Of a stretch of 64,000 nt of DNA, positions 1-64,000 are shown piece after piece. Position 1 is the first letter of the stretch; every line of letters begins with the position of its first letter. The stretch spans positions 7,815,167 through 7,879,166 of the forward strand of contig OZ038465.1 in NCBI GenBank assembly GCA_964036295.1, written 5' to 3'. The position numbers and the translations under genes were made by a program. The notes beneath the pieces were generated by a model that saw only the letters and a program-made list of their open reading frames with translations, was not told the DNA's origin and searched no databases. The stretch is from Plumapathes pennacea (lineage: Eukaryota; Cnidaria; Anthozoa; Antipatharia; Myriopathidae).

Positions 1-870
1 TGTTTTATTTTGGGAGTTGCATGCACATATTTCCAAGGTAAAATTCTTAGTGTTTGCCAGGACAGCTTCATTTTGAAGCTCATGCCAGTTCCCATGTAAA
101 GATTCACATACAACCAGACTTTTATGTCCTGATGGTGGCCGTAATAATGGGGTTCCACTGTAGTATTATTAATTTGTGTATTTGTGGAAAATTCACTCAC
201 CATCTCTGCCCAATGTTAACAATGGAGTGATAGAGTACCCACAAGACAAGCATTATCACCATGTTGGCAAAACCAGAGACCAGCACAAGTCCAGCCAATG
301 CCATACCAGTATAGGCCATTATATTCAAATGCTCATCAATCTTGCCAGTGTCTGTAAAAATGAGTAATGATGGCATATGCAGGAACGTCTTCCAGTTTGG
401 GCCCCCAAAGTGCTGGCTTATTCTTTGAAGGTACAGGTCTGCTGGGAGTAGACCATCTCTGCCAAGAAGCTGCTTATTTTGATTAGCTGCTATGGCAAAG
501 GCAACAACTGCAAAGTGAAGAATGTCCTAAAGTAAATAAACTGTACACCTAAAATTAAGTATGTACTACATACGTAAAAAGGAGAACATACAATAATGGG
601 TTCATTTCATTAATTGGGCAAATAAACTAGTCTCTGGCCAACCAGGCAAAATCTTCAAAACATTTATCTAACAGTAGCTTTAGCACAATAAGGCGCATAC
701 TCACAATAAATAAAGGCTAAACCTCTCAAAAAAACAATTCTCGTTAACCAGTAAGTCCCAGTTTCAGGGATTTCGCCGGGGGAATTTCCTTTGATTGGTT
801 TTTCTTTCTTTTCTTCTCTCTTGAGATCAACTCGGTCCTTCGTATCATTCTTTCTTTTCCTTATATCCAT
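1..870 (-). CDS. LMF1: Lipase maturation factor 1, 5' end (partial)
   Basis: LMF1 is a multi-pass endoplasmic reticulum membrane protein needed for folding and dimer assembly of lipoprotein, hepatic and endothelial lipases. Two coding exons are visible on the minus strand: 870-705 (ATG at 870) and 507-201; the gene continues off the left edge. They join in phase (166 nt then 307 nt), giving YWLTRIVFLRGLAFIY followed by FVAFAIAANQNKQLLGRDG, which closely follows the start of vertebrate LMF1 (first membrane span, then the QNKQLLG/GLLP segment). The exon-2 acceptor is the CAG at 510-508; the nearer-looking AG at 528-527 would put a stop in frame. The exon-2 donor is GTGAGT just below 201. The N-terminus before the first membrane span is basic (KRKN, KREEKKEK). 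Nothing upstream of the ATG extends the frame with another ATG. The match to LMF1 rather than LMF2 is by recognition of these motifs. Confidence 0.88.
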
Positions 871-911
871 GGTACACCAAAAAAGTACACTATAGTTACA
901 CACAAAGGCTT

Positions 912-947
912 TCAGTTTCTGCACTTTTGCAACGTTGCTGCCGCCAT
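912..947 (-). promoter_or_regulatory. Possible uORF and YY1-like motif upstream of LMF1
   Basis: About 75 bases upstream of the LMF1 start codon, the minus strand carries AAAATGGCGGC (950-940), one base from the metazoan YY1-type core AAGATGGCGGC. The ATG inside it opens an 11-codon frame (947-912) that stops before the LMF1 ATG. If transcription starts upstream of it, this would be an upstream ORF; transcript data are lacking. Confidence 0.25.
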
Positions 948-2698
948 TTTGCTGCTGTATGGGTTTCAGTCTTCCGCAGCAATATGTCTAGGGGAAGCCT
1001 GGACACCAGACTTTTGTTTGTTTTGTTTTGCTTGTTTGTTTGTTTTATTTATTTGTTTGTTTATTTATTTGTAAACTCACTTCAAAAGTATAGCACTGAT
1101 CAATTTTCTCATCCAGTTTATTTGCCGTACAACAGCTAGCAATCACAATTCTTAAAGTCATCACCATGGTAAGTCTCTGAGTGCCTCAGTGAGTGAGTGG
1201 TGTGTTTTGTGCTTGACCAAGCTTTACAGGAGCAACCAATATACGTGATAAATCAAAGCCGCAGTGGTTTAATATCGGCTTTGACGTCATTAGCCTGCTA
1301 TTAAAATTTCTTCCTGTTCATCGCGTGACCGCTCCCAGTTCCTTCTGCAGTAAAAAGAAAAACGTATTTAATTTTTCTTTCTCTTCTTTTTTACAATGGT
1401 TAGTATTAAACGACTCTAACCCCAATTTTCTCAACAGTCTCTCAACAAAACTGTACGAGAAAGGTCCGTTTGGCTGGTCTGTTACTCTGTGACTTCGAAG
1501 GGTCAACCTGTCATTCCCGCACATAAGTGACTACTAAAATACGATAATCGCAGATCACCGCACAGTCTTGGTAAAGTTCACGTCAGTTCTCCGATCTTCT
1601 TTTTAAGGCCTGCAAACAGGACTTTGAACCACGGGATTCAAATACTAATGGTTGTTTCGATTACTGGTGTCGACCGGGCCGATACAATGCCGTTTAATAA
1701 CGGAAACGTTACGTAAACGGCTGACATGGGCAAAAAGGCCCAGTTGAGACGTCGCTCTTTTCATGCGCCGAACTCAATGCAAATGAGCAAAAGCCATTAC
1801 AGCAAAATCGGCACGAATACACGGCGCACGAAAGAAAAGCAACTGAGGCGTGGCAAAAATAGATTGAGCACGCACACAGCAGGAAACAACCGGCCAAAGC
1901 CGACTGAAAACCAAAGACAGCGGCTGGGTTGTATTCAGGGACAGAAAAAAGAAGTTTACTACTCAACACACAGTTTGATTCGAATTATGCCATGATTTTA
2001 TTTCGGAGGCAATCGAAAAGAATAATTGAAGTGCAACTGACAAGTGAACAGATTGGAAACGACCTTTAACGAGTGATATTTGTTTACTCTAATCCATATT
2101 TGAAACAAAAAGTAATAAAGTTTGAATCTTAAATATTTTAAATATTTATCCCGGGGTATTATTCACAGTCCCCGTTTACAGTAAACTGCTGTGTCTGAAT
2201 ATTTCTTTAGTGAACTGATTCTTGCACTTGAACGCATCGGCCGAGCTTTTTTTATTAAGTAAACATTTGAAGTGGCTCGACGACATTGAAAATGCAGAAA
2301 ATTGTGAAACGTACTTGAATGAACTGGGTTCTTATTACATCTTACGCTATTAAAAGCTCGACAAAAATTATTTTGGATTTATAATAACAATCTACTGCAT
2401 ACATTTATGAGCACGCACGCTAATTATATGACAAATCGTCAAAAACGGCGGCATATATCGGCATCTTTCTTGGGGAGGGAATAACAATTAGTTTTATAGA
2501 AATTCAAAGCCTTTGTTTCGAAAGCAGGTGGCGATAAATGAAGGGCGATTGAATTAGCAATTGGAAAGCCATTACGTAAACCGTTTAGCAGGGACAATGT
2601 GTGCAATGTTCATCAGGCCATTTTGCAGAGCTGAAGTACAAACTCGTTTGTAAATAAATTAATAGTTTGTCAACTACAAAAAATACCTAAAGCCATGT
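948..2698. other. Intergenic between LMF1 and the Kir channel
   Basis: No coding exon is supported here. Visible content is a TTTG/TTTA-rich stretch at about 1010-1075 and otherwise unremarkable AT-rich sequence. It should contain the LMF1 promoter on its left and the 3' UTR of the Kir gene on its right. An AATAAA-type signal for the Kir transcript is present on the minus strand at about 2254-2249. Short open frames at 1318-1995 have no recognisable motif, and those at 1709-1995 overlap on both strands. Confidence 0.5.
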
Positions 2699-3934
2699 TT
2701 ACAATTTTGTCACCTGTGTCGAAATGCCAACGTGCCCATTTGCCATCACCGTAGTAGTAGTATCTTCCTTGCCCGAAAACGAATCAGCCGAATTCGCTTC
2801 AGTTTCAGGTTCACGAGCTGGCGCCTCTTCCTCATCAGTTTCGCTCCCGATGGAGTTTTTAATTTCGTAATACTCTTTAGGAGAACAGCGCGGCATTTCC
2901 ACAGGGTACGTGTCATGAAAGCATGAAAAATCCACGAGGTAGCCATTCTTGGTAGCTCGGTCGCGATTCATTACATTCATAAACCTATAGCCCCATTTGA
3001 TCTCGTCTGCGAGATAAGACGTCCTGGCTTGTAACGTCATGCCGGTCGACTCGACAATTCCTTCCAAGACAACAATTATTTCAATTTCGGAGCTCGTTTC
3101 GAGGGTGTCTGCAGAGCAGTTAAAGAGCGGACTGTCTTCATCGATTTCGTGTAGGACTGTCATAGGCAGAAATAAGTACAGTTTCTCGCTATCGTCTTCC
3201 ATATCATATGCCACCGGAAGATTATGTTGATGAAAGGCAATTTCTTCCCCTTCTTTGGTCACGCGCCTTTGAATTAGATGAACGCGGATGTGAGCTTCCA
3301 GAAGGTTTGACTTTTGAACATCTGCTACACGAAACATCAAGCAAACTTTGCCATCGCGCGCGGCAACCACCGCGTGTTTAGAGAACAATACGGTGCGGCA
3401 CCGTTTCTGCGGCCGGGAAAGTTTGGCAAATATTAGTCCCAGCATGGTCGATGAGATCAAAAGCCCAATAATGCATTGCACAATTAAGCAAACGACTCCT
3501 TCTGGGCAAGATGGTGTGATCTGTCTGCCGCCATAGCCAATGGTGGTCTGTGTCTCCAGTGAGAACAAAAACGACGAGGTCCACGAATCGACGTTTTCAA
3601 TGCAAATGACGTTGTGGTATTTCCGCCGAAACACAAATATACCCCACCAGATACTCCCGAAGATGAGCCAACTCGTAAGGAATGCCAGGGAAAACACAAG
3701 GAAAACGTAACGCCAACGAAAGTCCAGCAGCGTGGTGAATATGTCGGAGAAGTACAATTGCGATTGTTTTGGTACGTTTATCAGGACGGTTCTAATTTTC
3801 CCATTCTTGTCGATCACACGTCGTCTGTTAACCCTTCTCGCTACTGCTCTATCCAGTCCAAATTTCATTCCTTTCTCCTCTTTGTCGACTTTGTCGAAGG
3901 CCCGGTTGTCGAGTGCAAGTTCTATTTCAGCCAT
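2699..3934 (-). CDS. Inward-rectifier potassium channel (Kir/KCNJ family)
   Basis: This is a plasma-membrane K+ channel subunit that would form tetramers and set resting potential. One uninterrupted coding exon of 411 aa starts at the ATG at 3934. The open frame runs further upstream without another ATG, and a TAAACAG sequence just 5' of the start may be a splice acceptor for a 5' UTR exon. Membrane helix 1 is at about residues 76-99. The pore helix and K+ filter TIGYG are at 115-135 and helix 2 at about 145-171. The cytoplasmic domain contains the Kir hallmarks KLSRPQKR, RDGKVCLMFRV, LLEAHIR and HEIDEDSPL, followed by an acidic tail (ETDEEEAPARE). The position equivalent to Kir2.1 Asp172 is Ser161, so weak or moderate rectification is inferred. 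The last residues, VTKL, fit a class I PDZ ligand (T-x-L). Length is typical of the family. Sub-family (Kir2-, Kir3- or Kir6-like) is not assigned. Confidence 0.93.
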   Translation of the reverse strand: MAEIELALDNRAFDKVDKEEKGMKFGLDRAVARRVNRRRVIDKNGKIRTVLINVPKQSQLYFSDIFTTLLDFRWRYVFLVFSLAFLTSWLIFGSIWWGIFVFRRKYHNVICIENVDSWTSSFLFSLETQTTIGYGGRQITPSCPEGVVCLIVQCIIGLLISSTMLGLIFAKLSRPQKRCRTVLFSKHAVVAARDGKVCLMFRVADVQKSNLLEAHIRVHLIQRRVTKEGEEIAFHQHNLPVAYDMEDDSEKLYLFLPMTVLHEIDEDSPLFNCSADTLETSSEIEIIVVLEGIVESTGMTLQARTSYLADEIKWGYRFMNVMNRDRATKNGYLVDFSCFHDTYPVEMPRCSPKEYYEIKNSIGSETDEEEAPAREPETEANSADSFSGKEDTTTTVMANGHVGISTQVTKL

Positions 3935-6422
3935 CAAACTGATCCTGTTTAGCCACCTTGCCGAGTAAGCACTATAAAGTTCCGCGTAATTCAAGGGGGG
4001 GCAGCCTAGATGTCCTAATGGCTCTCTGGGGCTGTTCAAAGACCATTCGTCAACTTAAGTAGTAATTACGTATAAATAAGCCGGACCAGAGTCCACGACT
4101 GATGAACTGTTCACATATTTACGGTTACTGGCACGGCACTAAGAAAATGGGTCCAGAGCGCCTATTGGTCAATTGGCAATTACCTCATGCTTGCGTTTTC
4201 GACCTTATCTGCATGACAAAATAAGTTGTTTATTCTATTATATTTGGTCATACAGGCATTCAAATCTCATATCACTCAAACTGTGTGTCTTTCTTGTGTA
4301 CTATGTGTACCTGTTTAATTTAGCTCAGTGTAGTCAACTAAAGTGTTTCGAATTTCGCCTGGTCACGAACTTTGCACGAGATTTCCTTGTCTTCCTTGAC
4401 CAACGGGGTAATGATTGTTTGTTTTGTCATTTAATACAACGCCAGCTTCCAAAAGTAACACGACGACAGACATGCAGCGCCAAATTAAATATTCGAGCCT
4501 TTCATATTCAGCCAAATATAGAACTCCTGTCTGTCAAGCGTCGGGAAACCTGTATCCAGCTGGATCATTTCAGCACCCTGTTGACTGGGCCGCGTGAACA
4601 TCAGCATGAAAGTTGAAACCGTGGAATAAAACGAAATTCTCATCATATACTGAATATAGCAACAATGAAAAAAGAAAGATGTGCGTTTATTTTTTCACCT
4701 TGAACTATTTACAAAGCTTCACGCAGGTCAACAAAGTAAAGATTCAACTCGGAAAACTGTTGTCCTCCAACCTTTTATATCTCACGCTTTAAATTACTAC
4801 ACAAATCTAAGCGACTCCAGCCTTAATAGGGAAAGCATTTGACAGTAAGGTACACCGTGGCTTGCGTGAACTCTCGGATTAAAAATAACAAGCGGTAATA
4901 GACATCACTGACACGCATTCTCGATTCAGTTCACTCAAGTCGGCTGTGCTCATTTACAGGAGCGAACTCTTATCCCAACCACGCGTAGGAATGGACTGGC
5001 GCTACTCTTAACTATAAGTATTACAAATAAAATAACTAAACCTGAATCTTTGATCTGGTGTACGTGTTTCTTAAACCTTTGATTTCACTATGTTTATTGA
5101 TTTTGTTTGTCAGAATCAACAGCGTTATTCTGCAAAAAGGGGGGTGGGGTGGGGGTATAGGAATTTGGGAGGGGGGTTCCGCTGACTCACATTAAAACCC
5201 TGACCTATTCAAGACACAAAAACGTAAATTTTGCTACCCTGTCTAAGACAACGTGCTCTAATTTGATACCCTGTTCAAGACTGCGTTGCACGCGTTTCCA
5301 CTGGAGCATACAAAGAAATCGCGCGAAAAAATGACGAGTGCAAAAAATGTCGTCGAGGGGGAGGAGAGGAGAAGATCTTTGAAAAATAACCCTGTTTAAG
5401 ACACGAAGATCTAAAATTTGATACCCTGTTTAAAACAGAGGACCCTGAAAATGATACCCTATCGGGCGGAACGTCCCCATATAGGAAATATATGGGAGTA
5501 CCCCCTCCCCCCTCCCCCCCCCCCCCCCCCCGGAAAAAACACACACTAAGACCTCCAGAATTCCCAAATTTCTACTGTTGTCATCAGGTGATGATCAGTT
5601 ATATATAGTTAAGAAATATATAACCGGCACTCCCGTTTAATATAGCCTCATCTAAACACGGGGAAAGTTGGGAGAATACACGAGAGTAGCATAGGGAAAC
5701 CACGAGGCCACCGAGTATCATAGTTATTTTATAAATATACTTATCAAACAAGAATGTACAAACGTAAGGTTGGTGTGAGCAATTATTAGACACTTCATAC
5801 TAACGCTAACAGCACGCATTCATATAGCGATAAAATTAATTTTCAGTAAAAAAATTTTAACTGCCATAAGTAACTCCACGTGATATCTCGATAAAATTAG
5901 CTGATTGTACAATCCGAGTCACACCAAGTGCAGCAGAGAGGCATTGTAGGGAGTACTAGGACGGCGACGGTAACGCGACGAACCATGGAGACATGTATAT
6001 ATATTCCCATTCATTTGCCTTCGTAAGTTTGCCAATTCTCAAGTTGCTCAATTTGTAATTTCATTTTCGCCGAGGTTCTACTGCGTTCATCGTCTCTTAC
6101 TAAGAAGCTCTACTGATAACACCTCAAGATCAGGTGAAATTCATAGTTTTGCGAGCGTCTTTTGTCTTCTGCAATCAGTCTTATTGTAGTTCGCAGAGGT
6201 TGCCATCATCGTCCTTGGGTTCTACCCAGACCAACGCCGTAAGACTAGAACCAAGGTTAATCAACGCTACATGTCTTGAATTGAAGCTTGTTTTGGATAC
6301 GCGTGCAGTATGACGCACAGATCAAGCCTATTGCGCATGACGCCACAGCTAATTTTTTTTGCACTTGTGATATGGCTGCACATTAGCTATTGTAAGTATG
6401 TATGGTGATTACTACTTCCCGT
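3935..6422. other. Intergenic between Kir channel and DRC10
   Basis: No coding exon is supported. Besides the MITE-like element at 5139-5533 described separately, I see only AT-rich unique-looking sequence. It should contain the Kir promoter or 5' UTR exon (right of 3934) and the 3' UTR of DRC10 (left of 6423). Confidence 0.5.
5139..5533. mobile_element. MITE-like foldback element with internal tandem repeats, copy 1
   Basis: The element begins with a G-rich run followed by GGGGGTATAGGAATTTGGG and ends with CCCATATAGGAAATATATGG, GGAGTACCCC and a C-rich run. The two ends are imperfect inverted repeats, including GCGGAACCCC against GGCGGAACGT. The interior consists of degenerate repeats of about 32 bp beginning ACCCTGTTCAAGACACGA and ending AATTTGAT, interrupted by a G/A-rich insertion at about 5330-5385. 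A second member lies at 59203-59519. No coding capacity is seen. Target-site duplication is not clear for this copy. Confidence 0.6.
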
Positions 6423-9400
6423 TCACCTTTTCTTTCTACCCTTGCCACTCTTCTTTCCTTTTTTTCCCTTCTTTCCTTTCTTCTTCTTGTTCAGCTGTTT
6501 CCTGGCCTTGTGCGCACGCCATAGTGACTGAATGAGTCTTGCCGCACGGATTTTCAGGTTTAGTTCCCGCTCCGCCGCCTCGGCCTTCTCCTTGGCAATT
6601 CTTCGCTCTTCCACGATTGTAAGATACTCTTTCTCTAGAGTCTTGAACCTCTCTTCTAGCTCGTTCAGCTGCTTTTTTTCCTCAGTATAAACCGCATCCA
6701 AAGCATCAAATTCATCCTACAGGGGAAAAAAATCCAAGACAAAAATTACAGTGCAGCAGGTCAGAAATCGCTATCTTTAAAATATTGTGCTGTCTGTAGT
6801 TCTTAGATCTTGTACAGTGAGTAGTGCTGTAAAGCTGGACTCTGGAGCCGACGTTTATACGTTGGAGCAAGGAAGTGCTTGCTCTGTGTCAAAGGGCTAA
6901 TGCTCAAAGACTCGGTTTAAATTTCTTACCATCATCCAAATTTCACACATCGACCTTTACTCAATTCATCAGACACCTTTTTTGTCAAAAACTAGCTCTC
7001 CTTAGTACTACAGTACATGTAGTTTTCCACTGTATCCTTTCTACAGACTACTACTACTTATTTTTATATGATAATTCACAAAGGGGACTGCTCCATACTA
7101 GTTAATAAATCAACACTAATATACCACCTAAAGTACTTCACTACTGTTACTACATGAAGTTTTATACTTCTGGTACAAAGACTGCTGCTGCTGCTACTAC
7201 TATTAACCCATTCACTCCTGAGTTCAAAATACAAATAGAGTGGTAAAGTGATGACGTAATAAAAGTATTTTTTCGGAAATAATGGACTTTGCACAATTCT
7301 TCGGAATGGCCTATCTAAAAAAAGCTCACACTGAAAAAATTGGCTCTTTAGTGCATTAAACAGCTGAGATATAGGCTCTTGAAGTTCAAATTGCTTCATA
7401 CTAAACCCTCTTATTTGGTGTTGGTTCCTTTGATTTGGAACCAACGCTAAATAAGAGAGTTTAGTTAAGACTATCTCGAACTTTAAACTTCTCTATCTTC
7501 GCTTTCAGTAGGGCAAGCGATTTGAAATTTTGCACACGTTCTTTCAGCAGCTGTGCATATCGCATGATGTGGTTTTGAGATTTAAATGGAAAAGTTTGCA
7601 AAATGACGTCACACTTTACCCCTCTATTCTCCTAATCATTTAAGAAGAAAAAGTATGAGTGATATAGTGTGAATTTATAGGCAAATCAGCTTAAAGTAAA
7701 GTAAAGTAAAAGTAAAGTATCTTTATTTATACACGGTAAGTAATTCAGCAGAGCTGGTGGGGCCGTGTTTTAAACTCAACATAAATCTGTTAAAAATCCC
7801 AACTGGTCGAAGGCTAACCAGTTGGCTATTTACATAACGTGGCCGAGGATTTGAACACGGGGCTACCGTGTTACAAATTCAGTTAGTGCTCAGAGCGGGA
7901 CTCGAACCTGGGACCTCCGGATTTCAAGTCCTGCGCCCTAACCACTCGGCCACGCTGCCTCCACTTTCATCTGAATGCTTCAGCTTTCATCTGAATGAAC
8001 TATCAAGCAGCAAATTCTCCACACTGTTTCACATATCTCTGGTGAGAGACTGAAGGAGAAAATTGAAGTTGATCACTCTCAGGAGGAAGGGGTTAAAGTG
8101 CTATGTTCACTGCTTCTTAGAGCAATATTCTACTGCTTGTACTGCTCTTGCCATTAATACTACCATACGTGAAGTAACTTGATGTACTCTCACCTGTCTC
8201 TCTCCCATATCACTGTCAAACTTCTGTATCCAGTTTTCCACTTCAGTTTCAATCTTGTACTTGCGCTGTAAGATGATTTCATATAAATGTTTAATCAACA
8301 GGTAGTAGGAAGTATTAAAAGGTATAATTATAAATACCACAACCAAATCCTCAAATAAGTGCCCCCTCAAGTAAGCACCCCTTCTCTCAGCCAAAATTTA
8401 ATTTAAGTACCCTCTCCCTCTCTTTTGTTTTGTTTTGTTTTTTGTTTTTTTGCACAAATGGTAAATCCATCAAAATCAACATGATGTTTGTGAACACACT
8501 GCACATGTTTGGCAAACTAACTAAACAAAAATAGTTACAAAGTGTGTCGCCATTAGAACTATATGAGAGGTGCACAGTGTCAGACTTTGAGGGCCAATGA
8601 CATTTTAATATAATACTGGCTCTATTTGACTACTCTTCAGTAGAAGATAACATTTCCTAACCTTCCGTAGAGCCAGTTCACTTTCTCTGTGAGTGGTAGT
8701 GTCTCCTTCAAGCTTCTTTTTTAACTCAATTATCTCCTGGTGCAATTTACTCTTTTTACTGTCAGAATTCTTCATCTCTGCTGCATCCTGCTTTGCTGCT
8801 TCAGTGATGACCCTGCGATTCTGCTCCTCTGCATTCTTATCCACAGTGTAGATATCATTCTTCAAGCGGCGAATTATGTCATTCCTCTTTGAAACCTAGA
8901 AATACAAAATATGATTTACTCTCTTGCAAACAATTTATTAACAATGGAACACTTAGTCTAAAAGTTGTGTTCATACATTTGAATAAAGGAGGGTTTTCAG
9001 TCCCAGGTGGCACACTCCCAAATGGCTAGCAAGTTCCAGGGGGGAAAGGGGGGGGGGGGTTGGGGGGGGGGGGTTGGGGGATCTATATACTGCACCTCAC
9101 TGTCCTTGTCATCAACAGCCTTTTTGAGTTCTTCTTGAAGTTTATCCGCCATGGCACTGGACTTCCTTTCTCTATTCACCACTTGCTTCAGATATTGCCT
9201 CCGTTCCTTCTCCTCGCTGGGAGTGGTGAGCAGTCTCTCAAACAAGATCGCCCTCAAAATCATGAACTCGCCAATCATTTTATTAGTCTCAAAAGATCGC
9301 TGATACTTCTCGCTCTGAAGAGCATTTCTGGCCGCCGGATTGCTTGAGAATAACCGTAGAACACTTCGCAAGGAATCACGGACCTGAAATTCCAACGCTG

Positions 9401-9986
9401 GAAGAGATTCGACGCCATTGATAGGGCTCTTCGCCCCCAAGCTGGTGACGTGCGATTTCCCAGATTTAGCCCCCAAACTGGCCGCAGAGGTTACTCTACT
9501 TTCCTGCTGTTCCTCCAACCTTTGTGAGCCGACCTCATCTTCTGCTGCCGTCCCTCCTGAACATCGGCTTGACATACGAGACGACTGGGCATCGGTCTCC
9601 GTTGGCGAGGCCGAGCGAGCCCTACACTGCTCAAGTCCAAATTTCGACGCAGCTTTTTGGTACAAAGACTGTAGTCGATCGTGCTCCGCTAAGGCCTGAA
9701 CTAAGGTCGCCCCTAATATGACCGAAAAACGGTCAATGTTCTCTGTTATGTGGGGCAGCAGCGACACAACTTCGATGCGCCGTATTGTTTCATCGAGAAC
9801 AGCCAAAACGCGTTGGGCTTCCACCGATGTGAGTTTGTTTCTCGCTGGATCCAAAACTTTAAGCGGATCATTTTCCTTGACTTTCATTTTTTGTTTCTCT
9901 TTAACCCGAGGGTGAAGTTGATCGAAACTCGAAGCTACAGAAGCTGTCGTTTCGGCACGACCAGCCGGGAGAACACTTGCCGCCAT
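6423..9986 (-). CDS. DRC10/IQCD: Dynein regulatory complex subunit 10 (IQ-motif protein D)
   Basis: DRC10 is a subunit of the nexin-dynein regulatory complex, which links outer doublets and regulates dynein in motile axonemes. Four exons on the minus strand, all phase 0, are 9986-9096, 8895-8662, 8265-8194 and 6716-6423, giving 496 aa. The first exon holds the conserved N-terminal block (SVEAQRVLAVLDETIRRIE, LLPHITENIDRFSVILG) and a low-complexity Ser/Gly insert. A second block, SLRSVLRLFSSNPAARNAL, is followed by coiled coil. Exons 2 and 3 are coiled coil (RRLKNDIYTV, KKSKLHQEIIELKKKLE, VENWIQKFDSDM). The last exon has an IQ motif (AARLIQSLWRAHKARKQL) and a Lys/Gly-rich tail (KKKKGKKGKKGKK). 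The family call rests on the N-terminal block plus a single C-terminal IQ; DRC9/IQCG is the main alternative. The ATG at 9986 lies in a YY1-like AAGATGGCGGC motif. Confidence 0.82.
7693..7960 (-). mobile_element. tRNA-derived SINE in a DRC10 intron
   Basis: On the minus strand the element starts with a tRNA-like head. A box A (TGGCCGAGTGG) is at 7952-7942, a tRNA-Ser(UGA)-like anticodon region (GGACTTGAAATCC) follows, and box B (GGTTCGAGTCC) is at 7908-7898. A second box-B-like motif (GTTCAAATCC) lies at 7856-7847. The 3' end is a simple TTTAC/TTTACTT tail (about 7730-7693). The T-stem pairs poorly and the variable arm is too short for a working tRNA-Ser, so this is read as a retroposed SINE rather than a tRNA gene. 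Confidence 0.7.
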
Positions 9987-9988
9987 CT
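9978..9988 (-). promoter_or_regulatory. YY1-like motif at the DRC10 start codon
   Basis: The sequence AAGATGGCGGC overlaps the initiator ATG of DRC10. This arrangement is common in TATA-less metazoan promoters, where the YY1-type element sits just downstream of the transcription start. If it works that way here, the 5' UTR is very short. Function is inferred from the motif alone. Confidence 0.35.
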
Positions 9989-10904
9989 TAATTTTCGTTC
10001 TGGAACAGAGTTTGCTGTTCTCAAGTTACCTTGGCAACCGAAAGGGGTAGGGGAGGGGTGGTGCCTCAGTTTTAAATAATTAATATCACAAGTCCAGAAG
10101 TTAAAACCTTATCGTCTCTTGTCCCCCATTTATTTTTCTTCCCAAATTTATACCTTAACTTAACTGCAGCATGTTTTTTCTTTCTTTCTTTCTTTCTTTT
10201 TGCCAGGGCATTAACCTCCACGGCAAGCAGTCTTGGGAGTCAAACTGGCCAAGTATAAGGAGAAAGGAACTCGGGCTGGTGTCAAACACCCAGGGTAATC
10301 ATCTATTACAAGCGTAAGGGATTGTCCTGGCGTCTTTGCAACCCAGATTCATTTCGCCCACCCTCATTTTCTGAGGTGAATTTTTACTGTCTTATTACGA
10401 GTCGGTCCTATTTTTTCGAGCCTGCTTTTACTCGTTTCCAGTGTTTTATTCAGAATGGGTTTTGAGGGTGTTCGCGTTTATTAGCTTACTAGCACAGTGT
10501 CACTAAGCCATTATTAAAATGACTAAATACTAAATTAGTCTTCATTAAACGTTCATCGATGCTATAAAGAATGTACAAATTGTCCGCTAAAACAAGTGAC
10601 TAGTTCATATTATCTTTTGGATGTCAAAACATAAAACACTAAAAGTATAATCAAATTCCTAAAATGAACGATCCAGCGACAGTGCATTCAGATCATTCAG
10701 TGCACCCAGAATAAAAAGCTCAAAAAAAAAAAAAAAAAAAAAAAGAAACCCTTTCGTGTAATTTATACTTCCTATCTCAGGTAGATTGAACGAGAAAACA
10801 AATTCCATCAATTTGAAAGGATTAAGAAACTACGAACTAGAGGTTAAATATCTTAAAGTACAACGCAGTCAGCACGTTCACTTTCAGAACTATCTAAAAC
10901 AACA
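9987..10904. other. Intergenic between DRC10 and GTPBP1
   Basis: No gene is seen. The region should hold the DRC10 promoter and the GTPBP1 3' UTR. A GTPBP1 poly(A) signal candidate AATAAA is on the minus strand at 10450-10445. A TTTC microsatellite (about 10176-10200) and a poly-A run (about 10721-10744) are present. Confidence 0.5.
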
Positions 10905-13900
10905 CTATTTTTTCGCTGTCCTTCCATCATGGCTAGTAGACGGATGCGCATGCCCGTGCCCATGCGCAGATGTGTGATCTTTTGTTTTTCCGCGCGCTCT
11001 GCCAGGTCCGCGGTGTTTCACTTTCCCGCCAATTTGTGGCGGAGGGTGCGCGGTCGGATCTGTGCGTAATATCGTCCCCACGGCCTTTGTCCGGCCTTCG
11101 CGGAATATCATTCGAGTGTCTGGTTTGACGTATTCTGGTTGTTTGATAAAACGGAACCTGACTGTCGCCTTGTCCCCCGTACGCATGTGATCTGTGTTCA
11201 TGTGGATTATTGTTGCCGTCTGACGCATGCTGCCGCAGTGAACTGAGAACGAGACACGAAGATATGAAGTCACAAGCAAAGCACTTAGTCTCTTGAGAAG
11301 TTCGTGAAGAAAGTTGGTAAAAAAAAGAGTGCTGTGCAATGTATGCATAGCGAGACAGACAGAGACAGACAGAAAATGGCCCAATTTACACTAGAGACGA
11401 ATTATCCATCTATCCGTCGAGTTATTCGTCAGACAGATAACGCACCCAAGGGGGGGGGGGGGGGGGGGGGGGGGGGGTGGGGTGGTTGAGCGTACTACGC
11501 AATCCCTCAAAAGGAGATCCCGAGATTTCGCCTCGCTCAGGGAGGTTTAGGTTCAGGTTTAGGATAAGGTAGGAGGGTTATGGTCAGGGATAAGTTACCT
11601 AACGTCCCCATAAGCAAGACGAAACCTCTGTGACCTCCTTTTGAGGCACTACGAAGCGCGCGCACTTATCCGACGAGCCAGGAATGAAAGGTTTTTTCTT
11701 ACCCATGGCCTGGTATTTGGTGCTGATCGTTGTCGGATGGTGAAGGACCAGTACCTCGGCCTCAAACTCCCAACATGCTTGTGGTTCCAGTCGTTTGTCC
11801 ACCATCACCATTCCTTTTCGTATCTGGGAGCGCTTGATCTGTGACAAAAAAGAATTGTCAAAACGAACGAGAAAACGCGATAGCGACAGAGAGCGCGCAT
11901 TACTAGAAATACGATACTCGCAGATGTCCGTCTTGCCCAAATGGTCAGAGATGTGACCCTGTTTGCTCGACTGCTCATGAAGGAAATACAGTCGAACCCC
12001 GCTATTTCGAAGTCTCACGGGACCTGAAAAAAAGTTCGAAATAGCGGGGTTTCGAAATAACCAAGCTTGTCAAGCTAGTAAAGCTAATCCAAGGGGATTC
12101 GGCTAGACTTCGAAATAACGGGGACTTTGAATTAACCGAGTTCGAAATAGCGGGGTTCAACTTTATCACTACACGTGCCGTGATATCAGATTATGAAGAA
12201 AGATCCTTATACGGTGGGGAGGGAGGGGGCTTCATACTGAGATCGCTAAAAGTCGAGATACAAAAGTTAGATTGATCTGAGGTCGATCTAAGAAAAACGT
12301 TGACTGTTCACACTTGGCTCGCACTTAACTGATCAACTTAACTGCCTAGTAATGAAAGGGCCTTGTTGTCCAGCTTATTCCAGGTAGTGCTTCGACAAAT
12401 ATCAAACTTTTCTGCTTAGACAGACCTTTTTTAGTGAGAACGAAGCCGTCTGCCCAGCTCGCAGTTCTTTGACGGGTAGTCTCTTGCGGTGAATACTCCT
12501 GATCGAGATGGGTTGGAAGTGGCCGATAGGGTCTGGGCCAAGCATTAACACGTCGTTGAGCCGTATGACTCCCTTGAGGCACGTGCCTGACACGACCGTA
12601 CCCACACCCTGTGGAAATGGTCGAAAAAAAAAATCAGTCAGAAGTACTCAAGATTTGCTCCGACGAAGGGCTAATGCTCGAAATGGCGTTTAGATCCACA
12701 TCAACTTTTAGTTTATTAGCATACGTTTACTTTTATCTACGCCGACCAAGAGACCATAAGTTACCCTATACTGTAGCCTCTTGCGCCGACACCTAACCCA
12801 TTATACTCCTTTCACACTGACGAAATAGCAACTGTATTCATTTTTTCACAGCAGTAAATTTCTTAGTCTAATAATATCCATGATACTCTATTGTTGCAGT
12901 TTAGCTTTGATTAAAAGCTAAAGCGTCTATGAAATGTTTCAGATGTCTAGAAATGACAGCATCTGGGTCATAAGATCTGCAACCATTGACTAAGAAAATT
13001 GGCTTTAAAAACATGGGTCATCTGTGCATTAGTTTGAAATTCAGCTCTACCGTGGGGCGCGCTGCACTCACCGGGACAGAGTATGTGTCATCAATCTGAA
13101 ATTCCGCGGGTTCCTCCCGTTTGAACTGTGACCTCATCGATAAGAGGTTTAAGAACATTTTTAAGAGGTCCAGATTTTCACCAGTCACATTTGAAATCTG
13201 GAATATGGGGCAAACCCTAAAAAAACAACAACAACTTTAAGATATAGTTCGTCGAATAGCAGAAAGAGAATGCAGTTACTGGCTTTCATACTATTAATGA
13301 CGCCATTTCCAGTTCCAGATGACGGACAATCGCACTAGTTTCTTTGGGCTTTTTTGGTACTCCAAAATATTTTGCATCTGAACTGCGCATTTCACGCAAA
13401 ATACTGCGTAAATATTACATTTCAGTTTAGAGCTGTCTGCGTTTTGTATCCAAACATCTGCATACATGTACTTGTACGCAAAACGTCCAATTTGCTCACT
13501 CGCTCGTTCACCTGTATTAAAAACACTGATGTCCAGTCAGCAGTAAATTTCTCAACATTACTCACGAACAAAATCAGTTTATATGATAGATACCATATGA
13601 CGATATTTTATTTACTGTACACATTTTCCATTTCCTTTCCGCGTTTTTTTTTTCTTTTTCTTTTTTTTTTTTCTGTGCTATTGCACACTCAAGCATGCGA
13701 TGTCTGCATGACTTTCCTATTCGTAATCAATGTTGACCAGTCGGGTTTGTAAAAGCGGAGCAAGTAGCAGAGTTTGGTTTTCAAGAAGCTTTACTTCTGT
13801 CGTGCTCATGGCACGCAAAATACTTCTCCTGCTTTATTTAATCTAATCGCATATCTCTTACCTCTCAGAAACAAAGTTTGTCGCAGACACCACCACATCG

Positions 13901-15615
13901 TCTTTATTTTGCACGATGACAGGGATTTTTCTACATCCTGGCGACTTGAGAATTCTAGCGAGCAGTTTCATTGTTTCTTGTAAAACGTTTGGAGGGCACA
14001 TGTCAATTTTGGTGACTACGACAAACACTGGCACGTTCAACGCCAGGGCAAGGCCCAGGTGTTCTGTGAAGTGAGTAACAAAGAAAATCAATAAATATGG
14101 GATGGAGGACACGGGAGTTAAGAGGAAAGACTATAGTAAAATAGAAGCAAAAAGCTTGAGGAAAGAAGAAGCTTAGTGAAGATAAAACAGAAAGAGGAAA
14201 GAAGAGACAGACAAACAGAGAGCTGCAAGAATAGGGAATAAAATGAGGCCCAGATGGAAAGATAAACAAAAGAATTTTTTGGAACCAAGAAGTAATGAGC
14301 TATAAAAAACGGACAAGATTAGGACAAATAGCTTGAATAGCAAAGTCAAAAAACAGTGGGCACCCTACCCTTGGTCATTCCAATAATTCCTGCATTCGAT
14401 CCAATCTGCAACAGCGGGAAAATATAAAGATTAATTTCTGTTATCCAAAAGATACACCTATACCAAAAGCTGTCAATATTTCAAAACTCTTCAAACAATG
14501 AACTCTATATAGTAGATAACAATGATATAAAACCAATAGAAAAGCCAACAAAACATGTACAATTTAGCCTGTTATTGACTTTTGTCTACTAGAGGTGGGG
14601 CTGAACTTTGATAAGTGAGTACTATCTTGAAAGAGAAAGTTTTACTGTTTAATTGAGACAAAACAGAAAAGCAGCCACATCAAAATTCTAACATTTTCAA
14701 GAGTTGGTCAGTCCAGGGTAATTTCAGACCTAACTAGAATAATAATATTGTTTACTGTTTCCTGTTTTCTGAAAAGTATCTGTATTAACACTTACCATCA
14801 ACATTGCAAAATCTGGAACATGTCCAGTCATTCCAAATATTGTTGTCTTCAGATACCTTTCATGTCCTGCCAGATCTATGAATGTGACAACCTACATTTT
14901 GTTTTGAATAAGAAAGAAGTTCACGATTTGTGATAAAAAGAGGTAATTTGTGCTTTTTACAAAAAAAAAAAAAAAAAAAAAGTACCATTAATAATATTTA
15001 CAAGGTTATACATTATGGAATGGTCAGATTGAAAGGAGAGTTCACTTGTTGAGATAAGCAGTATAAGAACTTTAGTCATGGTGACAAAAAATTGAAACAC
15101 CTAAAAATCATGCTCAGATCAACCCCTGGTCTGACAATCTAAGACAAATTTGCACAGTGCAAATAGTTCACACACAGCCTTACAACACCTAAATAAAACT
15201 CACACTGTACCACAAGTAAATCAGCCTATAAACTACCCATCTAAAGCCATACCTTGGATGACTTTAGACAGATGTTTGCCCAGTCAAGTCCACTACCTGC
15301 ACAGAAATAAAAAAAAAATTATCAGACCCTTTATGATCAAAGTAATGCCCTCCTTTCACCTATGTCATAACATTTTGACAGGATTTTCAAACATGGAAAC
15401 TCAAAGAATTGAGAATACAACATGAAAATCCCAATTCAGAAAACCATGATAAAGGCCATGAAAAGGAAAATTTTCATGTCCCCCTACCCCCCCCCCCCCC
15501 CCCCCCCCAGGGAAATTCATGGCTATGAAACTTTTAACATGAAGTACGAGTAACCTATAACTCAGTACATGGCAATTTTCTTTTTTTATGAAAGTTTTCA
15601 CACTGTGCTAAATTT

Positions 15616-15647
<32 letters not shown>

Positions 15648-18600
15648 AGGTAAAGGCATTACTCATCAATAGTTGAAAATTGATCTGACCTCTAGACAGA
15701 CACCCTTTATGTCAGCTTCAACTGACCTCTCTTACCAAGTGTCCGTCTTAGAGGGAGTTCACTGTATGTGATTACTGTATCTCATCTCACCATGGACATC
15801 AGGTTTGTTGACAACATTTCCTAGACTGTCAAATCCTAGAATGTCATTTCCTACACTGCTAGTCCTGCCTGACTCCATCTCGTGCTTGTGGCGGAAGAGT
15901 TTCTGTCGGGCCATGCCACGCCCATTATCTAACTCTCCATGTGTTAAGACACCCAGTAGGGTACTCTTGCCTGCATCAACATTCCCCACAACAGCAACTC
16001 TAAAAGTCACATAATAAAGCAGTATGAATCCTGGGGAGTAGGTGTGGTTTAGCTCCGGCTCTTCAATAAAGTGTTCATGAAGATCAAAGATAAAATCCTA
16101 CATCTACTTTTATATTGTCCTCATGTTATTATGTTGTTATTTTGCCAGTATGAATCAGGTTAACCATAAAAAGGGATATGTATAACAATTATTACTTATT
16201 ATTATAATTAATTTATTATTATATTATTACATGAGGTGAGACACAGGAATATGGATTGAGTTATTGTTAGTAGTACAAATTTAAAACAACTTCAATATAT
16301 TGAGTGCACTACCTAACTTCCATGAAGTCTTCATCGCTGACACGCTTTCGCACAAGGTATTCAGCAACAGCACCCTCTTCAGCAGCCCGTTCTCTCAACA
16401 GCACAACACAAGCACCGCAAGCCTCACCAAGCAACTTCAATGTATCAAATGAGGCTCTGAGGTCATCAGGGGTTAGGCCATTGGCACCTCCATCTGAAAT
16501 TTTAAAAATTAAGGCACTTATTGCTAGCTTTTATGTGATATCAAAATATCATCTTCCAAGTTATGCATCCTACAGCAAAGCTACACTGATGTGTTCAAGA
16601 TGTATGTGACTTAAGCCTTCATGCAAAACACAGGTCAATACATAGCTTTTATCAAGATCTATGGATGCTTTGGACAAAGCCATGTGTCACACTTTTGGCT
16701 GATTAAATCCAATGCTTTGTGTCTGATTATTTCTTTCTAGAAACACAAAAAGTAACACTGCCAAAATCTTGAAGTGTCACATAATTTATTAAACAAAAGC
16801 ACAAATCAGCTCCAGTTTGTGTTTCAGACTGTAGGATAAATAATATTTCTTAAAGTCTTAATAACTAACCTCCTACACCAAGTTCATAAATAGTCTCTCC
16901 TTGGCCTTCCTCTAGTCTATACATTAACTTTTGATAGAGGACATCAAAATGATCATCATCTGGACTCACCAGTGCTGTCTGGAATAAAATAATGTATGCA
17001 CAGATAAAAGAAATATTAAGTGGGGTTAAGCTGGAATAATTAGCCACTTCCATAATCATGTGCAGTTCGTGAAATGCAGATGTTGATTTTATGGTAAGAC
17101 GTGGTGGGAAGAGTGAATAATGGAATGATTCTTTTGTGGTAATGAAATTATGTAGAAATAAGACCAAGCTCCACAGAGAGATTTAACTGACAGACACCAT
17201 TGCTTATGTGGGGAGTAAACAGTGCTCATGACGAGCTTCATGGCTTTCAGGAATTCACTGCATGATTTCCGATTGAATTAGCATTGGCATGAAATTAATT
17301 AAACCTGGACCCGCAAATTCTGTCAACACTTATGGCCTGTGGTTTGGGTGAAGTTTCAGAAGTGTTCAAATTTCATGCATTGTCCAGAACAGATCACGAC
17401 GGCTGACTCACGCGTCCGGACCCAGTTATGAGATGGCGTTTGTATCTGAACACGTGTTTGCATCAATCAACACTGGATTCAAATAGGAGGTAGTATGCCC
17501 TTTCGACTACGCTATGTGGCTGCAATGTAACCCAACAACAAGGTTTGCTCTGCTTTCCCGGAGGAAATAACCCAAGTGAAAGAAGACATCTGGCAGGAAA
17601 TTGAAGAAACTGGCGCGCAAGCATGAACATTTTCTACTCCGGATGCGAGAAGGACGACGTTTTCACTAAAGCCGCTTTTGGAGAATCTGCTGGGCTCCTG
17701 AGGCAGCGAGGATTTACTCTTGTAGTTTTGCTTTTTCTCCCGCCTTTCAAATGTATGCTTCAAATTCTCCGCCGGGCAAGTAATGAAGTTGTGCCATGAT
17801 CGTTCCGTGTTAATAACTCAGCCAAAACAGATTTTTTTCAGCCTGGTTTTCCACTCCTACACAAAGCTTTCAGGTGGCTCGCCCAAGCTTTTGGAGAGGA
17901 AACTGTGGCTTTATTTATTCCGAAATGTTTCCACACTTCTCAGCCTATTTTTCCTCTCCTACACAAAGCTTTCAGGTGGCTTGCCCAAGCTTTTGGAGAG
18001 GAAACTGTGGCTTGTTTATTCCTAATTGTTCTCGGCCCGTTTTTCCTCTCTTATACAGAGCTTTCAGGCGGCTCGCCCACGCTTTGGAGAGGAAACTGTG
18101 GCTTTATTTATTCTGAGATGTTTTCCGGCCTCGTTTTCCTCTCCTACACAAAGCTTTCAGGCAGCTCGCCCAAGTTTTTGGAAAGGAAACTGTGGCCTAT
18201 TTATTCCAAAATGTGAGTGAAATGTTTTAGAATTTCTCGGCCTGGTTTTATTCACTGCGGAAACATTTGAGTAGTCCATAGGAGTGATGCTTTTATTATC
18301 CCGAAACATTCACGTCTTGCTGAAGTGAACGCACTCAAATATCGGACCCTGCTGAGAGTTTTGGCACCTTCAATGTTAGATACAGTAGGAGGGCGAAAGC
18401 GTGAAGCTTGTCATGTTGCTGCTGTGCATGATTGTGAAAGTGTCTTATTGAGGAATGAGTTGAAATTCAACACAGTCACTGTCTTTTACATCTGCCAGGC
18501 TCTATAAATATTTTGGAGATAAACACCATTCAATTTCACACAACTATAGTGTATTAAAAAAGATTAAACAAGGTTACAATAAAAAGAAATTGTCTTGAAT

Positions 18601-19155
18601 AGCACCCCACGTGGGATTACACTGACTGCAGATTTTAAATAAAATATAATATTCTCAGGTTGAACATCTCAGCAATATCCTGTAAGACCTTGTCTCAAGA
18701 GAATCCTGGAGCAAGGTATTTATATGCAAATCTTGCCTACCATAATCTTGATAAAATATTTTGTTACAAGATCTTGTCAAAATCTCAGTTAGCCAAGATT
18801 AATCAGGTCCAGATTTATGCTTTATGGTTAATGCTTTTATCTTGGATATATTCTTGTAAGATCTTTCAAGATCTTGGTAGGTCCTGCCAAGATCTTGGTA
18901 AGATCCTGCTAATCTTTTAAGAATAGATCCTGCCAAGATCTCACGTACTAGGATCATGCTAAAACTTAGATCATCTACATATCCTACCCTGGAATCCTCG
19001 GTATGCTGGGAACCATTAACTTTCCCGTCAGCGTACAACTCATCACCTGTGTCTGGGGCAAACAGGTTATCGACACCATTGGGCAAAAAGGCCTCTTGCT
19101 TGGACAGGGAAGATAACTTCTCCTCCACATTAATCTCTTCAGTAGCTGCACTCAT
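10905..19155 (-). CDS. GTPBP1: GTP-binding protein 1 (translational GTPase)
   Basis: GTPBP1 is an EF1A/EF-Tu-like GTPase that can deliver aminoacyl-tRNA and promotes exosome-dependent mRNA decay in the cytoplasm. Twelve exons join in frame to 628 aa: 19155-18949, 16978-16870, 16493-16313, 15999-15791, 15296-15253, 14891-14796, 14405-14369, 14063-13862, 13216-13072, 12608-12426, 11838-11703 and 11242-10905. All have GT-AG boundaries. G1 GNVDAGKS is at residues 171-178, the signature [11 protein letters not shown] follows, G3 DLAGHE is at 256-261 and G4 TKID at 312-315. Domains II and III follow ([34 protein letters not shown]). The tail is Lys/Arg/His-rich. Near-identity of many blocks to vertebrate GTPBP1 favours it over GTPBP2. 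The exon-1 donor (GTACGT at 18948) is the least certain boundary; it is phase 0 and leads directly into the ALVSP block. Confidence 0.93.
11451..11477. repeat. Poly-G tract in GTPBP1 intron 11
   Basis: An uninterrupted run of about 27 G on the plus strand lies between exons 11 and 12 of GTPBP1. On the sense (minus) strand it is poly-C. The plus strand could form a G-quadruplex. Long G/C runs recur in this window (9041-9078, 15484-15509, 21871-21882, 53006-53021), and their lengths are likely to be assembly-sensitive. Confidence 0.8.
11989..12163. mobile_element. Pogo/Tc1-mariner-like MITE in GTPBP1 intron 10
   Basis: The 175-bp element is flanked by TA on both sides (11987-11988 and 12164-12165). 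Its terminal inverted repeats are CAGTCGAACCCCGCTATTTC at the left and AAGTTGAACCCCGCTATTTC (read inward) at the right. The interior holds further degenerate copies of CGAAATAACGGGG in both orientations. There is no coding capacity. TA duplication and CAGT-type ends point to mobilisation by a Tc1/mariner (pogo-type) transposase. Confidence 0.78.
15617..15646. repeat. Poly-A tract
   Basis: A run of about 28-30 A in GTPBP1 intron 4. Similar runs are at 10721-10743, 14960-14979, 61513-61532 and 62324-62343. None has a SINE head beside it that I can recognise. Confidence 0.7.
15640..15776. mobile_element. Fragment with a pogo-like terminal repeat in GTPBP1 intron 4
   Basis: Reading inward from its right end on the minus strand, the sequence starts TACAGTGAACTCCCTCTAAG and continues with GACGGACACTTGG and then GAGAGGTCAG. 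This resembles the CAGT...CTCT(C/T)TAAG ends of pogo/Tigger-type elements. The matching left end was not found; a related internal motif (GACCTCTAGACAGACACCC) lies at about 15688-15706. Low-confidence fragment. Confidence 0.35.
17839..18237. repeat. Tandem repeat of about 92-110 bp, four copies, in GTPBP1 intron 1
   Basis: Four imperfect copies begin at about 17839, 17941, 18033 and 18126, each starting CAGCCT or CGGCC(C/T). Each shares ACAAAGCTTTCAGG, GGCTCGCCCAAGC and GGAGAGGAAACTGTGGC, then TTATTCC. A short fifth start (CGGCCTGGTTTTATTC) follows at about 18238. The array produces overlapping open frames that are side effects of the repeat. It lies between coding exons 1 and 2 of GTPBP1. 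Confidence 0.85.
18690..18950. repeat. Degenerate CAAGATCTTG palindrome cluster next to GTPBP1 exon 1
   Basis: Multiple copies of the palindromic decamer CAAGATCTTG and shorter forms (AAGATCTTG, AAGATCCTG, AATCTTG) are clustered over about 260 bp. They end directly at the exon-1 splice donor (18948). Repeat-like stretches include GGTAGGTCCTGCCAAGATCT. The cluster may have expanded from the donor region itself. Confidence 0.5.
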
Positions 19156-20298
19156 GTTAATGCTGTGATTTCAGATCCAAAAATAAACAAAATATAAATT
19201 ATGCCCAACAGACAAAATAAAAATAGACACAAAATACTCCCAGAGAGGTTTATAAATAGAGCAATTAGTGTTTTATGACCCAAAATTATATATTGGTTCA
19301 TAGATAAAGACTAGGAATATTTCTGGGCCATCAAAAATATTGGGAGTCTTGAGCTTGTATTACAAAAAAAAAACATGAATTCTCCCAACTATTAAGGAAA
19401 ACAACTGCACATTCAAGTAATAGTCTGGCTGTAGTAGTTGCAGCTTTATAGTATTTTCACCTGATCAAGTTACATAAAGCAAAAGCACTACTGGCAAGGG
19501 ATTAAAACAGAAATTTGAAATTGATCTGTAAATCGTTTATGATAAAATTAAAAAAAAAACTTAATAGTACGCTACACTCAATATTGCATTGTTAACGTGA
19601 TGAAGATAATATTACGTGTTCAAAAGATCCACGTCGACATATTTTGTGATTTTTGTATATAAGCCGGGATCCTTTAGTAAAATTCGCGATCACCCAATAA
19701 AACAAACCTGCTTTTCTTCTTCCACCTGCAATCCTTATCTCAGAAGCATTCTACAAAATACTTTGTTCTGTTCCACTCGGTTAATATCAAACCATCAAAG
19801 TGCCACCATCTGGGAACCGCCGATGGCCAGTTGAAACTTTGGTGCAATCTGCAAACTCTCTATTTAAGTATCTTACCCAGAGATCTTGACAGAGCTTATG
19901 TCATATGAAAACGACTTGATGCAATGAAATCGAAAAACAAAACAAATTGCAGAATATTTCATCAGAACAACAATGCCCAGGCGTTTGCGCTTGCGTAGTT
20001 GCCACTTGTCCCCAGACCCCAACATTTTGTTTACGTTCAGTACTCAGTTTTCGTCCAGGTATTTTGTATTTACCGTGGCTAATTTGTGCGCGGGAAAACA
20101 GATACAGCATTCCTAATGGATGCAGTGCATACAAAACGAATCAGTTTTTTTTTTTTTTTTCCATTGTGGTTGGACCCAGTCCCCCAGAGGCCCAGAACTC
20201 TGAAAGATCCGTCTGTTTGTTTGTCCAGCGGTATTTATTTTTCTTTGAACTGTATACTTCATGTATCGCACATGATCGTGTATGAAACACAGTGACGA
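19156..20298. promoter_or_regulatory. Shared upstream region of GTPBP1 and Josephin gene
   Basis: GTPBP1 (start 19155, minus) and the Josephin gene (start 20299, plus) are divergent, with 1143 bp between start codons. A bidirectional promoter is plausible. No TATA box was recognised in either direction. A poly-T run (about 20145-20160) lies 140 bp before the Josephin ATG. No coding exon is supported within it. Confidence 0.45.
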
Positions 20299-21220
20299 AT
20301 GGAGATCTACCATGAGCGTCAGAGCCGAATGCTTTGTGCACTTCATTCGTTGAACAACCTCTTTCAAGACCGAAATGCATTCAGCAAATCGATGCTGGAC
20401 GACATTTGTTGCCAGTTAAATCCCGAGGCCTTGATCAATCCCCACAAGAACATGCTTGGCTTGGGTGACTACGATGTCAACGTACTTATGGCTGCATTGC
20501 AGCTGAAGGACTACGAAACCGTTTGGTTTGACAAAAGAATGTGAGTATGACTTCTTCATACATTAACTTTTAACGACACTACTCAAAATAAACAAAACCA
20601 TCAAAGGGATCATATAAATAATCTAGTATTAAAAAAAAGCACCTATCAACTTTAACTGTTGTAGTTGTTTGCAGTAAAAATTATAATGTGCTGTGACAAC
20701 TGTTAGCCAACTTATTAGCTAACTTATTAGCTTAGATTTTCAGACTTTCTTCCGAGCAAGCTGTAGCTGAATTATGTATGTGTGAAAGGAGACATTTGCC
20801 TGTATTTACCCTTTAGAAATCTTAAATTTATTCTAGGATATTATTGTTGGTATAGTCTGGTATACCCATTAGTATTGTCTCAGTAAAATATTTATTCAGT
20901 GTTTTTTTCTCTCTTTCCATTTTTTTAGAAGTCCAGAATCTTTGAACCTGGAGAATATATTTGGATTCATTTTAAACAAACCCAGTAGTATGAATTTGCT
21001 TGGAATTCAGATGCCAATTAAAAGACAGCATTGGTTTGCAATTCGTGAACTTGGTAGCAACTTTTACAATCTGGATTCTAAACTTACTGCACCCGTTTGT
21101 ATCGGAGGTCATAGTGAAATGAAGAAGTTCCTTGCAGACCAGCTCCGTCCACCACAGTCTGAACTCATTATTGTCGTAACAAAGGAAGTTGCTGAGAAAA
21201 GCTCTTGGAAGATAAATTAA
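20299..21220 (+). CDS. JOSD2: Josephin-domain deubiquitinase (JOSD1/JOSD2-like)
   Basis: This is a small cysteine protease of the Machado-Joseph disease (ataxin-3) family that removes ubiquitin; family members act at membranes and in endocytosis. Two exons, 20299-20540 and 20929-21220, join in phase (AT|A) to give 177 aa, close to human JOSD2. The ATG gives the family start MEIYHERQ. The catalytic Cys is Cys13 in [11 protein letters not shown], the His is His115 in [10 protein letters not shown], and the third residue is Asp130 in YNLDSK. The [14 protein letters not shown] block is also present. Nearly the whole protein is the Josephin domain, with no UIM tail, which excludes ataxin-3. JOSD1 or JOSD2 cannot be told apart safely for an invertebrate single copy. 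Confidence 0.92.
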
Positions 21221-21255
21221 AACTATACAATTTCACAAATTAAATATTTAAATTA

Positions 21256-21261
21256 AATAAA
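21256..21261 (+). terminator. Poly(A) signal candidate for the Josephin gene
   Basis: AATAAA lies about 36 bases after the stop codon. A second candidate is at 21567-21572. Either could be used; no transcript evidence is available. Confidence 0.4.
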
Positions 21262-21633
21262 TTGACAGAGTACACAGGCTAGCTCTGACTAGAAGAAAAC
21301 CGTTCTTGTTATAACAGAGAAAAATGATGTAGTGATTTAATAGTGTGTTATTATTATGAATTTGTCTTTAGTTTATTATCATGTTTGCCTGTGATCTAAA
21401 TACATGATTTTTACTGAATATTATCAGAAGACATACTTGATTTGTACATACTTTTCAACTTGTTTCAACAATATAATAAAATAATTATTATGGAAGTTGT
21501 TTTTGGTAGGACATAAATACATAATGTAGGACTGCAAAGTATGGCATGATTCATAAAATATTTGTCAATAAAATGTGTATACTTTTGGGAAACATTTGTG
21601 GAATGGTTGTGTGACATTCTAGTGCATCATTAG

Positions 21634-21695
<62 letters not shown>

Positions 21696-22671
21696 TATCC
21701 TGAGCTTGATCTGCAAGAGTAATCAGAGCACTAAATCCAGAATGCTGTAGTATCTTTTTTTAAATTTTCTAGTCTAATTTTTTTAATGTTTTAAGGATTT
21801 AATAGTGATAGGTTTTAAGCACTTTTTCTTTACATACTTGTACAGATTATTTACACCTTCTTTTATAATCCCCCCCCCCCCCGTGTGGCCCCCCTGGCTT
21901 CAGAAGAATAAATATAATTATTTTTTGGAAAGGCAGAGATTTTAGAATGCCCCTGATATCTCCAAAGCAAAGCTATTTGTGGACATGAAACGTTTCATAA
22001 GGATTAGCACATTGCCAGTGGTTTCAATTTTACATTATAAAGTAACTGTGATACTACAGGCATTCTGATTGGCTAAATAACCGTGTAAGATAAGGGGTTT
22101 TTTTCACACAGGATGCATCATGTATTTCTTAAATATTCTCACAGTAAACACTGACTACGAATAAATAATGTTCCATAATATATGTTAGTATATTTGCAAC
22201 AAAAAGTGGGCAAGAATTACTTTTTTGGACAAGCAGCTTCAATGTTTGCCCTTATTTTAGAGCATTTAAAAAAATCTAGACTATTTGCGCCTATTTTCGG
22301 CACCAGTTCCAGACTCAAAAGGAGCGAAGTTGTTATGTCACCATGGTAACAACACCAGTAGTGATGTCATCGATATCAGTAACACACATGCGTGAAGGAC
22401 TCGTTGTGATAACAATGACTTGAGTTGTTGAGAAATATGGAGATGGAGAATAACTTTTTAACCTCGAGAGTTCCATGAATAGCTTCTAGAAAGATTGTGA
22501 AACAAAGAACCTTCTTTCAGGCTCAGTTCGCAGGAAATACGTAACTGTTCGACAGCTTCGATTCGAACATTCAAACGGCGCGAGGAGATGGGTTTCCAAG
22601 CGGCGTTTTACATTAATCGCTTGCAAGTTTTCGAATCGAGCGTCTTCTAACTGCATTCTTCTGTAAACACC
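21262..22671. other. Intergenic between Josephin gene and KIF19
   Basis: This holds the rest of the Josephin 3' UTR, an (ATT)n microsatellite at about 21635-21691, a C run at about 21871-21882 and the KIF19 promoter side. No coding exon is supported. Confidence 0.5.
21635..21691. repeat. (ATT)n microsatellite
   Basis: About 18 perfect ATT units downstream of the Josephin gene. Confidence 0.9.
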
Positions 22672-25600
22672 ATGCCAGATAAGGACAAAGAGCAAACACA
22701 GAGCCTATTGGTAAGACGAATCCCCGTTTCTTTGTTCCTCTAACGGTGTATCCTATTTCTGGAAATGCGCGCCATATAAAATTTGTGTCCATTTTCACAC
22801 AAGGTTGCTGTGAGAGTTCGACCACTGAGTGGAGTGGAAATGCAAGAGAAAGGAGAAACTGAAGTCGTGCATGTGCTGGATAACAAGGTAAGTGGAAGCT
22901 TTGCCTCGTTCAGAAGGGAAATGCGTCGCAAAAAAACAAGATGTTTTGCCGCAAGTCAGTGGAAAACAACATCTGCACATTTGGGTATTTGTAATAACTA
23001 TCAGGTTGTTGTTGTGATACATTTCACACCTTCGGTATAAATCTGTTCCATGGTAGAGGTGTAATTAAAGTTTCTATGATTGTGGGAAATTTATTATTTA
23101 AAGGTGTGTAATCCTTCAACTCCTATAAATAACGGCTAAATATCAGTTCGCGGGATACTGGACAGTGAGACAGTTGTGAAGCCGGAAGAGTTTTTACTAT
23201 AAGTTATTTTATCGCTCGCAGAATTTAAAAAAACGTCTATAATGTCAGTGGGATGGACTATGATTATGTTTAAGAACTTTCTGCACGATCCTGAATAGAC
23301 TAACTGTACTAGGTTTTGATAAAAGAACTAAATTTCCAATTCTTTGTCTTGTTGATACGGGATTTGAGATTTACTGTCCAACCCACGTCCTGCACTTTGT
23401 CAGTGCTGCCAAAGAGTGTTAACTGAGTATCATAATGTATCCAAACATATATAAGGGCCATGTTTAAAGCTAGTGCAACTATTATCCATATTAGAAATAA
23501 TATTATCACCTTAGGCCCAGTTCAGACGCCAATCTTTTCATGAGCCAAACCTAATTCATTCAATCGAGTACTTGAAAAGTTTGGCGTCTGAATCAATTAA
23601 GAACGGCTGATTAATTTGGAATGGCTCTAAGGGCCATGTTTAAAGCTAGTACAACTATCATCCATATTAGAAATAATATTCACCTTAGGCCCAGTTTAGA
23701 CGCCAATCTTTTCATGAGCCGAACCTAATTCATTCAATCGAGTACTTGAAAACTTTGGCGTCTGAATCAATTAAAAACGGCTGATTAATTTGGAACGGCT
23801 CAGCCGTTCTTTTCACCTGGACCAGCCAGGAATTACGGCTTTCGAACGACTCTGATTCAGACGCAGAACTTTTCATGAGCTGAATCTATGCATGAATCAT
23901 TATAAACGTTTTTAATGTGTTTTAATGTATTTGTCAAGCAGTTCAATCAAGTTCAGCCAAATAAGTATGGCGCCTGAATCAACAGGCGAAACTAAGTAAT
24001 TTGGGTCGAACCAAACTCAAATTAATTTGGCTCATGAAAAGATTGGGGTCTGAACTGGGCCTTAGCTGATCAAAGTACAGATTATAGTGTTCCTTGTAGG
24101 AGCAGGTTTTTGGGCTGACTCTACAGTAATCCAAATTGTAATATAATTGCAATTTTCCAGTGTTTCAAATTATCATATTCTGCAAGCTTTTGAGTTTGAG
24201 TTGCATAAAATAAGTGTGTGAGTGAGACTATACATTAGGCAACTAATTTTTTAAGTTAACAATAGTATTTTCAATAGTTAACAATAGTTAACAATAGTGT
24301 TAGTGGAGGTAAATATTCATGCGCAAATTTTCGTTTTACCGGAAGCCACCAGGAGGTGAATAGTAGTAATTGCTATCCAAGATTGAGCCAATCAGAATGT
24401 TGGAAAAGCACTATTCTCTTGTGTGGTATATGCTAATGTTGTAATTTTTGTTTATAGCTGGTAGTTTTACGTGATCCACATGAAGACCAAGATGACATTC
24501 TGCGAGCCAACCGGTCCAGAGAGAGGCAGTATATATTTGATGTAGCCTTTGGTCCTAATGCAACACAGGTACATAATTTGGTGGGATTTTGAACATTTCC
24601 AGAAATTAATACCGGCATACGGGGAAAGGTTGATGGATTTTCCATTGGTTTTACTGTCAGTGACAATGATGTTTTCTATTTTCTTTATCTCATTTCAGGA
24701 AGAAGTATATAAGAAGACATCCAAACCCCTAATAGCAAATGTGATAACTGGCTACAACACTTCTGTGTTTGCTTATGGAGCAACAGGTAATAAGCAGAAA
24801 CAGGAATATTATTGGTAGGAGCAATAGTTTTTAATAAACACTCTTTTTGGTAGTGTTTAAGTGAACTGTGAACAGCTTTCAACCATTTAAGTAATATTTG
24901 TGGTACATTGGTATCAGATAACAATGTAAAGTGATCTGTACAGGTGCTGGCAAGACATACACAATGCTGGGTACAGACAATGAACCTGGAATCATGGGGA
25001 GAGCACTGAACGACTTGTTTTCTAAAATGGAGGAGACCAAGGAGGAGATGACGTACAGGGTGTCCATGTCTTACCTAGAGGTACACTGCAGTACAGCAGG
25101 CTCAACTGTTGTTTTTCCTGGGGCCAATTAAATAAACATTTACACTTGTATTTTACAAGTTGGACCATTATTCAAACACCACTAAACAAACTCCAATTTG
25201 CAAAACATTATAGATACAGGTCTCAACTGTATAAATGGAACTGATGTGGTCATGGTAAAAGTTAAGGTGTGTTTTAACATGTGGGGAAATTGGCCCAACT
25301 GGTAAAATACATTGTAAATGTTTTTTGAATTGGCCCCTGGTCATAGAAATCTTGTTCCAATGTGTTACTCTCGAATGTACTCCCTGTGACAGGTTATACA
25401 TGGAGGCTCCACCTGAAAGGGATTCCTTTTTATGCCTCGTGTATATGGGAAAATTATGCTTTTCTGGTACTTCCAACTAAGGTTCAGTGAGAAAGGCTTG
25501 GCTGAGAAAATCATATTGATTATATGTGATGTGTATATAGTACTGTCCAACATATATAGCATGTAGTTCTGAAGTATGCAATGAGTATGTTTTTTTTTTT

Positions 25601-28600
25601 TCATCACAGTATTTTTTAGTCATATTTCTTTATTATTTTTCAATAATATAATAATCATTAATAGATAAGGATGTTTTGTTAAATTTATTTGTGTTCTCTC
25701 CAGATTTACAATGAAATGATCAGGGATTTGCTGAATCCATCATCTGGTGTGTTGGATCTGAGAGAGGACTCAAAGGGTGTTGTTGTGGCTGGGATTTCTG
25801 AAGTGGAGGCCAAAACAACCAGCGAGGTAGGTAATATATTATTATAGCAATCAATAGAATGAATGAGTTGCTATAATTGTAACTGTACAAGTATGTGACT
25901 TTTAGCAACTTCTGTAACTTCAGTCTTTAAAATAATAAACATTAAATAAGATGCGATGGCATGTTATTCATGTTTAATAAGCAACAACAACATAACATGC
26001 TTCCAAATCATATCTGACTACAAAAACACCCAACATGCTTTCCATATCTTTGTACCCTACACTTATAGCACTTTTATAGAATGTCTTTATCATTATTTAA
26101 AGAAGAGTTTTAACCAATCAGAGCATGGGAGGTATCCCAGTTTTATTTTAGATATTATCAAAATATAAATACAATAATCAAAATATTGAACATTCCAGGT
26201 TAATAAAGCTGTGTTTTGTATTGTAATGTTTATTATGTTAACCAAATTTATTTTGAATTCCTCCTACTAGGTCATGAGCATGTTAATGATGGGAAACAAA
26301 CAGAGAACCTGTGAACCAACTGCAGCTAACCAGACATCTTCACGATCTCATGCTGTTCTTCAGGTGATGCATTAAAGTCTTTTATTTCCAACTTTCATGA
26401 CCAACTTCAAGTTACTCTTTTAGTGTTTCATAACTTGCTCAGATAAACAGCCAATTGAACTGTCAATTCTGACAGTGCATCACTCATACACTTTTTCTTG
26501 AATGGATATAGGGACATGAAAAAGTTCATTCATTTGTACTGTATAAATTACATAACACTGTTCTTAAACAGGTGACTGTTGAGCAAAGAAGTCGTGTCAA
26601 GAACATTATGCAGGAGTTCCGAGTTGGCAAGTTGTTCATGGTAGATTTAGCTGGGTCAGAGAGAGCTTCGCAAACAAAGGTAATATTGGGACCTGTTTGA
26701 GTGGAATATATTGCAGCCCTAAGTGGGAAGAATTGGCAAGGAGGGAGGGGCAGCAGGCACTTTCCCCTTCTTTATACCCCAAGAGTGGTCAGAGGCAAAC
26801 TATTCCTTTTCAGTACAGTGCATAGACTTTATTTTAGCTGCATATAGCTTCTTTAGAGATCATACCTTCTTTAGATACTTAAAGGTTTTAAAAAGTTCAT
26901 TCTATTTTTCATTCCACAGAATCGAGGCAAGCGTATGATAGAAGGGGCTCACATCAATCGCTCATTGCTTGCCCTTGGCAACTGTATTAATGCACTGAGT
27001 AAGTGATTGAAGTTATTATTGATTAATAAAATAATGTAACTCAAAACTGCAAGGATTTTGTGTTATGGACATGCTTTTAGTGATGTAGCTATATTTTGTA
27101 CTGTTCAAAATGTTTGCTCCTTAAATGCATTTTGCATGATGATTACTTTAAGATATGTTTTATCCTAGTTGATGACAGTGCTTATTAGTCAGTTGTATTG
27201 AAACAAACTTAGGAAGTCACAAGTACATGTACTTGAATGTGTAACTTTACACTTTGCGTTCACTCAGGTGAAAACCGTGGCAATTATGTAAACTACAGAG
27301 ACAGCAAGTTGACCAGACTTCTTAAGGTAAGTATGACCAAGTATCATAGCAGCTTACAGGTAGATCTATCTTACGGCCTGACTTCCAGACAGACAGACAG
27401 ACAGAGCGAAAGAATGGGGAGAAGGCATTGAGGGTGAGAAGTTAAAAATTAACTGGTATTGTGCTCTTTAGTTATTTAGCAGTGTAGACAGGAGACTTGC
27501 TAACTGTTGTGCATTTTGATCTTTTATTTGTCAGGACTCTCTGGGTGGCAACTGTCTGACCGTCATGATCACTCATGTCAGTCCATCAGGTTCTTCTTTT
27601 GAGGAAACAAGGAACACTTTGCTGTACGCTGACAGAGCAAAGAACATCAAAACCAGGGTGAGTCAGGGAATATTGCTTTAATTCATACATCCTTAAAGGG
27701 GACCAGGCTGTTTTGGTGGAAAATAGCTCAAGGAGCTGTAGTGTACCATAGTTTTCCCCTCAAGCAAATTTAGAACCTATAAAAATATACCTGCGAAAAA
27801 AAAATACGTGGAAATTTATTTAGATTGCTGGATCTCAATTAAAATTGACTGCAAACAATATTTTAAATCTTGGAAGGCCTTCAACCGGAGTTTTCCCGAG
27901 ATCCGTGAAAATTTGTTCCCAACAGTAAAATTTACGAACGTTTGTTCCCGCAAAACGCAAAAAATCTGCAATCCGCGAAACCTATACTCCCGCGAAAGTT
28001 CATGCCACACGGTATTCTCTCAACCATTTCACTGCCAAACTCAAATTCAGCTTCAGTGATATTTTCACTTTTTGGAGACATTTGGTTAAATCCAGACAAC
28101 TGTTTCTTTCTTCAGGTGAAACAGAACCAGTTCAACGTGTCTTACCACATCGCACAGTACACCAGTATCATCTCGGACTTGAGAAAAGAAGTGTTCCGGC
28201 TCAAGATGAAGATTGCCGACCACGAAGTCGAGAACAGGGGCAGCACAGTCGGAAGTAAGTCAGCAATGAAAAAAGTAAAATCACCCATTTATCCAAAATG
28301 GCCAGTAATGATGAGTAATGACGATGGTGATGGTTATAATGACCTTAACATTGATGTTGATGAAGACGGCGACGTTTTGATGATTGTGATAAAGACGATG
28401 ATGATGGTGATGATGATGGTCGTGATGGTGATGGTAATGGTGATAGTGATGATGATAATGATGATGATGACGATCGACGACGATAATTATGACAACGGTT
28501 CAATGATGGCGAAGGCCGTTAAGAAATGGCGAAAACTGACTCAAAAGAGTTATTTTCCAAGACAGGAGCAAATTTCATGAGTGTGGGAGTTACTAAATGC

Positions 28601-31600
28601 TTGGAACATCGTACACTTGTTGCTTCTACCGTCTTGTCCTTTCCTTGTTCCTTCCTTAACACAACACGCTCCTGTATCTCTTCTCTGGAAATCAATGTCT
28701 CACGGCCCTGTTGTGCTTCACTGAACAGAGAGCAGCCTTCATAAGGAAGACCAGGAAGAAATGGACTGTCTGAGAAACCAGCTTGTCAGTACGTTTAGGG
28801 AACAAATGGAGATCAGGTGAGACCTAACGTGTATTTTTGTATTTTATTCTTTGTCAACTCGCTGTATAAACAAAGTCTTGTTTCGATTTGTAGACGGAAG
28901 CTGATTGAACTGGAGGATGCTGCGATGCAAATTGCTCTTGATACCAACAGAAACATGTTGACCCTTGACCAGTGAGTTACCGATCTTGTCTTTCCTTTTT
29001 TTTTTTTTTTTTGCATTCCTGACTGCATGTTCTTGCCTTTGATGGACTCTTGACTTTACCCGTGCAGTTGAATCTTATTTCTGCTTGTGCCTGAGCAGTT
29101 CTTGCTTCTCGGCTTTCTCCTGGTCTCTCCCTTCTTCTTCTAAGGTCTCTGTATCTTTCTCTCTGTCCCCTGGTGTGCCTTTGTGTGTCTTTGCACGTCG
29201 CTCTCGGTCTGTCTTTCTGCCTTTTTAGTTATTGCCACTTTCTTTCTTTCTTTCCTTACGTTTTTTATTCATCTCAACATCAGATGGGAACAAGAAAAAG
29301 CAAGAAGAAAAGCGAGACGTGCGACTGATATGCGAGAAGCAGACGAAGCTTCAAACGACGTGGACCATGCCACTGCCAATAACAACGAGTCAACCGACAA
29401 AAATGGAAAAGAAGACGCAGCAAGCAGAGACAAGAACGCGATCGAGTTGAACGGCAAACTCACGAAAGCCGAAAGCGTAGAAGACGTTGAACAGAAGGAC
29501 TTGGACACCGAAAAAAGCGGCAACAAAATTGAGCCAGAAGACGAGGCGGACACTGATAGTCTGCTAGAACCCGAGGAGGTCACCTTCGCACGAGAGGAGA
29601 TAAACACTTTAATCGCGGAGGAAAAACGCATGTCTGAGCTGAAGGTTGATCTCCAAAGTAAGCTACAACAGACTCGTCAAGAAGTTGAACATCTCGAAGA
29701 GTTGTTACCCAAGAGAATCAGTAGCGGAGAAAATCGCGAGATCTTGGGTTTACTGTGTAAAGTTCATGAACTCGAGATTACTAACGCAGAGCTGCAGTCA
29801 CAGTCACTACTGCGCGAGAACTTGCTTCGTCATAAAGACCTGGAGATGTGCAAGTACGAGTCACGACAAAGATTGTGTGACGAGATCATCCAGCTACAGA
29901 AGAAGATCATAGACGGTATGGTCACGCAATCTACGCAAGTTTTAAATAGTGGTGCCAGAGGCGCCTTTAATGCTTCCGGTTCAGTCTCATACACGCTTGT
30001 TACTGTAGAACACATTTGATCATTTTACATAGAACTTATGTTACGCACTCGTCACCCACATTTTTTCTGCGCTGCAACTTTTCCACTGTACCTCAAGTTT
30101 GTTCCGAGTTACATCACTCTCTTGTCTCTGTTCAAATATCCGCTAGAGGTTAACCGTTGTGTTTGACAACTCTTCCCCTCAGATGCCAGTGTGACTTGTC
30201 CATCAGAAGTGGAGGCTCTGTACGATGTTTACAAGCAGCAGATCTCTGAAATCGAGGAGCGTGACGCAATGTTGCTGGCTCGAGAAGACACCCAGTCTTC
30301 GCTGACGGGCTCAACGGGCAGTGTACAGTCCAGGGTGGGTTAAGTTGTTCAAGTTCCTATTAGCGTCATGTCGTTGTTGTTGCGTTGGTGTTTATATTGT
30401 CGTCGTCGTTGTTGTTGCCGGAGTTAGTGGTGGTGTTGTCGTTATCATCGTTGTCGTCGTCTCTGGTGTTGGTGTTGTGTTGTCGCCAGTGATGTCGTTA
30501 TAATCGTTGGTATTGGTGTTGTGTTGTTGTTATTGTCGCCGTCGTCGTCGTTGTTGTTGTTGTTGTTGTTGTCGTTGTCGTCTTTGGTGTTGGTTTTGTT
30601 GTCATCTTCTTCGTTGGCAGTTGGTGTTAGTTTTATTGAAGCCAGTCTAAAGTACCATTGCGATCTAGCAAAGTTAAGTGACAACTGGACTGGACTTGTG
30701 ACCGAGTAGTGTAGAAGTGCACCACTAAAGTGTAAAATTCTGTCTGTATCGTAGGCCTCGGTACTCGCTGGATTAAATCGCCGTTTGACTGCACCTAAGG
30801 ATAGTTTATGTAAGTACTCTTATCTCTGTAGTGACTTTTTTTTTACACTATTCGCTGTGATGTGATATTTATGTTATCACATATCATGTTTTGTCATATT
30901 GTATTATCATCGTTACATTCGTATTTTACTGTCGTTACACCATGTGACGATCTCGTTATTGCCTCTATAACATAAACGCCTTATATCATTGTCGCCTTGT
31001 TGTTGTGGCTTCTTGAATCGAACCTCTTGTAATGGTCTGTAATTATGATCGCCTGTTTCCTCTTGTAGTTCCTTACAGTAGTAAGTTGTCGCCTCTCAGT
31101 GAAGAGTCCTCATCTCGTCTGACGTCACTCCAGAACTCCCCTGTGAAGATGTCGCGACCGACACCTTCCTCGCAGAACTTGTTCCCGGAAGAAGCACTAC
31201 ATCTCACCAGCGGGTAGGGATTGTTCGTCAAATTTGTCCCATCTCTTCTTCCTAATACCGTCACCGAGAGGTGCACTGCAAGTTTCTTTACTTTAAAGGG
31301 GCCCTTTCAACCACAGTCCTTTGCGCGCCGAAATCCTTAATTCCGCCATTTTTGGGGCCCCTGAAAGTCGAAAGATGAATAGCAATCCACTTCCATCCGA
31401 CTCGTTTGAGAAGAAAATTAGTTTCTTTTGGTGTAAAAGTGTTACTAAACTATTCTTCTTTTGATTAATTACGTTCTTTCGTGTTGAGAACCAAATTCAG
31501 CCTTGGATTTTCCAGATGTAAACAAAAACATTTAAAAGGCTGAGAGGGCCCCTTTAACCTTTCACTCTTAATCCTCAGCCTTCCTCCTGGTTTACCCAGT

Positions 31601-33351
31601 CCCAGGAGAAAAACACGCGAGGAGACGCCAAACAACGATGAATACTCCTCGACCCCTCAGAATCCGGACCCCGAAAACCAGCGATCGAAATCCGAGGTTT
31701 CTCCGACGCCAGTGTTCTCGCGCACTCGGAAAATAGCCGAAATAGCTGCGCGCCGTCGTGGCGTAATCGACGGGGATAAGAGTGTCTCGTCAAGTCGGAT
31801 TAGTCTCCGAACGGACGACGGCGTCCCGACCAAAACGACGTTGCTTGTTCTTGCGGATGACGCGGAACAGACTTCAGAGACAAACTTAAAAATCGACGGG
31901 AAGAAATCCAAAACAGATGGCAGACGACCGTCGCCAGTGAAGGCATCGCTAAGCATGAGTGACTTGTCTGTGATTGACAAGAAGGGTGGTGACGCATCGT
32001 CGGAGGAGTCGCTTCCCGTTGTGAGAAGGAAACCTGTAGTGAGGAAACACAAGCCAGCGACCAAGAAGGTGGCGCCGGGAAGCAGGCCCACCAGACGACT
32101 GCGTTCAGCTTCTCTTGATGAGACGAAAATCCATAAAGGTAAAGAAGTGCCACAGTTTCTGCCACTGAACGAGAGTTGGATTTATTACTTCAGTGTCAAA
32201 TGTGGACTTGACTGAACTTCTGAACTTGGTAAAACATAAATCCTTAAGGTTGCAAGTGTCACACTAAATCAGCTACCATGCATGACAACACAATGCACAA
32301 AACATGATAGTGTGCACTTTTAATAGTTACTACTGTTTTCCTTCTGTTCGCTCCGTGGTCGGATGGTTGGGAGAACCTGCGTTCAAATGGGTAAACCTTT
32401 TTCTCATGTTCATGTTTGGCTGTTCTAGTTAAACCAAGACGCACACGCAAAGAAGAACTGCAAGAGCTGGCCAGGCAAAAAGCTGCAGAAGCGGCGGCAG
32501 CCGCACAGCAACCGTACTCGACCAGAAGCCGTGACCGAGCCGGCCTGGGCCTCGAAGGAAGAGGCTCAAGACGCGTGAAGAGAAGTTCCATTCCCAAGCC
32601 CTCCCCTGTGCGCGCCACAGATATCCCGCGTTTACCTGGGGCGAGTAAAGTGCTGAGTCTTCAGGGTGGTTTGATGAGTGCGACACCTGATGGTGAGTGC
32701 ATAGAAGAGTTGTTTCGCTAATGGATACTAACACAAGGCAAATTTTACTTGCAACACGACGCCATTGCGAGGCAAATTACAAGAGGAGAAACTGATCAGT
32801 TTTGGAAGATTGTTCTACTTTTCATGCAACTTGCCTTGCGTTGCAATTTGAAAGGAAAATAGCTCCTTTCGCGTTACCACCGGGATTGCTTTTTATTCGA
32901 AGCACACTCATGTTGCGTATTTTAACTTTTTCACTCCCAAGAGTGATCAACTTCAATTTTCTCCCTTAGTCTACCATGCAGTATAAAGAGCTTGATTTTT
33001 TATAGCTTACTCAGACGAAGTTACTCAGCTGATTGAAGTGTCCATTCTTACTACATCACGTTTTTGATGTGACATATTCTCTTTCGTTTCCTAGGCGAGC
33101 TTCGAAACTTCGTCAGCAATGCTACACCCCCAAGCACCGTTTACCAGTCAGGAGTCCCGGCGGGAAAAGGCCACACAATTCAGAAGAGATATCGTGGTGC
33201 GGCTGATAACGTGGGTTCCAACTCAAGCCAATCAACGCCTCGACTAAAACCGAAGAGAAACAGCCTTCCCCCAGCCAAAGGCGTCGACGAACTTTCGATC
33301 AGCGGAGTTGCTTTCCGGCCACCCAAGCATGTGTCATATCGCAAGAGCTAG
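22672..33351 (+). CDS. KIF19: Kinesin-8 motor KIF19
   Basis: KIF19 is a plus-end-directed motor that depolymerises microtubules at ciliary tips and sets cilium length. Twenty-one exons join in frame to 1137 aa: 22672-22710, 22804-22887, 24458-24568, 24699-24786, 24944-25080, 25704-25826, 26271-26363, 26572-26679, 26920-26998, 27268-27326, 27535-27657, 28116-28254, 28729-28816, 28894-28971, 29284-29915, 30183-30334, 30755-30809, 31069-31213, 31579-32138, 32429-32692 and 33095-33351. The P-loop GATGAGKT is at residues 105-112, switch I NQTSSRSH at 214-221 and switch II DLAGSE at 250-255. The motor is followed by the KIF19 neck ([19 protein letters not shown]) and coiled coils with EELLPKRI and [10 protein letters not shown]. 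The tail is long, basic and Ser/Pro-rich. Human KIF19 is about 998 aa, so the tail is longer here. Exons 12-13 (A|AG joint) and 17-19 rest on frame continuity rather than family similarity. Confidence 0.92.
23453..23806. repeat. 176-bp tandem duplication at a MITE edge (KIF19 intron 2)
   Basis: The sequence starting AAGGGCCATGTTTAAAGCTA at 23453 is repeated from 23629 with few differences, period 176 bp. The unit contains about 58 bp of flanking sequence plus the first part of the Harbinger-type MITE, including its left terminal repeat. Left ends therefore occur at 23514 and 23688. Confidence 0.85.
23514..24061. mobile_element. PIF/Harbinger-like MITE with TTA target duplication (KIF19 intron 2)
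   Basis: The terminal inverted repeats are GGCCCAGTTCAGACGCCAAT then CTTTTCATGAGCC at the left, and GGCTCATGAAAAG then ATTGGGGTCTGAACTGGGCC at the right. Both ends are flanked by TTA (23511-23513 and 24062-24064), the target duplication of PIF/Harbinger transposons. There is no coding capacity. The left part is tandemly duplicated, so the original insertion was probably 23688-24061 (374 bp). Confidence 0.82.
28375..28480. repeat. GATGAT/GGTGAT simple repeat in KIF19 intron 12
   Basis: An imperfect (GAT/GGT)n tract immediately downstream of exon 12. It creates a spurious Asp/Met/Val-rich open frame that reads on from the exon. Confidence 0.8.
30345..30620. repeat. GTT/GTC simple repeat in KIF19 intron 16
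   Basis: Imperfect (GTT)n, (GTC)n and (GGTGTT)n units fill most of intron 16. The opposite strand shows the corresponding Asn/Asp-rich spurious frame. No coding evidence. Confidence 0.8.
31297..31553. mobile_element. TTAA-flanked MITE in KIF19 intron 18
   Basis: The 257-bp element is flanked on both sides by TTAA (31293-31296 and 31554-31557). Its short terminal inverted repeats are AGGGGCCCTTTCA at the left and AGGGGCCCTCTCA (read inward) at the right. TTAA targeting is the hallmark of piggyBac transposases, although the terminal AGGGG differs from the usual CCC start. There is no coding capacity. Confidence 0.72.
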
Positions 33352-33445
33352 ACTCGGTTTCTTGCGGACGCTTTAGCAACTGGGGGTTCCGAAAGAACAG
33401 CGTCAAACGTGCAAAGGATGCCGACAGAGAGCGCATTTTTACTGT

Positions 33446-33757
33446 ACTCGAACTGACAACGTGTGAATAGAAATATTTCAGATTGACTGGCGCATCCTCC
33501 CATGTAACACAGCTGTGCCTGTGCGTTACCCTTGTTCCTCAGAACTATGTACAGCGAAATGAACAATGTATCTGTACAAAACAGAATTAATATTTATAAT
33601 ACTCGAATTGACGACGTGTGAATAGAAATATTTCAGATTGACTCACGCAAGCTCCGTGTAAAACAGCAGTGTGGCTGTGCGTTTCCCTTGTTCCTCAGAA
33701 CTATGTACAGCGAACTGAACAATGTATTTGTACAAAACAGAATTAATACTTATTTAT
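33446..33757 (+). repeat. Two 155-bp direct repeats in the KIF19 3' UTR
   Basis: Copies at 33446-33600 and 33601-33757 share ACGTGTGAATAGAAATATTT, CCTTGTTCCTCAGAACTATG, TACAGCGAA and GTACAAAACAGAATTAATA. They start 95 bases after the KIF19 stop codon and abut exactly. They differ by scattered substitutions, so the duplication is not very recent or has been conserved. Confidence 0.85.
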
Positions 33758-36700
33758 AAATAGTGTGTATACATATGTATTTACCTATCCATCGTCTATT
33801 TATTAAATAATGACATAAATAAGCATACTTTTTTCCAATACTTTTTTAAAAACTGTTGGTTCAGTCACTGCAATGCTTTTATTATCTTTTGAAATTACTA
33901 TTATTATTTTTAAAGGGAAATCGGATTATGTTCGATATAGCGGTTTTCAGGGTAAAATAACTACAGCCTTCGCGTACGTACGTTTGGCTGTTTCGAGTAT
34001 TCGTTGCTGTCTTTTAGAAACATTTGGGGCCGTATTCACCAAACTTACGTCTTGGTTTGGTGCGACGTGAGGAGTCTGGGGCGGGTAGTTACGTAACAAA
34101 TGCAGTCGCGCACTTGTGCGACCTTGTGGGCCCCTTGTGGCGGGAATGTTTTGATCGCATTCAGTGTTGCGACTCCAGTGCATGTAAAAGGCGAAGATTG
34201 AACTATTGTAGCCTGAAGTGTGGAAAAGTATTGTGGCCTTGTCGGACTGTACGTAGGGGAATCGTGAGTACAGGTACGCTACTCATATTTTATGTGCGAG
34301 CCGGCTCAAAGTTTGGCGTAATTTTTCACAGCTAAAATATTTATGTATGAACTCAGCCACAGACTGTTTATTGCCATATCATAAGCAACAGAGCTCTTCA
34401 AAATGTGCCCGAAATTCGAGATTCGGCATTGCAGAATGGAGTTTACACCAGTACGGATCAACCCGTTGTTTTTATTATCACTTTGGCTCAAAACAACAAC
34501 TGAATTTTACTTTCATTGTCGCACTGTTCCGAAGCATTACTGCAGTGATGGGATGCGGCAATTCGTTTTAAAATCCTGATATTCTTCATGTGTACGGTAC
34601 AGTGGCAGTGGCCGCGCTATATTCAAGACCTGTAATTAGAAAGTCAAACTGTGTTCATGTTCTCGTAAAAATCCTTGTTTCCATGGTTTGACGGAAGGTT
34701 TCTAGGTATACGACTAGTCCCTTGCCATGAATTTCCAATCGCCAGGGCAATGATGGCATGTTTGGGAAGAACTCTGACTCAACAATAACCCGGAGCTTTA
34801 TACCCAACTATTAGCGCAGCGAGCATTCATTTTACACATGTATTTGACCTGCGCTTGTCGAAACGGTGCGGTCTTTCATTTCTCTCTTGCAGTCGACAAT
34901 GTGTCTGGTAATGTTTTGCTGTCGGACCAATATCGTTGATGATTAGTGAATCTACTCTTGTTTACTCTAATTGAGACACATCCGTTTTTCGGAACTTTCG
35001 GTTTGGCCCGTGGTTTTGGATATTTTTGTGAAGACGATCGCAGGATGGACGTTAGAGGAGCTCTAGTTGGCGGTAAGCAATTATTTACCATATGCCACTT
35101 TAGTGATCCTAAATTCTGCACCTGTGAGGATCAGCCAGCCCCGCCATAACTTCTGGTCCACCAACTGTGTAGTATGTTGTCTTGTAACTTGTATCACTAA
35201 TGCTGTACTGTGATCTTACCACTCATTGGATCTTGAGCAGTGATCGCATGGATTTTGGAAATATTTTCTAACTGAAACCACGGTGAAAGTTTGTTGAACT
35301 CGCCCCAGACCTCAACGCATTAAAGTTAGACAGTTCGTTTCAGCGGGCAACTAGTCGAAGGTCGAAACTGGTCTTTCTTCCATTTCAAAACTAGCTTCTT
35401 AGAGTATATAATCAGTTGTTGGCGTTTTATTTCGTAGCCCGATTGTTCGGCGACTTATGATTCAAATCATTGTAAAATGAGAATTCCCGCTCCTAGTGGC
35501 CCCCTTATATTTGCAAAACTACACAGCGCAATTCCTCTCACAGTCAATTGTTAGGCCATAACAGTTTTATCTGATTCTTTTATTTCTTTTCTAAAGAAAT
35601 AAGTCCTAATGACAAGGGAATAAAGAAAATATATCGATGTGCTCAAGTAATTTTAATCCAACGCATCTTTTGAAGTAGCCAGCTAAAAATGTTTTCTCGA
35701 ATTTTCCATCGTTTTACTCCAAAGAAGCTTCGGTTTGATTTCTGGATTTAAGTCTGTCTTGTCAAGCATCGTAAACCACAATTCACTCGAACGTCAACTG
35801 CACATGCTCAGCGCTCAGCTCACGTGGCAACCAAACTTCGCTCGAGAAAATCTGGCACAAGTCTAGCTAGGTCACTTTAAGATATCAAAAATCCTTTTCA
35901 TGAATATGCTTGTTCAAAGTTCTTCCGCATTCTGGTTTTCTTGGACGTAGTCAAATTACTTAGAATGAAATTGAGTAAAACGACGGCAATAGCCTTAAGG
36001 AAAGAACCGAGCAATGATGTTTGTACGTCTCTATTCCTGACCGATTTCTTTGTAGTTGTAAACATTGGCCAACTCAGGAGAACTTTCATTTAAAATTCAG
36101 ACGGGGTCAGCTACAGAGCGTGGAAAGATTTAAGAGGGAAGAATTTATGCAACATTAGGTGACAGAATTTGCCTATCTATAAAGTAAAGTATCCCACCAA
36201 TTTTTCAAGAGTCGCCTAGTGTGGCGTATTTTAGTTAAAAACTGCAACACCAGAAGGATATCTACAGAACTTCCATCTTAGCTCTTGACTTTTAAAATAC
36301 AACTTCTTCTTCTTGTCAGGCAACATGACGCAGAAAACACTGTGACCGGTTTTTGACTATTATTTTAGACCAAACCCCTTTTGTGTCATCAAAACTAACC
36401 TCTTCACATGCACATAATATCTGTGTTGTTGTTCTCCGTGTTGTTCTTTCATAATGTGGTATCACAGCCCTAAGTGTCCCCCAAATGAATATTTTCTAAT
36501 AAAAACAACGTTCGGCCTAGCAAATCCCCTTCAAAGTCTCAAAATGCAACTTTATTGAACTGCTTAAATCCGGCTTTATACTTTTACAGAAAACAAGTCC
36601 TTTTTCCCACGGTGCATGCTAGCATTATTTACGACACAGAAGAATAAGTTGTGGCTCCACTGTAATCCGCAAAACTAAAATGCTTTATTTTGATTGTTCT

Positions 36701-39700
36701 GTTGATCAGTGCATGGGACATTGTCCACAACACGCGGCCACGCCAATCCAAAGCAACAGCGCAGTGGGCTTATTCGGAAGCCGTTTTTAAAAGGAAGAGC
36801 GTCGCTATGATTTTCCGCTGTATTCAGAAATTTTATGACTGCTTTATACCAAAACCGGTACATTAATTATGCTTTGCGAATCAAAAAATGTTATGAAACA
36901 ACCCACTTAGCAAATATGCCGTTTGACTCGGGTGATGTTTCAGTTGCCAGTTTCTGGTTTGTTGAACTTAAACATAGCCTCTTTTTAATTATTGCCCCAA
37001 CACGTAGTACTACATATTAAACGGCCGGTTTGTCATGGCGGCAAACATCACAGAATGGCCCCAGTTTCTTAAGTATTACTTCAGCTAGTTTTTCCTGGCT
37101 GTCACAGCTAGTGTGCCTCGCTGTACAAAAAAATAAAAATAACATAAAAATCATAATCCAGCCTGGTTCAGCAGGTGGATATCTATATCTATATCTATCT
37201 TTTTTTTTTTCTTATTTTTCGCCTTTAAAATGACGCTCTGAGAATTTTTCGTTAAACAAACAACTAAACAAAGCCTTTAAACTTTGGTGACGAGAAACTC
37301 CATTTTGTATAGAATGCTTCTACAAGCAGTGTTCTTTTCGCCAAGGCAACTTCAAGCCCTTTTGTGTCTTATTATGTTTAGTACAAATGGCCCAAATTGC
37401 ATTTTACTAAGAACTCAACCATAATTATTACGAAAACTTTCAAAGCGGCGGTTGTATTTTCACTAGAGTTTTAGTTTACCGCAATATCTTAATTTAATTT
37501 TTTAACTTTAAACATAGTGACATAAATGTCCTCCATCCTCCACCCGTGCGTTTACGCGGGATGGGGGGATTTACAATTAGCACGACAAGAATGATTTATC
37601 TTATATAGCTCAGAATCTCTGCCGGTGTCTCCCACAACACGAGTTTTTCGACCACTCATGTTCTCATTTCATTTTTTGTAACAGGTTCAACAGTGACAAG
37701 ACTATTTCGCTCTAAAAATCATTGTTATGTACATCTCGATCATCGTGAAATGGCCATGCGAACTGAAATTCTAGAGATTGCCGAAGTTAGCTGAATCAGG
37801 AGACTGGAAAGTTTAAAAAATAATACAGCCGAAAGTATAATTATTCGTAAAACTCGCGTTTTTGCGAAACCAATTTCTCCGTCCAAGCTAATCAGATATC
37901 AATTTCAAGCTAAATTTATTGCTTAGATATATTTTAAAGAGAATAGAATTATTACTGGAAGACTGATAAAGCCACAAAAGACACCGAAAACGAACTATTG
38001 TTTCGTGAAAATTATTTCCATTATAATGCAGACGCCATGATTTGCTTTGTCTTCGCTGACAGCTAGCAGAGAAAAGAGTGTCGTGGTTATGACTTTGCTG
38101 TGTGAGAAAAATACTCGACAAGTGTTAATTGCTTTACGGTGCCGAAGTCTGACCGGGGAGGAAAAGGTCTAACAGTAAATACATTCTAAGGAATGAATAA
38201 TTTATTCAGTAGGTTTTGAAAACGTAAAATTCGTGTTCCGATGTTTGTTTCGTGCATCCCTCCGTTTCAGGTTCACTGGACAGCAAGACAGTGGACTAAA
38301 AATTTCACTCTCCCCACTTGTCGAGAGTAATAAATTCATCTTTCCCTGAAAATATATTTGAATGTGCTTGTGAGCTAGCAAAAATAATTGATCAGTAAAC
38401 AAACTTGCTATACTGAACCCAACGGATACCTTTTTGTTTCTTGACGTGGAGTTTTCGGTTTAGACATATAATCAGGTTTATAGACTTTAGCAGCAAACGT
38501 ACCTACACCTCAAGTTCGATCGAGTACGCCTGTACACCCACCCTACCCCCACCCCTTACCGCACACACATATTCGAGGCCCTAATCATGCGCTAATATTC
38601 CTCTAAAGCGATTATCGTCTCATTCGTAAAGTGGCACAAAAAAAGACAAACGAGTTTTCCAATTCATAAATGTTGCTCCAATTCCAATTTGGCGATACCC
38701 ACCGACAAGAGGGTAAAAATTAGCTTGTACCGGTCTCTACGGTGTATTTCATTATTCGGCTGTGAAAGCACCCAAAGGTATGGGCGTGAAACCACCTGGC
38801 AGGGCGACTGTTTATTGTCGCACGAGCAAAGAAGGTTTTTGTTTGTAGTGTCCGTGACTTTTAGCTCAATATGTTTAATTTGCTCTTTACATGCTCAGGC
38901 GATGGGAAATTCATTTTAGGAGTCTCATAAGCTAATCTTTCTCCCCGCCATATTTGAGCGTGTGTGTGGAAATAGCTATTTCGAGAGTTTTTCTCACGCC
39001 CAATGACTAGTGTGACATTTGTGTACATTTATCCATTCAAAGAAACCATGTTGAAGTTATGTTTACCTATTCAATAGTGAGCGTTTTGTGGGAAACCGAT
39101 GTAAGAAAAATAGAAACATAGATATCTACGGGGTTGCCACTTTAAAGACTTTTAGAAGCGACATATGCAAACCTTGTTTATTTCAACGTTAGCTTCTCCG
39201 TGGTCGGTATGTTGCCTTAACGACCCCTTAACCTGCTTTGCAAGAATCTTAATTTTCTTTTTACTATTTCATTGTCAGCGGAGTGGCAAAAACGTCAACG
39301 TGTTTTCGGTCCTGTTGAGTCTGTCTTTCACAGGATTGTTACAAACACATATTTCGTTTTTGGGGGCAGTTATTGCTAATTTCGGTTAGCTATATATTAA
39401 TTGCACACGTGTGTTGACTGTGAATTAGGAAATTGCACGTTTTGTTGAACAGTTTACGTGGTCCTTGGTCACTGAAACTACCCAAGCATAAAAAAAATAT
39501 ATTTTAAACTGCCCTTCTTGATTCCGCGACTCGGAAATATACGTTTTCTGTTCGTTTTCTACTACGGCGATGCCGAATAAACCCTGCGGCCATTTCTTAT
39601 TTCCATTTCAGTAGTGATAAAATAATTTAAAACGATGGCGAGAAAAATACAGTCAGAGATAAAACGGCAACCCCCGAATTTGGGCTATTTGTGTTTGAGA

Positions 39701-41131
39701 AATAGCAAGTAATAAACCTATTATTGCCCCCGCGTACAAAACAGGTTGTTGAACGAAACTGAAGAAGTGACCATGCGTGAATTCGCGTTCGAGTAGGAGT
39801 TGCTGCGTCAAACACGTACTCTTTACCTTCGGCGCTCTCCCCTTTGTCCGTTGCCTTGTGGGCGTTTCATCAGAAATGAATTTTAAAATTTGCTTTTGTA
39901 AACAGCACTTAGGTTAGATTCAAATTTGATAAAGATCAAAGCTTATTGTCCATCCAGCTACGGTGTCAAATCTTCTAGTATGTCTGAAAGGCCGGCTAAA
40001 CCTTGAAGGACTCTTCTTCGTATTTCCTGCAACTTTTTCACTCTGTGAACTATTCCGCATAATATTGTGATCAAACATCTGAACTTTTTCTTCAAGTTAA
40101 CAAAGCGATGAGTTATATTTGTGATACTAGCGGTAAACTTTATCGTGCTGTGATGTTGAACAGTGTATCGATTTTGAGATATTAAGTTGCATCATGGCCG
40201 CGCAGCACCTGGGCAAAGGAAAACGTACGAGAGTTCACGGCAGAAACGCAAGCAAAACCTCTTTTAGTTTCGTGAGGGGATTACGTGTACGTAACCCACC
40301 TCATACTGGAGAACATTAAAATGGATGAGAATTTTACAACTTCGGGTTTTCACATCACTAACACATGGGTTTACAAAGGCACCCAAACAAAAGACAGTTC
40401 TTAAAGGCACATTCTCTTGAAGATTTTCCCAGCGCAGATATGGACCATAAAAGCACAAGATACCTTTGACAACCGAGACCAATTCCCTGTTGTATTTGTG
40501 CAAAGCCCTTTCAAACGTGTTTATTATTTGTCAAACACAGAATTTAAGTAAAATGAAAAGGGGATTTCATACAGTGAGCTAGGTAATTAAAGCCGAATTT
40601 CAAAGCTTTTATAGATTCGATTATTATACTTTGTCTTATGCAAATACGGTTCTCTGATGCTCACTTTAGGATATTGGAAGTCGGCTGGAGAGTTTCTGAA
40701 GCATTTGGATGATACTAGTTAACTTTACGTTGTTTACAGCTTGCTATGAATATGAACGAGAAAACATCGAATGAAACTAACCCAGAGCGTTTTTCTGGAA
40801 TACTCTCTGGCGCACCACTTTTACAGGACAAGTTACGTGCCGATAACCAGTATCCATGAGTGCTTGAACTACGAAATATGACCATTTTGTCTTATTGACG
40901 CATTAAGTAGGAGCAGGTACAGGAAATGAATCAAATGTGACATTAGCGTTGATTTGCATCACAAATGCAGAATATCGAAGAGGAAAATGTTTGCGAAACA
41001 CGCCGCCCAATAGGAAGCCACTGCTGACTCTTTGCATTTGTCATGAGTGCACCTGCTGAACAATTAATTTAGCTTTTATTTGTAAACTGCTAACAAACCG
41101 ATACTGGTCGGTAAATACATTCTCCAAGCAG
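33758..41131. other. Gene-free region upstream of FAM181-like gene
   Basis: Over 7 kb without a supportable coding exon. Open frames up to about 100 codons occur on both strands but lack motifs, splice logic or family similarity. Small simple repeats occur (for example TATC at 37184-37200). No SINE or MITE with clear ends was recognised. It could hold distal regulatory DNA for the FAM181-like gene, or unannotated noncoding RNA. Confidence 0.45.
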
Positions 41132-41140
41132 GCATAAATA
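41132..41140 (+). promoter_or_regulatory. TATA-like box upstream of FAM181-like gene
   Basis: GCATAAATAG lies about 160 bases before the ATG at 41295, a sensible distance for a TATA-driven start near 41165 with a short 5' UTR. This is motif evidence only. Confidence 0.3.
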
Positions 41141-41294
41141 GCGTGCGAATTTGTGCCTTGATCATTTAGTTGTGTGCGCACTTTCCGAGAGTGTAAAGAA
41201 AAGCGCCTTTGGACCTTGGTTTTCTTCATCGCACGCATCGTATTTAAGAGCATCAGGCTATAATCCCTTGCACGAAAACCAAGAAAAAAAAGGA

Positions 41295-42170
41295 ATGTCT
41301 GGGAAAGGAAAAGTGTGCAACGACCGGTCGGATCTTGGCGCAGGCAGTTCCTTGCTGAATTTCATGAACTTTGCTTCTGGCAATCTAAAATCGGCCTTGG
41401 AGAAGCCAGCGAACTTCAAGCGCAACATAAACCACCGAAGATATCTCCAGAAACAACTAAGAAACTACTCAAAACGAAAGAATGAAGTGAATCCAGTGAG
41501 GAAGTCGGGAGGTAGTCATGCAACGCGATCAAAAGCGAGCAGCAAAGCGCACGAGAAGAGAAGTGTTGTCAAGAACATCACGAAGACTTGGAGAACTGAG
41601 ATGAACCCTGACGAATTCATCACTAATGTTCAAGTGGAGAAGACACCTGCGCTGAGGGAAAGGAATTTCCCTTTGTCATTCTGGCAAGAACCGATCGTGC
41701 GAAACCCTGCCAGTGAGTGTGGAAATTTCTATTCCCTGGAACAGTATCAAACAAGAACTTCTTTGGACAACGGAGGTTACGGGACAGGCTGTGACTCTTT
41801 CTTTGAAAGCTGGGAAAGTTGCGGAAGGCAAGAATTGTCTCCCCAGTCGTCACACTGCGAGTCAGTTCCTTCCACCTTGTCAGATGAAAGCATTTTGGAG
41901 GAATTCTTGACGGGCGAGGAACTTACTCGCAGTATTGACATTAAAGACTTGTACGTCCCTGAACTATGCTTTACGGACCGAAGTGCAGAAGGATCACAAG
42001 AAGAGCTGCGTATTACCACACCGATGTCACCATCTCAGTATATTCTCTCGCCCAGTGAACAGGGATTCTTTAATTTTCAATTCGATCAGGACACACAGAG
42101 CCAGTTACCGCCCATTGCTTTAGCTTTCTTAAGTCCTTGTTCCTTATCAGGCGGTCAATCGTGTGAATAA
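41295..42170 (+). CDS. FAM181-like protein (putative TEAD-binding)
   Basis: A single coding exon of 291 aa. Vertebrate FAM181A and FAM181B are small, mainly nervous-system-expressed proteins reported to bind TEAD transcription factors. Residues 20-61 (LLNFMNFASGNLKSALEK, KRNINHRRYLQKQLRNYSKR) match the conserved N-terminal FAM181 block. Residues 120-133 (LRERNFPLSFWQEP) match the FAM181 segment that resembles the YAP omega-loop. The rest is Ser-rich and acidic (LSDESILEEFLTGEE), ending in a hydrophobic stretch (QLPPIALAFLSPC), which would suit a disordered transcriptional regulator. The frame stays open 48 codons upstream without another ATG; the ATG at 41295 (AAAGGAATGTC) is chosen. No introns are evident. 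Nuclear location and TEAD binding are inferred, not shown. Confidence 0.82.
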   Translation: MSGKGKVCNDRSDLGAGSSLLNFMNFASGNLKSALEKPANFKRNINHRRYLQKQLRNYSKRKNEVNPVRKSGGSHATRSKASSKAHEKRSVVKNITKTWRTEMNPDEFITNVQVEKTPALRERNFPLSFWQEPIVRNPASECGNFYSLEQYQTRTSLDNGGYGTGCDSFFESWESCGRQELSPQSSHCESVPSTLSDESILEEFLTGEELTRSIDIKDLYVPELCFTDRSAEGSQEELRITTPMSPSQYILSPSEQGFFNFQFDQDTQSQLPPIALAFLSPCSLSGGQSCE

Positions 42171-42171
42171 A
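42166..42171 (+). terminator. AATAAA overlapping the FAM181-like stop codon
   Basis: The stop codon TAA sits inside an AATAAA hexamer (GAATAAAG). A more conventional candidate AATAAA is at 42430-42435, about 260 bases downstream. The overlapping copy would give an almost absent 3' UTR if used. Confidence 0.3.
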
Positions 42172-43425
42172 GTTAGCCCAGAGTTAAGAAATTATATCGT
42201 TTCAGTGTTCAGGAGACAAATTGAACATTGCTTAATTTAATAGTGGACATAAACCAGAAATACGCCGACTGATAATCGCCAATAAGTCGAACAGCAAGGA
42301 CAAACAAATCAATTGGTGTTTAAAAATACATCCTAGAATTTGCACAACATAGAGAGAACCAGCATGTCTCTCTCAAGTTGAAATAATAACGACTAAAGAG
42401 TTGAAATGTTTAGAAAAATCATACTATAAAATAAAACGTCAATTAATTAATTCACATGGGTTGTACTTTTGCCTTTCTAGTCAAATGTATTACTATTGGG
42501 AAAAAGTGGACTTATTCCCTGCTATAATTTCCCAGGTGTAAATTTGCCTTGCTCGGCATTTCCTTGCAATGTATTTATAGAAAACCGGCGGAAAGAAATT
42601 ATCAAATTATTGTATATTATACAAACAGTTGAACAAAGCATATAGTGCTCGTTCACATAAGCGGCGCCTTCAATGGCAGGCACAGAGTGCGTTGGCAAAA
42701 ACGATAAGTCATAAAACGATACATTTTTAGGAGGGCTTCCATATCTCGCCTGGTTCATAGACGAGAGTAACTTACATTTGCTTTGTTTGTCATTTTTAAT
42801 TATGCATTATCTGCATCATTGAATATAGCATGTTTTGGTGTTCGTTGTCGTTGAGCCCGAAAGATTCGAAGCCCCACGATGTATTTATGAGTCCTGTGTT
42901 CTTTCCGGCCGCATCTCAGTTTATGGATGTAAATGGTTAACCGCACGTATAATAACTACGGTATAATCATGCCTGTCAAACTAACGTCCGAAAGAAACGT
43001 AAGTTCTTTGGTCCGCTAATTCTCAAACCGATCGAGCTCTATTTACGCTAGCCGGGGAGGAAAAGGAGGGCCTAATCGCAGATTATATTTCACTGAAAGG
43101 ACGTTTATATGTTTTCTTTCTGTCTTGAGTGTAAATTGAAAAAGCTAAAGTAATTCAAATCTGAAATATTAAAATACTACCGGCACTGAATATGTTAATA
43201 CATCTTCCTTGTCATAGTAATACGTAAACTGTATTCTTCAAACTCCAATAAACCTTTGCAGTTTGACTTTCTCGCACAGCGACATATTACTTTAGACCAT
43301 AACTAACTGTGGAGTGCGTAATGGAAAAGAAAAGGACTCCTTTAAAACTGCGTCGCACATGCGCAGAAAATCCCCTATGAGCATGTCATTTTATTGCGAA
43401 ATTTCAGATCATGGGAGTTTCGAAT

Positions 43426-43770
43426 TACAGTGAAATCTCTCGTAAGCGACCACCTATCGTAAGCACCGCGACCATCATTGAGGCTCACCGTTTGAGTTTT
43501 TCTACTGTTTTATTGTTTTTGTTTTTGTTTGTTTGTTTTTTGTTTTTTTTTTTACCTCCGGTAAAGCGACCACCCTATGAAAGAGCAAATTTCTGAGCAA
43601 AGACTAACTTCTTTGCAAAAACTACACCGGATAAAACATATGTAATGTAACGTGCAACAGTTTGTATTCACTCACTAAAACTGCATTATTTGATACTGGT
43701 TGTGGCTCAAAAGCTGGATCTCACTTAGGCCTTCTATGGTGAGAAATTCCCGTAAGCGACCACTTAAAGA
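43426..43770. mobile_element. Degraded element with GTAAGCGACCAC repeats
   Basis: TTACAGTGAAATCTCTCGTA followed by AGCGACCACC begins at about 43427 and resembles pogo/Tigger ends. Related copies of AAGCGACCAC occur at about 43564 and 43755 (after GAGAAATTCCC). A CTTTTG/TTTTTG-rich stretch splits it at about 43510-43555. Both true ends could not be paired, so limits are approximate. Confidence 0.4.
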
Positions 43771-46352
43771 CGAACGAGGTGGACAAACGAACAAATGGAA
43801 AATAAACTCTGAAATTTATTTATACATTCAGCCAGTGATTCCTGTTGTAAAGAAAGGGGGCACAAGTTTCACAGCGTAAAATTTCGAAATTAAGATGCAC
43901 GTTTATCAGACGGTCAATCGCTCATAACGTTATTAGGTTAGATGGAAGGATACTGATGAAGATAATTCCAACGATAGCACTGGTAGTACACAATACAAAT
44001 TAAAGTATAAAGATCGCTTAGCTGTTCTCTCGTTCGCCTGGCTTTCTTGAATTTCACTTTTTACACGTGGGCAGTTTTATGCAAATAGGACTTCTTTCAT
44101 AAACACCTTCCGAGTCGGCCTGCTATGATACAATTAAAATAAACGGATTGAACAACGCGCGGAAACTGATTGGTATGTTTGACTGGTTAGTCTGAACAGT
44201 CACGGCCATTTTATGAAAGCAACCACACGGCCAGCTGCCTATAAACATGACACTGAAGGGTTTCTTTGCACAAGACATTCAAATTTTCGTCTGCACAATG
44301 AATCGTGAATATAGAAACAAGTTTAATTGTTCTACCAAACAAAAACTAGACAAACACTATTTGAGGTTCGACAGCAATCGACCCATGTGAACCTGTGCAA
44401 TTGAGCAATACTTCAGTGATTTGTACTTTAGAAGGTTTGCCCAAAAATGACGAATTAAGATAACTAGAAGGCCCAATCAATATTTCAATTTTGGGCCAGT
44501 TGATTCAATAATTATCACAACTTCAAACAGAAAGTTTAGAAACCATTCCATACAAAACCTCTTCCAAAGCTTCCTTTTTGACATCTATAACAGCGATCCA
44601 ATGAATAAAACTTGAACGTTGCAAATAATATATATAAATAGTTCTTCTATATTATGATCAATGAAATTATCATCATGACTGGACACTAAAACGGGTCAGT
44701 CAAGTCAGTTCGCTGTGACTAGTTAATGGTAACAATTGTTACAACTTGTGGTCTTGAATGGCAGTATCCAGAGTGCGAGCCTGTAAGAGCAAATCAGGTT
44801 TTGGTCCTTTGAATATTCAATTCTATAGTGTGCATATAGTGTTCTTCTAATAAGTTTCTGCAATGTATACAAAGAGGATTGTTTGAATTCGCTGTGCCAA
44901 AGTAGATAGAAATTTTAAAAAGACGTTTGAGCAAGTAAACAATTTGGTTTAAATACAAATTAGGAAACTCACCCGACAAACGTGTTGTTCATATGGGAAT
45001 TAATTTTATTGACCGAGAAACAATAGTGTTAAAAGTTACGGTTGGTGAACAGTTTTATTCAGCAAAGCAAATTAAAACAAAACAAAGCGAAGAAAGCCTA
45101 CCAGCCATTACAGACTCGACTGGACAAAAGAATATTAAGTATAGCTTACTGGAGTTTTCAACACGAAGGTTGAAGATCTGATTTACTACTCGAATAGTTT
45201 ACTATGTGGTTTACTGGTGGTGTACGTGTAGTGTGTGCGTGGAAGTTAGTGCTTCTTTCTATCTTTTTTGTATCGCCTAAACCTCATGAATAAATTCCCA
45301 CGTGTTCTGTGAAGGAAGATTAGCAGTTGATAATTATAAATTGAGCTGGAAGGTTATGAAATCGATCAAGGCTACGTACACGTTAGTATTATATATATAT
45401 TGATTGATGTTTGAGGACCACTCGAAATTGAATTATGTTATTTGCCAAATCGATGATAATCATTACATCTATTTGTTCCACAAAATTCAACTTATGGAAT
45501 TTTTAGTATCAATTACTAGAAGCTTCCTTTCTGACACGAAGTGAAAGCTGCATTTCTAGTTTTCTCTCTTGCACTGTCCAGTTTCATGTCTTTGTACTGT
45601 TGCGTCGAGTGAGTCAAGAAACCCTTGATTCTTTTTCTGACTTGGTGTGGTAACAAACAAAAACATGGCCTGGGAGGTCCCGAAGAAAAGTATTGTTGGC
45701 CAATATACTCATAATAGCGGCGTCAATTTGCTACCTAGGCTATGAGAGTGCAGATGCAGTGTCAGTGTACTAAACGCACGGAGTTATCTTTGTCTCGAGC
45801 AAACCCGTAATTAAGTAACATAAATAATAAAACGATATGTCCTTCCGCACAATTCTTTTGTTTTTACTGCTGTTGTCATCTTGTATTGGCTCATTATTGC
45901 TGTATTAACTGCTATCATTTGGATATTGAGAGACAAAATAGGGTCCTGATAGTCCTACATCGCTATATAACTAAAACAAATACTAATAGGGCCAGAGATT
46001 CTTTGTGAGCAGGGTTCGGCCAAGTAAATCAAGTAAAAGTAGATCCTTGTGGAGCGACCCTTTTCAAAAATATCGGCAGTAGTGAGCTAGTACAGTAGAT
46101 CCATTTGTTGAAACGGCATATAATTACAATCTTCTAATCTCGTCTGTCACCACATACTGACGCTCCTTGGTACTCATAAACAAAGTTATCGGATACTCTG
46201 CTCAAGAATTATCTGCCTGTATCAGTTCTTGAAGTAGTAAAGCCGGCATGGTTTTCGCGAGCGATGCAAGACAAGCACAAGCATATAAAAGCGCGGGCAC
46301 AAGGGTCCCTATTTCACAGTGAAAAGCACAAGAGTCACCTTATACCATAAGA

Positions 46353-46445
46353 AAAACAGGCTCGACGCAAGCAAATGCACAAACGCAAGCGCAAGCCACA
46401 AGGATCAAAATGTTCTTGTGCTTGTGCTTTGGTCGAGCCTGTTTT
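46353..46445. mobile_element. Short foldback element
   Basis: Perfect 14-bp inverted repeats AAAACAGGCTCGAC (46353-46366) and GTCGAGCCTGTTTT (46432-46445) enclose CAAGC/ACAAGC-rich sequence. The whole could fold into a hairpin. Related CAAGCACAAGC motifs continue to the left (46270-46350). It may be a tiny MITE or a palindrome within a larger repeat. Confidence 0.5.
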
Positions 46446-46463
46446 CAAATTTGACCAAGAACC

Positions 46464-46689
46464 TTGTTCAAAGCAAGGTTAAGCTAACCCCCGGTTAAGT
46501 CTAAACTTTGTTGTCATTTTTAAGCCTAAAAAACAAAAGCGTTTGATCACAAAGGGAATCCGTCGCTATGTTCTGAGCAAGAACAAACTTTTTAGCTAGT
46601 CTATGACCAAAACTCTGCAGTTTGTTAGACACAAACAAAAGAGAAAGAATTTGGTCAACCCTGGGTTAGCTTAACCGGGCTTTGAACAA
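46464..46689. mobile_element. MITE-like foldback element, 226 bp
   Basis: The terminal inverted repeats are TTGTTCAAAGC then GGTTAAGCTAACCC at the left and, read inward, TTGTTCAAAGC then GGTTAAGCTAACCC at the right. They are separated by AA and CC respectively, giving about 27 bp of near-perfect match. There is no coding capacity, and the target duplication is not obvious. The AAGCTAACCC/GGGTTAGCTT palindromes make the ends strongly self-complementary. Confidence 0.68.
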
Positions 46690-49600
46690 CCCAGCCCAAG
46701 CTTGGAGAATTCCTCCGGGACAGAGTATTGGTCAGTCAGACAAAAGCTCGTACTATCAGAAAAAGAAAAAGAAAAATGAATGCGACTCTCTGTGTTGCAG
46801 CTGGAAAATGGTTGCGCACTGGTCGCTTAGAGGCGGAACCTTTGTCTGGGATATTCAAGTATCTCGGCAAAAAACATGTGGAGCTACGTGCGGACAACAG
46901 AGCAATAAGTAAGTGAAAGCGTACTTTAACCTAACAAGCCAATCCGATAATAGAAAAGAAAACGCTCTGAATTAGAGTCTGTTAGAGGTGCAAATAAACT
47001 TCAGTCATGTCGTCAGACTGAAAGGCTAGAAGGCAGCTAATTCGGTTGAATAAGGTAGTTAAAGAAAAGAGTCTGTAGGGCGGAAATGTACGCAAGTTCT
47101 CAATCAGGCTTTTGCCATTTTGGATTAAATGGACATTTCTCATCAGTATCCAATTTGAGTGATTAGTAACAAAGATCCCCCGCGTTTACACAGATCTTCC
47201 TTACTCTACCTTGTATGGCTCTTAAATTCACACCCCGGGTGTAAATTTTTAATTAGATTGGCAATGTTAGTGCGTGTGGACATTTGGCCTATCCAACGAG
47301 GTGTTATTAACGTAGTATGAAGCAGACCCCCATTAATTCTTCGCCTTCAAAATACATTTGTCTTTGTTCAAGAACTGTTTTTTCAAGAAGCTTAGCTTGT
47401 TGGGACTGTCATTCATAAGACATTATGACGCACAACAATGATGTTTACCGGTCAATTTCCAGTGATTCAAAAGCAGTCTCAGGACGTTCCGAAGGTCAAT
47501 CAAATAATAAATACTTCATTAGTCCGTAGTATTTTTTAAATTAATTTATTTATTTTTTGTATCTTCATTTAACATGGCCTTTGTAACAGTCGTTTCCGAA
47601 ACGGTTCTTCTTCAAGCCCATCGCGGGACTGACACCCCACACCCGGTACTTTTCGAACTTGTTTCCGGACATGTGGTCAGTTTTTCTTCCAATACTTTCA
47701 ATGTAAAACCCGTAAAACATAAAGGTTTCATAGAAAATAATATTCTGAAGCACGCTGTCGCCACCCGTATGCCGGTGGGTTGGAATGTGTTACCGTGTTA
47801 CTGACTAATGTGTCTCGCAAATTCTTTGTTTTTACCTTTAATTTGAATGAAGACACTAAAATGTATTATTGCTGTCTTTATTGTACTAGAACAGTGTTTT
47901 AAACAATGCACTGCTTCTTTTATATTTTTCTTTCAGAGCCGGTTGGTCTCATTGGCGACAATAGCCTGGCATCGCCTTCACCTTTTTTATAAAGTAGGTT
48001 ATGAAAGGCTCGTAATTTTTCAAATTTATCTGTTAATGAGTTACCCAGGTTTAACTGTCAGAGTTCGGGTGAATAAAATATACTTTTACTAAGTTACTCT
48101 GGTAAATCAGGAGAAGTCGCAATTATTGTATAAACTGTTGCCTAATAGCAAAGTATACGGCCCCGAGCACTTTAAGAGATTAACGTTATGAAAGGAAGAC
48201 GAATTAGTGAGCAAGCTCAGTTTAATACATTTATTGCGATAGCAAACTGAGTTGCTGAGAGGATAATCAAATGTCGTCCAATTAATTGAAGTTTTAACAC
48301 GTGCACAGCCAAAAACCCTTCTACGGAGATGTGGTTTTTTACTTACAAACTATAATTAAAAAGCTATTAGTGTATCGTAAGGTGTTAAAATGCTCTCATG
48401 GCACAAAATGAAGTAAAGCTTTAATTATCACTGTTTGTTTTTCTCCGTTCTTGAGCCTCGCCGTTCTTTCTTCAGTCGTTGTGTCTGTCTACCCACACAC
48501 ATACGCATGCACACACGTGGATGTCTAAAGTTGGATGTTCCTTGAAGCAAACTTTGCCTTAGGCACTCAGGCAATCCGTGCGCAACTTGGTTCATCACTC
48601 CTCTTGGTACGCTCACCTTCATAGTTTTCTCTCTCTCTCTCTCTTTTTTTTTTTTGCAAGCAAACCTTGTAATGTACTCAAGCGAAGCTTTAACTGAGAA
48701 CTTTTGTTAACACTCCCTCATTCTCCAGACGACCGGCTACCACTACTATACCACCTGTCTGAGTACACCTGTCCAAGAGACACACCTTGGGTAAATAAAA
48801 AAAAAACATTTTATTATACGACGGGATCTGCGCCTGTCGGGTCCCTTTGTTAGAATCCTGAGCCGTTCAATTAAGTATCATGTGGTACAACAAGCAAAAG
48901 TGCACTAAGCAACTTGTAATTGATATATCACTTACACCAGGCACACAAACAAAAAATACCTGTTGAGAGCATGCCTGCTCAAGCAACCTGTAAACCTTAA
49001 GCTGTTTCACCCGTGTTTGAATGCCGCAGAGAAAGACAACTCTATGGGAGACCTAGACAGGACTGCATGATTAAACTCTCCAAAGCAACTTCAGTAGAAC
49101 ATATATTTATACAGAACGTTGCTGTCTAAAATCTAACACGCGTATAAGTATATACAGAGCCGGTTTATGTATCAATACAAAAGGCTGTCGAGACCACCAG
49201 GCATATGTTTGAGATAATAAAAGCACTTCCTGACTGGTTGGCATATTGTTTATAGGCATGCGGCATGCGTTTACTAAACTCAATGGGCCATCAGTCTCGT
49301 CATGATGACACTATCAACACTGAACAACGCGAGTCTTTCTAATGGAAGGACTGTTTATATAGGTACGCGATATTTTACTATCCAATCGGGTATGACTCGT
49401 ACGAGCTAAAGAACGAACTGAGTTCTCAGACTCACAGCAGGAAGCATCCATTCATCTTCCAAATAAATTAGTCTGTGGACAATTTGATTTTCTATTGTTC
49501 TTCTTCATCGTATTGTGAATAGAAACAACTCATTAAACCTGCAGGTATTGATATAAACATCGCGGCAAAGAAAAGGCTCTTAGGTACGTACTGATTTAAA

Positions 49601-49952
49601 AATTAGGCTCCATACACGGTAATGCTAGTGTTTTCCCTGCCAATTTGGCCATATCCTGTATCCAACCTTAAGACACGTTGTTTTAGTTGTCCAATTCCGA
49701 AAGAAACGAATAATTCTAAGATCGATGAAAACGTTGACCCGGCGTCCTGTGCAAGGATTGTTGCACAATAACCAGAAATAAATATTTTACACGTGTATAT
49801 TTTGCAAGTCGAACCCTTGGTTCTACTGAACACATTAAAACTAACTTTAGCGCATTACCCTGGTCAATTGCCTTTGCACTCTTTCATTGGAGAGCTCAGC
49901 ATTCACAACCAGAAGTAAGCTCAAGTTCACTTTTATCTCCGAAACACAGCGG

Positions 49953-50424
<472 letters not shown>

Positions 50425-51242
50425 CGGCTCTACGTGCGGTTCGGTGCGGTGCGATGATTTGGCTTTCAAAACCTTGCTCAGACGAAAGCTGTTTGAACTC
50501 GCACACGGAAGCGTACTCTTTTGCATTATGGAAGCATTTGGGAATTTGAAAAAACACGAAAGAAATGTGGCGAAGCACAACGGCTTCTTAAACTTAAATA
50601 TATCTTGGTTTGTGATTGGTTGAAAGTTTTTTCTTACAGCCTCTGTGATTGGCGCGGTGTACTTACATACAGCTACAGCGGCTTCTCTGCATCTCTCTCG
50701 TGTTCTTTCAAATTCCGAAGTGCTTCTATTTAAGCAATATAACACGTGTTGCCATGTCTTTATTAAACACTCGGGATGTTGTGAGAACACGAGAACTCGC
50801 TGAAGCGGCTCGTGATTTTGAACTTTTTCTAGTGTTCTCAGAACATAACTCATAATATCTCAATCAGGATTATTTTTTGCCCATGATTGACCAAGAATAC
50901 TGCTAAACTTGTTTCGACCAATCGGAAAGCGTACCAAACGCAGAACCAAGCCAATCACACGATTACTTTCGACAGTTATCCGAAACCGAATGTAAAAGAA
51001 AGTCACTAGCTGATTAGTGCCAACTCTCAGTTCAACTACAAAAATTATGCTCAATCCACTTCGTCTCAGGTTCAGGCTACGGCTTTTGACTGTACGAGTT
51101 TTGTCTGACTCAGTACTCTTTGCCTTGCATCGATCCTGCATTCTCGCGGAGAGATTCCTGCCGAAGCATTGGTTTTTCATTAGCAAGCCGTTCAGTGTTC
51201 TTGTCAATGAGCTGCACCCGTGAACTTCACTAAAGTAGGTCT

Positions 51243-54200
51243 TTAACCCGGCAAACTTTGCCTTCTTGGGTGAAACAACGACTTCATGGAACTCAGAAAT
51301 CCGTTCGTGTTGTTTCCTGGAGAATGGCTTTTTTGTCTGGATTTTTTCGTAAATCGCACTTGAAAGACCATATTGTAAAATATGACCTGAACGTTCCTGT
51401 TGGTCAGCGCAGAAGTCTCATAAAAGGAGCATGCGTACTCCGCAGCCGTTTCTCTAGCCTCTTCTTTGGAGACGCTTCTGCCTCGTCTCAGATCTCTCTT
51501 GTTCCCGACCAACAAGATGGGGACCTGGCAATCGCCCTTGGGTTTCCTGACTTCTTTGATAAGTTTGATTAGTTGCCGAGCCGCTTCGAAGCTGTAGTGG
51601 TCTATAATGGAGTACACGACCACAAAACCTTCAGCGGTTCTAATATAGGACGCTTCTGCCTGTGAGGGTATAAAAAATATGCAGTTTTAGTCTTGCCACA
51701 GCCCACGGTGAGCCGGAACTCTAACCTAGGTCCAGGCCTGTTTATTGGGCTTTTTTAAATGATCACTTCTGCGTCGAGATTTCCTTCGTCCTCTCTTGAG
51801 CGGGAAAGTTAGAACCAGCCTATTTAGACAATAAATAATGCCTTTGCCAAGAAGATTACTACCATTAATACATGATGTCTCAGAACTACAGAGGGAAGTT
51901 TGTTCAATAGGTCTATAATTTGTCAAGTTTATATCCATGCCGTCAGTCAGTTGCTGCTTTACCCCATTATGATAAAGTCTATGCTGGACAGTGTTCCCTT
52001 GCACCGAGTATGTTATCGTCTGTAGAGTTTGCCTATAGATCTGCATATGAGTCTGAAGAACATAAGATGAGCATGCGCTCAAAGATGTAGCTAGCCGCTT
52101 ATTCAGCTAGCCACTCGGTATGAGTAAACGGCGTACAATAGGCTCCTTGCACGAGAACTGGCACGAGCTTCAAAACAAGGCTGTCCTGGCATAACTGAGA
52201 AGCTTAACTCCCCAAATGAAACATGTGCATCTTTTCTGTAGAAGCCTTGTTGCTTTAGAGCGATGGGATTTCATGTCTGGCAAATTTCGTGCCAGGTTAG
52301 CGTCGCTTTGAATTCAAGATGGCGGCACAGTGCAATGGGCAAGTGACGTCATCACTATAGACATTTTTCTTTGCAATCTGATTTTTGTTCTCGTAATGTT
52401 TTTCTTTTCTTTTCTGTTTTCTGTTTACAGTCAGTTGTGTACACTACTGATGGGTTATACTTACATTTCCCGCGGTGTCAAGAATCTCAAGAGAGACAGT
52501 GCTGTCTCCGATATTCATCACCTTTTCGTAAGTCATCTCTGAAATAAAAGGCACAGATACAATACCGAAGATAATTCGTTTATAAGAGGATGGGCACCAT
52601 GTTTATTCAATGTATATTATATAGAAATGGTTGTTATAAATGCGGCAAACTATGAAGATGCTATGCCTTTCCTTCTGTCCCCTGACGTTTACTACATGAC
52701 AAGGCATTATATTTTCTGTAATGAACCTGAAGTAAACTATCCAAAAGAAAGTGCATAAGAGGATACTGTAGATATCCTGGTGTCGATCATTGGCTCAAGC
52801 AAGATAACGATTTCTGGTCCTTCAACCTTAAAAGCTTTAGAAGCTCGGATATCACAGCAGATGATTGAGACAGTATCGTGTCGCTTATTATAAGGATACT
52901 TTTATAATAAAAAGCCTATATCAATCCTTATATCCAATCATGCTTTGATTTTAAATTTATTGTTGAAATTTTACACAGTACGATAATTGGAACGTGCAAA
53001 GGGAGGGAGGGGGGGGGGGGAAGATCGACTGCAATCAACAGGAGCACTTAAACACAGATAAGCGCACTTCTTAACATGTAGTGGAGACGGAACTGATCAG
53101 GTGACTTCAGACCTCACATGCAGTCATAATTCAAAGCATTTTGCATTTTTACATTTTGCATTCCTGGTCGTCCTTATTTAGCGGGAACCAGGCTTCGCTC
53201 ACTATGTGTGTATGAACTTATATGCAATCTAGCTACAGTATAAGGACTCTGTATTAATATACGTATGTAAAAAAAAGAAACAATATTCGTTATTATTATT
53301 TAAACCCCTTAGGAACGTGCAAAATATGATATATATACTCACCCAACGTTGGATCATATTCGTTTAGAAACCTTCCGGTCACAAAGCGTACCACAAGAGC
53401 TGTAAGTTTGAAAATAGTGCACCATATGTCAATCAAACATGTAATTGCCCATCAGACGGTGATGACTTACAAATTAATTCTTCATTTACAAATGGAATTA
53501 ACTATTCATTGCACTTTTATCTAGTAACCTTCTTCCTTTTTACTTAAAAAGCATGTTTTATGTTTTGCCATCTACTGAATTAAAGAAGCTATGACAAAAA
53601 TGTTACTTTGTTTGCCGACCTCTGCTTGTCTCTGTTATTTTCGAGACTAAGAAAAACAGGAAATTCCTAGTTGAGAGTAAACACACTTTCTAAAAGCCTC
53701 CATCTTCCGACCATCTGCTGCAAGACTGCTCAAACTGCTCAAACAAACCTAGTGTCCCAAACGCGCCGTCAACCCACTTTGCTTTGTTACCCCAAGCCGC
53801 GTTATCCCGCCAAAGTCAGCTTTATCTTAAAATCAGCTTAAACGTCTGGGCTGAGTAATAAACTAAACAGGCCTAGATCATACAATATGTTATGCCTGCG
53901 ACCCAAAGAATAAGACTTAAGGGTGGCCAAGGCTGAACTGTAGAGTTAATTGATCGACCAAACACTTCGATGCAAGACAGAGCACACTTATTAACACGAG
54001 AACAATAAAATATAATTTTGATACATGTCGGGGTATATGATCACCTACGGAAGGGTACGATAGAATAAGCCTCTCAGGTTGCTGTTAATCTCCTTAAAAA
54101 TATTGCTGTCTGATTAAGAAGTCATGCAAAATAATGCCACGAAGGCCTAACTTCCCCACCTGTTTTGCCAACGCCGCCAACGCCAAGAACAACGACTGAA

Positions 54201-54490
54201 TGTCTCTCGGAGCTGTTCTGAATTGCTTCTTTACTGCCGCCGTACCGAACTTTGCTTCCTAACAAACTTGGGCGTTTTTTCAACGCGGCAACGTCCGTTC
54301 TAATTGTTCCCAGCGTCTCGTGATTGGAACAACTGTTGCTGCGGCTTTTGACTGATTTGTCTTTAGGGGAAGCGGACTGACTTCCTCTTCTGGTCGTTGC
54401 GGTGAAACTTTGATGGGGAGGCTGTAAGAGAGTCCTCGTTTCTTTCATGTTGGAAGTGCTGTGTGGCTTGTGGGACAGATTACTGGACAT
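51243..54490 (-). CDS. Ras-like small GTPase with N-terminal extension
   Basis: Four exons, 54490-54160, 53399-53343, 52538-52465 and 51659-51243, join in frame to 292 aa. A Ser/Thr/basic extension of about 95 residues precedes the G domain. G1 GVGGVGKT is at 103-110, switch I EYDPTLEMTY carries the invariant Thr128, and G3 DTAGN is at 150-154. G4 NKRD is at 207-210 and G5 SAL at 237-239. The tail (KKSRQKSHSPG, MKSLFHPRRQSLPG) is basic and Ser-rich and has no CaaX box, so prenylation is not expected. DTAG is followed by Asn instead of catalytic Gln61. The stretch up to EGFVVVYSI is about 5 residues shorter than in H-Ras, exactly at an exon joint (a missed microexon is possible). The combination recalls RERG, RASD and RGK proteins; subfamily is not assigned. 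Confidence 0.85.
52317..52327 (+). promoter_or_regulatory. YY1-like motif inside the Ras-like gene
   Basis: AAGATGGCGGC, a perfect YY1-type core, lies in the last intron of the Ras-like gene on the opposite strand. It could mark an antisense or internal promoter, or be chance. No open frame of interest follows the ATG. Confidence 0.2.
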
Positions 54491-55745
54491 ATGGGAATCA
54501 GTGTGGGCGCATCTTACAAGATTTTAAAAGTGAATCGATGTCAAGTTTGATCACTGGTGTACGTTACACCATGATATATCCAGTATGGAAACATATTAAG
54601 TTTTTCTTCCAGAAAATGTCAGCTAATATAAGCCATATTGTTCAGCCTGACAGCCAGGTTATTATCTAATATCCTTAAGACAACAAAGACCATTTTCTCT
54701 ACATTTCTTCCGAGACAATTACAAAAATGCAAATTAATGACAATCATGAAATTACGGCTTTAACTAAATCACTCCCTCAGCTTCGATCTATGAACGAGTA
54801 AAATAGAGCTTTTCAATGTCATGAACAGAGAGTTTGAGTTAATCAATGATCTGAGCTTCACATACCTACTAAAGCTTGAATCTTCCCCTTAGGACTTGTT
54901 GGAAAGCTTCCAAGTGTTAGCATGTGTAAGGGTTAATGGAAATCTGAAGCGAACGGCTTTTCTGTCATACAAAAAAGCAGTATAATTGAAGAGGTCAAGA
55001 GACAAGTGGGCTCAGCATAGCTGACCAAAAATAAACACGTAAAGCATACAATAGGCGGGTAATTACACGAACGTTGCTTAAACTAGAATTAAAGGTGGCA
55101 GCTTTACGGTCTCATTTAATCTCGTTGGCAAATTTTAATAACGACGTTTCATTGCTCGTGTAAAAACCTTTCACCCATAAGAAGGTCACTCAAGAGGCCA
55201 TACTGAATACACTACATACTCAGTTCCTGATTCACTTCATATTTCTTTATAGTATACAAGTACATCTTGTCGGTACGCTTTAGAACACCATGGCAACGAG
55301 CCCATTATAGTTATAAGTTAGGGACCGTCTAGGTTATTTTCTCCAATGCAATGGGTGAGCTGTGTTTACGATATGGCCAACAAAGCGAGGCGTTTTCAGA
55401 GAGTTGTGAGTAAACTATCCTGCCACTAGTTTTTTGATGAACATTTACAAAGTACACAGAGTCTTGGCCTTTCCATTAGCTGTTCTGTGTTACATCCGGA
55501 GCGTGTGAACCAAGGACAAACGCGGCACTGAAACTTTAATTGCAGCCACAATGAATGCGAGATCAGCGCTTTTTATATGCAAACGTGGAACATGTTTTGC
55601 ATTTCTCTCCGTATTCAACGTGTTCAATTGATCTAGAATAGTTGATCAAAACTCTAACGCGGTCAGTTTTAATCCTGTTAACCTCGTTACACAACAAAAA
55701 TGCGTGACGGGCTGGGATTTTGGAAAAGAAAAATCATAAACATAC

Positions 55746-55873
55746 TTTAACTCAACTTTTCGACTGTTTGGATGTTTGTTTTCCTGCTTGAAGATAGATA
55801 ATAAAGAAACGCAACGTCGGGTTAGGTAAAGCACAATGACCAAAATGACTAACGTCAGCCCATTCGTCGACAT
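55746..55873 (-). CDS. Weak candidate first exon of a membrane-anchored protein
   Basis: From the ATG at 55873 the frame reads MSTNGLTLVILVIVLYLTRR, a short N-terminus followed by one hydrophobic span and a basic flank. It then runs through a polar stretch (KQENKHPNSRKVELK) to a consensus donor GTATGT at 55745. A signal-anchor peptide plus a donor could mark a real first exon. No second exon with matching phase was recognised downstream, and chance cannot be excluded. Confidence 0.15.
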
Positions 55874-58800
55874 GATGTGAGTTCTCGCAACTGCCGCTGG
55901 CATTATAACAGTTGCTCGACCAAAAAGTTATTATAACAACTAATTCGTAACTTGTGTTAGTCTTGTGCAACATATCAGATCACCATTAAACTAAAGAAGG
56001 AGCGACCAATCAGTGCATGAGGAAACTGAGAGCGATTATTTGTTGAACAGAACAGAACACAGCATAAGAAGGGCAACAACACATGCCGAAAGTTTGTCGA
56101 CAGCAGAAAAAAGCAAAACAGCAACAACAACAACGGCAGACTGAACACCCCTTGGCCTACCGCAGATGTAAGTGATATTTGCTAATCATGAGTACTTCCT
56201 GCCTGTAATCGGCGACTTCCTTTGCATATAGTAGATCGTAATTTCCCTAACAACTTCAGCTCACGCTAACAGCTCTCCTTTCTTTCCAAAAGATACAGAG
56301 GCATACCTACATGCATTCCTGGGCAGACTAAAACGATTTTCACTTTGTTGCCGCTATATTTGGCTGGTCTCAGACAAAAACTTCCCGATTTTGAAAGGCT
56401 AGATTAATTGACCGCAATAAAAATTTCATATCACGAAACGCCCCACTAATGTGGGCACGATTGCAGCAAGATATAAGCAGTAATCACGCTACACAGACAG
56501 TATTTGGCGTATCAAACTAAATGACATTATTGACAGGCAATATGTGGCCAGAAGACTCAAGAATAACAGAAACAATAATTATTATTCCAGTGGCATTGAC
56601 TGACCTCGACGTTTCTGCCTCCAGAGAAGTCAGTGTTGAATGAGTCTTCAGTCCTTTGGCTGTGTTCACGTGTAATTCGCTGCAGTGGTCAAAAGGTAGC
56701 TTCCTGTTTGTTTAGAAACTTAAAACAAGTCCTTGCCCTGTTGAACGAAAAGGTAGAGTGAGTTTACCCCGTCCGCAGCGCTCTCCGATTCTCGAGTGCA
56801 CTGCATCAATACCACAGTGATTCGCAATACATCGGTATTTGCATGAGTTCAGGTTTTAACAGCGCCATGCAGTCGTTTGCATCGTAGGTGCAAATGCTCT
56901 ACTGATAAGATCTCAAGAGGGTCGACGTTAAAAGCATCCTCGGATGCCCAGGGACAGATCGGCCCCCTTTTTACCCATCGCCCCACTAATCTGCGCTAAA
57001 AGCCGACACAACCGAGACAATTCTAACTTCGGGACTGTCAAATTGAATAAATGTATTTTTCCTCCTCTTATTACTATTGTAACCAAATAACAAAATTTAC
57101 ATAGCGCGCTTATCGTTAAACTGCAGTGTGACCGGCAGGACATGAAATTTTAGCGTGCCTGAAATATGACCCAAACCGCATCGATCTTCACAAGGACCGG
57201 CGCAGCGCGCTATTAACAACCTCGCGGGCAAGCTAGCAGGGCGCTAATCACACACCTTTTAACTAAAAAAGTTAAAGCAGCCAATCGTGTGTGAGCCTGG
57301 TTGACAGACCGGGAAATTTCATTTTCAGTTTTATAATTCCGTGTTTGTTGTGCATTACTGCCTGCATAACGAGTCGCAGAAGTGTTTCGTAATCTTCACA
57401 CAAGTCGCCGTTCCAACAGAAAAATTAGTAGCATTCGAAAGTGTTGTTTTCAATATCGGGCCCGTGAATCATCGTTCCAGTTAACTTCGAACCAATTGAT
57501 TGCTGGTCTGGGAGAACCCACGGCCTTCTCGCCATTCCGCCTCTCTCCTGTCTCCGATTTAGGTCTATGATATTCATCTGCATGACCAAAACAAGCATCG
57601 GCGTCGTCTTCGAACTTGCTTTAGTGAAGAATAGCAAACAGCATTCGCCTCCTGTGAATTCTTTCATTCCGTCGCCTGATACTTTGCAAGCGTATAAGTT
57701 TCGTTAGAGCGATTACAGAAGAAACTATTTTTGAAGTCGTTATAGCACTTAAAAGCTGTCGGAAAAGTTTACACTATTCTCATTTGTCATGGGAAATAGA
57801 TCGGCTTCAATGCAATATCGGTTTACTGTGCTGTCAACCATCCAAAACAGAGTGAAGAGTTGATGCAAGGTTCGCCGTCAGTCATTAAATGCGAATTGCC
57901 AATGTAGTGATCATTTCTAGCTCTTTATATATAGGCCTGTGTAATATTGGAGAACAAAGGCTGGTATAACAGAACACGAAGGCCGTTGGCGTTGAAACCA
58001 GAACTATCCGTAGTAAATGACCGCCAACAAACTGCTTATACCTTATCTTTTTTCTCATTTTAATAGCGTCTTTGACACTGAACTGAAGGCATGATCAACT
58101 AAAATCTACATACCGATGGGCTCTGGAAAACATTCTAATACTGAGTCGGGTTGGCTTCCGTTAGGCTACCAATATACCACGCAGCATTTTGGGCTGATAC
58201 TGATCTGGTTTCTTCATATATGAGCTGCAACTTGCCAGCAAATTTAGATTATCAAAAGCAGCACTTTGCTTTGGCGATCTATCAAGACACCAAGTCTGCC
58301 ACATTCAGGCACACTATGGGGTATAAATGGTAATACCCATTTTAAAATTGTTTCGATTTCCATCATCTCAACGGTTGTCTTTTGTTAGATGCAACCAAGT
58401 CAGCGGTCTCGTAATTTAAATGAGCGCGAGCCAGGTTAAGGGAGCCGAAACACTTTCAGAACAACTTGACTTTCTTCGCACTATTTTACATCCATCTGCC
58501 GAGATAAAAAAGAACCTTGTAAAGTTACATATTTGCACGAGGAGCAGTGTATATTGGCCTTGAGTCGATAGTTATCTGCTCTCGTATATTCTGTTACAAT
58601 ATCCGGTCTTTATTCTTCACTTTTACGAGTACACCCCTCAGTGTTATATCGTTTAAATGACTGAAATATAAACAGTCAAAAATGACTGTATAGTGAAACT
58701 AGAAAGCGTGAATTTGACGCAGTTAAAAAGCTATTTTCCGGACAGCTTTAGTTAAGAGGGTTTGATATCGGTCATACATACGACCACAGACATATTCACC

Positions 58801-59202
58801 GACAGGGCGATCATTAAAACTGATAGGAGGGAAGGCGTAGGGTCAAGTAGGCTAGAAACTGTCGGATTAGTCCTGACTGCGGGAGATGCTAAAGACGAGG
58901 GAGTGCTGGTGATTTGGCGTTCTATTTTTTGGCGTTTGTGAATACTAAAAATGCCAGGCATGAAGAAGGGAGCCGAGTCATTAGGCCGATATAATGTACT
59001 TTATCAGTTTCATGTGTTCTTTTCTGCCTCGTCTCTGTGTGGTTGATTGAATACACCGCTTCCAATTGGTTTATGCCTTTCGATAGCTGAACCGAAAATC
59101 CCCCTTCGAGGGAGCGGACTCTGTAGCCTTTAGGCAGCGTAACCTTCGTATCGTATCGTCCTTTGCATTTAACAGTCCGTTTATAAATGAAGAAGTTGCC
59201 TC

Positions 59203-59519
59203 CCGGGGGAGGGTGGGTACTCCTCAGAATTGTAAGTGGGAGTGTGCCGCCCGGCACTGAAAACCCTTACCCTACTTCAGACCAGAATTTGCGATTTCTG
59301 ACCCTATTTCAGACCAAAATTTGCGATCTTTGACCCTATTTCAGGCCAAAATGTGCAGTTTTCGACCCTATTTCAGACCAAATATCAAAATGTCCGACCC
59401 TTTTCCAGACCAAAGGATTAAAATTGATACTAATTTCAGACTCAAATGCTGAAAATAATACCCTTTGGGGCGGCACATACCTATATGGCTCAGATATGGG
59501 AATACCCCTCCCCCCCTGG
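59203..59519. mobile_element. MITE with internal 32-bp tandem repeats, copy 2
   Basis: The element is flanked by a 9-bp direct repeat AGTTGCCTC (59194-59202 and 59520-59528), so its ends are well defined. The imperfect inverted ends are CCGGGGGAGGGTGGGTACTC at the left and, read inward, CCAGGGGGGGAGGGGTATTC at the right. Both lead into a GTGCCGCC motif. Between them are six consecutive units of 31-32 bp beginning ACCCTATTTCAGACCAAAAT or variants, four of exactly 32 bp. There is no coding capacity. Same family as 5139-5533. Confidence 0.8.
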
Positions 59520-60349
59520 AGTTGCCTCGTCTCTGGTGCTTGAAGTGTTTCCGCGGCGAATGGAAACGAGAATGGCTAAACGCCGTCACTAACAAGCGGT
59601 TCAGTTCACTCTCAAGAATCCAAGTAGCCATGAAACATCCACCATGTAACGAACCAGATACCCAACCAACGAACCAGTCAACCTATCCGGCTTCAACCAG
59701 ATGGCTTACTATTTTGAACTGCCCGGCCAACAAAAGCGTGAAACTTAACTTGTGTCAGTTTGCTCACTTTTTATAGAAAAAGTGAATCGATTCTTAGAAT
59801 TGATGTACACTAAGAACCCTCAACCACAGCTTTAGTAAATGCTACGGCGCTGTATTTGACAAAAACTACAAACTAGACTAAACTAAACAGCTACTCGTAG
59901 GAAATAATATTTATACAGCCTTCACTGGATTGGATATTTCCAAAACCTAAATACATTCAATTACCTGTTCCCTTAGCTTCGTTAGTCTTGTCCACCTTCC
60001 GGCTGAGAAGACTTACTTTACTTTTCCGTTGGCTGTTAGCAGAACGGCACACTGTGGCATGGCGTGAATAATCAGTATATTGAACTGACCCGCAAGCAGG
60101 GGCAATGACGTCAGTCGATATTTGGATTCCTCAACATAAGAGAGCTTTGCTTTCCTTAGGTTTTTTGTTTGAGAAGGTTACATAAATCGTGGGAGCATTT
60201 TAGAGAATTCTTCAGTGCGGCTTTAGTGAGACATGGTCAACTTCAGCAAATTTCACCTCATTTAACTTCTCACTGCAATGTTTTTCTTTCTGAATTTGTC
60301 TTTTCTCCAACAAAGTGAACACTGCTGCTGGAATGTACTCATTCAGAGG

Positions 60350-60745
60350 TCACACCTTTAGATTTTGGGCACTGCTGCCGTTAGAATCTATTCATTTAGA
60401 GTTTTCATTTGAATAAATGGTTCCTACTTAATTCAGGTATTATATTTAGCAGTTCAGGAGTTGCTATAGAGAACACTGCATTGTTATGAGGTACTCATTG
60501 AGAGCGTACTTTTGAGTGGTTCCACCTTTAGTTTTATTTGACAGTTCAGTAATTTGAAAGCCGAAATGCTGTTGTTATAGTATACTCATCGAGAGCTTGT
60601 TCTTTTGAGTGGTCACACCTTTAGGCTTTATTTCATGGCAGTTCAGGAATTTGGAAGCCGGAATGCTGTTGCTAGAATGTCGTTATTGAGAGCTTTCTTT
60701 TGTGGTCCGGCAAACCTTTAAGGTTTTATTTGGCAGTTCAGCAGG
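60350..60745. repeat. Degenerate tandem repeat, period about 92-98 bp
   Basis: At least four copies are anchored on CAGTTCAG at about 60450, 60542, 60639 and 60733. Each is associated with GAGTGGTCACACCTTTAG-like and TACTCATTGAGAGC-like blocks. Copies differ by substitutions and small indels, suggesting an old array. No open frame persists through it. Confidence 0.65.
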
Positions 60746-61729
60746 CAAGAACTTTTAGTTCAAGTCGCCTTAAATAGTTAAAGTCGTAAGATTTATCACT
60801 CAACACCTGTGCACACTTAAATTGTAGGTTTGGTTTTTCTGGGCAGAAGTGTCACGCGTCTGAAGAGCAGCAGCCAATCACAGGCGAATATAACTATAGT
60901 TTATCTGTTAACATCAGACAACATAAAATCCTAATATTATATGTCATTAAGTATAGTGTATTCGCACTCGGGGATTGGGGTACTGTGGGTGGGAAGGGCA
61001 CGATCATAGAACAATCATAGAACATTGCATTCACTACAAAGTCACCCCTTGAACCATTTGCCGGATTTTGAAATGCATCCTCTTTTTCTCCCTGGAACGC
61101 TAAAATAGACAAGTAGAGCGACAATTTTTCGGATGACTGTTAAAAGTTACCGTGTAACTGCTTTGGTCTTGCATTTGCTACGTTTTCGGAGTCATAGGAG
61201 CATTCTTTGCCAGGGAGGAACAAAAACGAAACCCGATTGAAAAATCGTTCCCATCAATTCCTCGTGTGCAAAAGGGGAAAACAAAGATGCCCGGAAAATT
61301 AAGTCTCCCGTCCGGAGACTGGGCACTAAATTAGAAAATTATGACTTACCTGGATCCGCCTCCGTAGTACCCCCTTAGGAAGTCTTTCAGATTTCTAAGT
61401 TTCAGATTCCCCTTATTCTCTCATCACATCATTCTTCTCCCCTAATCCCCCATCCTGGGAAGTTTTTGAAATGTTCAAAAACTTACAGCAATTTGAAGTA
61501 CTACAAATACTGCAAAAAAAAAAAAAAAAAAAAGAAAAAAAAAGGAAGTAAGGAAAGCGCCCCGTGGTGAACTGACAAAAGATCCGTGATGAAATACGTC
61601 ACGTTTAGGCATGAGTAACCAAGCCTGCCAGCTGTCTTGTTTTCGCATGTATCCGGGCTGAGAATTAGGTAAGGTTCAGCAAAATATTCACATACGACGC
61701 TCTGGATTCCAGTTACCGGTTAGTTTTAA

Positions 61730-61763
61730 AGTTAGGGTCACGTTTAGGGTTAGGTTTAGGATA
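61730..61763. repeat. Short telomere-like TTAGGG variants
   Basis: AGTTAGGGTCACGTTTAGGG then TTAGGTTTAGG: four to five TTAGGG/TTTAGG-type units, imperfect. A similar but weaker GTTTAGGTTCAGGTTTAGG occurs at 11546-11564. Too short to call a true interstitial telomeric array. Confidence 0.4.
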
Positions 61764-63040
61764 TACACATATACTTATAGGATAATTAATCTTCTGAGCC
61801 GTGTGAATGAGTTCAAACAACTCCGCCAGTTTTATTGATTTTTTGCATTTTTAGAGCCTGCGGGAAAATCAGACAGTTATCTGCCAAGGGTTAGCAATAT
61901 TTGAGAGACTGGTAGAGGTTAAGAGCCACAGGCTGTTGTTTATTTCTTTCGTGGCTGATGCACTCTTTGCAGCGGCTTGTTTAAAAGTAACACCTGCTTC
62001 GTTGTGGTAGATCAATTGAATGTTATGGGTATATGGCGAATAAATAATGACGCTACTGTGAAATATTCGCTAACGGTGCTAAGTACTAGGCGGAGGGATC
62101 AAAATTTTACTGTTGCCGAAGTTTTCTTTTTATCAGTGCAGGCCTATGTGAAGTGCAAGCTTTATCAGTGCCCAAACCGAAAACAACACGTCGAGTGTTA
62201 AAGTCACAAGTTTTATATACTGTATACCTCCCTTTAACGCTAAGACATTTCCAGCTCCCATTTCCAGATTATAGTAAGAAAGTTGCATTATAATAATGTT
62301 GATGCAGTACATGCTTTGCACTTGAAAAAAAAAAAAAAAAAAAATTCTATATTGATTCATTGTTGCGTTGTGGGTGAAGCAAGAAATAGGCAAACAAGTG
62401 GCACAGAACATTTGAAACAGAATTCTACTTCAAATTGAAACTGATCAAGCAGGACGATATTATTATAAACTTTTTGGTAAGGAGAGATGTGCTTTATAAA
62501 TAATGATACTTAAGAGCCCTCCAGGATATTGCCCTTGGTAATATCAGACTTATATTGTCTGCAACACAGTGCAAAAAATACAGTGTCAATACTGCGATAA
62601 GAGTTATTTAAAGATTTTAGATTGGTTCTGATGAAGGCTATAATGCATGTTGTGGCAGCTTTCTAATTTACTTGTGCCCTGTAAGGGCAGTGAGTTGTAG
62701 TTTTCACTCTGCTATTTTTTTTTTATTATTATTGATCACGTGATTGTTTTGAAGAATTCAGAAATTTGGTTTTGAAGAAGAGACCAATCATGCTTGCTTC
62801 CTGGTCTGGATCTGCTTTTGTTCCTGATTTTCTCAGGATGATGCAAAGCTTGTTTGGACCAATATTTAAAAGTATAAGAAATGCAAAAACACATTATTTT
62901 TGACAGTAATCTGAAAAAAAAAGTCAGTTTTTTTGGAGGCATCAAATTTGCACAAAATTGTGTTACTTTGCTCATTAATGCTTTTCTTCCCCTGCTTCAG
63001 ATAATATTCAAGGAAGGCTGTCTCCATTCAAGCCTCTTAT

Positions 63041-64000
63041 ATGGCAAATGTGAATGTGTTGCTGTCCTGTGAAAATGAGGATAAAGAACTCCAGATAACG
63101 CGGCAGTGTACATTCTCAGAATTTAGGCAGCGTGTAAAAAACTTGTTCCCACATCTCCCAAAGGTACATTTAAAGGAACTTCTTCAAGTAAAATATTATA
63201 AAGTGAAATATATGACCTGTAGCACAACCACAGGTTCTATGTACATGCCTGCATGAAAAAATGTCATGAGATGTGGGTCATGATCAAGTGTGTGTACTGT
63301 ATATATTTTAATTTTGCAGGGCCATAATTTGTTGTTTTCTTTTCTTATTGGGCGTTTGGCTTCCATTCATACTCTTGCAATTTTTTCAGCAATTTCTGAA
63401 GAATTACACAGTGTTAATTATTTTAATTGGTTTAATATTATTTTCCTATTCAGAGCTTCTCCATCTCAGATGGTGATTACAATGAACTGGAAGAAGCAAC
63501 ATTCAGGCTGGTTTGCACAAGCAGACTGCAAGCATGGTTTCTGGTATGTGGTTATTTATATTAATCTATTTTACAATATTATGTAAACCCATATGTTATG
63601 AAATGCAAGGGCTATACAACAAAATAAGATCCCCATCTATCAGCTACCGTACCTTCACCCTTTTACTCCCAAGAGTGATCAACTCTGATTTTTTCCTTCG
63701 GTTTCTCACCAGAAAGATACCATACACAGTAAGAAGGATTTGGCTTTTGATACCTGATTAAACTATCAATCCTTGCTACATTGTTCATGTATTTAATTAT
63801 TCTTCTTAAGACTCTCAGAGGTTGGGAGATCAGCATTTTAAGCTTGAGAGTGAAAGGTTTAAAGTAATGACAGTATATTTGACTGGCAGAGCTCAAAGGC
63901 TTACAAGGAACTTACAAACTTGTGACATTCATGTACAAAGACTCTGTGAATGATTAATCCTAATTACAAATTTGCAGGTGCGAGCTGACAAGGAATGCTC
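63041..64000 (+). CDS. Unrecognised gene, 5' exons (partial)
   Basis: Three exons appear to chain in phase 0. Exon 1 is 63041-63163 (ATG at 63041), exon 2 is 63454-63543, and exon 3 starts at 63978 and leaves the window. Donors are GTACAT and GTATGT; acceptors are TATTCAG and TTTGCAG. The predicted start contains MANVNVLLSC, a charged stretch, QCTFSEFRQRVKNLFPHLP, then SFSISDGDYNELEEATFRL and LQAWFLVRADKEC. The alternation of strands and a helix with FxxFRxRVK and a later acidic DGDYNEL could fit a PB1 or ubiquitin-like fold, but no family is recognised with confidence. A CAG at 62998-63000 may be the acceptor of this exon after a 5' UTR intron. Confidence 0.5.

Follow-up and report, generated by a model that had tools for sequence, protein, structure and literature searches.

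The window analyzed here, a stretch of 64,000 nucleotides with a GC content of 40.2% and animal-like genes, contains on its forward strand a single-exon open reading frame (ORF) at 41295–42170 that encodes 291 residues plus a stop codon. The frame around it extends over 342 residues from stop to stop, starting at 41142, compared with longest frames of 123 to 235 residues in 20 shuffled windows. A TATA-like element, CATAAATAG, at 41133–41141 (+), about 160 bases 5' of the ATG, and an AATAAA at 42430–42435 (+), a possible polyadenylation signal, are in keeping with a single-exon transcript; a further AATAAA, at 42166, shares bases with the stop codon. All three are motif matches only, and GC at the third codon position of the ORF is just slightly raised (0.452, 0.445, 0.493), as would be compatible with a pseudogene or a chance frame that is not expressed. 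The probability of such an origin is negligible, however, for an intact frame of 291 residues that carries two conserved blocks in register and whose stop-to-stop length is above that of all 20 shuffled windows. A TEAD-type site, GGAATGT, at 41292–41298 overlaps the start codon. It is probably a chance occurrence, since the forward strand of the window contains 16 copies of GGAATG and 17 of CATTCC, and autoregulation through this site was rejected.

The surroundings of the ORF were scanned against Pfam in the three forward frames of 25001–39999 and in the three reverse frames of 42501–57499 and 10001–24999; an Rfam search gave no match at gathering score. Upstream of the ORF, pieces of a kinesin motor at 25677–27648 (+) have KIF19, a cilium-length kinesin, as their best PDB match, and the ORFs at 29144–30019 and 31544–32215 may represent the kinesin tail. 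A Ras-family exon at 51357–51656 (−) is closest to RERG among PDB entries, and a P-loop motif in the ORF at 54122–54523 (−) may belong to an upstream exon of the same gene. An inward-rectifier potassium channel is encoded by one uninterrupted ORF of 451 residues at 2699–4054 (−), with Kir2.2 as the best PDB match. In human, KCNJ2 and KIF19 are both located at 17q24-q25, and the pairing of Kir2.2-like and KIF19-like genes in the window could be an old linkage. An EF-Tu-type GTPase is present on the reverse strand, with domains at 15768–16001 and 12426–12602, and the nearby ORF at 10905–11390 resembles the C-terminus of GTPBP1/2. The ORF at 8997–10025 (−) has a conserved-looking N-terminal part that is reminiscent of the dynein regulatory complex protein IQCD/DRC10, and ends in a proline run. 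A match of this ORF to PRIMA1 (E 0.038) was below the cut-off, lies within the proline run and was rejected; PRIMA1 neighbors FAM181A in human, to which no weight was given. Tandem repeats were noted at 17847–18214, 23452–23801 and 33445–33753, with approximate periods of 92/185, 174 and 156 bases respectively. At 59260–59500, copies of ACCCTATTTCAGACCAAAAT form an array that ends in CCCTTTGGGGCGGCACATACCTATAT; this is presumably a repeat frequent in the genomes of corals and other anthozoans, and it is the one hint to the taxon, which is probably cnidarian, perhaps a stony coral or one of its relatives. A search for the 26-base core of the repeat in the viral contig collection and one for the repeat in a phage collection gave no match.

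The 291-residue protein consists of four segments: a basic N-terminal conserved block (residues 19–61; 41349–41477, +), a basic linker (residues 62–119; 41478–41651, +), a putative omega loop with the sequence LRERNFPLSFWQEP (residues 120–133; 41652–41693, +), and an acidic C-terminal part (residues 134–291; 41694–42167, +). The charge is sharply divided, with a pI of 10.6 for residues 1–119 and 11.5 for residues 20–61, against 4.05 for residues 134–291, which contain 25 Asp and Glu but only 7 Lys and Arg residues. A full spacer scan detected one bipartite nuclear localization signal (NLS) pattern, at residues 48–64. The AlphaFold model obtained from the single sequence is unusable (mean pLDDT 39.4, pTM 0.20, loop region below 50); this low-confidence model contains a helix at residues 16–65, of which only residues 41–60 are near a pLDDT of 60–70.

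Residues 19–61 align without gaps to the N-terminal blocks of human FAM181A (22/43 identities) and FAM181B (23/44 identities), where both reference blocks are provisional versions of the human sequences. With these provisional references the alignments score 128 and 121, well above the maxima of 53 and 46 reached in 2000 shuffles each, and a phmmer search returned the ORF as the sole match among 2,195 six-frame pieces of the window (E 2.3e-12 with FAM181A and 4e-11 with FAM181B). The provisional references are credible, because the FAM181A loop of the same origin equals the letters of PDB chain 6l9f_C and because the FAM181B block used ends at residue 106, in agreement with the range of 59–106 given in the description of the human FAM181B N-terminal block in PMC9710580. 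The same description defines the FAM181 family by two regions, the N-terminal block and the TEAD region. Both are found here in the family's order, with the loop starting 58 residues beyond the N-terminal block, and the assignment to FAM181 is therefore firm. The earlier note had proposed FAM181 membership from these two blocks and had located the first at residues 20–61; both proposals are borne out, the N-terminal block (with its provisional references) giving a far stronger signal than the loop. Searches with tblastn of a prokaryote contig collection (599 and 327 pattern stretches) and of a viral contig collection (14 pattern stretches) gave no stretch encoding a relative of the protein.

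The loop itself was compared with several references. In register with residues 86–99 of a provisional YAP reference, Leu120 falls at Met86, Arg121 at Arg87, Arg123 at Arg89, Phe125 at Leu91, Pro126 at Pro92, Ser128 at Ser94, Phe129 at Phe95, Trp130 at Phe96 and Pro133 at Pro99. The match to the Pfam family PF15238 (TEADIR3, 'Omega loop, TEAD interacting region 3') spans exactly residues 120–133; its E value is 0.0024, and its score of 18.5 bits is below the curated cut-off of 26 bits. No other family matched the protein up to an E value of 10. In a PDB sequence search, a 31-residue piece matched 6l9f_C, the FAM181A peptide (E 0.088), and 6y20_C, Drosophila Vestigial (E 1), and no further chain. 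With 75 residues, FAM181A was third (E 0.77), under two chains of an unrelated caveolae protein that match the linker, and with the whole protein a caveolae protein was the single match listed (E 1.3); the caveolae match to the linker is weak (E 1.3 and 0.27). Aligned directly to the 6l9f_C peptide, the loop is identical at 8 of 14 positions and scores 54, compared with a maximum of 34 over 2000 shuffled versions of the protein and 28 for the next-best ORF piece of the window. Against YAP alone it scores 30, which was matched or exceeded by 23 of 2000 shuffles, and phmmer with the short loop alone gave a weak match below inclusion (E 0.017). A single occurrence of [ML]..R.[LF]P.SF[FWY]..P was found in the 2,195 six-frame pieces (88,022 residues), and the shorter core [LF]P.SF[FWY] is present in two of them, the second at 29229–29447 (+). 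Since the Pfam score is below the cut-off and the PDB E values are weak, the loop taken alone is suggestive but not conclusive.

These results bear on several statements of the earlier note. The ORF and its 14 loop residues lie where that note had placed them, and the loop positions that it had equated with YAP are all correct, with Arg121 and Pro126 now added; the LPASFW core that it had ascribed to FAM181A is present in the 6l9f_C peptide. It had also named the lack of a significant profile match as grounds for abandoning the FAM181 assignment. On this point the outcome is divided, as the Pfam match is placed exactly on the loop while its score falls under the curated cut-off. The Pfam model cannot in any case separate FAM181 from YAP, because its old name, FAM181, was also applied to the N-terminal TEAD-binding region of YAP in the Hippo study of Hydra (PMC8526868, where the label is given to this region). 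It is the N-terminal block, rather than the loop, that decides the family from the sequence. The former name of PF15238 is an annotation trap, by which regions of YAP become labeled as FAM181.

The protein was further searched for the other elements of TEAD cofactors. No LxxLF-like pentapeptide is found between residues 62 and 119, and a decayed interface-2 helix was rejected, as the linker scores 18 against YAP residues 50–84 (matched or exceeded by 1330 of 2000 shuffles) and the whole protein 22 (matched or exceeded by 1162 of 2000 shuffles). Motif scans of the protein detected neither a VxxHF (TONDU) helix nor a LATS-type HxRxxS site, and the Pfam scan up to an E value of 10 gave no match to a WW domain or to Vg/TONDU. 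In the FAM181 family, the LxxLF motif is reportedly present in FAM181B only and lacking in FAM181A. The published descriptions disagree: PMC10146773 restricts the TEAD contact of FAM181A to interface 3 and has both FAM181 proteins lacking the helix, while interfaces 2 and 3 are given for both FAM181A and FAM181B in PMC9710580. As FAM181A lacks LxxLF on the account of PMC10146773, the motif is not required for membership of the family. The protein shows a loop-only pattern of the FAM181A type at the sequence level, and the SFW-x-E-P segment is likewise of this type; the loop-only state may be either ancestral or a parallel loss.

Comparison with known TEAD cofactors places the protein closest to vertebrate FAM181A (PDB 6l9f_C, also 6SEN as listed in PMC10146773). 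The two share the N-terminal block (measured against the provisional reference), the SFW core, the Glu-Pro after the core and 8 of 14 loop residues, and neither has an LxxLF helix. Differences of the window protein include Phe instead of Leu at the place of YAP residue 91, a core Ala replaced by Leu, and Leu rather than Met at the place of residue 86. The comparison covers the N-terminal block and the loop. The taxon of the window protein is probably non-bilaterian. FAM181B of vertebrates and annelids is also alike in the N-terminal block (provisional reference) and the omega loop. The LxxLF helix and the SFF core attributed to FAM181B are both absent from the window protein. Relative to YAP, TAZ and Yorkie, the interface-3 positions 86, 87, 89, 91, 92, 94, 95, 96 and 99 keep their type in the loop, but the WW match, the LxxLF motif and the LATS-type site are missing. 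The loop has in common with Drosophila Vestigial (6Y20) the core RNFPxSFW, in which Phe stands at the place of YAP residue 91 and Trp at that of residue 96. PMC7566471 describes a TONDU VxxHF helix in Vestigial and Ser at the place of Arg87, whereas the window protein has no VxxHF and keeps Arg121, and with it a stacking partner that Vestigial has lost. PERCC1 and C19orf85 have an N-terminal helix related to that of FAM181, to which PERCC1 adds interfaces 2 and 3, as outlined in PMC9710580. In these descriptions C19orf85 is without TEAD motifs and PERCC1 has LxxLF, which sets both apart from the window protein.

It is accordingly worth asking if the protein belongs to another family of TEAD cofactors, YAP/TAZ, Vestigial/VGLL or PERCC1, instead of FAM181. 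The RNFPxSFW core resembles Vestigial, a region of YAP has carried the Pfam label FAM181 (as seen in PMC8526868), and the N-terminal helix of PERCC1 is described as a distant relative of that of FAM181 (PMC9710580). Yet the lack of VxxHF and of WW or Vg/TONDU matches up to an E value of 10, the lack of an LxxLF motif that is conserved in PERCC1 and YAP according to the same description, and the identity of about half of the N-terminal block to FAM181A and FAM181B (provisional references) make such an affiliation highly improbable. The gene is very probably a FAM181-family ortholog with a predicted loop-only, FAM181A-type TEAD-binding site.

A structural precedent for this site is provided by the crystal structure of the Vg:Sd complex (6Y20). 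In the contacts described in PMC7566471, Met324, Phe329 and Phe333 of Vestigial fill the pocket of YAP Met86, Leu91 and Phe95, Trp334 is at the place of YAP Phe96, Arg327 forms a salt bridge and Ser332 makes hydrogen bonds. In sequence register, Leu120, Phe125, Phe129, Trp130, Arg123 and Ser128 coincide with these contact places. Phe125 and Trp130, the least YAP-like residues of the loop, therefore have a structural precedent, because Vestigial carries Phe and Trp there (PMC7566471, same contacts). By analogy, docking on TEAD at interface 3 is predicted. The loop would fold onto the interface-3 pocket with Leu120, Phe125 and Phe129 as its hydrophobic core and with Trp130, stacked on Arg121, as its lid; Arg123 would form a salt bridge with an Asp of TEAD, and Ser128 would be hydrogen bonded to a Glu and a Tyr. 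The pocket residues that PMC7566471 names for TEAD4 are Glu263, Asp272 and Tyr409. The basic N-terminal half and the bipartite-NLS pattern at residues 48–64 suggest that the protein acts in the nucleus, where the loop may compete with that of YAP for TEAD as a ligand of presumably modest affinity. The composition of residues 134–291 is compatible with cofactor recruitment, and further factors may be recruited by this acidic part or by the conserved N-terminal helix. Because no LATS-type HxRxxS site was found, the Hippo kinases would not control the access of the protein to TEAD as they control that of YAP.

Published data on the vertebrate proteins concern both binding and activity. FAM181A is among the most enriched TEAD4 neighbors in a BioID dataset reported in PMC11574045, and the inhibitor IAG933 blocks FAM181A from TEAD as well as YAP/TAZ according to PMC12672301. 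The experiments described in the latter with HEK293FT cells could not determine an effect of FAM181A/B on TEAD activity. Within the FAM181 family, a protein whose loop no longer binds TEAD, or binds too weakly, and whose function is carried by the conserved N-terminal helix may have a precedent in human C19orf85, in which the N-terminal block is retained and TEAD motifs are described as not recognizable (PMC9710580). The absence of interface 2, which leaves a single contact, the deviations from YAP of Leu for Met86 and Phe for Leu91, and the better conservation of the N-terminal block than of the loop would all agree with such a loss. The hot-spot positions are kept, however, although the linker has no similarity to YAP interface 2 (score 18, at shuffle level), and Phe and Trp at the deviating places work in Vestigial, as the complex of PMC7566471 illustrates. 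A non-binding loop is thus unlikely, and a predicted TEAD-binding FAM181 ortholog is the preferred reading.

On the present alignments, the gene is an additional member of the established FAM181 family. FAM181A has been placed in a profile cluster of 'genes present in chordates' (PMC8470418), and family members are described from annelids (PMC9710580, in its account of the family; PMC10380512). Searches of an open-access paper library brought up no report of a FAM181 gene from a cnidarian or other non-bilaterian; one may be shown in the supplementary figures of PMC9710580, and entries from cnidarians may well exist in UniProt, under FAM181 or another name. Hydra is known to possess YAP, TEAD and the Hippo core (PMC8526868); 'FAM181' in that study denotes the Pfam domain in YAP and not a FAM181 gene.

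An origin of FAM181 before the bilaterians is likely. A bolder scenario is that FAM181 was a separate loop-only TEAD cofactor in the cnidarian-bilaterian ancestor, alongside YAP and Vestigial, and worked in a ciliated or neural cell program rather than in growth, forming a Hippo-kinase-independent TEAD branch. The ciliary part of this scenario derives from outside the window, since FAM181A is a candidate multiciliation gene (PMC8470418) and FAM181B ranks as a hub gene in the ciliogenesis modules of an annelid (PMC10380512). The scenario as a whole is doubtful. If the organism is a cnidarian, FAM181 would date at least to the cnidarian-bilaterian ancestor and, if the predicted binding is true, the FAM181-TEAD partnership may predate its reported distributions. 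A cnidarian FAM181 would then offer a tractable system for early rival, kinase-independent TEAD cofactors, as well as a route to the role of the poorly understood FAM181 proteins.
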